DNA from: Branchiostoma floridae
Taxonomy: Eukaryota; Chordata; Leptocardii; Amphioxiformes; Branchiostomatidae
Assembly: GCF_000003815.2 (NCBI RefSeq)
Contig: NC_049984.1
Coordinates: 13,452,846-13,516,845 of the forward strand
Reading direction: 5' to 3'
DNA: 64,000 nucleotides
Each line of letters opens with the position of its first letter. The stretch's first letter is position 1. Made by a program: the position numbers and the translations under genes. The notes under the pieces are model-generated. The model was given only the letters and a program-made list of their open reading frames with translations, did no database searches and had not been told where the DNA came from. Positions 1-64,000 of the stretch are shown one piece after another.

Positions 1-3000
1 GTGCAGGTGTTATAGAATTTTGGCGCTCAAACAGCAAATATTCAGAATTTAAAAATTGCTAATCAGATCGACCTCTGCGACTTATTTTCAACATATCAAC
101 GTCACATTTACACATTTACAATGTTGGAGAACAACGTGAAAGCCAATCGTCCAGTAGTTTTCAGTAGCCTACCGAAAACTCCCAAAAAATTAATGGTAGA
201 CAACTCAAGTGGCAGTGCGTTAGCATATTTCAATCCGTTTTCACGACACAGCAAAGTCATATTCTACTCTGTAACTATCGCCGTGGGGTGTGATAAGGTA
301 TATTCAATTTATGAAGTAGAATGATTGCCAAAAAAAGTGGTTTTCTTCTAAACATGTCACGTATTGATTAAACGGTCAGATTCTACAAAACATGCCTTTA
401 TGCCATTCATGATGTGCAACACGCACTAAGAAACGCTGGTGTTTGCTTTAACACCGACAGTTTAAGTTACTCGAAAGAAAAGCGGAGAACGGTGAAAGCG
501 CAATCAGTCTAGTTGTGATTGTGCATATCTATCATGTTGACGCAACAACAATGACGATATGATACTATGAGGGAAATCTGATCGCAGTCTCAGAAGTGCC
601 GCTCAGCGAAGTTGATCAGAATGGCACATGAATGAAACGAACCAAAAGAACTCCCATCAGAGGGTAAATATCGCTCAGCACTGGGTCCCTGAAGATACCG
701 GGGTAAATAGTGCATGTAACATATTGATAGTTCTTACTACGTATCTTCACTCACTCAGAACACGTGAGGGATCTTTGTTGTCAATGCGTACCGTCATACG
801 GACCGTGAGCTACTTCTGAGAGGAAGTGCTTTGAGTTTCACATATGTAATGATTGTAATGTCTAACGATACTGTTGCACTACAGTCTGACTAAGGACAGA
901 TTTTATAACCGCCACCATGCGGTTGGTTGAAGAACCTTATCTTTTCGCGACTTCTACATAGAAGCACGTACACAAGCAATATGCAAAATTGTGATAAATT
1001 GTCCTCCTGTCCTTCTGTCATTTCCGTTGAAATTGTGTCTCTCCAGCAGTTGCCTCAATATATTCAGTCTAGCTGTACGAAAACAATATTTGAACGAACT
1101 AGATTTGTTTAAACCGGGTGGGTGTAAACTTATAAATCCTCTTGCAGATATTTCTGTTTACCGCGTTCCAAAATATGCATGGCGGCTTTTATCAATCAAA
1201 ATATACATTAACTGTAAGCTGTTGATGATATGTTGCTTTATAGCACTTAAAAATCACAGTAGAATAATATGAAAAGATCATTTCATGAGAGCCTTGGCGT
1301 TTAGAGAGTCGCAACAGCATATTTATTTTCTTTGTACTTTAAAGAAAAGGTGCCGTCATATACTAGAAGTGAATACAGATGTCTCTCAAATTACAATCCA
1401 CGCGTTATATACGTCCCCATCTCGGGTTGCTGGTGAATACAGGCGCATCATTCATTCTGCATTTCATCCCGTGAAGGTTAAAGCTGTGCGTCTTTGCGGG
1501 TTCAGGTCAGAACACACTATATCAATTCTAACAAATGTGTTCGCTCTCCCCATGCCCCCCTGGTAACACCACTTTCACGCACAGACCGTCCCTCCTACTT
1601 CTCTCAGCTCTAATCATGAGGCAGGAATTGAGAAAACTGACTTCGAGGAAGGGAAAGGCACACGAGTTAACAATTAACGATGGCTTTCATTTTTCGTGCA
1701 TTTATAAGATAAAGTGGGCATTTTAGTAGCCTCTCTATTAGGCTCCTTTTTATGGTCTTATTAGGCTTTTGTTGATTTATAATATGCTGTTTTTCTGGCG
1801 GCAGATCTGATATGTCGGCTTATGGGGCCTGGTAAGGAGGCTAGTACTTTAGGGTAGATGTAGGGAAACGCCAACATGGCTATGGGATCACCAACTTTAC
1901 TGATAATGTACATGTATCTGTATATCATTAATAATAAAGACGCATTTGGTAAATTTGGTAAATTCTGGAAGTCTGGGATGCTGGTCTATGTATGGGACAC
2001 GTCTATCAAAAATAGTCACCAGGTTATATGGAAATTGATAAGTCCTAACAATAAGGGAAAATCATGACAGTTCTCAAATTTTAACTGTGTTGCCGTTTGT
2101 TAATCCAAAGAGCAGCTATTCTATTACCTCATTATGCGGCTTAAAGAAAAGTGCGAGTGTCTCACAGAAGAAAGGACAGCACAAGGACAATATAGCAAGT
2201 GACTAATAAAACAGGGCAGTAACAGATGACAGTTGTTGGGCTACATACCGTCAAAGTAAAGAATTCATGTATTGCATGGGACATGGTCTGTATATGGGGC
2301 ACTGGACTTGAGTGGGGTTTTCTCGCTATCTTCGAGCCATAGAATTTTGACAGAATAGTTTTGTTAGGGATAGATGGTGTACTGTGGAAGAATAAGCATA
2401 TTAATTATCTGTTAAGTTCAGATATTATGAAGATAATACCCCGTTGAAAGTGTCTGTGTGCGTGTCTTTGTGTGTATGAGTCAGTATCAATCAGTTTCCT
2501 GATATTTTGGTCAGCATAATCTAAGAACCATTCGTTGTATTGTAATGATATTTAGGATATGGGTTGCTTTTGGTAAGACAATGGTCAACTTTGATCATGG
2601 ACCTCCTACCGGCTGCCCTTGATACTGCAGCAGAACTTCTGGTTTTTGTATCTTTTGTCGTAGACATGCTAGGGTGTTCATTTTTTAGTGACAAATAGCT
2701 TTTGATGGCAGAAAACCGTGGTGTAGGTTTTGCCCCCCCCCCTAAAAGTTTGTTCTGCTACTGCAGGGACGTAGAAATCGTTTGCATAATTAAAATATTT
2801 TGTAGAGATGTATCAAGAGCTTACAATAAAGAGAAACTGATTTACCTTTTCACTTGGACATGTGACAACGATCTTTAGTGATGGCAGCCAACTATGCAAG
2901 GCCAAGGACATACCACTATTACATCATTCACATCACTACAAGCACGAGGAAGAAGGATTTTGTGGACATTTGAAACTGATGAAGGATTTGGATATGGTCG

Positions 3001-6000
3001 TTCGTATGTATGACACAAACACAGACGATAGGTCACTTCATGTGCAATTTTTCATGATAAATATTTGTACAAAACCATTCATCATGTTGCTACAAAGTTC
3101 TATTGAAGCATATTTGATTATGGTCTGTAATAATCGTATCATGCATTAAGGTATTAGTCCAAATGACGCCATTTTTGACTAAAATTTGAAGAATGATTTA
3201 CTTCCATCAAAAGGTTGAAGGGAGGTTCCGTCCAGGGCCATTCGATCTCAAAATCACCAAAGGGGTGGTCAGGACCCTTTATTTCCATGTACTAGGTTCA
3301 ATTGACTGTCATCTCCCTAAAAGTCAAATTGTTCCTGACTCCAAAGGTCTTGTTTGAGGACATAATCCTACTCTATCCTCAACGTTTAAAAAGTGTAATG
3401 ATAGAAAAAAGGTGTAAAGGTCCCAAGTCAACTTTAAGTACTGCATGGTGCACCACCACATCTGCTGCATCTACATAAAGTAAGTGTAGTTCTCAACATT
3501 CTGCCTGTAACCTTTACCATGGTAAGGCTTCAGGATGCTTAGTGGATGCCATCCACACAATCAACTCAGTATGGCCTAAATAGAAATATGCATGTGACTG
3601 AGGGTTCCATCCTAAAAGGGCCTTACACTGGCCATAATGTAGCAACCAGCTGACAAACAAAGGCCAGTCTAAATGTCAGTGTCATGTGTACACCATTCAT
3701 AGCATCAATTATTGCTCCACACAGAGCTGTCATTTTACCCAACCACTGTTTCTTTGAAAATGTACTCTGCCTTTTACTCGAAGGGGAAACTGCATCCTAT
3801 ACCTTTGTATCTTTGGTCTTGGGAAAAAATCTTGTTTTTCCAGTAAACTAATTGACCAAAGCAAAAACCTGCTAACCCTAGCCTTTTTGGTGTGTCGACT
3901 GCTGAGGGACATAAAATTTCAATCAGACATCTGCGTGATAAAAATGTAGATTCTGAATCATTTTCTGATATAGTTTATGAAGGTTAGACATCCAGGTAAA
4001 CAATATTTAAAGACTACAACTGGATTTGATGAACAGAGATTTGCTTATGAATATTTTGAGTGACATCTGTCACTCTTTTTCAGCATAACTAGAATAAACT
4101 AGCAGAACAATTCAGTACAAGTTGTACATCTCACTGTGAAACAGTTGAACATGTCAAAGTCCCTAACTCATAAGGATCGTATGCAAATGTCACTCATGTA
4201 TAAATCACATTATAATATTTTCTCCTCATTTCTGTTGCAATATAAAATTATGCTGGTGCAATGTCAGTATGATTAGAATATGATATTGAAAATACCAAAT
4301 GAATGTCTTGATGCATTTCAGTTTTATGTTGTTAAATCATATGAGTTCCTTCAGCGACACTCTAAAAAGAAGAAGAAAAAAGAGAATCGTTACCTACTGA
4401 CCCCAATTTTTTGAGGATTGTAAATCACAAACACATCATTTGTTTCCTCGGTCTTGCACCAGCCATTCCGGCAGGTTGCTGTGTGATGTTGTGGATAATG
4501 GAGACTGTTTGTGCATCTACTCAACATTTCAGGAATATTTCGACAGAGAACATTCATGCATACACATGATGGTGCCACATGCTGGGCAGATATTGTTACA
4601 CCACACGCTGAGAGAATAGAGCTGGTTAAAGGTGAATAATAAAGCAACGTTAGATCTTACAGAAGATAAGCCTGCGGTTGATAGTGTAGATATTGCATCA
4701 ATCTATCAATTATTAGAATTCATAAATGTATGTAGGTCCCAGGAAACCCCCAAATAAGGAACAAGCTCAAGCAACTATCAGTATCAGATGCACCTTTATG
4801 GTTCAAAACTATTTCACCTTAATACAATTTTTACCCCTATCTTTAAAAACTAGAGCAGATTATTCCTAAATAATAATAATCTTGATCTTCAAGCCTTTAA
4901 CCATCATAACTTGCAATGCCTAAATATCAGTCAATGTTACCACTGGTGACTACAGCATCTCTAATGGTCCATAAATAGCCATAAGAGGCTTGCTTTCCAT
5001 AATGTCCAAATGAATGAAGTGCTGGGGGGTTGAGTTGTAGTTATTTTATACATACATGCATTTGATGTGGACGACGGGACAAAATTTGTCAGAACATAAA
5101 AGGCTGGTAGTAGGTAACGTTATGTGAAGAACATGTAAATGTACATTCACATGAACTGTACTCTAGCTGACCCCCACCAATTGAGAGTGGGATAGCCCTC
5201 AAGCCAGACTAATTCAATTTTAGGGGGACAGAGTTGTTCCCAGATCAGGAGTACCAAGTGCAAGGTCACTCAGTCACACCACGTTTCCAGGAAATAAAAA
5301 AAATGGGGTGAACCAGTGACATCTGTGAAGAATGAGTTCCTGTGAGGCTGAAGAAACAAATTTCAATATGGTTTGATTGTTGTGTGTGGTGTTTTAGAGC
5401 CTTCTCCATTATTGAATGGCGGGTAATCCTTTAAAAGATGAGGAACATTCATCTGACCTTCACATTCATTCAACAAGGATCAGTCCATTCCACTAAGAGG
5501 GTACAAACCTAGAGTTTTCAATAGGGTACACTTTAAAAAAGACAAGAATAACAGAAATTTTACGGACAATTGCTAAAGAAAACAGGTTTGCTCATCTGTG
5601 TAGAAAATAGACAAATTGGAAAAAATAGCATAAAACTGGAAAGAGGATTTGAATGCTCCCAATGATACTGATCTGTTGTTCAGGGAATGTGAGACCTTTT
5701 AATATGGTCTGCTATGTCAACATTACGATGGTCCCTCTTCAAACTTTTACGTGGTAGTATAACATTTTTTTTCAAACTGAAATTCTATAAAAAAAATGAA
5801 ATGTGACCAAAAAATCTTAACAGAATTGTGATATTGCAACAAGTAATAACATTAACACCCAAAAGATTTTTAACTGTATATAGTTCATCTTTCCTGTGGT
5901 TCGAACTTTGTGGTTCCTGTGTGATCATATAAACAATAAACACAGGATGTATCAAAATGTCTTCATTTGCTTTAATTCATTTGTGCCCAACATTGAAGCA

Positions 6001-7625
6001 GTTTGGCATGTAAAAGAGAAATCTGCTGAAATTACTATGTACAAACACTACATGCAAATTACAATTTGCGAAGGAATTCAACAATCTCAGATTGGACCAT
6101 ACTCACATACATGTACATGGACACAATGTTTGCTTCATAGTTCATCATACAGTAGTACTGCACTGTAATAATAACATCTACAAAGGACAGCCATTGATAG
6201 TATTTCTTTATCTACTTTCTTATGAATCAGTTCTCTTGAGGAAAGACAATACATCATGCCAATAGTACTTCCTCCTTCCCCATCAGTACAAAAATTCTGA
6301 CTCCCCACTGCTCTAGTTTTCTGTCCCCCAATCTGATATAAAAATTCTCTTCAAACCATTACCAGCTTGTAGCCTGTAACTTTTCATAACATCTGAAAAC
6401 ACTGTTCACAACGGTGTTCACAAAAATATCAGCTTCACTTTACACTCCAACATGAACCAGTTGCACGTAACCCAAAAGCTTTGTTTTGCAATTTCAAAAC
6501 AGATCACAAAAGCACCCTATAAATTAAATAAACATGAAATCCTGACAGTGACCAATTTGGGTGGACAAAATTTTTGGAAAAAATAACAATGCATAACACT
6601 AATTGTGTTCCCCTAACGTCCAAATGTAATGGTGTATGACACTACCTACTACTGAAGACTTTGAAAAATCATACAACATATATGGCTCAATAAAGTAGGT
6701 CAACACAAAGTTTACACAAAATGTGTAATTTGGGCAGTTTGACATGACTCTTGAAAACAAATCAAACTTTCATTTTTTTACTTAAGCAGATAACATTTTT
6801 TAAAATATGTAACATTAAGTGTACATCTTTTATCTGCCTGGTGTTGACACACATGGTGACATCACTACATACTGTGAACATTTCCAATCATTATTTGAAA
6901 GTAAACTGTCTTGATTTGTCAATATGATAAAGATATTTTTGGAACAACTTAATCTCAGAACAGAAGTGCTAACTTTGTAAACTGTTGTACCATGTGCTGT
7001 GACTATCTCCACCATGAAGTTACTTCCAGACCAATCACCAACTGCCTTCACTGAGCTAGGATACCATCAGATCACGATTTCACTGCAGATTTTCCATCTG
7101 ATGTAAAACACAGCACCTTACAATGCCTCGTCTCATAACGCTGTGTCTGCTGCTACAAATTCACAATTTTCCACAAAATCTTGGCAACAATAAAGAGGTG
7201 GAGTAATACTTAAACATAAACATAGCAATAGCTATACTTAAAACATATTTCTAATAGTCATGAAAAGGTTTCTACCAGCACCAGAAACAGACCCTCATTT
7301 GAAGGACTTGCCTAAATATATGTTAACTAAGGACCAAGATTCGGTAGCATAGCTAAGAAGTCTAATCATCTGTCAAGACTATTGTGAAGAGCCTGTGAAT
7401 AATACTTGGGATTTGTTTTACAACAAGTTTACAACAAGCACATTTTCTAAAAATGCAAAAGCGTAAATTAACATTTTTAACCATAATAAGAACACTGTAA
7501 CAAGAAAATCTTATATAGGTTTTGACCCCCAACATAACTTTACAAATCTGTCACACAGATAAAGCTATTGATCTTAATAAATAAGGGTGTTCTTTGTAAT
7601 TCACTTTTCAGGCTGATATTCAGTT
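1..7625. other. Intergenic / 3' flank of tshz, no gene supported
   Basis: Only short, non-conserved open frames occur here on both strands. The AT-rich part nearest 7.6 kb may include the 3' UTR of the minus-strand teashirt gene, but I see no clear polyadenylation signal that fixes its end. A frame at 4390-4647 on the minus strand was considered and rejected as a gene. A dispersed repeat similar to one at about 32.6 kb lies near 4250-4395. Confidence 0.5.
4255..4400. repeat. Dispersed repeat, copy 1 (matches about 32.57-32.70 kb)
   Basis: A stretch containing 'atattgaaaatacca', 'gcatttcagttt', a purine-rich run of AAAAG/AAGAA and then 'ctactgaccc' is matched in the same order at about 32570-32705. 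The shared order of several short motifs indicates a degenerate interspersed element. Its class is unknown. Confidence 0.4.
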
Positions 7626-10600
7626 TCACTGAACATTCGAATTCAAGGGAACGATGAAATTGTCCTGATAGTGGGGGGATTTCTCGTGCGTTTTGCTCAG
7701 ATGGATCTTGACGGCATGTCTGCTCTTGAACTCACACGAGCACAACGAACACTTAAAGGAATTTTCATTCACGTCTGCAACTTTGCTGGAATTTACAGCC
7801 TGGCGCGTCACCGGTTCGCTGGCCATTTTAGCTGCCATGGCATTGACATCGGTCACTTTGAACCCCAGGTGGTTTTCCAAGTGTGAAACAAAGTGTCTGG
7901 GTGTGGTGGGCTGCGTGCCACACTCTAAGCACTGGAACAGAGGACTCGTGGTCTGGTAGTTCTTCACGAACTTGGCACTGCCGGCATGCCTGAGTCGGTA
8001 CCGTACGTTGGCAACCCAGTGATTGATGGCTGTCATGGTGAGACCCGTGGCATGGGCTATGCCCACTTTGTCATCGTGGCTAATGTCGGGAGGGGGACTG
8101 CGAGGCCGACCCTCGGCCGTGTCCATATTGGATACAATATAAGCCTGCAAGATCATTTGGTGAACCGGATTCCACGAGGAGTGGCGACCTCGTCTACTCA
8201 CCTTCACTGTTTCTACATGGCAGTTCCCGGCCCTGGGCGCTATTCGCCGGTTACCAGAACCTAACCTCTGCTCTTCTTTACTTGGTGCCTCACAGAATGT
8301 CCGACTAGTGGAAGTTAACCTACCAGAGACCCTATTGCTTGCTGTCATAACTGCAGAATTGGTGGACGATAACAACTGGGAACGCCCTGGGAGGGGCTTG
8401 ACATCGGGGCCAGAGCTGCTGTGGTTATGCATCTTGAAGGCATCCTCACAGCGTGTGGATGGTTCGCAAGACTGTGCTATTCTCCTCATGGCATCCAGTG
8501 GGTCCTCTTGCTTTGCCTTGCTGGCATTGGGTTTGACATACTTTTCAGTCCCACTGGTGGTGGACAATGTAGACAGAACACTACTGGTGGATGGAATTGC
8601 ACTGGTGGTTACAGTGGGAGATGGGGACGAGTGAACCCTCAAGTCGACAGCTCCTTCCTCTTCCTTCTCCTCCACCTTAATTCTAGGAGGAGCGGAAGCG
8701 ATGACGGGACTTCTCCGCTGTATCCATCTACTCTCTAACACACTAGTGGCAGGAACCGAGTAGGACCCCACAGAACTACTGCTCTCCTGCCCTGCTGCCT
8801 TCTGCAGGGAGCAGTGGACAGTGTTTTGCAACAATTGGAGGATATTGCCTTTGGAAGGCTGCTGGATCTCTGCTGTGTGCAGATACTTCTCTTCAATCCT
8901 CGGCTTGGAAGGTGCCTGGATCACAGAAGTGGACGTTTCTGTGTTCCCGTTTGTCTGACTTGGAGACACCTCATTGTCCATTGAGTCATCCTGTGACTTT
9001 GACATTGTTGATGACGGTGCTTGAACAAGTAAGGGTACCCTCTCTGCCTTGCTTTCTTCTTCCGTCTTCTCTGGACCATTGGGGACCTTGCTGAAGTGTC
9101 CGGTATCCAGCATATGCTGTGTGAGCATGTGGAGGGAATCGCAAACCTTGCTGCAGGCCAGACACCGCAGGATCTGTTTCTTCTGCTTCTGGTACTGCAG
9201 ACTGGCTCTCAAACTGTGCACCGTCATGGTCGTGGTGTGTTCCACATCTTCCTCTTTGTACATCTGCGGGAACAGTTCCTCCAACTTGAATGGCAGGAGG
9301 GTGCCCACCGTTGCTGCACTACTAGAACTAGACTGAGCTGGTTCCTTCGCAGCCTCTGTTGTGTCTGTAGAAGTTTGGGATGGAATGTTCAGAGTTGTTG
9401 GTCTACAGAAGACTGGCATGGCACACTGTACTTCTGATGCCTCAGCGTTTGGGCTGACAAGGTTGTTGTTCCCGAAGTAGTCAGTCAGGTCTTGAGGGGC
9501 TTCCTCTGCCTCATCCTCCTTCCCAAAGTCCCACTTTTGTGCAATTTTCTCATAGTGCTTTGTCTGCATCATGTGGACGGTGAGGTCCTGAAGTGTGTCG
9601 AAGGACTGTCCGCAGCCCATGCACTTCAGCACAGCATCCGTGTGCTCCTTCTCCTCCATGTCCAGCATGGAGCGTTTCTTGGGCTTGGTGCTTTTCTGCG
9701 TGAGCCTCTGTACGCACGTGCTCTGGCTTCGGAAGTGTCCAGTCTGAGACATGTGCACCGTGAGGGTGAACAGGGATTCGAACGCCTCCCCGCAATATTT
9801 GCACTTCAGCTTACCGGCCATTCCACCGTTGTACGAGCGGTTCTGCCTCCGCAGGTTGGATCGGATGAAGATGCTGTAAGGGCTGAAGAGGTAGTTCTTG
9901 GTGTCATCAACAAAACTCCCTTGTGTCTGAGGGGTGCCTCTCATTTCCCCTGGCACACCCTCACTCAACTGACTCAAAGACTTGAGCGGCGATTCATCAA
10001 AAGCTACCTGTAAGGACCCATTGGGGAGATAGTCTGCTGGTGGGATTGCCCCTGCCCTCCATCCTGGGTACACCCCGTGCCCGAGAAGGGTTTGTTTCTC
10101 GTCTCCAAGGAAAGTTTCTTCATTCTCAAGGTCCTCCTCATACTCATCATCAGCGTCTGCATGGAAGTCCCCGTCCAAGTCTTCGCGGAACACATCGTCA
10201 TCGACATCTTCTTCAAGTGGTGATGCTGACGTCGCTGCGCCCGCAGCTGCAGTCCCATCATCCACTGCAACAGAGGAAAAGGAAACAATCATCAACCTAA
10301 ATTCTACACTAGTAAGAAGTTCCTACAATTTATTGAACATTGATGGCAGCAGGCTGAGGTGAGGTCATCAGAGATCAGAAATTTATGACACCTTGACTTC
10401 CTACATTAGATCTGTAAAAAGAATCATACAGTTGTCGTCAAGCATCTTTAATGGTGGGACATTTGGGAACTGAGCAACCACCAAAATGCTTCTCACTTCC
10501 AAGTTTGACTAATTTCGTGTGAAGTCTATGTTTTGTGTCTGTGTTGGTATTTGTTTGTGTATCCTTAGTTATTTGAACTCAGTGTCGGTGGGAAAGAGTG

Positions 10601-13600
10601 GCAGGAAGTACAGGGTTGGTAAAACTATTCATTAATCAGACATGATAGACAGTGCATGGAAGAGGCTACTAACTCATGGGAAGGTACTGTTTTGGGTCTA
10701 TTTGTTTGCATTTTCCCAGTTTAATATTTTCCATATGCTAGTCTTCTTTGTTCTTTACATATTTTAGTAACAGCAGCTAATAGTAATTCAGGATCAAATC
10801 AACCATGGTACAAATTATCTTGTTGACTCAGAGAGTCTCTGTGTGCAACATTGGCTATACCATTAGGGTGAATTAATGACGACTGGAACAGAATTGTTAT
10901 TTGACAGGCCCATTTTTCAAGGTGTATACACATGAATTTGGCAAGCTCTTTTCTTTCTTCATTTTGCATTCAGAGCACAATTCTTACCTATTATTGTAAA
11001 TGTATCAAACCCTGCAATTTCGAAGGTAAAAAAAATTGCCAATATCCTATCTTTACAACGAGTACACAAAAAAAAGTCAAGAGCTATATTGTGGTACACA
11101 TGTAGCTATTTTAATCGCAACGATTCCAATGTGTATTAGCTGTTGAAAACAAAGAAAGAACATAGTGACCTTTATCGACTATTTTCTTTTTCTTTAACTA
11201 TGGAAAAGAAATGATGAGATCATGTTGAAATGCGATTTTACAATGTTTCCATTACTGGAAGAAGACCATCAACTGTTCAATGCCTTAATGTGTTTATAAC
11301 AGAGTGTGAAATAAAATCTTGCAAGACTGCCGTCTGAACTTGGAATTATGTTCTGTTTCATCAATCAGATGTCTGGAAAAAAAATCCCTTGTTAATAATT
11401 GCCCAAAAATGGCTAGGGTTGTCAGTGTTTTCCTAGTGTTAGTAAGGTAAATGAAAACACAACTGTGGATTTTTTAAAGCCTTTTGAGGGCAACCCTTCA
11501 TGTCTTCGTCCTATATGTGTATGTATGTTCAGATTGACAAATACAAAATTCTCTGTTTCTAGGTAATACAAGAAATAAAGGAAAAATATGTGTTGTTACC
11601 ACTAGGTCCATAATTCAGAGAGACACAACTGGAGGACTTCCTTACTTGTTTTTACATAAGAAAACAAGAGCTATCTCATCAACTTTATTTAGAGCTGTCT
11701 ACCATCTAATAATTCTGAAAAATAGAACAAGATGAAAAAACTGATGTTCTGCTGCAGTATGAAGGAAAGCTGTCAGGGGGTTGAAAATCTCATATCTTCA
11801 ACAGGACAAGACCTACATGTAAGCAGTGCTAATTATAAGCTAGCTTGGTATCCAGCCATATTATAGCACCTGAGTATCTTCTGTACTCTCAGCAACTACA
11901 GAAGAGCTATAATACAGCTGGATACCAGGCTAGTGCTAGCTAAGCAAAAACCATATTCAAGACAATCTATCCATTAGGTTCTTGAGGTATACTATTTAAC
12001 CAAATACAAACATATACAAACAAACACAACCCAAAACCTCATCTTCTTAGCAAAAGGAAAAAATATCCGTGGTTACCAGATCCAAAATTGAAAGGGAACC
12101 AATCGAAGGACTTTCTTACTTGTTTCTAATCCTGAGCCAATAGCACGATTAAACTGAGTAACCACTGGAGGATTATTAACTTACATCGCACATAAAACAC
12201 TGCAACCTGCAAGCAAATGAAGAGTATCATGTTACTTATTCTGTACAATAAGCGTTCACATAAATTTGGACAATACTGTGCACTGGCCCGAGGCAGTCAT
12301 TTGCGATCATGATTGCGATGTTCAGAAGAACTGTGCGCATGAGTATAGCACTTAAAATACAACAACAGGGAGTAAACAACTGAGTCTTTGGAGTACATAG
12401 CCTATAAATCTATCACCGGTAGCTCATCAAGTTGTTCTGGTTAGCAATTATACTGCATGGCAGAGTCATTCCAGATATACTGTAACGCAGCACTGCGAAT
12501 TTCTATCAACAGCAGATAATGAACAGTGAAACTAAAATTGTATATTAATTTTTTGTCTTTAATTTAAGTCCACTACAACCAAGTTAAGTCCATGAAAATG
12601 CTTCCAAAAATCCTGACGTAAAATGGGGGGATGTAAGGTATCCTTATCTACTTTTGAACCTAGGTTGCGACCCTATACACTTGCAAATCCTCTTGATACC
12701 TTTTCAGCCCGGCTTTGAATGCTAAACCATGCCTTCCTCCTATTTGTCCTTTTGAATTCTTACACTGCCTTCAGGCTAAAACAAAGTATTACCCACCAAC
12801 ACTGTGGTCCCTGTTTTCTTGCAACACTTGTAATTACATTAACCCTGACCCAGCTGCTTTTCACTAGGCAATTACCAGATCTCAAAGCCCCCAGATCCCC
12901 TGACCTTTCTGTATACCCCAGAGCCTCACACCAAATCTTTCATGTTGGGGAGCCCTTATTCCAAAGGACTTGCTAATTTCCATCCAGTAGGGGCCACCAA
13001 AGAGACGTGTTTTCTTTCTTCTACCACCGACTGCAAATTTATTTGATTGATTAGACCATAATTTTGACAAAAGAGGAACAAAGTACTGCCACCGCTTTGA
13101 TCTTATGCCTTTCCTTTGAAGGACTGTCACTTCCATCGTGTAGTCGCTCCCCTCTAATTCTGGTTTGGATATGGTAACAACAACAGTTTTGTTTCAGATG
13201 TAAAAACATTAGACAGGTTGCAGATGGTTTACTATTTCCAGCATTCTTTTATTCTATGACAATTTCCTTCTCGATGATAATTTCTTCGAAGCTTCATGAA
13301 CAAAGCCTTCTCCCACCCCTATAGTCTATACCATTTTCCTGGTATACAGTCAGATTGTTTCCTAAAAGCGGGCACTCTCTCCCCCAACTGTATCACGTGA
13401 AACAAAAGACATGCCCACTTTCAATTCATGATCAGAATTAGCAGGGAAGGCGGCCGCCATAGTGGTCGGACATGGTAGATTTATCAAGCCTATCAATAAT
13501 AATTGGATCAATGAGAAGAAAATTGCTGGTAACTTGAGGAGAGGACAGCTCTAAATGTCATTACCGTCCCTCACCCCAAAATGGCTCTGTTTATCTTGCC

Positions 13601-16600
13601 AAGCCTGTTAAGGATGCCATGGGCACATTACCCTCTAATAGGTGTAAAGTTTCCATTAGGGAAAAGTCGTAGAAAAATGGAGAAAGTATGAAGTCAACAT
13701 GTTCCTCTGATCACGTCCGTTGTCTGAGGTATTAGTGCAGACATTGTCTCCTGCAGCATACGTGTATGCACGCATTCTTCTCTTTATCACTCTTGGCTCG
13801 TAAATAGAACTTTGTAGGCGAGGATCATATTACAAATAGGTTTCAGGAGAATTTTGACAACTGTCTGTGCAGACGGGCAATTTCCATCCTGCACGCACGG
13901 CCATATATGGGCACGGGCGGTGTGACCTCTTCAAACAGTGCCCATTTAAATTGCCATTGATTAATGGTTGTCAGTCACCCTTGATCTTGCGCAAACATCC
14001 CATGCAGGTTTTAAATCCAAAATTTATGAGCGCCTATGGCACGCCAACAAAATCCTATGGGCAACCATGACAGGCGCTCATCTATCAAGGGCAAGGGCAA
14101 ACACAAGAACTTGTTTCCCATAATTTTCTTCACAAATTATGGCCTGCAGCTGTTTTCATTTTCCCCACAGATACAGAAGCATGTTGTAATCCAAACTATC
14201 ATAATTTAGCACAATTACAAGGGCCCGTGCAGTTATTCTGGGAGAGATTCGAATGTGAACTTCACGCCCTGAATTCTTGCCAAAAAATTCGTTCTTCCCG
14301 AAGAATCCCAAAACTCCACAAAATTGGACTTCTGGTCTCAAAATTGGTCTTGCTTCTTGACGAGAGACATCTCCTTTTCCTTGGGATTTAACCTCCATCT
14401 ATTTAGCACATTTGTGTAATTCTGTCCATCGGAGGGGGTTACCCCGCACGATATTGTATGCATAAAGGATCTACATGTCAGCCATGATGAATAGTTGTCA
14501 TTCATTTGGAATCCTCCATGGCAGTTTTCTGCATCCGGAATATAAATCACGGGGGGCTCGGCATTTTCCAAGTCCATTATCAAACACTACATCAAAGGGC
14601 TTGCTTTGTAATTGAAATCTGTCAGTGTCAAGGGCTGCCAAGTCTTTTGAGCCAATTTCATTGGGAGGAATTTAACGAACACGGGTAAATGAGTGCAATT
14701 GGTTTCGCCTTTCAAACGCACAATTTACGTGAAAAGCCGCTGACAGCCGTGATGAAGAAAAATGAAAATTAACCCTTGTTGAAGGTGGTATTGAACCAGC
14801 ATCTTAGGGTGCGAGCTGCTTCGATCTGCACATTTAACTTGGGATTTCTTCTCCAATACTTGAAATTGTCCCAAGTGTGTAAGAGCCAAAAAAGCACATT
14901 TGTCAACGCTATAAATAGAGTAGAAAGAAGAACATCCTAGTCAAAAAGATCACAATGTTTTTTCCATCCTTGCATTTTCAGGTAACCAAGACATACACAT
15001 GTATTACATATGAAGGATGGCGGCAAAAATATTTCACAACCAAGACTAATTTCAAATGCATTCTGAAAATGTCAGCAGAAGATGACTGCCATTAATAATA
15101 TTTAGTGCCTTGGAAGACTGGACACACCTGTTATAGAAGAATGGCATAAATCACACTATCTGTGTGTACCCTTGCTAAAGTGTGCTGCCTTCCCTCCAGG
15201 GATCATTTAAATACAGACAGGTGGTAGCCACAAATGCCTTTCTTCTTTTATTGACATAAATCCATCCTAAACAAATTTGAGGCCTTTGTCTGGATGAGTA
15301 CACCGTACAACCGACGCACAATGGCGGCTGCTTCGGCACAAAAGAACAATAAAGCTGCTGCCTTTTTGGAAATCACTAAAGCCAGATTACAGATGTCTAT
15401 CATTCACTGAAAACCTGGCAGGTTCTGTTTACTGGTGTTCTGCCTGAGTGTGAGAGGAGAAAGGGGTTCCACAACCCACCAACCATAGAGACTGCAGATG
15501 TTTCCACTGGTCTCTCCACTTACAGGGTGGGATGAAAAATGATCAACAGCTGCCATACATATGAGCCCAGCGCCAGGGGAGGAGACTTCCCTGTTTACAA
15601 AAGGAAGAAAATGGGGTCAACAGGTCTCTGATGACAGTTCAAGGTAAAGATCTTCTTGGCCGCCAAATACACTTGTGACCTGCCCGTGATCAAGGTTCAA
15701 AATGTGCCCAAAACGTCTGCCCGAACCTTCCTTCATAACTGTCCAGCCGTCACTCAGAAAAGAGTCAGATAACGAAGACAATCTGCATATGTATCATGAA
15801 AAGATATCTGGGTTGAGTGCACCCCTTGTTCAGGAAGGTGTTTGCATGTGCCAGCAGTTGTCACTACCTGCCATTACCAGTGAGAAACTAGTACTTTCCA
15901 CAGACAAGGCCAGACCTTTGCTAAGATAAACATAATCCCGGCACTTTGATGTTGTCATGACTCAGCTGGTCCTCCATCTCCCTCTGCAGCTGAGCTCCAC
16001 TCCTGCAAAACATAATCTGATCTTCTCCCAAAAGTTCAGAAACGTAAATTTATCCCTGGGATCCACAGAAATATGTGCCTAAAACTAGCAGGCTATAAAA
16101 ACGAGCAAGAAGAATCACCTCCAGAGCAGATGGGACCTTAATGACTCGGGATGCCAAGGAGATAAATCACTTAAACACTGCCAAGAAGAAAAAAAGGATA
16201 ATATCAAAAGGCAGACTTAAAATCTTGCTTTCCGATAGGTTCACCAAATACCTACTATCAACGGAAAACAATTTCTGTATGAATAATCTTTCCATCACCT
16301 GTTATGTGCTCCACGGCCTCCGTCTTCATCACTGAGGACTTCAACATCACCATAGCTTATTGTCATGCCAACTCCCATTACAAAACAAGTGCACATCAAT
16401 CATGCTTATCGTAATTTCCATAAATATTACCCAAAGCTTTGAAATTATGAGGTGTCAAGACATACCCCAAGGTGGGAATACAAGCATCATTATTTGCTTC
16501 CCAGCACCTGGTGGGAGAGCCTATTAAAAATCCTCTCCCTGGGGACACTCACCTTGGTGAATAATAATGCAAATGAAGTGTGCAAGATCTACTACAATTG

Positions 16601-17670
16601 CAAAGATAACAGTCCCTCTGTGGAATAACAATAGAAGAGGAGAAATGGGGAAGAGTGATGGAAAAGTACGCCACTAGAAAGCCACCCTCCTGGCTTGCTA
16701 TCCATGAACAGAGGACCTCTATTTCAGAGGTGGCAAAAACCACCTGTTGTTCACCAGTCATGCATTTTATGCCAATAATATCATGAACACTCTCACTCCA
16801 CCCTCCAAATGTATCAAAAAGGACACCAAGCCAGGAGATTCTGTTCAAACAAAAGTTTGGATGAGAAAACTTTTTTTGGTGGTCAAATCCCTAGCAACCA
16901 TCACCTACACAAGCCACCTAAGGTCAAAGGGTAAAGGTCGGCAGATTCTGTGATAAACACTCCAGCCAAGCTTGTTTACAAAACACCACCTCTCGTAAAA
17001 CTACTTCAAAGACCCCGACCCGACATAAAACCCTATGTTTATGCACATGAACAAACCCAGAATCGGGAGGAAATGTCGCCAGGCGGTTGGCAGAATGAAT
17101 GACAAGTTGAGGGGAGGTGTGGGGCTCCGCTCACCCTCCATGTGAGCGCACACGTGCGCGCGCCAACCAACCCTTCCTCCACAACACTTGCCCGAAGTGT
17201 GCGGTACCAGGTCTGACGGCCAAGTTTGCAGCGGCGCGCGGCAGGCTGCAGCCGAGATAGGGCTGTGATTGCACCGCCCTGGCTGCCATCACTCACTGCC
17301 TCGCAGCCTGTCAAGCTGTCACCCTCAATCCACCCCCATCATTCATTACCCCAACACTGATTGATAGATGGCGATTGTCTGGCTGCCGCGCACAAAGCAG
17401 TCCTCCATCTTGAATTTTCTCCCGATTCCCCACTTTTTCACGCAATTTTCGGACATTTCGGACAAACTAGAGACACAAAAGTGATCCCCCAAGCATCCCA
17501 AATCAGCCGCCGATGTTTTTGACAGCTGTCCGACACGATTATTTACAATCCGACTGCAACCAACCCAGCCCATTGTTCTGGGTGCGGGCTGCGCCCGAGA
17601 ACCCCGAAACTTTGACAAAATCTTACGTACATCTCACTTTCTTCGGACTGTGCTGCTTCCTGCGAGGCAT
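7626..17670 (-). CDS. tshz: Teashirt zinc-finger homeobox protein (two exons)
   Basis: Probable nuclear transcriptional repressor of the teashirt family. The main exon is 7626-10264, with acceptor TTGCAG just upstream. Counting from the open frame that begins at 10295, three teashirt-type fingers (CxxC, then HMxxTxH) lie near residues 165-188, 225-248 and 378-401. An atypical homeodomain with an expanded loop lies at about 700-772 (WNPVHQMILQAY ... INHWVANVRYRLRHAG). Two C-terminal C2H2 fingers lie at about 789-810 and 849-871, the last ending HLSKTHEKSP, typical of vertebrate TSHZ. The N terminus is rich in Asp/Glu. PQDLT near residue 267 resembles the CtBP motif PxDLS. Exon 1 is 17631-17670 and starts MPRRKQHSPKK, as vertebrate TSHZ starts MPRRKQ. 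Exon 2 needs a phase-1 partner: the donor GAT|GTACGT at 17630 fits, whereas the stronger-looking AAA|GTGAGA at 17638 does not. Spliced length is about 890 aa. Confidence 0.93.
11842..11931. mobile_element. Small foldback (MITE-like) element
   Basis: The left arm 11842-11866 and right arm 11907-11931 are inverted copies of 25 bp with about three mismatches (arm begins agcttggtatccagcc). The outer 12 bp closely resemble the arms of a foldback element at 47549-47652, so both probably belong to one non-autonomous family. It lies inside the tshz intron. Confidence 0.6.
13901..13910. promoter_or_regulatory. Perfect CArG box (SRF/MADS site match)
   Basis: CCATATATGG is an exact, self-complementary match to CC(A/T)6GG. 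It sits in the tshz intron beside a block of unique sequence (about 13.87-14.10 kb) with homeodomain-like TAAT and Cdx-like TTTATG cores. Binding is not shown by sequence alone. Confidence 0.35.
17631..17670 (-). other. tshz: tshz coding exon 1 (RRKQxxP N terminus)
   Basis: The minus strand reads ATG CCT CGC AGG AAG CAG CAC AGT CCG AAG AAA, giving MPRRKQHSPKK. Vertebrate TSHZ proteins begin MPRRKQ in a tiny first exon followed by one large exon, so gene structure and sequence agree. RRKQxxP is the motif by which FOG1, SALL and BCL11 proteins contact the NuRD subunit RBBP4. The same binding here is an inference. The exon lies in a GC- and CpG-rich stretch (about 17.1-17.8 kb) that is probably the promoter region. 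Confidence 0.82.
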
Positions 17671-18569
17671 GGTGATCGCTGGCCGTCAGCTGGGCGCGAA
17701 AGTTCCGGGTTCGAGGCCCGTGCGAAGTGCCTGGAAGCGGTTGACACAGCGCTCACGCACACCACTGCCTCCCTTACCGCCGTCTGTATGGGTCCGCCCT
17801 GCGCACGCGTATTTTGAGGGCGATGTAACACTTGCAACCTACACAAAAATATAAAAATACATATTTCACGATACAATATTCAGAACCCAAAGAATTGATA
17901 CATAACATCGGAGCTACGCATTATTTTGTGTATGGCTAAGTGACATATTACCAAATATTCTAATGTATTTGGTTTTGAGTAAGATTTGAATGTTGTTAGT
18001 ATTTGTTCCGTCGCCCGTATTAAACTCCAGGAGTAAGGGCCAAAGGTGAAGAGGCGGGAACACTTTGTATACACGTGTTGCAAGCCTGTTTGTTTTGGTC
18101 GTACTGCCATGTTTACTTTTTCGTGCGGACTTGAAAGTGTTTTTATTTCGTCCAAAGGCTTCCTTCTTCATTTTATATATCCAGTTGTGTTTTCCAGATC
18201 GACCTGTATTTTTTGTTGGGAGAGGGGAAATGTAGGCGTCTTCAAATCATAAGTCACAAGGCTATGAAAACAGTAGCAAGCCGTGCCATATTGTACAAAA
18301 TTCAAACAGCCTGTGTCATTCTTTTCAAACATGTATGTCTCCTCTATCTTGGCGTCGTTTTAAAGGTTTCCACCATTGTTGCGGAAAGCAAAAAACAGCA
18401 ATTTTTTCCCGCGGGAAACTCGTCACCCACCTGTCTTTATTTACCCTTTACTCCGTATAGACTGCATTTGTATGTGTCAAAAGATACATTCTTTGATTTG
18501 TTTTTCATGTCTTTTTCCATCGTTGCTTTCGTTATTTTTTCTTACTTATTTTTCATTATTTTTCTATCA

Positions 18570-18669
18570 NNNNNNNNNNNNNNNNNNNNNNNNNNNNNNN
18601 NNNNNNNNNNNNNNNNNNNNNNNNNNNNNNNNNNNNNNNNNNNNNNNNNNNNNNNNNNNNNNNNNNNNN
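18570..18669. other. Assembly gap (100 N)
   Basis: Exactly 100 undetermined bases, the conventional size for a gap of unknown length. Sequence and distance across it are not reliable, and open frames running through it should be ignored. Confidence 0.99.
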
Positions 18670-21600
18670 TAAAAAAACAATATATTTATTTAATAATTAC
18701 ACAAATAACTAAGGGAAAACTTGACGAATATATGGTCACATATTTCGAGTCTAGCCGACAGGAATAAAGTGCTCTCTGATGGTCAAAAAGTTGCATCCAT
18801 ACAACTCAACGATATTTGTGACTTCAACGTTCTTTCAAATTTGAAATCCTGGTGGTTATTTTCTAACCGTTCCTTTCACTATCCTGCTGAAGGTTGGGCC
18901 ATGTAAACACGCGCATGTCGTCCAGCATTGCGAGTGTTTTTGTACGTTTTATGGAGCTGCGCGCTTTTCATGGTGCCCCACTAATTGGCACACAATTGTA
19001 AGAAGCACCTTCAGAAAAAAAAAAAACGAGCAAAACATCTTCAGTAAAACGATTTCGCCCGCTCGAGTTCTCACAAGCGGTTCCAGGCTATTCCATCTGA
19101 TTCAAACTTTCGGACATCAAGTTTTTCTTACTGTTCTGAATCAAAAACCTACTACAACATATAACACGGTATGTAGAATCGTAGACAGACTTGTAGAATG
19201 GAGCCGCCGAAACTTTTTTAACGTATGATGGAAAATGGCTGACCACGGGCGATGTCACAAGTTGTAGCTGATTCACTGAGTTATTGTTACTTTCTCATGT
19301 TTTGCAATTGATCTTTATCACTCAGACGTACGATTCGTTAAGTAGGTACACTAGAAAAAAAGACCCAGTTTACCTGCCAAGTTAGCTGCGGGGAGAAGTG
19401 CAGCATACATGTATATCTGTAAAACTGCCACCGTGAAGTGCGCCTTGAATGTGTCCAGAAAGTTCAAGTTCTCATCTAGAAGTGTGAACACCTAGAACTT
19501 TGTGCCATGCTCTAGAAGTAGAAAGACCAACATAGGGCCAACATCCGTGTGTGAACCATGCCTGATGCGTAGCTGTTTTCAAAACTTGACCTTACTTTTG
19601 AACTCACAATGACGGACGGTTGGAACGGGCTGGGCTATGACTTTTACTATTCTGTTAAAACATCTATCATTGCTGTCGTCATTATTATCTATCTATCTTA
19701 ACTGTTGTCTATGACTTTATGTACCTGTCATTCATTCATTTGTAACCCATGGCTCCCTGCGAGACACATGGCCACATCAATAATTTGGGCTACCGTGAAT
19801 ATCATATAAAATATGACAGAAAATTTAAAAAGTGAAAAAAAAAATACCGATGGGACCACAGCTTCAACATTAGTACCAATCGTGTGTTCAGCTCAGCTGT
19901 TTCAGGTAAGAAGTTCTATAGCGGTAACGTATTGTCTCAAGAAGTTTATGATACGCATCAAAATGTTAGCAGAACATAAAAATGATATCTTCAAAACTGA
20001 CAAGAGGGATAGATAACACCCAGTAGAATACTTGGTCAAACACACCATTGCATTTTGCAAGGAACAAATAAGGAAACAAGAAGATATAATGTAGTCTACA
20101 GAGATGAAGAGATTTTACGACTAGAAAATTGAACCGGTGGAAGACAATCAATTATGGGATAAACGTGTAATCTGGCAGGTTGGCGGAGCGGTGACAGAGA
20201 GGCCTAGATAAACAGGCCGTTTGCAGAGTTCCACTGATAAGGCCGGGTAACGCTCACTTATCATCCCTAGATGTTCACGCCTAATTTTTCAACTTAGGTA
20301 GGTTATTTTCTTGCTTGCAGGGGCGCGCTGGTTTCAACGTTCTCCTTCCGCGAGCGGAATTTCAAGAGTTTAACGGTAAAGACACCGGTCGCCAGGGATA
20401 TCCCTGTAGCTCAACTGGTAGCAGCCTCACAGGTCAGCTCGAGGAGTTTTCGGAGGTGTCTTGAGCACGTTAAGGGAAGGATTAGGAATATACCATGGTA
20501 CGGAAATAGCAAGGAAACTTGGTGCCCTGCTATGTGCTACTAGATACTGTAAGGGTCTGAATGAATGAACAATGTCGCTTCCCATCACCACGCCTTGTCC
20601 GGGCGGGGCTCGTGTATGAGATAACGCAGCATCGTCTGGCAAATATCAGCCTCCTTAATAGACGGAGGTTTGCATTGATCGTGGACGTGACCCGAGAAGG
20701 GTGTTAGCGCCCAGGTCTTTGTGAGGTATCCGGGGTAATTAATCGATCTCCTGGAGTGATGGACGATGGGTACGAAGAGGTTGAAAAGACTGTATAGACA
20801 CTTAAGCCGAGGAGAATTCCGATTGCCTTAAGATGAAAGCAGGTGGTTTTGTGAGACGATATTGGTTTTCACTAATACCTGTACCTGTGAAACTTTGATG
20901 TAGAATAGCACTTTTTGCTCGTGTTGAGTATGTAGTTCACTGGCTTTGGTTTAGAGCTAACGGCGCCAGTATGTGTCATGTTTGCGGCAGCAGACGTTTC
21001 CGGCCTGCACAGAGAAACTTGACGCGACGGTGTTAGGAACAGTAGTTGTATAGTGATGCACTATACACGTATAAAAGCACAGCATCAAGATAAAAACTGA
21101 AAAGATTCGCACAAAAAAACAAGGAATCTAGTCATCCTTTTTACACTATGATGTCCTTCACATTTTCATCAAGCCAGTACACACCAGTTACACGAAAGTA
21201 TAACGCAGTATGAAATCACCAGCCCGAGGCTGAACATTGCTGTGGCAAGCTTTAACTGTGTTCCCATAGAGACCTAAATTAGCCACCTAAAGCTGCGATT
21301 CAAATAACTTTGGACACAAAAGTAGTCAAACAAACAAACCGAAAACAATATCTCAGTAAAAATGCCAGAGTTTGGTTAAGGAAGTGGGAAACTTCGGAAG
21401 ATGGGTTCATCAAAAGTACACAGGCTGGCACCGAGTCCAGAACTTCTGGCTTCGAGCGGTCTAGATCTGCTACTGAGCTGTCGTGCCAGGAAAGATAGAG
21501 CCATGATTGGTATCTGTCCAGAAAAAGCATTCAGGCAGCAGAGAGATAGAGTTATCACATCAATACAACATCAGTTCTCCCATTACAGTGAATTTAGACG

Positions 21601-23254
21601 ACATATTCGCCCAAGAAAACAGACACGACTGCATTGACAATGTTGGTGGCTCGAAGGCTGAACAAACTTCTTAGCTGTTGTATCCTATTCACCAATGTAT
21701 CATTAATCATGCCGATTTCTGTAGTTCCAAGAAACGACGGGTGAATTAGTCCCATGTTGTATTCATCCAACAGCCAGTGATGGAGCCAACCACCTGCAAG
21801 TTCCCAATTTCTTCAATGGACGACCGTCACACAGCCTACAAGGCGGGTTGTGACCAGAGATTAATCACTACAGAACTGTGCTCTTCGGTCTATCCTTAAC
21901 ATGTGGTGGTCAGACAGAAGACACAGCAAGAGAGACGAGACAGGTATTAAAAAGGCGTCTTCTGAAATACACGTTTATCCTTTTACTGAGATGGTTTGTA
22001 ATAGAATCGCTTCCTCTGTGAGCAGAAAGACAGATGTTTTTTTCATGGGTCCGTGGGTACAATGGCAGCTCACAGATACATCCCATACTCTTGACCTTGA
22101 TGTGTAACTTCTGAATGTTACTTTTTTCCTTGTAAGAATGATACAACACGACAACTACTGCCGTACTGGTTTGCAAACTTTTTTTCGAGGATTTGCTGAC
22201 ACTCCTTAATGGCACCGGTTAACAGTTTCCAAACTACTGTTTTGAATCCAGCCATTGCGTTTTACAGACTGTCGGGAAAATGCCTGAAAGCTTCCATGAA
22301 GTAACATAAGAGCACCACATAAGAAGAATCAAGAACAAATGTCTTACTTTTTCGACTTTTTATCTTTTTATATATAGGTTGAATACGTTTCCGATGGTCA
22401 ACCGCATCGAAGAGGCTTTCAAACAGCTTGTTGAAGTTTATTTCCCGCCTTTTCTGGCTAAGATGGTTTGTGGGAGCTGACCGGGACACATGCCTGAGCG
22501 ATATGGTACGACTTTCAACAGAACAGTTATAATTCACGTCCCAGCACAACGACACCTTATTCCATCTACGTGACATAATTTATAAAGAAAGTCGCGCACT
22601 ATGCCACATGCCCATATACAAGTATGAGATTTAGTGTTTTAAAATGTCACGTTTGAAAAGTGTTGGATCTGTAATCCTAGTTAAAGATTCATGCATATTG
22701 ATAAAATTTGTTCTTTATCGACATCTTATACTACATACATGTGTGACATAAAGAACTGAAAGTCACTCACATACTATGCCACATCTGTGCTCTCATAGTA
22801 CAGATAGTGTTTTAAAGTATAGTGAACACTGCCCAAGACGACCACTAATGGCACTGATGAAATCAGATCTATGTGACAGGTGGTCAAAGTAGACATTAGT
22901 AGACATTATTCTTAATGCTTGAGTCAGTGGGAAAATTTTCAAGGGACCATCAAAAAGTGGCCACAGTGGTCAAGAGGCCCCATGTGGAGGTGGTCACTTG
23001 TACAGGTTTGACTGCCACCCATTAGAAGAGTGTCGACTCTGAAATCTAAATTAAAGACCCTTGAATGTTGATGGACTTTCTTGTATGGATCTTATGGATC
23101 TCAATTGAGCAAGTTGCCTCAGAAAAATCGATGAGCGCTGATTGGCTGCTAGTGCTGCCTTGACCCCGCGCATGACCTCCGGCAAGGTGTTAGATGACGT
23201 AGTTAACGACCGCGGTCGATGTGTGACTACAAATCACAATACAGCTACAGATTT

Positions 23255-23575
23255 AGGTAGCAAGGTTGTCCTTTGGTTGGAACGTTGTTGACTAAGGATA
23301 TAAAGATTCTGGATTTGAATCCCAAGCAAGCCCCAATGTAGCACCCTTGGAAAAGCTTAAGGCACATGACTAAACACATATTACCTCACTTGACTCGGGT
23401 AAAAATTAGTTTTAATTAGGGACGTCCTCTTCGATGGAACGTAACGCCGGATGTCCCATGTTTGAGGAGAGCAACATCACAATCACGTTAAAGAACCCAT
23501 CACACTTATCGAAAAGAGAAGCTGTCCGGTGTGGGTGGATCTGGTCACCGGTATAACGTCTTTCAAATCTGATAG
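23255..23575 (+). mobile_element. tRNA-derived SINE, copy 1
   Basis: Begins with a tRNA-like head carrying a B-box-like GGATTTGAATCCC at about 23311. The body then has the ordered blocks 'cttggaaaagcttaaggcac', 'cctcacttgact', 'gatgtcc', 'gaggagagc', 'gttaaag' and 'cacacttatcg'. The same blocks in the same order and strand recur at about 62405-62700, which identifies a dispersed family. Confidence 0.6.
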
Positions 23576-26500
23576 TCATCTGTTATGTCAATTCTTTCAA
23601 GGGAGATTAGCAATCACTAGATTTAGGAAAATAAATCTTACCGAAAATCACCGAGGGTGAAAATGACAGTGCATGTACGACTGACTATCTTCAGAAAGCA
23701 AAACTGAAATAGTTATTGTAACAGAACGACCCTAGAAGGAAAGTTTCGGAGAAAAAACTGCCTGAATGCGATCTCAAACATACTTCATACAGCTCGGAAT
23801 ACCCATAAATGTAAGGAAGAGGCGAAAAGTGTTAAAAGATTCAAGCCGAAATCCTCTTGGCGTCGTATGAGCGATGTGTCCAATCAGGGTTGGGTGAGGT
23901 TACCATTCCTCACACGGCCGGAGAATGCCATTAACTACTCCAAACAAAGCTTTTCAGTGCAGAAGATCCGTGAAGCTTTAACCTGTTTAGCACTGCCCAC
24001 TGGGCGGTTTACATCACCTAAAATCACAACATTTTGAAATTAAATGTTCAAGGCGACACATTCTGAGGAATTCATCTGTTTTTGAACTTAAGGAAACACT
24101 GGAATTTTAGACTAACTCGCTCAGTCTTCTTCAGCTGTCTGCATCACTTTGGACACGTGGCTTTCTGCACGTGTAATGTCAGCAATGGGTCAAATGTCGT
24201 CGGATGTTGATATCGCCCCCCGTCCCGGTTGAAGGAAGGTTGGTACGCCCCAAAGTAGATGGCCTTCTGTATCATAAAGTAGTCTTGTTCGGTATCCAGA
24301 ATACAGAGACCCTACATTGAAACTGAATCGAAAATTACGGTGGGAAACAGTTTAATTCTTTATAGTGTAATTTACCGACTCAGATGAACATTCATGCATG
24401 CTAACAAAGAGACCTATTGCGCGATATGATCTATCCACCACCCTTTGGTTTCCATCACGCCTTCGTCTTGTATGGTCACTTAATCTTAGTTACAGTCATT
24501 GCTCCACTTGCATACGGGCAGAATACTATATCACAACCTTAAGCCAATATCACAGCAGTGTCCATAACTCTTGTCTATCTTCCCGACTTTCCCACATTAA
24601 GGATGCATTTTCAGCGTGCGCCACTTGATGGTATCTAAACCTATGTTTACTAACGACAAAAGGTAGACGCCAGATGTAGCGCGGGTTGGTTGATTTTCCC
24701 ACAAAGGATCAGTAAGTGCGATGGATACTATACTGTGGTGTGAGATATAAAGAGAGGGTCCAGCTAGGCCGCTATACAATGGCGAAAGTACCGCGGTTTA
24801 GAGATATTTAGGAACGAGCTAAGACTGAGTTAAATACATTTTTACAAGATACATTGTTTACTAGACTGTACCTTACATAAAAATGAGCGCCAATAAAAAA
24901 AAATCAACGGTACGTGTGTACATATCAATGTTGTTGCGACTACGTACATTGTTCAACATACATAGGATGGCAAAGTTATTATGATTTCTCACATATCCAA
25001 TCGAAAAAAATGTTAATTAATTGATATTAGCCGTGTGGCCAGGCCCCAAACGATCTTAGAGGTAATTACTTATAGGTTTCATTTCTAAACTAAATAGGTA
25101 TCTTCAGTTGCTTTACTTTCCACGCAACAATCTACTGGCAATCAGCCTCCGGGTAAGAATTTCTAATTAAATCTTTTTATTAATAAACATATAAAGGTAC
25201 CGAACATGGAGATGAAGAACTTTAGCAGTCGCTAATATTAGCTTCAACACTAAAAATAAAGAAATTAAAAATGACAATCACGACTATACTATAGCGAGTT
25301 TGGGTTGGGTCAATAAAGTTGTAAATATTTCCTCAGGTTGACTTGGGCTGCATATGAGATTGGTTGATGGACACGGGTCGGATAGCAGTTCCGTGCCAAA
25401 ACTTTTTTTATCGAAACATCCTAGATCAATATAACAAATGGCCAGGTCTGGTACACAAGGTCCGCTCATGGCTACTTCTGACAGCATAATCCCCGACTTA
25501 AGCTTGTGAATAATAATGGGACTATTATCTCCAATGCCACGTACAAAGCACATGTTTCCTCGGACATCGTTTAGGCCCATAATGTGAAAAGATCTGCCAA
25601 TATCCGATAGACGTTACATACGCCAAATGCCTACTGTAGTAAGCGGGCACATCTCGTATAAAGGTAATAAAACTGAATTGCTAGGGTCCAGTCACATACG
25701 TCGCACGATCGTCGTACGATGGCAAACTGATACATTCTTGGGATAGTGATGCATGTGTCCTGCAAAATCCAGCTACATGTACATTGTTTATATATGTACA
25801 AACAGGTCGTCTTATATCCTTGTCGGCAGTTGGTTCCGACTGCTTGAAATCTACAGCATTAAAATCGCACGACGGCCTTCGACCGTGATCGCATACCGTT
25901 GGGTATACTGACTGCGTGTAGCCGCCTCAACTTTGGAGAGGTTACCGTCTTCTCCAGGTACCGTCTGTTCCCATACCGGGCTAGCGGTGCACGGTGCCGA
26001 CTGGAGCGGAGGGAGAAGGTACCTGGCTTCAAATACAGACCCGGAGGTACATGATAAGTGTGCGTTATCACTCCGTCACACTCGTGCCACGAAAGTAAGT
26101 TTATGCCTGCCTCACAGATTTTAACGTCATAAACGTTACGATGAATGGATGAATGAATGAAGAACTTAATTGTACTTTTTTTGTCCCACTGAGCTACGTT
26201 CAGGTCATAACAAAGACGTGTTTACAAATATACACATGTTGGTAAGAGTAAAGTAGTCTAGCATATAGATCAAATAGGCTAGGAAATATGTTTTAACAAA
26301 CAAATAGTCCAGCATTTAGATTGGCTTCTTTTTGCTTCTTGGTAGTGGTGAAAATGTAGTCGGTTTATCAAAACGCATGAGGAATGTAATTTTTTAATCA
26401 ATATTCACATAACGTTATCTAAACAGCTAAATAGGATATTTCTATATAATTGATATCCATAGATCGATATAAGATGACGTGCACTTCATCTTCTACTGTA

Positions 26501-27279
26501 GCTGAGGTACAAAATTGACAGATTCCTTGCTTTAGTAAGGTTATGATTCAATTCGCAGTTTGTGGTAACTGATTCTTAATTGACATCATGCCAAGCTACA
26601 AGCCCATTAGAGAACAGAGGCCCCAGTTGTTTTGCGGGTATTCTGTGGGTGTTTACAAGTACAATGTACCTGTTGTCTGCAGACTCTTGACTTTAGAAAC
26701 ACGGCACGTTATATTAACATGTGTAGCGGTAATAATCGACGTGAATGCTTTGAAAAATAAACGATGTTTAAAGCGGGTATCTCATTGGGCCGCGCCTGTT
26801 TGCGAAAGACATTCGCTAACAGGCGCCAACAAGTCGCTAACCAGCGTCAATTTGTCGCATAAAATGGCAATTCTAATGGCGCAAATATGTAGCTGATAAT
26901 GGTCGTTGTAACCTGGGATCACAAGATGTTGTTCACAAGATTATTAAAGGAATATCCTGTCAATAGAAAATCTAATGACAGGAACATCCTCTCAATAGAC
27001 CCGACTGGAGCGCAAGCGAGTAATACACAAATGACAACAACCACCGTTCGGACTGAACGTCGGACAGTCATGTTATACAACTCGATCATCAATATAGATA
27101 GGATCATCAAATGACCCAGTCTTAATTTTAGTTACATCGTCCGTATGGATTTCATTCTGTAGCCTAATTGTTTGGGCGATATCAATAAAAAGTTGATCTG
27201 CTCTGCAGGGTAATTTATCATAGGTAATGCACACATTGTATTGCCATACAATTTGTTAATATTCAGGGTGTCTCTTTTC

Positions 27280-28968
27280 TTCTCAGTTAGTATAAAAATA
27301 GCAATACTTTAAAATTTCTATACGAAAATATACATATTTTTTAAAAGACCTTCTTGGCACAATATATACTTTTTTAAATGTCAGGTCATTCTTAAAAAGT
27401 CCATAACCCGTTTCATCATATCGGATGCATTTTACATCCTGTCCGACTCCTGGTTGTCCAGCCACATCGTCAGTTCACTGGCTACCAGCGACAGCACCTT
27501 CCTGGTCTGAAAGTCCTGGTACTGTCGGTAGCAGCTGCAGAAGTCGAAGTCGGTGGGGGTGACGCCTCTCTCGCATGCTGACAGCTCCACGCTGTTGGTC
27601 GACTCCCACGGGCAGGGATCGTCGGCGATAAAGTTGACGAGGACCCTGTCTCCTGCGACTACATCTTGGTAGATGGGCGCGACTCTGGACAGGCGGGGAT
27701 CGTAGTACGTGCGGGGTGTTAGACTCTCTGGTGTCTTCCTCTTCGGCTGTGGTCGGGAGTCGTCTTCGACCTCCTCCTCAACTTTCCTCTTCTGACGCTT
27801 TCGACGGACCTTAGAGGCACCAGTCGTCGTCGTCTCAGAAGCTGCCCGTTTGGCTTTGCGGTAAAGGCGGGCGGCTGGACGGACACTCCGCCCGCGACTG
27901 TGCCCGGCCGTGCCCTTCACGTCGCCTTCCCCCTGATGTGCAACAATCTCAGCTGCCTCTCGGAGCGTCGCCACAGTGACACGGCGATCATCGGGCCGAA
28001 CAGTGGGCTCATCATGCTGAGAGTCGGTTGCTAGTGAGACAAAATGGACAAAGTTGGGCGAAGTGGCCATCAGCCTCATTACGAGGGGTGATCAATACGC
28101 GTCCTCGGTCTCACCCAGAAATAATAAGCACGACTCAGATTTTGAAGCACAACATCATACTATGGATGATAACGGTATCTCTAAATGACATTGTACACTC
28201 ACACAACCTTTGAAAGGTAGTTGACTTGAATTAAATCTATAAGTGGAGAACGTGGGAGATGACAGTCTGAAATTACCTCTGTTTCCGAATGTTAGTGGCC
28301 GTGAACGTCACTGGTGACTAACCATGACTCTCGGTGTGATCCAGTTCCACACACACGGCTGGTTCAGCTGCCTCTCGGAGCGTCGTCACAGAGACACGGC
28401 GATCACCGGACAGAACATTGGGCTTATCATGATGAGAGTCGGTTGCTAGGGAGACAAAATGGACAAAGTCAGACGAGTTGGATGATAGCGGTATATCCAA
28501 ATGATACAATAGAATCTAACAACCTTTGAAAGGTAGCTGACTGAAATAAATCTATCAGTGGAGAACGTGAGAGATGACAGTCTGAAGTTACCTCTGTGTC
28601 CAAATGTTAGTGGCCGTGAACGTCACAGGTGACTAACCATTACTCCCTGTGTGATCCACTTCCACACACAAGGCTGGTTCAGGAACCAGACAGCAGAAGT
28701 CAGGACGCTCCAGACGGACAGGTGATCTCTCCTTCCCGCCATCACCCTGGCCCAAGTCTCGCACCATCGTCTCCATATCTAAAGAAAATACGCAGCAAAC
28801 TTGGAGAGAAGTGTGTCAATTTGACGCAGCAACAAGTTTGTGGTGTTCGAAAACTTTCGAATTTGACACAACACGCAGGCGCCGCGTCCATTTGTGACGT
28901 CTTGGAGAGAACATTCGAACAGCGGTTCGTTTGGGGGAAAACAATGTCACAGGGCAACTCGCAACTGT
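27280..28968 (-). repeat. Left arm of 3.3 kb inverted duplication
   Basis: This arm is an inverted copy of 29300-30590. Similarity covers the inner promoter-like region, both exons, the intron and about 140 bp beyond the stop codon. Exon C is 599 bp in both arms. The left arm is longer because it holds an extra internal segment (about 28270-28560) that duplicates the intron and parts of both exons. Confidence 0.9.
27432..28776 (-). CDS. Unknown basic protein, left copy of divergent pair (three exons)
   Basis: Family not recognised. Predicted exons are A 28638-28776 (starts METMVRDLG), B 28323-28445 and C 27432-28030. All junctions are phase 1 with GTTAGT donors and CTAG acceptors, giving about 286 aa. 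Exon C encodes a segment with DDRRVTVATLREAAEI, a strongly basic stretch (VRRKRQKRK, a likely nuclear localisation signal) followed by acid residues, then a C-terminal region with CPWESTNSVELSACERG, CSCYRQYQDF and LASELTMWLDNQE that could be a small globular domain. Exon B is a hybrid of exon C's start and exon A's end and is absent from the right copy. The ATG is preceded by TTTTCTTTAG, so a 5' UTR exon may exist. Confidence 0.62.
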
Positions 28969-29515
28969 AGAGCTGCACCTGTACAAATTTCAAGGTGTTT
29001 TGATAGATTTATCGGCAATAGAAATACAGTAATGATGCGTTCATTTCTGACAGATTGTAAGCAGAGTGTTCTTGTGCCCTTTCATCATTGTAGGGATGAA
29101 AACGCCGGGATGCTAAGTTTGATACCTATTGGAAAGCACCCCAATCGAATTACTCAACTAACTATGCACATAAATGCCGACTTTGGCGCTGTGCGTAAAA
29201 TAAGGGTATTCTGTCAGAAAAAAGACCATACATTTAAATAAATTTACTGTGCTCTAGCTTTTGATAAACCACATATGACATCCTGTACCGCGTCTTTGGT
29301 AGATACACAGTTGCAGGCGCGGCTGCCCCATCCTTGTGCCCTGTGACGTTGTTTTCCCCCAAACGAACCGCCGTTCGAATGTTCTCTCCAAGACGTCACA
29401 GATGGACGCGGCGCCTGCGTGTTGTGTCAAATTCGAAAGTTTTCGAACACCACAACTTTGTTGCTGCGTCAACTTGACACACTTCTGGCCAAGTTTGCTG
29501 CGTATTTTTGGAGAT
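28777..29515. promoter_or_regulatory. Shared head-to-head upstream region of the palindrome pair
   Basis: Both genes read outward from here. The outer parts are inverted copies of each other and include GACGTCAC (7 of 8 match to the CRE TGACGTCA, near 28896 and 29393) and GTTCGAA elements. Only about 330 bp in the middle (roughly 28970-29300) is unique. The right copy has an open frame upstream of its ATG, but a 1 bp length difference between arms just before the ATG breaks that frame, which supports the METxVRDLG start and an untranslated upstream region. Confidence 0.5.
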
Positions 29516-30590
29516 ATGGAGACGATTGTGCGAGACTTGGGCCATGGTGATGGCGGGAAGGAGAGATCACCTGTCCGTCTGGAGCGTCCTGACGTCTGCT
29601 GTCTGGTTCCTGAACCAGCCTTGTGTGTGGAAGTGGATCACACAGGGAGTAATGGTTAGTCACGTGTGACGTTCACGGCCACTTACATTTGGACACAGAG
29701 GTAATTTCAGACCGTCATCTCCCTCGCTCTGCACTGATAGATTTATTTCAGTCAGCTACCTTTCAAAGGTTGTAAGATTGTGTCATTTAGAGATACCGCT
29801 ACCATCCACTTCGTCCAACATTGTCCATTTTGTCTCCCTAGCAACCGACTCTCAGCATGATGAGCCCACTGTTCGGTCCGATGATCGCCGTGTCTCTGTG
29901 GCGACGCTCCGAGAGGCAGCTGAGATTGTTGCACATCAGGGGGAAGGCGACGTGAAGGGCACGGCCGGGCACAGCCACGGTCGGGTTGTCCGTCGAGCCG
30001 CCCGCCTTTACCGCAGAGCCAAACGGGCAGCTTCTGAGACGACGACGACTGGTGCCTCTAAGGTCCGTCGAAAGCGTCAGAAGAGGAAAGTTGAGGAGGA
30101 GGTCGAAGACGACTCCCGACCACAGCCGAAGAGGAAGGCACCAGAGAGTCCAACACCCCGCACGTACTACGATCCCCGCCTGTCCAGAGTCGCGCCCATC
30201 TACCAAGATGTGGTCGCAGGAGAGAGGGTCCTCGTCAACTTCATCGCCGACGACCCCTGCCCGTGGGAGTCGACCAACAGCGTGGAGCTGTCGGCATGCG
30301 AGCGAGGCGTCACCCCCACCGACTTCGACTTCTGCAGCTGCTACCGACAGTACCAGGACTTTCATACCAGGAAGGTGCTGTCGCTGGTAGCCAGTGAACT
30401 GACGATGTGGCTGGACAACCAGGAGTCGGACAGGATGTAAAATGTATCCGATGTAATGAAACGTGTTGAGGACTTTTAAAATAATAACCTGAAATCAGAG
30501 TATATATTGTGCCGTAAAGGTATTTTAAGGAATATGTGTATTTTCATATAGAAGTTTTAAAGTATATCTATTTTTTATACGGAAGAGAAA
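29300..30590 (+). repeat. Right arm of 3.3 kb inverted duplication
   Basis: Inverted partner of 27280-28968. Similarity begins near 29300 on the inner side and fades near 30590, about 150 bp past the stop codon, in AT-rich sequence. This arm lacks the extra exon-B segment and so probably represents the simpler arrangement. Confidence 0.9.
29516..30440 (+). CDS. Unknown basic protein, right copy of divergent pair (two exons)
   Basis: Paralogue of the minus-strand gene at 27432-28776. Exon A is 29516-29654 (METIVRDLG...DHTGSNG, then GTTAGT) and exon C is 29842-30440 (after TCTCCCTAG), joining in phase 1 for about 245 aa. The exon lengths (139 and 599) equal those of the left copy, and the exon-C proteins differ at about 10 of 199 residues, with no frameshift or stop in either. 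Such conservation across two copies suggests selection or gene conversion. Features: DDRRVSVATLREAAEI, a basic KVRRKRQKRK cluster (probable NLS), a Glu/Asp tract, and a Cys/Trp-containing C-terminal segment. An AATAAA lies at 30689. No known domain recognised. Confidence 0.65.
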
Positions 30591-31692
30591 AAAATATCTC
30601 AATCGTTCACAAAAATTTATGGCACTATATTGGCTTGCAAACATTCAGATACGCAGAGCCACTGAGCAGCCAGCTGGCTTTTTATCAAAATAAATTTGTA
30701 TGAAGAAAATTATGCAAAAACAAGTGTTGTAATATCCTCTTATAATAATATGACACAATGTTTTAAACATTTGAAATGATATTACACCACAAGCAAAGAA
30801 TTGCTGTACTCCTACCATTATGTGCTGATGAGCAATTAGTAAACATGACAACTATGATGGGCTGGCATGGTACAAATGACTCTGCTGTATTTATTATTGC
30901 TCTCCCCAAGAAGGCTGGCTGGGTCCTTTTTTATGTGTTTGTGTCTGGGTGTGCTTGTTCCTGTACAGCATAACTGGAGAATCTGTGGAAAGATCTTCGG
31001 TAGGTGGGTCGGTTTCGGGAAAACAAACCATGAATTATACAAATTTGGACCTCATTTGTATAACATAGTATAGTATAACATAGTAAAACAAGCTAAAATC
31101 CTACAATTAAATACACATATATTATCAGTCTTCAAAATGTCATGAATCCACATCATACACAACCTTAGGACATTTTCCACGTTGTCAGTGGCAAATGACA
31201 TCAAACCATCATGTATCAGTTGTTAAAACACATTTTAATGGAGGATGAATCATAGTCACTGTACTAACACAGAATGCTAAATGCACTGTTGTGGCATTCA
31301 TGGAATCCAAACCTTTGTGAATGTGCATGTGAATGTGTATCCATGGCTGTACTATTCATGTGTGGAATAGCCAGGAAATACTTTTTGTAGGTATTTCCCC
31401 TAATACTACTTTGTATATATCTTGAATTAATTACATTAACACCTGGCCAGCCAAACACCTCCAGTCTTACATTGTATGTTATGTTTAAAAAGTCTTGTCC
31501 AATTTTACACAGTTAGACCCTCTTGTCTAGATCTGGACCAACCACTCCTAATCACCAACCGTTTTTCTTCAGTCATTTGAGTGGTAGTTAGGACCATATT
31601 TGACTGTATTCTAAATAATAACTAACTTCAGCAAAATGAGAACGTTTTCCTTGACATCATCATGGGAAATAAACAAATTAAAATGGATTTAC

Positions 31693-31920
31693 TAACGCTA
31701 GTTCACCTTTATCCATGGGGTACCCCATATTCATTGTTTTTAAAAACAGGTTATTTAGGTTTACCAAGTCGATGGACATTGAAATATTTTGAAAATAACC
31801 ACAATATTTTGAAAATTTAACATGTTTAAAAACACCGCCTGTGGACGTGATACCTGCTAATACCCAGCTTTCAAAACAATGGATTTAGGTTACCCAATGG
31901 ATAAAGGTGAACTAGCGTTA
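31693..31920. mobile_element. MITE-like element with about 33 bp terminal inverted repeats
   Basis: The left end (taacgctagttcacctttat...) and right end (...ataaaggtgaactagcgtta) are inverted copies of about 33 bp with few mismatches. The 228 bp element has no coding capacity. Its size and long TIRs fit a non-autonomous DNA transposon. Confidence 0.75.
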
Positions 31921-32569
31921 CCTACTTTTTCCATTGAGGTTTTGTTAAACATGAATCTAACAATCACTACATCAGCATTCATGGCTCATCTGTTTGTAGG
32001 ACAAATAGTGGTTCTTCTCTTTATCAATCTGATCTGCATCAGCACTGCACAATATGTAATGCTGTTGTACCAATGAGAACAGGCCAACAGTGTATAAACA
32101 GCAAAAATACAGAATTAAACCTTGTGCTTAACTGGAATGGCAACAAAATTACATCAACATGAGATACACAAGTTGGTGTATTTACCGACTAACATCTCTA
32201 ATTTCTAAATTTCATGCACAACAGCCAGATATGGTAACAAGATGAGAACATAAACGTTTGATTAGAGCTGTTATATTCAAATAGCTTCCTTCTTTTCTTT
32301 TCTCTTCACTAACATGTATGTATATTGTAGGGCCCAGGGAAAAAAGATGTGTTTCCAGTTACCCGATCAATCCTTCTTTTGGGACCGACTGCTGGCAAGG
32401 GAAATGGAATTCTCCATGAAACATCTGAGTGATGAAAGTCAAAACAGTGTAACGTTATTTCATACTAGTGTCCTGTAAGGCTTTGAACAATTGATGTAAG
32501 AGTGCGTGGTAAACAATGTACATGTACTTCTTTGTTCAGTTCATGAATATACTTGTGCTTGTACAATGT

Positions 32570-32705
32570 ATATCTGTCCAATTACAAATATGATGTTGAA
32601 AATACCAGTGTCCTAATGCATTTCAGTTTAAAATTGTTAAAGTGCTCCATCACTTCAACCAAGATCTAAAAGAAAAAAAAAGAGAACTCCTATTACTACT
32701 GACCC
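32570..32705. repeat. Dispersed repeat, copy 2 (matches about 4.26-4.40 kb)
   Basis: Shares 'gttgaaaataccag', 'atgcatttcagttt', a purine-rich tract and 'actactgaccc' in the same order with the copy near 4.3 kb. Divergent, so probably old. Confidence 0.4.
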
Positions 32706-32838
32706 TTTTTCCAGGAATGTAGTTAGAAACACAGCACCAATTTCCCTAGGCCTAACAACATAAGGACATAAAAATACAATAGGATCCTTTATATTAGGGA
32801 ATCTCTTTCTTCTTTGAACATGTACATAGCAGAGCAAA

Positions 32839-35800
32839 CTAGTCATCTTCTTCATCTTCATCTCCCTCCTCCTCTATGTCTGCAATGTCTTCCAGTTTGT
32901 CTAGTTCAGTCTTCAGTTCCTCCACGGCCCGTCTGAGTTTGGGGAGTTTTTCCACGTCCCTGCAGTCCCGCAGCCAGCGGCAGCACTGCTGCAGGACGGC
33001 TTCCTTCTGCAGGAAGAAATGCCTCCTGATCACGTCTTCAAAACCTGCCGAGACAAAAACATGCCTGGTGACTGAAAATGGCTTTGCAGGATTTGAGAAT
33101 TACTGTAGAGAGAAATACTGTATTGTATCTGCAATCTGGATACAGGATAGTACATAACTACCTTAGTGTTGACAAACAAATTGTCCTGGCATTAAATAAG
33201 ACATTGTTTGAGACTGAACTTTGATAAGTGTTGTACAGAAACTACAGTATTCTACAGTAGTAGACAAGTGGGAAGCAATAGGCAGGCTGAAGATAGAATA
33301 AAAATTTTCATGGAGATTTTAAGTTGGCAGTGAACAGGTCACTGTGAAAACTGCAAACATGAAACAACTACAAACATTCCCTTTTACAGTAGTTGGGGTA
33401 TTGGAAAAATACAAAGATACCCATTTAGCTGCTCGTTAAGGCCTTGAAAGCCCTGCAAGATAAAAATACATTTATTTATCTATTCATTTATTAGCTGATC
33501 GTTTGGTTTTTATAAAGCCCCGCAGATATGCAAATATATTCACTTAGTTGCTGGATGAGGTTTTCAAAGCTAATATATCCAATCATCTGCAAAGGAAAAA
33601 AAAGACACAGATACATCCCATTTACTGCTAGTAAGGATCAAAAATAGGTAGTACTGGTTTTAGGACAGCTGGAGGCACTGGCTATGAAAAGAAGAAAGAT
33701 TTTTATCATGGCTGGTAGAAGTAATTAGGAAGAATGATATTGTGACTACAGGCTGAATTTTGTTTTTTAAAAAGTTAGACAGTCACCATTCTAACAAAAG
33801 CCAGCAGTATGTTGTTAGATAACCAAATTTGGCACGTTTTCAAACTCTTGTAAGTCATGTGAAGAGCATGAGTAGTGTGCTAGGACCTCAGAGAAACCTT
33901 ACCAACAGGAGGCTGCCTGATCTGGTGCAGCATGGCCCATCTCACTGTGTCCACCTGCAGCTTGTTGTTGTATTTGGCACTTTGTTCCTGTGTGCAATAG
34001 GCAGAAAATATGTGTCCTGTAAAATCTGGCTGCATTTCTTAACATGGAAAAGGAAAGAGGATAATCATGTATTGGTATGATATGCAGTGTATGACTGAAT
34101 ATATTACAATGAGGGAAAAGACTAGATACCAATTGTTTACAACTACATGTAGCACTCTAGATACATTTAAAGACATTGAAGTTCATTGCACAATCATGCC
34201 AACCTGGGGCTATCAAAGTGCAGTAAATAAGATACTTACGGGGTATAGAAATAAAACAATGCTACGCTTTATCTATGTCAATAATTCACATGCTTCTTCT
34301 CTATTCTTGAAAATCTCTGTAGTTTGTCTACACATGTTTTAAGAAGAGTGTTTTACTAGAGTATTTGTACAGCTTTTTGTTTACTTTTATATCAAACTGA
34401 CTGCATTTATGGGGCATGAATATGCAATAAACTTCATTGTCATTGTCATTGTCATCAATTTGTCATTGTATGAACAAGTTTCTCCATTGCATCATACTAG
34501 GTAGAAGATGACATTACATAATGTGAACAGTACATTCTTTTTCTTTGTTAAATGTTGTGACTTTTGGCCTAGAAGTATGGTACTAACAAGAAACTTATGT
34601 AAAAATCGAACTAATGGGAAGCTCAGATGTAGACGACCATGTATCTACCAGAGCAACACCACGCTGAGCTTTTGCACTGATGATATTTTTGCATGTTTAA
34701 ACTGAAGCGAGCAGTACTGGTAAATGTTTACCTCAGTCTCTGCTGTCCCCTTCATCCCATCATACCCTGGTTCATTGTACATGGGGTCTGAGATGAGGAT
34801 GAGGCTCTGGATGGACACCAACACCTACAGCAGGAGGGGGGGGGGATGTGTCGTCAAACATGTATCTATGACCTATCATATGCAATTTACCTACTATATA
34901 CATGTACTACGAACAGAATGCAATGCCTAAAGCACTACAGTATCTGTGATTTCAGTTTAGGGCATGTTTGTGATTGTGGCGCTGAATGGCCGAGTGGCTA
35001 GGCTAGTGGACGTGAAATGGAAAGGTCAGAAGTTGAGAAAATTGGGCGCCTCAAAAAAAAAAAGATAATAAGAACAGCAAGTCCAATGTGAGAATCTGGT
35101 ACTATTCAAATTTTCAAGGTGCACCGTCTGCACCCAAAGTGTGTTTAAATAATTCTAGAGTAGGCCCTAATGTGATAACCCAAAATATCATCCCATCCAG
35201 AAAACCTGTATCAAAGGTCATCATGGCCTAGTTATGGCAAGAAAAATAGGTTGGAGAGGTAAAAGGCAGTGTCTAGTGTGCCCTAGACATAGTGGATTAA
35301 CAACCCGCCACCACTATGGCCTCAAAAAAGCTTTAGGACCATCTTTCCATTAAACTGTAATTGTTGTAAATAGGTGATGGCTATTTCAGCACCACTGACA
35401 GAGCAATCTAACCATGGTCAATGTGACTTTAAACTTTTCTTTGTCGTATATCTACTTACCTGGTACAGAGTTGATGTTTTTGGGTTCCACTTCTCACTGG
35501 CGTCCCCTCCATGCCACGTACCCAGCAGACTCAGGCACACCTTCCCATCTGCATACAGGTTAGGGTTGAACCTAAACATGCAATAAAACAACCAGGAACA
35601 ACAAGATATCACAACTCCATGAAATATTTAAACTCTCTTTTATGCCTTATTTGGTTGTAGTTCTTTTAGATCAACTATGCAAGTAAGGTTTTGATTAACA
35701 TAACATGTGTCCCTTGATACCTTCCTGTCACTCTATGGTGGGCATGACTTGCATATGGAAAATATATAACTGTAAAAGCACAGATAGACATACCAAAAAC

Positions 35801-38800
35801 AGTTCCTCCCCATATATTAGTAAGGCCTACCATGACCTGGACTGTCGACTGTGAATAGCGACTTCTCCTACCATCTCTGACCTGAACTTCCAGCCACTCT
35901 AGCAAGTCTGGCCTTTGCGGTAATTTTTCGTTGCACTCAAATAACTACAGACATACGGCAACCCAAACAAACACACGCAAATAAAACATAGGCTCTACAC
36001 ACAGATCAAACAAACCACAACCAATGGAATAGAACCGTACTTGAAGGCTTCTGAAATTGTTGAGTTGACAATGACAGTTGATGAATACTCTCTGTACATT
36101 TCGTATATCAGGTTGAGTGGAAATAATCTCTAACCTGACAGTGCCATTGCCAGTAGTGATGAGTTTAACCACAGGAGCCCTGTTTGGGTAGCCATCAGGG
36201 AAGTAGACATCAAACACAAAACAGCCCAGGCTGTAGGGTGTGTCCACAGGACCTGTCACCAGCGCCCGCACCATGTCCATACGGTCCTCATCCTGGGGAG
36301 AAGGAGGAAACCTGAATTACTATTGCTACTGTATCAGATCTTATGGCACATCTGATAACGTTTGATACGGGTGTTCCAGACCAATTTGTTATCTAATGGC
36401 ATCCAATGGACTTCTTCTTTTGTCCCACTGGCTTCCATAGAATTGTTGAACATTCAGATACCAGATTCGGACTGATTTTCAAATTGATGTTGGTGCTTTT
36501 CACATTAAAATGTGTTTTTTCTAGGGTCTGTACGACATAAAAAGAATACATCATGGTGTATTCTGCATCACCCAAGGTCCAAGCTCTCACATGGGTGATA
36601 TGGAATACACAGTGTAATATTCTCTGTCTACTGCAGAGATGTGCTACATGTACTTCCAGCATGCAAAACAAAAGCAGCCATCACCAATCAGTCACTTGAC
36701 TTACTGACTTCGTTGGCCGGACCTATCTTAAGGGAAAATGACCCCACTGACCTGTCGGACGAAGACGGCCGCCCCCGGGTGGACCGGCAGGTTGGACTGG
36801 AGCTGCTTGATCTCCTTCATCAGTGCCTTGACCTTCGGTGACCTTGGATCCAGCGCCTCCGAGGCATTTTGTTGGAAACTGTGGTAATCCTACAGATGAT
36901 ACATGATGTACATTATTTGATGCTGAATAAAAATGTGGAAGCAGTGAGGCAGTGTGACCACTATGGCATATTGTTTCCCACCAGTTCAAATGAGTAAGAT
37001 GTATTTCCTTCATTCACAAAGACCAGAAACTTATGCAACATGGTGGCCACACATTAACAGAAATTACTGCACCATAGTTTCCATCTTCCTAAAGCACATA
37101 GATAAGCTTGTAGAGTACTGAATCTTACAGGATACATTTCCTTGAACATATTTGCAGCGGTGGATCAAAGACGTTGTAACTTAATATACAACGTCCTTGG
37201 GTGAATTTAGAACCTGTTGTGCAAGGGCTGACATTTTGAAGCTTGAACACTTTAAAGAAGACACTCTGGAGTGGGTGTTTGCTAAGAAGATGTTCAGGTA
37301 CATCATTTACAGAAATTTACAGGTACAGAGATTGTCAGGTACAATCTAGGTCACTTCAGATCTATAAATTGACTAGCAACTCAGGACTAATGAATGTAAA
37401 GCCCAACATGAACATGTTCCTAGTAAAAATTTGAGTTTTGTGCGGCATGTTTATGGGAATTTAATAATAAAATGGTCCATAGTAGACACTTGTATGTGAG
37501 TTACCTGCAGTTCAGCTGCATCAAACCTCATGTCCCCCAGAGCCAGGACATACTTCTCAGCCAGCACAACTGCATCCAGCTGCACAGCCTCCACCTGCTC
37601 CACCCAGCTGGGCAGGTGGGAGCCAGGTGTCACAGCTGGGGCCTCCTCTACAGCTGCTTCATGCAGGACATTCATCTGTGCAACATCCAGACAAGACAGC
37701 AGACAGATGAGACAACAATCAGCACTCATGTAGCCAGAAACATGGGATCAGTAGGTATCATTTACTGGCTGCACACTGGACTTTGAGGATCTTCATACAT
37801 TATCATGTTGCCTCCAATGCTCCAGAGCAGCAGAGTGAGGTTGCAGGACCTCAGTCTGTACTTTTGTAAATAGGGGGTTCTGAGGGGTACAAATGTAGTA
37901 GTCACATACTTTACATTGGGTTTCTAGCAAGGTAATATGATATAATATAATGTTAGACCTTCATGGTCATACCATTGTAATGTAGGATCAAGTAAGCTGT
38001 CATTGTAAAGGGTACGTAATGAAAAACTGTTCCAATAACACATGTACATAATACTAAATAACTGATAACAAAATAATACCTCTTCCAGCATCTTCTGGAA
38101 CTGTTGCATCTCAGTAGGGTCGATGACACTGTCCCGGACCAGCACACTGTAGGCCTTCTCCATGTACTTGGGGCTGTAGTCTGTGTCTGTGGACATGCTC
38201 ACAATGAAACCATCTTTGTCCAGCGCCTCTTCCCTACCGATTCTCAGGATGACACGCACAATCTGTAGCAGCAGCTGCCGTGGGTTGAAGTTATATCTGA
38301 GGGAGGATCAAAATTTAGTTTGTTCCGCATAACTGATAAATGTTTTGGCCACACACCAGGTTCCTACAGCAGGTACAAGCTGCGTAAGACTGGACTGATA
38401 GGTCTGATCTACTCACATGGGGATGGAGTCTTACTCTTTTTGATAAATGTGAAGGGTTCTTCAATGTGGTCAAAGTGTGATAGGTAGAGAGCAAAAGATT
38501 GAGGTTCTCCTCAAATATGGGACACACATACAGAATGGTAAAACTGTACAAGTTCTGTAGGTTAGACATGGAACCTCTGACAATTCTATCTTCCATTGCA
38601 TTGATGCACACAGAACTTCTCTATAATGCTATGAAATTATTGTTTTTGTTTTTCAATTAAATGCTATTTCAATGACTGTTCCACATTTAAGTAGGACTTT
38701 GATTTTTACTATTCACAGTAAAATGGTAAACAAAACTGAAAATGGTTGCCTTTAATCTTATCTTGTTAACAGTGATATTTCTGGATACTTTCCAGATTGC

Positions 38801-41800
38801 AGGTAGTGTGTTGCTTGATGATATTCTAATGTATGCAATCAGAGAAACACAACTTACTTCTCCATGTCCTTGACCTTCAGTTCACTTGCCTTGGGCCCAC
38901 AGAGAGCTCCGATAAACCCAATCACCTGGAAAAGACAATACCTGGTGTTTAACAGGCGCTAGGCAGAACCATTGGAAGCAGCTGTGTCAGATAACTAAGC
39001 TACAGCATTGATTCTGGCATATCTTTCACCAAGAGCATGCCAAAAGTCTGGTTTAGCCCTCATTTATCGAACTCTAAAGAGAGGTTTTTGGAAACCATTC
39101 TGAATTGGAGAAACACTGAATTGAAACAGATAACAAAGACAAAATTTCTTAATCTCAACATAATTATATAAAAAGGGGAGCAGGGAACTAGGGGCTTATA
39201 GCTTAACTTGATTTGTTTGGGTCTTGTATCAACTGCCACTGACTTCATGTTTGACAGAACATTTGAGAAAACTTTCTATTCACTATATAAAATCGGTGAT
39301 CACATACATGTATAAAGTTTAAAAAAGCACCTGGACAATGGCATGCCCTCTTTCTTCTGAAAGGATTTCATTGATATATTCATAATTGTAGCTTAAATGT
39401 AACTGTTACAGTATCTTTATACCAATACATAAAGGTCAAATAATACAGCAACATTAGTGTCATGACAGCTGTAAATTACGTATTGATCACACAGAGTGGC
39501 AGTACTCACAGCAGAGGCAGATCTCTGGGACAGGGGAGCTGTGGTGAAACACTTGCACACTTCCTCGGACTGGGTCAGCAGGTCAATGAGCCCCAGGGTA
39601 CTGTTAGCCTGAAACAAATATGTCATAGGTCCCTCAACAGCCCTGCTAAATCTCACAACCCATGGTTATAATTAAACTGAGGAAAATTAATCTTGCATTA
39701 CCATGTACAGTCCTAACAAAATTCAATTTTGGCTGATCAGACAAATACTGCTTAACAATGCAAAATCAAAATGTTCCAGGCCAGGTACTGTCAACATCAT
39801 ATGCTGAATATTCAGATACACATTATATACAAGCACAATTTTCTGTTTTAACAGAAAAGAGGAGACTTCGCATTCACTGACAAGAGACAGCAGATTTTGT
39901 CTGAAACATCTGTTTATGTACCAGGTTCATGAAGCTCTTGCCAACACGTTCTTCATTTGTCAGGAACTTCTGTTTCTCCTCCCTCTCCTCTATAGACAGG
40001 GCTTTCCAGCTAGCTTCTGTGAAAGGAGAAAAGAAAAACATCCTGTTATACTGCAGCATGCAATCATTGTTACATGCATAGTTATAGGCATTTTCCAAGT
40101 TTTCAAGTTGGTGAGAGACCTAAATAATGTATGGATAAACTTTTCAGAACACTGTTATATGTCACCAAACCTCACATCAGGAGACGATATCTCATGATAC
40201 TAAGGACATCATTTTTGTATTTGGTAACATTTTAAAGAGATTTAGCTTTAAGTTTGTGGGGATTTATTCTTGTGTATAAAATGTTTGCAGTGGTTTTTAA
40301 GTTTGCGACTTAAACAAGGGGGCTCCTTTAATATTGTAGTGAAGAGGCTACCCAAAAATCATGAACATAAAACCTATCTGCACATTCCCCTTTTACGGTA
40401 ATCAGGAAATCAGAGGAAGATCTGAAATGAACAGTCCTGACCATCCTCCTTGGCCTTCTGGATCTTCCTGACGTTCGCCAGTCTGGCCAGGCTGTCGTGG
40501 AGCTGGTACAACAGGGTGTCCAGGATCGCTCCAAGGAAGGCCTGCAGACAGAGGCAAAGGGTGGGTCAGTAGTACTGTAAGGCCGAGATGGAGGTGTCGT
40601 GGGTTCGAGTCCTGGCATTCTTTTTATTTTACCACAGTCGTGACTTGGAATTAACTATAAGATAGAATCACTGGAATCATTAAACAGCCTGGTAGATACA
40701 GTTACCTGCACAACATGAAGAGAAACAACTTGTGTCACAGAGCAGACATTGACACTCAATCCTTGTTCATATTAAAAAAACATCTAACAACACACATCTA
40801 ATAACACAAACATGCCGTGTGTTTGATATATTCAGACTTTGTGTGCTATAACCGCATGCCTGTAGAGAAGGTGTGTTATGCTGAAGGGCAATTATACCGG
40901 CTATTCAGATACAGATATACAATGCACAAATGTGATCTATTGCACTATGAAATTTGTCAATACCTGGAACTTGTCGGTGCCACACATGTTGAGTACAGAA
41001 GCCCTACAGTCCTGCCACTGCCACAGACTCTCCAGCAACTTGGCAATCTCAAACCTGCCATTGGACAAAGCTGGTTTATGTGGATAGCTCACAAGTGATC
41101 AATATGGAGTAATAATGACTGGTGGTTATGGCAAAATGGAGCTTTTTCATTAGTCATTAGTTCACTAATTCTTTCCTTACCTTGACCCATATTTGTCAAA
41201 GTCATCTTTGTCCACGTCTAGCCCCTCCACAACATCCACACTGACGTATGTGTGCAGCAGGGCAGGCCCCAGCCCTGTCTGTACACTGGGACAGGTGTGC
41301 ACCATGGCTGCCAGGTCTGTCATGATACCTGTGCCCCAGCCTTGGGAACTATGGAAACAGAAAACTGCATAAGTAAAGGAGGCTTAAGGCCACACAGTGA
41401 AAAGATAGCGGTGACAAATTAATAAATGTTCCCTCAGTACAAGACTAGGCCAGAAAGGGTTACCTGCGCAGTAACATAGTTTTTCATGACAGAGATTTTA
41501 CATACACTATCTCCGTAAAAACAGTCAGTCCTCTGGACGCTAGAAGCTATGGGGAAAGGATGTTTCAAGTTTTGCAAGTGAAAGGGTTCTGTAGTACAGT
41601 ATTGGTAGCAATGAATTGCAAAATCAATGCATATTCTAGGTGCCATGTATTGTAGTGGGGAAGTCACTCTGAAAACTACAAAAATAAAACCAATGCAAAT
41701 GTTTCAAGATTTATAGTACTAGAGTGCAGTTTGACATGACAAAAGTACAATGTATTAGACATGTTTTACCCTCTCTTCCTCTTGCCTGACTCGGTGAAGG

Positions 41801-44800
41801 ACAGCAGGGTTCCCACAATCTTACTGGCAGGGATGGGGCCTGGCATCAGGTCTGGGCGCTCCAGCAGGGTCACACAGCAGTCCACAAATGGGGACAACTA
41901 AATAATGAAATATCACAGGTGTCATTTGGAGAAAAATACAAGTATGTGGTAATTGTGGGTGTGTATTAACCAGTTTACATATTGTATGGTAACTGTATTG
42001 TATGGGGATACCATCTGTGTAGGCAGACGCAGACGCACACAAATTCACACACATACCCACACATGCACACGTGCGCACACAAACACACACACAAAAACAT
42101 GTGCACACACACAAGGAATCTCCATTAGGCTACTGTAGCTTCTATCTCACCTGAATGCCCTGGAGGATGCTGGGATGGACCACCATGGAGTTGGTGACCA
42201 CAAACCTGAACCATGTGGCCATGTCCTTCACCAGGAACTCAGGCAGCTGGGAGAACACACGCTTCTGCTGTCTCTGTACCTCTGTCTCCTTCAGACCCTG
42301 CTGACAATATAATGTGAACAGAAATGAACACATGCTTCTGCTGTCTCTGTACCTCTGTCTCTTTCAGACCCTGCTGACAATATAACAGACACAGACACAT
42401 TTGTTGTAGGTATGATGTTGATGTCATAGAGTTTTAAGCAGGCCATGACAAAACCAATCACCAACAAGGACATAACTGTTGAAGCATTTTCATTGACAAG
42501 ACAGTTGTTTGATACATGAACAATTATCGTGGTAAATCCTAATGTTCATTCAGTCACTGACAAAAGACAGTCAGTAAGCAGATGCTTTTATTGCTAAATT
42601 TTATGCAGTTGTTTGAGTAACTTTTATCTTGCAATACAGAACTAGTGTAAAAAGATACCTCTATATGTAGACAGTTATTGGTCACAGTTCCTTACAAACA
42701 TTTCTTGCGTGACTTGACCCTGATGGCTACCTGTGAGAATGAGGAAGTTTGTACCTGCTGACAGGTGTCCAGCTGCAGCTGGAGCCACCTGGACTGGGAC
42801 AGGTAGAACTCCGTCACACCTTGTACGAACACGGGGTCATTCAGGCAACAATCCCAGGTCGTCACAAGCAGCTGGGGAAAAAAATATGATGTTAGACCAC
42901 AAACATTCTCTTGTTGCTTACTGTTGTTATTCAAACTCAACTTAAATAGTCAAGGTATTGTAGCTGGATAAGTTTGGACTTCTCAGCTGTGTTATGAACT
43001 GATGAGACTTCCGACCATCCACTGATAGAACAGTCAGTATAAATACATGTTAAGCCTTGCACAGAGTTTAACAGATGGAGAGAAGGTTACAGGCTATGCA
43101 TTGTCCTTCATTGAAGAATGGATATTTCTTCCCATTCATAAAAATTTGGGCCTGTCTGTAAGTTTCTTTAATGAAAATGGCGCTTTGAACAGAGTCAGAC
43201 AACATTGTGTAGTAAGCACTATGTCACATAAGTAAGATTTCAGTAATGACAGAATGACCAACCATCTGAATCTTCTTGACCATCTCCTCCTCAGCTGTTC
43301 CCTGTTTGGCATTCAGGTGCACCTGGATGTCCCTAAAGGACAAAAAAGGTCAAAGGTTATTTTCTTGGAAGAAACAAAAAACACAAGTATGTGATATTCG
43401 GGCTGGACAATGACAAAAAATAGTTGCCCTTTTGATGACATGATTGAATAAGACAAACGATTCTTAGTGAATATACAGACATATGCAATATAGGGATGTA
43501 AAAACAAGATTGTTGAATAAGATAAGCATTTTTAGATGTAAATGTTGAGGTTGTATCAAACCTGTTCAGCCTCTGGTGATGGGCCAGTGCTGGTATCAGA
43601 CCAACGTTCAGGGCTCGCTGGGTCAGGTGGAAAATCTCTGTCATGAAGTTGAATTGACCTTGAAGTTCCTCTGGAACACGACACTTTTCTGCACCTTTCG
43701 ACTCCTCAGATACTAAGATACAGTGGAAATGAAGATAAAGTACAGTTAGCAGATTACAAATACTGTTGTCATTAAACAAACCATATGCATAATGTTAAAA
43801 TTGTTACAGACAAAATGGTAATTGTTTTGTTCTCTTATTTTAGTCACCTTTATCAATATGAGGTATACTAATAATGTATTCATAATAAATCTGTTGATAG
43901 TTATGCTGTCCCCATTGTTCGTTTGTCTAATTATGTAATATAGTATCTGACATTAAAACACCTTAACTTGGAAACCGATCCTCTCCAAGAAGGCTACCTG
44001 TCCAAATTGACCTTTTCCCCCCAGCTGGTCATGTTGGGCAGTATTTGTCAATAACTGTATTCTAACCTGGATACTGCTATGATAAACATGTCTGTGCTTA
44101 CCTATCTGTCCTCCTGCCAGACATGTCTCAAACTCATAGTTGAGCCGGCAGGGCTGTGACTTGGAGTAGGCAGGGTCCACCTTGGCCAGCTTGTCCTGCC
44201 CTCCCCTCACAATAGGCATGCAGAGATGGAGCAGCACCGCACTCAGGTTTAACATGTAGCCTGAGAATAGGAGCACAATTAGTCATAAGATCAGTGCTTT
44301 ATAAACAAGAACTCAGAGACCTCATACCTGTCATATTTATAGAGCTAACATTCTGGACACCTGCTGATATAATGCACTCATTTTCTAATTGGTGCAAAAT
44401 AAGGTCCATTGATTTTTTTTCAGGTCCGTTTTTTCAGACTGGTCCAAGAAGAAAAAAAATGGTTTTGTACCAGTACAACGTACATGTCCCTACCCCTAGT
44501 AGGACAGGGTGTAAATCTTACCATCCCCACAGGCAGCTTGCATCTGCTGTCCCATCTGTGGACTCACGGTCGTCCGCAGCTCATTCATATTCAAGATGGC
44601 AGCAATCCACGCCAGAACGGTCTCCTTGTGCGTCTTCATCATCCTGCGGAAGGTCCCGTGCACGACCTCGTGGATGCGGTGCAGTCCTTCGTGTACGTGC
44701 TGCTCTACGATCCGCAGGTCATCCACGGTTGGTTTGGGGAACCCACGCAGGGACATGAAGGGAACTGCAGTAATAATATTAGGATTATCGTCGGCTGTAG

Positions 44801-47800
44801 GCTTCTTACAGTCTCCTACAGCCTTGGAAATATATATCTTTGGGACGCTCTAACTGGGCTGAGGTTTCCACTTTTGAGGGCAACTGTCAGCCTTCAGAGA
44901 TTCAGCTTTACCACGGCAACTGATATTTAGAGAATTCTTTGATTGACCTCAGTCCAGTTTGTATTATATAGGCCGCTGGCATGGCTATGCTAAGAGAATG
45001 GCTTTGTTACAGTCAATGATATATCTAACAGTAATACATGCAATACTAAACACAAAAAATGCTGATAATAAAAAAAAAATACAAACTTGATAAAAACAAG
45101 ATGTACTGAAAAAACAGCATGCACTAACTTTCACAGCATTATACACACTGCTATAAAACAATGTATCATACATACGGGTGGCAGGGGAAGGGAACATGTA
45201 GCGCTCCATTGGCACAATGGTCGTCAGTGACAGCAGGGTGCCCAGGATGGACTTCTGCTCAAAGTAGATGCCCAGGTTGTGGCAGCCCTCCTCCACCTCC
45301 CGGTCCAGCGCTGCGGCCATGATGGTGGTCATCCCCGGCTGGGACAGGACAGCGTCCAGCGCGGTCAGCATGGTGCCCTCCTGGAGAAGGATCTCATCCA
45401 TTCTGGGGCGAGGTGAAAGAAGGACCAAAATTGTAGCTCAACAATCAACACAAAAGTCAACACAAAAAATGATGATTTTGGTTGATCGTATCCATGTGAA
45501 TACTTTGTCAACTGTTTTGCATAATATACCATTGGAAAGCTTATTCCTTGCCCTTTACCATGATCATAGATTCGTAGGTTGAGCGCCAGGGCTACATATA
45601 GCCTAGAGTCCAGGCTAGGCTGCATACTTGTACATGTGTCTTAGTAGGTTGCAGAAGAAAAGAGCCAAAATTTTCTTTGATCAAATGTCAATTGTTTGTT
45701 TTGATTGATTTCGTGTAACATGCAGCTTATTTCATCCCTGTGTTTGCACACAAACTTTGGCACCCCAAATTTTGTCTGTTACAAACAATATTTTTTCCAA
45801 CACAAAATTTCAAAACTACCGATAGGTTATCATCCTTAGTTATAGACAGTGTGCGACCTTGTCTGAAACATTCTGTGAGGTGTAAGAGATACCAGATCAG
45901 TACCTTTTGACAGTCTTGATTCTGTCTACAGCCACTTTGACCAGCTTCACCATGGTGGGGTGGAAGGACTTGTCATGCACTGCCTGATCCATCATGGCTG
46001 CCAGCAGACCCTGGGTGACATTCACTCCATCATCTGACCAGCCAGCAGCTCTCGACAGGAACAAGTACAGGGCACCCTGCAGAGATCAAGGCACATCAGT
46101 GACAAGCCTAATAGCAACTCCATCATTACAAGTAGAAGGTCAGAAAAACATAATTACAACACTTAATTACAAGCTATAAAATTCTTAAACATGTATCATC
46201 AGAGACATTTTCATTATCTATCTAACACTTAGATGTTAAGAATATGGTGTACTAGTATACTTTGGTATATATCCATAAGTAAACCTAGGCAAATATTTGG
46301 GTGCACCAGTGCACCAGTGCACCCACAGAAAAAAAATGGGTGCACATCTCCAATTTTGGGTGCAACTGGGTGCACATACACCCAGTATTTCGAGCCCTGA
46401 GAATTTATACTAAACAAATGTAGTTCAAAAGACAAATAGGTACTAAGGATTCTAACTCTAACTCACCTCATTCCCACTTTTTCCATCTGACCACAGGTCA
46501 CCTTTTTCCTCACTTTTCCCCTTCAGTTCCTCTAACAAAGCCGGTACCACGAGATCCTTCACACATTCCGCTAGAGTGCCCAACACTTCATTGCCGTTGT
46601 CCCTGAGTATTGCTTCACATTCCCCGTAACACTGGCACAAGAACTTGACCTTGTCGTACTGCCACCTCATTCGTCTGTCAAAGATTTCCACCACCTTCCC
46701 CACCATGTCCTCCCCTGGGGTGGGGAGCTCCCCAGGGGTCAGATACAGCACCTTAAAAGCCTGGGCCTTTGTGTTTCCCTGTGTGGCCAACTCGACCTTG
46801 ATATCAAAAACCTTTGACAATGTTGACAGCAGTAGCTGTTCAAGGGGGACCTCCTTTGGGGGTGGTTTTGGCTTTGCTTTCTGAGTTTCCTTTGATGGCC
46901 CTTTTGTTTCCCTATTTATTGCAACAGATCTATTTTCCACTTTCCCTGTGTCAGTACTCATAGCCTGTAGTGCTGTTATCGACTGGTTGGTAGCTGGTTG
47001 ATCTTCTCTTGTTACTTTAGACTCTTTTCCTCTTGCTTCAGTAGGTGTATCCAGTTTTTCCGCAGGTTTACTTTTGCTGATAGGCTTTTGTTTATCTAGG
47101 TGTGTGTATGAAGACATTGTCTGGACTGGTTTTGGAGTTTCACCATTATCTTGAACTGCTGGAGTGGATGTTTGTACATTCTGATCATCTGGTGCAGGCG
47201 GAAAGGTACGGTCTATACCTCCAGACAGTTGTCCCAGCTTTGCAAGCCTTTGAGCGCGAAGTTCCTCTCTGCTTGGACCTGTAAATGCAGACACATCTAG
47301 GTAACGAAGATGTCAGATCCAACGAACTAGGTAATAATCCCTTTGGATGCAGAAGCCACATGTACCAGTTCATATGTTAGCACCCGATCTCTAATCATCT
47401 TTTGCACAACAGATCATAGACATACACTGTAGCAACATGGAACCATTAGGTATGACTGTTAAGGAAAAGTAAAGATTTTTCTTAGCCTGTATCAGCACCA
47501 TTACCAAGTTGCACTACCATGCAACAGAGCTTGGTTATAAACCAAGGTAGCCTGGTATCCAAACCTATTATAGCTGCGGAGTGCGGAGTCTCTCTCAAAT
47601 ATGTGAGAGGATTAAGAGACTCAGCAGCTACAATAGGTTTGGTTACCAGGCTGAACCCAAGGAGGTCTTGGTTGGAGCGAGTCAGGAAGGACTTTGAGGT
47701 GTGCGACCTCACCAGCATGGATCCGCTGGACAGATCTAGAGCTGCCTGGAAATCTGGTGTAATGACTGGCTGATTTACTGGGCACCCTTGTGTCAGGGAC

Positions 47801-49057
47801 CCCTGCATCACTCAATGATACTATAATCAAATACTAGACACTACTACTAGTACTACAGCATCGATTTCCACCTTTTGCACACTAGTACTTCCCAGTGGTC
47901 TGCTTGTACCTTTCAGCAAAGGTAGCAATGATCATTTTGGAAGCAGACACAAGCTGCAAATGTCCAACACACAGGAGTCAGTACATACCGGTGCCTGTTG
48001 TTCTCGCTGGCTCCCTGTTCCTGCCCAGCATCACCGCCAGGCCCAGCACACCCAGCGCTCCCAGGAACAGTGCCAGTCCCGTACCAGACTCCTTACCCTG
48101 AGATGGTGCCTGTTCACCTCCAGGCTATGGTGACAGAGATATACGGTAGATTAATACACTGTTCATCAGAGAAAACAAAAGCTGAAGCAATGATCGTAGA
48201 ATAGATCTTGCAGCATCCCGTTTCAAAATGATAATCATTAATGCACAGGTTTAGACTTTTAGAATAACGTATTGAACAACTTTATCCTATCGGTATTTAT
48301 TGTGATCTATTGTTCTTGTGTGCCAAATAAGCTTTAGGTGTGTGGTAAAATGATGTCCCTACAAAAAAAGCCGACCGCACCTCAGAGGTCTACAAAGGAG
48401 GCTAGCCATACACTACCTCATCCTCAGCAAAGATTTCCTCTTCCTCTTCGAACTCTTGATCCAGCTGCTCCACTGGGCCAACTCCATCATCGGTGCTGAA
48501 AATCAAACAGTTGTAAACAGTTCTTGTTCAGACCAAGCTTTGCTTATGTCTCATCACGGGCCTTTACCTTTGGCATATTGCCCACAATGCATCTTGCGGC
48601 TCATGTGCAGTAGGAACCATGAACACGCTTACAAACACCTCAGGACATTTTATAATATGATGGACAGAACTAGAAGGACTGTGGGATTGTGTGTGACTGT
48701 TTTAAATAGAATGTAGCGTAATACTTTCTGCATAAATTTATTTGAAGTTCATGTGTGTGTGGGGGGGGGGGTGCACGTTGCATTGCACTACGTAACTTAC
48801 GTAAGTTCAAAACCCAATGATTTTTAAATCCACATTTACCATAAAATACACAACGTACGTGTTCACATGATATCTAGTATGAATGGAAAACCATGCTCCC
48901 GTTACCCCAAATTAAATTCTTTCACTTCCGGGTTTCAGGAGAATACAGACGTTTACATCAAAATTAAAGAAATCAGACTACATAGAACTCACCTGGAACA
49001 CGCGATAGAGCACCACAAAACCAAACAGAATACATACAAGACCCACGGCGCTCTCAT
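32839..49057 (-). CDS. Membrane-anchored UBE4/UFD2-core plus E2 (UBC) fusion protein, 27 exons
   Basis: Exons (high to low): 49057-48993, 48495-48417, 48124-47989, 47278-46467, 46076-45904, 45402-45176, 44764-44522, 44260-44102, 43712-43562, 43332-43263, 42871-42755 (or 42731), 42297-42151, 41897-41770, 41348-41181, 41054-40964, 40541-40442, 40016-39922, 39608-39510, 38925-38858, 38296-38080, 37675-37505, 36889-36752, 36292-36135, 35571-35460, 34824-34732, 33987-33903, 33044-32839. All 26 junctions keep frame, giving about 1435 aa. Order: signal peptide 1-21, acidic segment, TM about 62-82, UBE4-like N-terminal segment ([14 protein letters not shown]), UFD2 core about 365-1115 (for example [45 protein letters not shown]), linker, UBC about 1205-1370 with NPN and catalytic Cys about 1283 ([15 protein letters not shown]), acidic C-tail. 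No U-box is found. Likely cytosolic-facing ubiquitin chain-building enzyme on the ER or secretory membranes (inference). Confidence 0.88.
34430..34470 (+). repeat. TTGTCA microsatellite after AATAAA (retroelement 3' tail-like)
   Basis: GCAATAAACTTCATTGTCAT is followed by further TTGTCA hexamers. Short tandem units directly after an AATAAA-containing segment are typical of the 3' ends of some non-LTR elements. No reverse transcriptase coding sequence is visible next to it. It lies in an intron of the E4-E2 gene. Confidence 0.45.
34978..35062 (+). mobile_element. tRNA-derived SINE head with A-tail
   Basis: GCGCTGAATGGCCGAGTGGC contains a perfect type-2 tRNA (Ser/Leu-like) A box, TGGCCGAGTGG. 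The B-box region is degenerate, and the unit ends in GGCGCC followed by a run of A. This fits a retroposed tRNA-derived fragment, not a working tRNA gene. Confidence 0.5.
40578..40622 (+). mobile_element. tRNA-like fragment with perfect B box
   Basis: GGTTCGAGTCC at about 40604 exactly matches the tRNA B box, and a weak A-box-like AAGGCCGAGATGG lies shortly upstream. The distance and missing acceptor-stem pairing argue for a SINE-type remnant in an intron. Confidence 0.35.
42027..42113. repeat. CA-rich microsatellite
   Basis: Interrupted (CA)n tract of almost 90 bp in an intron of the E4-E2 gene. Open frames through it are low-complexity artefacts. Confidence 0.85.
42261..42384 (-). repeat. 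Tandem duplication of an exon 5' end with its acceptor site
   Basis: 42261-42311 and 42334-42384 are 51 bp direct copies with one mismatch. Copy 1 contains the real NAGNAG acceptor (GTCAGCAG) and first codons ([12 protein letters not shown]) of exon 12 of the E4-E2 gene. Copy 2 lies just upstream in the intron and carries a second acceptor plus the same codons but no exon body. Confidence 0.85.
44805..44960 (+). repeat. Dispersed repeat shared with 53.1 kb, copy 1
   Basis: Contains 'ggctgaggtttcca', 'ttttg.gggca', 'ctgtcagcc' and a terminal 'ataggcc', found in the same order at 53105-53262. Non-coding, in an intron of the E4-E2 gene. Confidence 0.5.
46297..46385. repeat. Cluster of GGGTGCAC / GTGCACCC motifs
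   Basis: The palindromic core GTGCAC recurs at least five times within 90 bp in both orientations, around an A8 run. Simple or foldback repeat in an intron of the E4-E2 gene. No function is evident. Confidence 0.55.
47549..47652. mobile_element. Foldback (MITE-like) element
   Basis: The arm agcctggtatccaaaccta.. (47549-47576) is inverted at 47625-47652 with about two mismatches. An inner GAGTCTCT/AGAGACTC pair extends the hairpin. The arm ends resemble those of the element at 11842-11931. It lies in the intron between the TM exon and the UBE4-like exon. Confidence 0.65.
47989..49057 (-). other. N-terminal exons encoding signal peptide and TM helix of the E4-E2 protein
   Basis: Exon 1 gives [20 protein letters not shown], a classic signal peptide. 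Exon 2 gives a lumenal acidic run ([15 protein letters not shown]). Exon 3 gives a hydrophobic helix, [17 protein letters not shown], followed by RNR, so the positive-inside rule places the rest in the cytosol (type I topology). Junction phases are 2, 0 and 1. The phase-1 end (ACC G|GTATGT) joins exactly to exon 4 (TTTACAG|GT CCA AGC), which continues into UBE4-like sequence. The phase match is the main evidence that these exons belong to the same gene. Confidence 0.75.
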
Positions 49058-49524
49058 TTTTGTAATTTTGGAAGTTAAAAGCCTGAAAAGTCGCTACGGT
49101 TTCACTTTCGACAACCTGGCACCAACTCAGCTCCGATAAACCGGAACAGGAAGTAGAATACTTAACTTCGAATAGGGGTGTAAATATGAAATTTAAAACA
49201 GCCAACTGATTTCCTCAAAATGATATATATGAAGAATAATCCATTTATTTTATCAACATAAAAAGATTTTTGTATATATTTACTACATATTTTACGTTAG
49301 GTATCCCTGTTTATTGATACGCAATGCGAACATCCCCAGTCCAACAATAGAATGCCCCATTAAGAACTTTTGGAAAAGCGCTACAGTCGAACACGTGAGA
49401 ACGCCGTGAGAAATTTAAAACCACGCCGCAAACTTTCTTGCTAAAAAGTTACGATCACGGTAGGAGTAATTCCAGATAATCTGAAGACATAGGTTTGTGT
49501 CGGAGATAGAAGAAGTCGACGAAG
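49058..49524. promoter_or_regulatory. Bidirectional promoter region between the E4-E2 and C2H2 genes
   Basis: The two start codons lie 467 bp apart, head to head. ETS-type matches CCGGAA and AGGAAGT lie at about 49141-49154, roughly 90 bp from the E4-E2 ATG. A CACGTG E-box lies near 49393. No TATA box is obvious, as is common for housekeeping divergent promoters. Confidence 0.55.
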
Positions 49525-52500
49525 ATGCCGAGAAAACAAAGAAATCGGTACAGGAGATTTAATTTTGGGGCAAGCCGAGTCAACAACAAAGGCGCGGTGG
49601 AAGGAGACCGGTTGTTGTTTCAAGGACAAGACACTTCTTGTGGTAGCGCACAGGTAACGCCTTACTTATCATCTTCTAGAGATAGAAAACTGTAAAATTT
49701 GCCGAAATGGTGACTGAGCCGACTGTTTTGCATCAGTCATGAGTTTTCGGGTGCCAGCTTCTTTTGTTCTCAAACTTCAGTGAAGTTGGTATGATATGCA
49801 TTGTCTTCTTAAGATGGCGCCTGTCTGGCTTGGTGTGAATCGCATTGTCCGAGCCACATGGCGTTTATGGCGAAGTTTTAGTCACACAAGATTGATCAAT
49901 CTCCGTTTCACCTTTCTCTGGGCGATTAATTTCTACATGAATATAATCACTTAGAAACTAAAACTGCTGATGTTACAAAATTTTCGTGTCGTCCAATTAA
50001 AAGTCAAGAAAAATGGAGATAGGAGATTAAATCCCTATTTAGTATTTTTATCCATGTCCTTTTAATTCAAATTTCCTTGCCTTTTCTACCCCCAGAAAGT
50101 TGCATACCATGATTTTTTTTAATTCTTCTGTTGCAAAAATTATGTAATAGAAACATGCTCTAGTACAATATTGTTGTTGTTGGTAAATATTTTAACTGCT
50201 GGCTCAAATTTATTTAAAGTTTCATTTTACAGTCTGTTGGCAGCTTAAAGTAATGTGTGTTTTTTTAGCTGAAATCATGCTGTTTTATAGGCCTTAATCC
50301 CTCCCAAGTCCCAAGTAATCAGAAGTTAAAATTTCCTATTAACTTTGTCTGACTTTTGCAAAGTAATGAAGTTAGTAGTTGAACTTAGGATTTTAGTTAA
50401 CTAGATTTCCCCACAAAGGTGTTGACATGGGTTTCCAGGTGCTGATATGGCAGAAAATAGCAAACAGGTTAAAACAAGGAGGTTAAAATAAGATAACGTC
50501 CTTGGTTTAAAAACACATAACCTTGGGAAGTGCCATCACAAACTTCTTTCAGAGGTCTTGCTTTGACAGAATTCAATATACCATTACTTTGGGACCAGGG
50601 TGCCAGACCGACAGAAGCATGGCAGTAAGCTGGTTTCTTTGACGGCCCAAGGCAGCCTGCTCGAAGATCTAGAAATAGTGCTCCACTGCCTGTTTCGTTA
50701 CCAAGGGCTGGCAGAACCCCCGTATTACTAAATTAGATCGGTGGGCAGACTGCATTGACTTGATTGAGCAGCGAAGAAACTGCCTGCCACCCTGGTTACC
50801 AAGGTTATGTACTTTTTGCAGACAATGATACTCAACCAAATTTGTTCTTGTCCATGTCTTCAGACAATGCATGCAGTGGCTCTTGTGGGTGATGCTGTGC
50901 CACAGAGCCAGGGCTGGTGTGGAGGGGACAGCAGTGCTGCTCAGACTGGCCCGTCTCCAGCAACAGCACAATCCTCAGGTGAATTGAATGAAAACCTGAA
51001 ACATGTAGTTACCGCAAAAAAACCCAAAGGTAGTTAATCAGCTGTTGTGTTTGTCTTTGTGTGAGTCTACTCTGTAGTCATTTGAATATTGCAGAATGGA
51101 AGCATGTAAGGTGATGTTTGGAGAATTGCAAGTATAGTTTGGCTCAGGTCTAGTGGTGTTGTAGTTGAGAGCCAGGAAGACTCTTGGCTACACACACACA
51201 GTTATTTCAGGTCGTTAGTGGTACCTTCTTACAGCTTGTTACAACAATGTCCAGCCAATTTTATCAGACTCTTGTAATTTTATATGGCATTGTAGCGAGG
51301 GAGTGTGTTTAGGCTTGTTGTTATTGTGACCACGGACAAACACCTCCTGCAGTTGTTTTCTTTGTCTGCATTCACATACATGTGTACAAAATAGTATTTG
51401 AATTGAATTATTTGGATAACCTTTCTTTTAAATTACAGCAAGTGATAATCAAGTGTCAGTGAGTCAGGAGGCAGGCAAGATGTCAGTCCTACTTGAAGAG
51501 GATCTAGTGACCAAGTGGTGCAGTGCCAAACAACAGCGCGGCTTCGTAGAAGACAAAGACTTTATCAGCTACCTCCTGTTCATTGTGAGCGAATACGAGA
51601 CCATGACAGGCACCTATGTGCTTCAGCCCGCCCCTACTCCTAAGAGCCCAACCAAACCAGTAACAAGACAGCAGGCATCTAAGAAACGGTCATATCTATT
51701 TGATGAAGTAGATGATGGAGGCCAGCAGAGAGCCAAGAAAGGCAAGAAGAAGAGACAGAAGCCGTCAAAAGTAGCTAGAGCAGCATCACCTCTGCCTGAG
51801 GATGTGGTACCTAGACAGAGTCCCGAGAATGAGCAGCTTCCTGAGACTTTCTTTGAGGACAATCCTAAGAAGCTTCCTGAGATTTATGAGAACAATCCTA
51901 AGAAGGAGCAGCTTGCTGAGATTTTCTTTGAAGACAATCCTAAGAAGCTTCCTGAGATTTATGAAGACAATCCTAAGAAGGATCAGCTTGCAGAGATTTG
52001 TGAGGACAAACTAAACAAGGAGCAGAGTGCAATGATTTCTGACATCAAACCTAAGAAGGAACAGCTTGCTGAAGTTTTTGGCAAGGACAATTATCAGAAC
52101 GAGCGGCTTACTGAGATTTGTGAGGACAGTCCACTAGATTTATCTTTCAGCTCGCACAAAGAAGAGGGCGGGGTGGCTGGAAACACACCAGAAGACACCT
52201 CCTGTGTCAGTGAGCTACAGAAGGTCCTCACCAATGTGACATCAGGTGTGCAGGGTCAAATCGCTTCACCTGAAGAAGTCATCCTTGACTTCTCCACGAA
52301 GAAAACCAGCCCCGATGCTAATGCCAACATAGCAGACAGATCTGTCTTTGCAGAGAAGAAGAAGCGGGAGTTTCCGTGTGATGTCTGCGGGAAGGTGTTC
52401 AACAGGGCTCAGCAGCTGACTCGGCACAAACGCACTCACGGAAAAGACAAGATGATCCCGTGTGACGTCTGCGGGGAGGTAGTCTCAGGTAAGGCGTGGT

Positions 52501-53027
52501 GCCGCCACAGGAAGACTCATGATCAAGGTCAAGTCTTCCAGTGTCCTTGGGAAGGCTGCAGCCTGGCTTTCAAGGATAGGAAGCTGTGGCAGGACCACAT
52601 GTCCTTCGTACACAAGGGTCAGAGCTCCGTGCAGTGCACCTGGATTGGGTGCGACAAGACTTTCCCTAAACACTCCCTAATGGAGCGTCACCTCAAGGTC
52701 CACGTCACTCCCAAACGCATGTTCTCCTGTCCCGTATGTCCCAAGGTGTTCAGACATAAGCCTAACCTGAGCGTGCACATGCGGGTACACAGTGGGGAGA
52801 CACCCTTCAAGTGTCCCCACTGTGAGTACAGGGGGAGACAGCAGAGTGCTCTCAAGTGGCACATGAAGAAGCACCACGACACTGTCGTCACATCCTTCGT
52901 CAGCTTCAAAATAGAGGATGCTGCTGCCGTATCTGAACCAGATGACCTGGCCAGCAAACTAGCAGAAAAGATGTGGCAAGAGACAAGTACAGGCTCAACT
53001 GGACTGCCACTTCTGTCATACATGTAA
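49525..53027 (+). CDS. C2H2 zinc-finger protein with acidic tandem repeats and PLDLS motif (three exons)
   Basis: Exons 49525-49653, 50864-50978 and 51439-53027 join in phases 0 and 1, giving about 610 aa. Exon 1 gives a basic N terminus, MPRKQRNRYRRF, partly like the RRKQ motif of NuRD-binding zinc-finger proteins. A segment near residues 99-140 (DLVTKWCSAKQQRGF...) is followed by a Lys-rich likely NLS (KKGKKKRQK). Residues about 214-311 hold degenerate acidic/lysine repeats, immediately followed by PLDLS (about 313-317), a consensus CtBP-binding motif. Six C2H2 fingers follow between about 395 and 561, some of the wider CxxxxC kind (CPWEGC, CTWIGC). Probable nuclear repressor. Orthology is not recognised. 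Confidence 0.88.
51834..52127 (+). repeat. In-frame degenerate coding repeats (ED-NPKK-LPEIY / QLAEIF units)
   Basis: Repeating coding units with the cores FEDNPKKLPEIY and KKEQLAEI, some nearly identical at DNA level (aatcctaagaagcttcctga occurs twice). All copies keep the frame, which suggests recent expansion by slippage or unequal exchange within exon 3 of the C2H2 gene. Confidence 0.85.
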
Positions 53028-53104
53028 GGGAAGATTCCGTGGTCATTGTTGTCATCATTTACTGACAGATCCTGTTTGCTACCTTCCCCACCCTCCTATG
53101 CATA

Positions 53105-53262
53105 GCCTCGACTGTGGCAATATACCTTGGGGAGGCTCAGCTAAACCAGGCTGAGGTTTCCAATTTTGTGGGCATGGCCTTTAACTGGCTGTCAGCCAAT
53201 CAGAGAATACCCTAAATCTTTTCTTTGGATAAAGCAACTTACAGCTGGATAGAGGCCTTGTC
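53105..53262 (+). repeat. Dispersed repeat shared with 44.8 kb, copy 2
   Basis: Same ordered blocks as 44805-44960 (ggctgaggtttcca, gtgggca, ctgtcagcc, tagaggcc). Located just after the stop codon of the C2H2 gene, so probably transcribed in its 3' UTR. Confidence 0.5.
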
Positions 53263-54101
53263 CACAAAAGTGGAAAGCTCATTATGTGAATGTTGCTTGA
53301 CTTTTGTTATAACTGAGAGTACATTGTATCACATTCAAAGTGCTTTGCTGTTCTTGGATTCAATATGATTATGACGTGTAGTACGGGTATTGTGACGTCA
53401 GATCAGTGGTTATACATGATTAATATTGTATCGCATCCCCTTACACACTTTGTATCAAATGAAGCCATGTTTCTGAACAGTAACCATTTCCCTATATTCG
53501 ACTCTTGTCCAGTTATACAATTTTCAACTTGTAGGTGGTAGATGTTTCAAGTCCAAGGCAACTGCCAGGTACATCCACAGAAAATGTGATGAGCTTCAAA
53601 GCAGCTTGCCATGTCAGATACAATATTCATGCCAAAGATTTGTGTGCCAATACTTCTCAGGAAAGAATTATTTTGCCATGTGGAAGGAAAATTTGCTAGA
53701 TATTTTATTGCCCCACTCCTATTGTTACATGTACGGTACTATGCAAAAGTCCTCTATCCCATCATTTTGATAACAGCACATTGGTTTACAATAGATTTGT
53801 TATGCTTGTAGATTTGTTGTGCATTTTTGGGAAAGTGAGAACTACTCATAAGATGTGCTTTTGTTACACATTCTAGTATATTCAAACTTTGTGATAAGAT
53901 AGCAGCTTTATTAGTTCTTACTGTAGGTATGTTCACTGTTTCAGGTAAGGAGCTGGTATGTGTAGTTAGATTTCACCATGTTTCCACTTCCATGAACTTT
54001 TGCATCATCAAGGCAATGTGCCAACACTAGAATTGTTTGGTAGGTTTTATATGCATGAAGTCACTAAAGCGATGTTATTTGTTGCATATGTTCACTTGTT
54101 C

Positions 54102-54107
54102 AATAAA
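54102..54107 (+). terminator. Candidate polyadenylation signal of the C2H2 gene
   Basis: Canonical AATAAA about 1.08 kb after the stop codon, followed by TG/T-rich sequence (ttgcatttgatagtttctg). No clear earlier AATAAA was noticed on this strand. Confidence 0.5.
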
Positions 54108-55678
54108 TCATTGCATTTGATAGTTTCTGTTCCTGCTGTGACTTTTGTGTTAGATACCATCTAAAGTGGGAAAGAGTGGCAGCTAGAGGTCTGTTTTAGA
54201 AAGCAAAAAAGAGCCAAAGGACTGTTTCAGTGCCACAAATAGCACTAAAATTCAAGTTCTCAATAAAATTCAACCATAGTGTTATTCAGAGTACAGGCAT
54301 GTTTGTACAAGATACACCCTTCTGATGTTAGTGAACATCAACCTTCCAGTACTTCATTCCTGCTGCCAGGAAATCAAATTCATTTCTGATTCATCACAGG
54401 GAACTTTCCACTGTGTCGTGAATAACGTTCTTTTGAGAAGCAAACAGTGCATTATATGTATAACCTTGATTGCATCTATGTGCATATATTGTACACACTG
54501 TGTTCATTGAATAGTAATATGGTTGGTCTGTCGTATATCTTAGAGACACAAGGACTGTAAACTATTACCTGCAAAGAATTTGACACGTCTTTTAGCTGGA
54601 CACATGCCTCGTTAATTAACTAAAAAGCATTATTTTAGCATCCGACATCAAACTAGTTATGACATTCACACAGTTTGGTTCAATCTTTTCATATCTTTAT
54701 TAAACTGACAAATCCTAATAGTCCTACATTTCTACAATTGCCTGATCAAACAATTACTAGTCAGAGGAATGGTCAATTTTGACCTAAGCAACAAGACTTT
54801 TGACAGCAAAATAGACTGAGCCCAAAACATTTGAGTGGCTTTCAATTACCCTTTGTGGTGAATCAAAGCAAATAAAAACAGTTGACTTTATAAATTATGA
54901 ACAGATTAAATGGTCATACACATTTTATCTTGTATATACAGTATAATATAATTCGGATATGTTTTTTCTGTTGACACATTGCTTCAAACATACTGTATCT
55001 CTCCTGAGTAACCAGGACTATTTGTGAAAAAGAGCCTAACCTGTCATGTGAAAAGGCATTAATGCTTTTGTGTGGTGTGTGGCCACCTACACAATGTAAA
55101 AATGTAAAGCAAAACATGAGTCCTAAAGCTACATAATCCTATAGCCAAATGTTGTACATGTAATACCAAATCTGAAGGGACTGAATTACACTTTGTTTTT
55201 CTTAGGGCACACTGACTTCATAACGTGAATGACATCCACATGCGCATCAATTTTCATCCGTACCTCAAAAAAGACTATGACCATTTTGTAAATCCAACAA
55301 AGAAGCTGCAAAATGAGCAAATATGTGCCATAGACTGAAAAAAAAATACTTAAAAACAGATGCTAATGCCACAGAGTTCCTATCATAAACTGCATTGTAC
55401 ATGTAAACTTACTACCTGTCAAAGGATTTATTGTTTGGTGTACCATGTTCTGTGTGTACAGTCATTTGTTCAACCTTCCTGGCCAGTTAGATTTCATAAT
55501 CAAGATGATTTTCTGGCCCAATTTTCTGGCAAAATGCTTGCATCAATTTAAGGATGCCCAGGGGATGTCATCCATATAAGCAAATCAGTATGGCCTTTAA
55601 TATGCTGCCAGCTTCTTCACTATAAAAAAAAAAAAAATATTTGAAACCAAGAGAATGATTTGTAGAGAATGCTGCTGC

Positions 55679-58537
55679 TTAAAGTTTCCTACACAACGGT
55701 CGGAGCATCATCTTCACACACTTGGTCCTTCTTCTGTGTCCTTGACGTTCTAACTGTACGCCTGAGGTGGTAGGCTGTTGATGAAGGAAGTCACTCACCT
55801 TCCCTAACTCACCTGTAGAACAGGACAGGAGGAAGCAGCACAAACCTGGGTTATTGTAAGATGTTTGGAAGGATCCATTACAGCTGCAAGGAAACTTTCG
55901 GTAGTGGCAGCAAAACAGCAAAATTATCCCATTGTTTTTCTGTTTGTATCAGAGCTGTCTCCAGGACCTGTTCCTCTGTTCAGGGACGGAAATTTACTTG
56001 TTGGGATGGACAAAAATTTTACCCTGAGGGTCAATATATGAACTTTATAACTTGGATTTGAAGAAAATTTACATGTATCTTTGTAAGCTAAAAATGACAA
56101 ATCTAACAATGAAAATTTGGGCTCCCTAACAAAGGAGATGGAGACAGCCCTGGTTTGCGTACCAGAAGGTAGATTTTGGGTCAATTGTCAATTTCATTAT
56201 GCATCAAATTATGACTTGTATTTTGATGAACGGTGACACTGAAACACTATAGCCACAAAAACTTGTTCCAATCGAACTCTACAATGTTTTCAAAAATTCC
56301 AAACAAAGCTTACGGACCTCAAATATCTGGAGCTTCATAGCTTGTACATTGGATGAAGAAATTGCATGAAACTTGCTCAAACTGCTTTGTAATTTATAGG
56401 GTACTGTTTGATGAAAAAAATAATCACACACAAGACATAAACATGGTAAAATACAGCAGATTTGCTGTTCACTTTTGTGGGGGATGTTAGCAAAGTGATT
56501 TTGACAGCATTTTACTGAAGCTGAAAATGGCTTATCAGACTATCTTATCAGAAACCTTATTGTTCTGGGCTCCTTCTCGGGGGTTCCTTCTTGACCTGTG
56601 GAAGACAGAAAGTGAAGACACGTTTATCTCCTTCCATTGTTGAGATCGTAAAAGTGAGCTGCCAACTTCTACAGACCTTTCTCTTCCTTCTTTTTGTCTT
56701 TAAAGATAAATCATGCATCGGGACAATTAATGATCTCAAATCTGCATAGATGTATCCTACTCTTTAGAGGTTTTTGATAAAAGCTAACATAAACACCAAC
56801 TCTTATCTATTACCTTTGACTGTTATATGATTTATCTTTAAGACATTCATTAACTAGAACCAAAGCTGTACAACAATGTTACAAAGCTGTACTGCGAGGA
56901 TTTCTTTCCAACTTTTACTTGGCAACAGATGCAGAGGGTGGCAACTCAGTAACAGTTAAAAGTGCGGCAAAGGATCATTGTTTATCATTGCTTGACTTCT
57001 ATACACACGGGTGGAGTGTTAGTGTAGATATGCTTGTGACTGGAAAATACATGAACATTACTTCCTTGCACCTTTCTGTTGTGGAGAGAAAACATGTAAA
57101 ATACACAGATTGCACAAGCTGTAAATCTTGGGAGCACAACTGTGTGGTTTGTAACTTCACTGGCCCCTGCAATTTATATGGACACATTGTCATTGTCAGG
57201 TCAGCAATAGAAAGGTTGGAGAAACTTACTTAAGTGCATAGGTTTGCATATGAACTTTCCTTTTCAATGAAACTCTGCATACTAGTTTGTTTGATCGCTT
57301 CAAAAGTTTTAAGAGTTATTCAGGGAGCAGGTTTCTTTTCTACTTTTCAAGTTGACTAAGTTTGAGTACGTACATCCCATAAGATAACTGAATGGAACCT
57401 TCATGCAAAGAGCAACTACGGCCATGGAATATGTAGGTCAATACACCCAAAAGATTGGAACATAGAACAAAGCATTACGGATAGGTCATGAGGTATCTGT
57501 CGGCAGTCCCTTGCCTATAACACCTTCAGAGGCTGGACTGGGTTCCTTAAGGAGATCCGTACGGCTCAATCCGTGGCCACGCCCTGGACAGGAGTAGGCT
57601 CTTCTTGTACTCCATCCAACATTGTGGGGAGGACATATGCAAAAGGTAAAGTCTGAAGTTAGTTCCTGATGCACTATGAGTTCTCTCAAGGACAAGATTC
57701 CACAGAGCTCTGGCTTGTAAAGTAAACTGTTCACACACAGAATTTACTGATCAAATTACCCTTAGAATACAAAAAGTTAGAAACAAGAACTTCTGTTTTA
57801 CAAATGTGTTTGAATCTTGTCAAGATTTGGTCAGCCAAGAAGCTCTGTGCTAAGAAAGGGGAATGAGTGTTACAAAACAATTCAGTCCAAGATTTTTTGC
57901 AGACGGCATTTTATTCTCAACATATTCGTCGTCATATATGCGTCACAGCCAATGCCTCCACCTTACAAGTCACCATGTCTGTTTGTTACTTGGTGTATTC
58001 ATGATAGTTAATAACACTGAGTACACAGCAATTCTAAACACCGTGGTGCCTTGTCAGTTTGGGTAGCTCTAGTTAAGTACAGTCGAGTTTGGTACTTACT
58101 GTTGAGTACAGCACGAGTCCGCTGAGAGAGGAGGGACTTAGCTACACATACAGGTGCTGACATTGTCTCTACTACATCCACAACAATCTTAAGTATAAAC
58201 TCTATTAACAATGCTCATACAGGCTAGATACTGTTGCACTAACCATAACCATTTCTAAATACCTATTCAATCATATTAGTCTTTTGTTTAGTACTTTGCT
58301 TCTTTGCTTTCAGTTGCAACGTGTATCACAGCCAACATGAGCATTGTTAGGATAAGGTTCTATGATTCGTCAACAACCGTCTTTTTTTTTCTCTCACAGA
58401 AAAGAAAAAACACTCATGCAGGCACCCTCAATGAGACAGAATCCACTGCCATGTGGTCAGATGCCATTCAACACTATTTCTGTGGGAGGGCATGTGCGTG
58501 TTACCTTAGTGTGAGACCGCCCAACCAAATTCGGCAT
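55679..58537 (-). CDS. Tentative small four-exon gene, unknown function
   Basis: Proposed exons are 58537-58505 (MPNLVGRSHTK, donor CTAAG|GTAACA), 58187-58100 (IVVDVVETMSAPV..., donor AACA|GTAAGT), 57652-57524 (ends ..SPASEG) and 55812-55679 (GELGKVSDFLHQQ... to the stop). Phases 0, 1 and 1 agree at all three junctions, giving about 127 aa with a very basic C terminus (GHRRRTKCVKMM). No family recognised. A further exon-like block at 56556-56595 has a strong acceptor (TTTCTGTCTTCCACAG) but would shift the frame, so it may be an alternative cassette or chance. The acceptor of the second exon has a weak pyrimidine tract, and a possible acceptor upstream of the first (GCTGTAG near 58612) suggests a 5' UTR exon. 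Confidence 0.38.
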
Positions 58538-59334
58538 TTTGGATGCGCAGAGGCTGGTAGGCTGTCCGACCACACGGCGGGGACTTGGTCTCGCAGAGAG
58601 GGTGCCACCTACAGCAAAAACAAACATCTGCAAAACAAGTATTCTGCATGGGTGACAAGTAAAGTTTTAAGTACAGGTATAATAAATCTGAATTACCCTT
58701 GGTATTGACTCAGGCCAGAAGAAAAACCTCTTTACATGCTGATCTGTAAAATCATAAACAAGATGCAACAAAATAAACAGGTCATTGACAATCCTTATGG
58801 ATTAATTATAGGCACATCTTATGTTTTTTGTCTGCTATCCAGACCATCTCATCTTAATGTTCCATAATGATAGCAATAAGACAAAAGTCCACTCTTGTCA
58901 CCGTTTCCGCTAAATTTTCCTAAACCTGAAACACCATATCCTAACTTAGAAACAAAGATGTGTCTAGGGTATTGTTAAAATACCATGAACAATTTTTTTC
59001 CTTTTTCTATCATTCAATTTTGTGCCTACGTACAATAAATCAAGTAGATTCGTTGAAATCAGTGAAAGAAAATAGCAAAGTAGTATCATTGCCCTGGCCA
59101 AGTTGTTGGTCTAATGTTCCTCCCCTACGAACAAATACATATACACATACATGTACTAAAATTTCTACACACATTTACCTGGATAACATACTGATCTATG
59201 GACACCACTGTCTTTGTTATGCCTGCTTTCCAAGCACCATGTTGCACTAGTTGTAATGTTGTGCAACACATTAGCCTGTTTCTTGTATTATACAGTCTTA
59301 TCTATCTGTGAGGAAAAACCTGCTAGTGGTTAAG
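58538..59334. other. Intergenic between small gene and prpf4b
   Basis: No supported feature beyond a possible 5' UTR exon for the small gene near 58540-58611. Includes what is probably the 3' UTR of prpf4b immediately below 59335. Confidence 0.4.
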
Positions 59335-63897
<4,563 letters not shown>

Positions 63898-64000
63898 CTG
63901 AAAAACGAACAGACATTTGGGAAAGGGAAAAAAACTTGGTTGAGACCTGTTGAATTGCTCATATTTTTCTGTACAATATTGCAACTTAATGCGTGACAAA

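What the first reader, a model, noticed from the sequence alone, without database searches (positions are those of the whole stretch)
32839..49057. A UBE4/UFD2-type E4 core whose U-box is replaced by a BIRC6-class E2 domain
Seen: exons encoding blocks characteristic of the UFD2 core (SLWQ...; [26 protein letters not shown]) run in frame directly into a complete UBC domain with catalytic Cys ([15 protein letters not shown]). Known: UBE4A/UBE4B end in a U-box that recruits an E2; BIRC6 and UBE2O are the large E2/E3 hybrids. Inference: this protein carries its own E2 where its relatives would recruit one, so it could elongate ubiquitin chains without a separate E2, a distinct E4-E2 hybrid class. 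I do not know of a described protein with this order.
Basis: partly seen in the sequence, partly recalled or inferred. Interest (0 to 1): 0.93.

Follow-up and report, generated by a model that had tools for sequence, protein, structure and literature searches.

The report
Predicted membrane-anchored E4–E2 ubiquitin enzyme
A lancelet-like genome appears to carry a gene whose protein joins a ubiquitin-chain-lengthening scaffold to its own ubiquitin-carrying enzyme, in the place where relatives keep a docking domain that borrows that enzyme, so one protein may do a job normally shared by two; no transcript has been seen yet.

Summary
On the minus strand, 49057..32839, 27 exons with 26 GT-AG introns splice in frame into a 1435-aa protein. 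It holds a near-complete Ufd2P_core (aa 475-1115, E 8.7e-100), then a UBC domain (aa 1195-1347) with predicted catalytic Cys1283. The E2 scores best with BIRC6 (248-255 bits; UBE2O 132-150, UBE2Z 112-118). No U-box was found in the protein, the window or its contig. The same genome holds a UBE4B with U-box and BIRC6-, UBE2O- and UBE2Z-like E2s; no UBE4A was found. Exons 1-3 encode signal-peptide-like, acidic and transmembrane-like stretches. Best reading: a membrane-anchored E4-E2 hybrid in which a class-IV E2 took the U-box's place. Not shown: a transcript across exons 20-21, activity, membrane placement, or a second species. Two adjacent genes remain the main rival: exon 21 opens with ATG and its acceptor is fourth-weakest of 26.

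The parts
48993..49057 (-). exon 1: start codon and signal-peptide-like segment (aa 1-21)
   Evidence: Kyte-Doolittle 1.9 over aa 1-24; its codon score is not coding-like
48417..48495 (-). exon 2: acidic stretch (aa 22-48)
   Evidence: codon score coding-like
47989..48124 (-). exon 3: transmembrane-like segment (aa 61-84)
   Evidence: Kyte-Doolittle 2.27
46467..47278 (-). exon 4: N-terminal region; opens with [14 protein letters not shown], which by eye resembles the UBE4B start motif
   Evidence: no in-frame ATG ahead of the motif in this exon's open frame; tblastn of this stretch did not find the UBE4B motif on C14
45904..46076 (-). exon 5: N-terminal region before the core
38080..45402 (-). 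exons 6-20: Ufd2P_core (aa 475-1115)
   Evidence: end of exon 10 uncertain by 18 nt (43263 or 43281)
37676..38079 (-). intron 20 (404 nt), the E4-E2 junction, phase 0
   Evidence: no AATAAA or ATTAAA inside, one AGTAAA at 37766
37505..37675 (-). exon 21: linker and a segment aligned with the BIRC6 stretch just before its UBC domain (aa 1116-1172)
32839..36889 (-). exons 22-27: BIRC6-class (class IV) E2, UBC domain aa 1195-1347, acidic tail and stop
35535..35537 (-). codon of the predicted catalytic cysteine, Cys1283
   Evidence: aligned to the GKVCLS of BIRC6

Best explanation
One gene encodes a predicted single-pass membrane protein: signal peptide, short acidic luminal/outer stretch, transmembrane helix, then a large cytosolic part made of an N-terminal region, a complete UFD2/E4 core, a linker, and a class-IV E2 of the BIRC6 kind in the place of the U-box. 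Most likely mechanism (inferred): the E1 charges Cys1283 with ubiquitin; the Ufd2 core holds ubiquitylated substrate or partner proteins; the tethered E2 passes ubiquitin on directly, without recruiting a separate E2. Shown: the DNA, reading frame, domain content, no U-box found, conserved catalytic region. Inferred: single transcript, membrane topology, charging, E4-type action, and an ER quality-control role.
For: In-frame 27-exon model with 26 GT-AG introns. Near-complete core and UBC. No U-box in the protein, none among 13 genome matches on this contig, best U-box-like tblastn hit in the window E 0.96. E2 scores best with BIRC6, with GKVCLS and the TWHG tryptophan aligned to human BIRC6; class-IV loops LA and LB, with an LB Trp that masks the catalytic Cys, are described in PMC4705383 (passages). 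Exon 20 probably splices onward: its read-through tail scores non-coding (-1.02 against +0.63 for exon 20), while exon 21 scores +0.69. Intron 20 has an ordinary length for this gene, 404 nt among 126-858. The core half alone would lack an E2-recruiting module. Hydrophobic segments at aa 1-24 and 61-84. No match to exons 1-3 elsewhere in the genome at E up to 1.
Against: No transcript evidence. Exon 21 begins with ATG at the acceptor, and an in-frame ATG lies upstream at 37729 without splicing. The intron-20 acceptor is 4th-weakest and the donor 7th-weakest of 26; 165 of 1062 AGs and 75 of 1098 GTs in the locus score as high or higher (true sites included), and other acceptor-like sites inside the intron score higher, e.g. 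37879 (6.5 against 3.9). The core is only 25-28% identical to recalled UBE4A and UBE4B, the genome's UBE4B and Ufd2; both 5-row trees are unresolved with long branches. In plain identity the E2 is only a little nearer BIRC6 (47-48%) than UBE2O-like (43.5%) and UBE2Z-like (43.3%) E2s, over fewer columns for the latter two. No poly(A) hexamer in intron 20 is weak evidence: AATAAA and ATTAAA are also absent after the stop down to 31800, where only variants occur. Exon 1 lacks a coding-like score. One genome only; no relatives in viral contigs, where none would be expected.
Confidence: 0.6

Rival explanations
1. Two adjacent same-strand genes: a U-box-less E4-core gene, and a stand-alone BIRC6-class E2 gene starting at exon 21 or just before it, perhaps with read-through transcripts.
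For: Exon 21 opens with ATG; an in-frame leader ([18 protein letters not shown], from 37729) lies directly upstream with a near-neutral codon score (0.03); the intron-20 acceptor is weak.
Against: Only 404 nt would hold a 3' end and a promoter; the exon-20 read-through tail scores non-coding; the E4 half would lack an E2-recruiting module; phases match.
Confidence: 0.2
2. One protein, but the E2 acts as an E2/E3 hybrid like BIRC6 or UBE2O on its own substrates, and the Ufd2 core is only a scaffold or membrane adaptor with no chain-elongating role. (It shares the one-protein premise with the best explanation, so the odds overlap.)
For: Class-IV E2s belong to large multidomain proteins (PMC11354881 passages); yeast Ufd2 has a U-box-independent role (PMC4582114 passages); the core is strongly diverged.
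Against: The core is intact nearly end to end and keeps the block aligned to GPKCGELKVKD of yeast Ufd2; no assay either way.
Confidence: 0.3
3. The signal/transmembrane exons 1-3 belong to a separate small gene, and the E4-E2 protein is soluble.
For: Exon 1 has a codon score that is not coding-like; intron 3 is among the longer ones (710 nt).
Against: Exon 3 ends in a good donor (8.1) in the phase exon 4 needs; exon 4 has no in-frame ATG ahead of its opening motif.
Confidence: 0.2
4. Assembly error joining two loci.
For: None found; no read data available.
Against: Both parts lie on one 28-Mb contig with a continuous exon chain, and the genome searches gave no second near-identical copy of either half.
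Confidence: 0.03

Closest known systems
UBE4B / yeast Ufd2 (U-box E4 enzymes)
   Same: Ufd2P_core nearly end to end; an N-terminal stretch that by eye resembles the UBE4B start motif
   Different: No U-box found; E2 in its place; predicted membrane anchor; 27% identical to the same genome's UBE4B over the compared part
BIRC6 (class IV E2, E2/E3 hybrid)
   Same: UBC domain with catalytic block, a BIRC6-like stretch before it; 48% identical to the same genome's BIRC6 E2
   Different: No BIR domain found; joined to a Ufd2 core; one intron position shared in the aligned part
UBE2O and UBE2Z (other class IV E2s)
   Same: GTW tryptophan and GKVC block; about 43% identity
   Different: Lower scores: 132-150 and 112-118 bits against 248-255 for BIRC6
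UBE2J1/UBE2J2 (membrane-anchored E2s; recalled)
   Same: Predicted membrane-tethered E2
   Different: Those are small, C-terminally anchored E2s without an E4 core (recalled, not tested)
Biomphalaria glabrata 'ufd-2' BGLB026024 (PMC6548493, passages)
   Same: Reported with Ufd2P_core and no U-box
   Different: 938 aa; its authors suspect annotation; sequence not available here

Membership tests
UFD2/UBE4 E4 family | Ufd2P_core | tested here: met
   335.4 bits, model 1-626 of 628
UFD2/UBE4 E4 family | C-terminal U-box | tested here: not met
   none in the protein, none of 13 genome matches on contig C6, window tblastn best E 0.96
UFD2/UBE4 E4 family | ubiquitin chain elongation activity | not testable with these tools
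   needs biochemistry
Class IV E2 (BIRC6/UBE2O/UBE2Z) | UBC domain with catalytic Cys | tested here: met
   UQ_con 80.4 bits; Cys1283 in GKVCLS; activity itself not tested
Class IV E2 (BIRC6/UBE2O/UBE2Z) | LB-loop tryptophan near the catalytic Cys; LA-type insert | tested here: met
   TWHG and [12 protein letters not shown] align without gaps to human BIRC6; loop roles from PMC4705383 passages
BIRC6 | BIR domain and giant scaffold | tested here: not met
   no BIR match in 1435 aa; the genome's BIRC6-type E2 lies on C1
E2/E3 hybrid enzymes (works like) | transfer to substrate without a separate E3 | not testable with these tools
   sequence only
Single-pass membrane protein | signal peptide plus transmembrane helix | tested here: inconclusive
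   hydropathy only; no dedicated predictor, no localisation

The most novel reading that the evidence does not exclude
A third architecture of self-contained ubiquitin enzyme beside BIRC6 and UBE2O: a membrane-anchored E4 that replaced its E2-recruiting U-box by its own class-IV E2, probably acting in membrane or ER protein quality control, and possibly standing in for a UBE4A that was not found in this genome.
Probability: 0.4. Interest if true: 0.82.

Novelty: new variant of a known kind. Interest (0 to 1): 0.64.

Why it matters
U-box E4 enzymes work by borrowing an E2. A natural protein in which that docking domain is exchanged for an E2 itself would let one test directly what the Ufd2 core contributes: holding ubiquitylated substrate, rather than activating a recruited E2. 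It would add a new kind of self-contained E2 hybrid, link E4 function to a membrane, and give a one-chain system for chain-elongation assays.

Tried and rejected
A candidate extra exon inside intron 20 (37879..37799, 81 nt, in frame) was considered: its acceptor scores higher than that of exon 21, but its codon score (-0.11) is below those of exons 2-27, so I left it out; it would keep the frame in any case. Orthology to UBE4A or UBE4B: blastp 121 against 144 bits, with recalled human sequences, the UBE4B one partial; tree unresolved; left open. Absence of UBE4A rests on a recalled human query and on the Pfam U-box search, both of which score only the best candidates. Scans of viral contigs gave no relative; the bacterial and archaeal genome collection was not scanned, and no eukaryote collection was on hand. 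Searches aimed at a printed E4-E2 fusion were (one found no paper; one listed 10 of 16); no listed title or start of abstract describes one. That library lacks most subscription papers.
Full report
WHAT WAS CHECKED. From that size, and from the 68% identity of its UBE4B to recalled human UBE4B over the compared part, I take it to be a lancelet, probably Branchiostoma floridae; that name is my recollection, no call states it.

GENE MODEL. Reading the minus strand I placed 27 exons from 49057 to 32839. All 26 introns are GT-AG, the phases match, and the product is 1435 aa with one stop, at the end. Pfam gives Ufd2P_core over aa 475-1115 (335.4 bits, E 8.7e-100, model positions 1-626 of 628) and UQ_con over aa 1195-1347 (80.4 bits); the only other family listed at E up to 1 is UEV (20.3 bits, below its cut-off of 27), a UBC-fold relative. 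The predicted catalytic cysteine is residue 1283, codon 35537..35535.

INDEPENDENT CHECK OF THE MODEL. A spliced aligner that I wrote was run with the genome's own UBE4B as guide (itself read with recalled human UBE4B as guide). It returned 29 pieces. Of the 15 exons that encode the core (6-20) it gave both ends of 9 exactly as in the manual model (8, 9, 12, 15-20), one end of 4 (7, 10, 13, 14), and missed 2 (6, 11). Many of its other pieces look spurious, among them those for the U-box part. For exon 10 it chose a donor 18 nt upstream of mine, so those six residues are uncertain. Codon scores of exons 2-27 are reached by at most 1.6% of 2146 overlapping open 81-nt intron windows; exon 1 by 27%. 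The training set includes these exons, which favours them.

IS THERE A U-BOX? The genome-wide Pfam U-box search gave 13 matches, none on contig C6; one is the C14 UBE4B (only best candidates are scored). tblastn of two U-boxes (the genome's UBE4B and recalled UBE4A) against the window gave nothing below E 0.96.

THE E2 PART. Against solved structures the C-terminal 320 aa score 248-255 bits with human BIRC6 entries, 235 with an entry named BIR repeat containing ubiquitin-conjugating enzyme, 132-150 with UBE2O-type entries, 112-118 with UBE2Z, and at most 60 with other E2s among the 60 of 275 sequences shown. The block around the cysteine, the FNPN asparagine and the TWHG tryptophan are conserved in the alignment. 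In plain identity the lead of BIRC6 is small: 47-48% with human and own BIRC6, 43.5% and 43.3% with the genome's UBE2O-like and UBE2Z-like E2s over fewer columns, and the 5-row tree is unresolved. [quoted passage not shown] Exon 21 contains a stretch that aligns with the region just before the UBC domain of the genome's own BIRC6, so that exon seems to come with the E2 module. The phenylalanine by which UBE2D-type E2s contact RING and U-box domains (recalled) has no counterpart in the YPNRAP stretch, which fits an E2 that does not need such a partner; this is inference.

THE E4 PART. Against solved structures the core finds yeast Ufd2 (93 bits). Over the compared segment it is 27% identical to the genome's UBE4B, 28% to recalled human UBE4B, 25% to recalled human UBE4A and 28% to yeast Ufd2. 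The tree is unresolved, with a very long branch for the window gene. Exon 4 opens with [14 protein letters not shown], which by eye resembles the start motif of UBE4B (recalled human; QMRRRRLARLAAGG on C14), but tblastn of the window stretch did not find that motif. Several core introns lie where the genome's UBE4B has none, by comparing; I made no count. I cannot say whether the gene derives from UBE4A, UBE4B or an older copy.

PARALOGUES IN THE SAME GENOME. C14 holds a UBE4B with U-box (893 aa aligned in 19 exons, N-terminal part not modelled). C1 holds a BIRC6 E2, 85% identical to human BIRC6; C13 and C16 hold UBE2O-like and UBE2Z-like E2s. Ufd2P_core matches lie only on C14 (8) and C6 (2). 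No UBE4A was found. PMC3087547 (passages) states that most animals, sponges included, have both UBE4A and UBE4B; the word Branchiostoma is counted 0 times in its held main text.

THE JUNCTION. Intron 20 is 404 nt, within this gene's range of 126-858 nt. Its donor ranks 7th-weakest and its acceptor 4th-weakest of 26; 75 of 1098 GTs and 165 of 1062 AGs in the locus score as high or higher, true sites included, and other acceptor-like sites inside the intron score higher. It has no AATAAA or ATTAAA, but neither has the stretch after the stop down to 31800, so this says little. Reading on past exon 20 gives a non-coding score (-1.02), exon 21 a coding one (+0.69). Against this, exon 21 begins with ATG at the splice site, and an in-frame ATG lies upstream at 37729. 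Sequence alone therefore favours one gene without proving it.

THE N-TERMINUS. Residues 1-24 and 61-84 are strongly hydrophobic, with an acidic stretch between and arginines after the second. This is the look of a type I membrane protein with the E4-E2 part in the cytosol. The genome search with aa 1-140 matched only this gene's own exons at E up to 1.

MECHANISM. I commit to a membrane-anchored E4-E2 hybrid: E1 charges Cys1283, the core holds ubiquitylated substrate, the tethered E2 transfers ubiquitin without a recruited E2. Steps from charging on are inferred. A U-box-independent role of Ufd2 in yeast (PMC4582114, passages) is a reminder that the core may do other things.

NOVELTY. Seven literature searches aimed at such a fusion listed no paper whose title or start of abstract describes one; three others served background. 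Passages of a survey of ubiquitin-system domain architectures (PMC4327156) do not name Ufd2 (0 occurrences). The library lacks most subscription papers, and I could not search animal protein databases, so an annotated relative may exist. PMC6548493 (passages) reports a snail ufd-2 protein with Ufd2P_core and no U-box, which its authors put down to annotation; it is a lead. The parts are known kinds, the combination is not one I know; hence 'new variant of a known kind'.

Noticed in passing
27432-28091 (-) and 29670-30440 (+): Two open frames with nearly the same protein in opposite orientation, about 1.6 kb apart: an inverted duplication beside the gene.
   Followed up: no
7626-10322 (-): 898-aa open frame with C2H2-zinc-finger-like motifs and a homeodomain-like stretch that resembles Teashirt (recalled).
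   Followed up: no
51432-53027 (+): 531-aa open frame with several C2H2-zinc-finger-like motifs, divergent from the E4-E2 gene.
   Followed up: no
G000, whole genome: No UBE4A was found (recalled human query and Pfam U-box search), though most animals are said to have it (PMC3087547, passages).
   Followed up: partly
G000 C13 3.93 Mb and 4.60 Mb; C10 0.25 Mb and 3.65 Mb: Pairs of U-box loci with nearly equal scores and opposite strands, perhaps duplicated genes or uncollapsed haplotypes.
   Followed up: no
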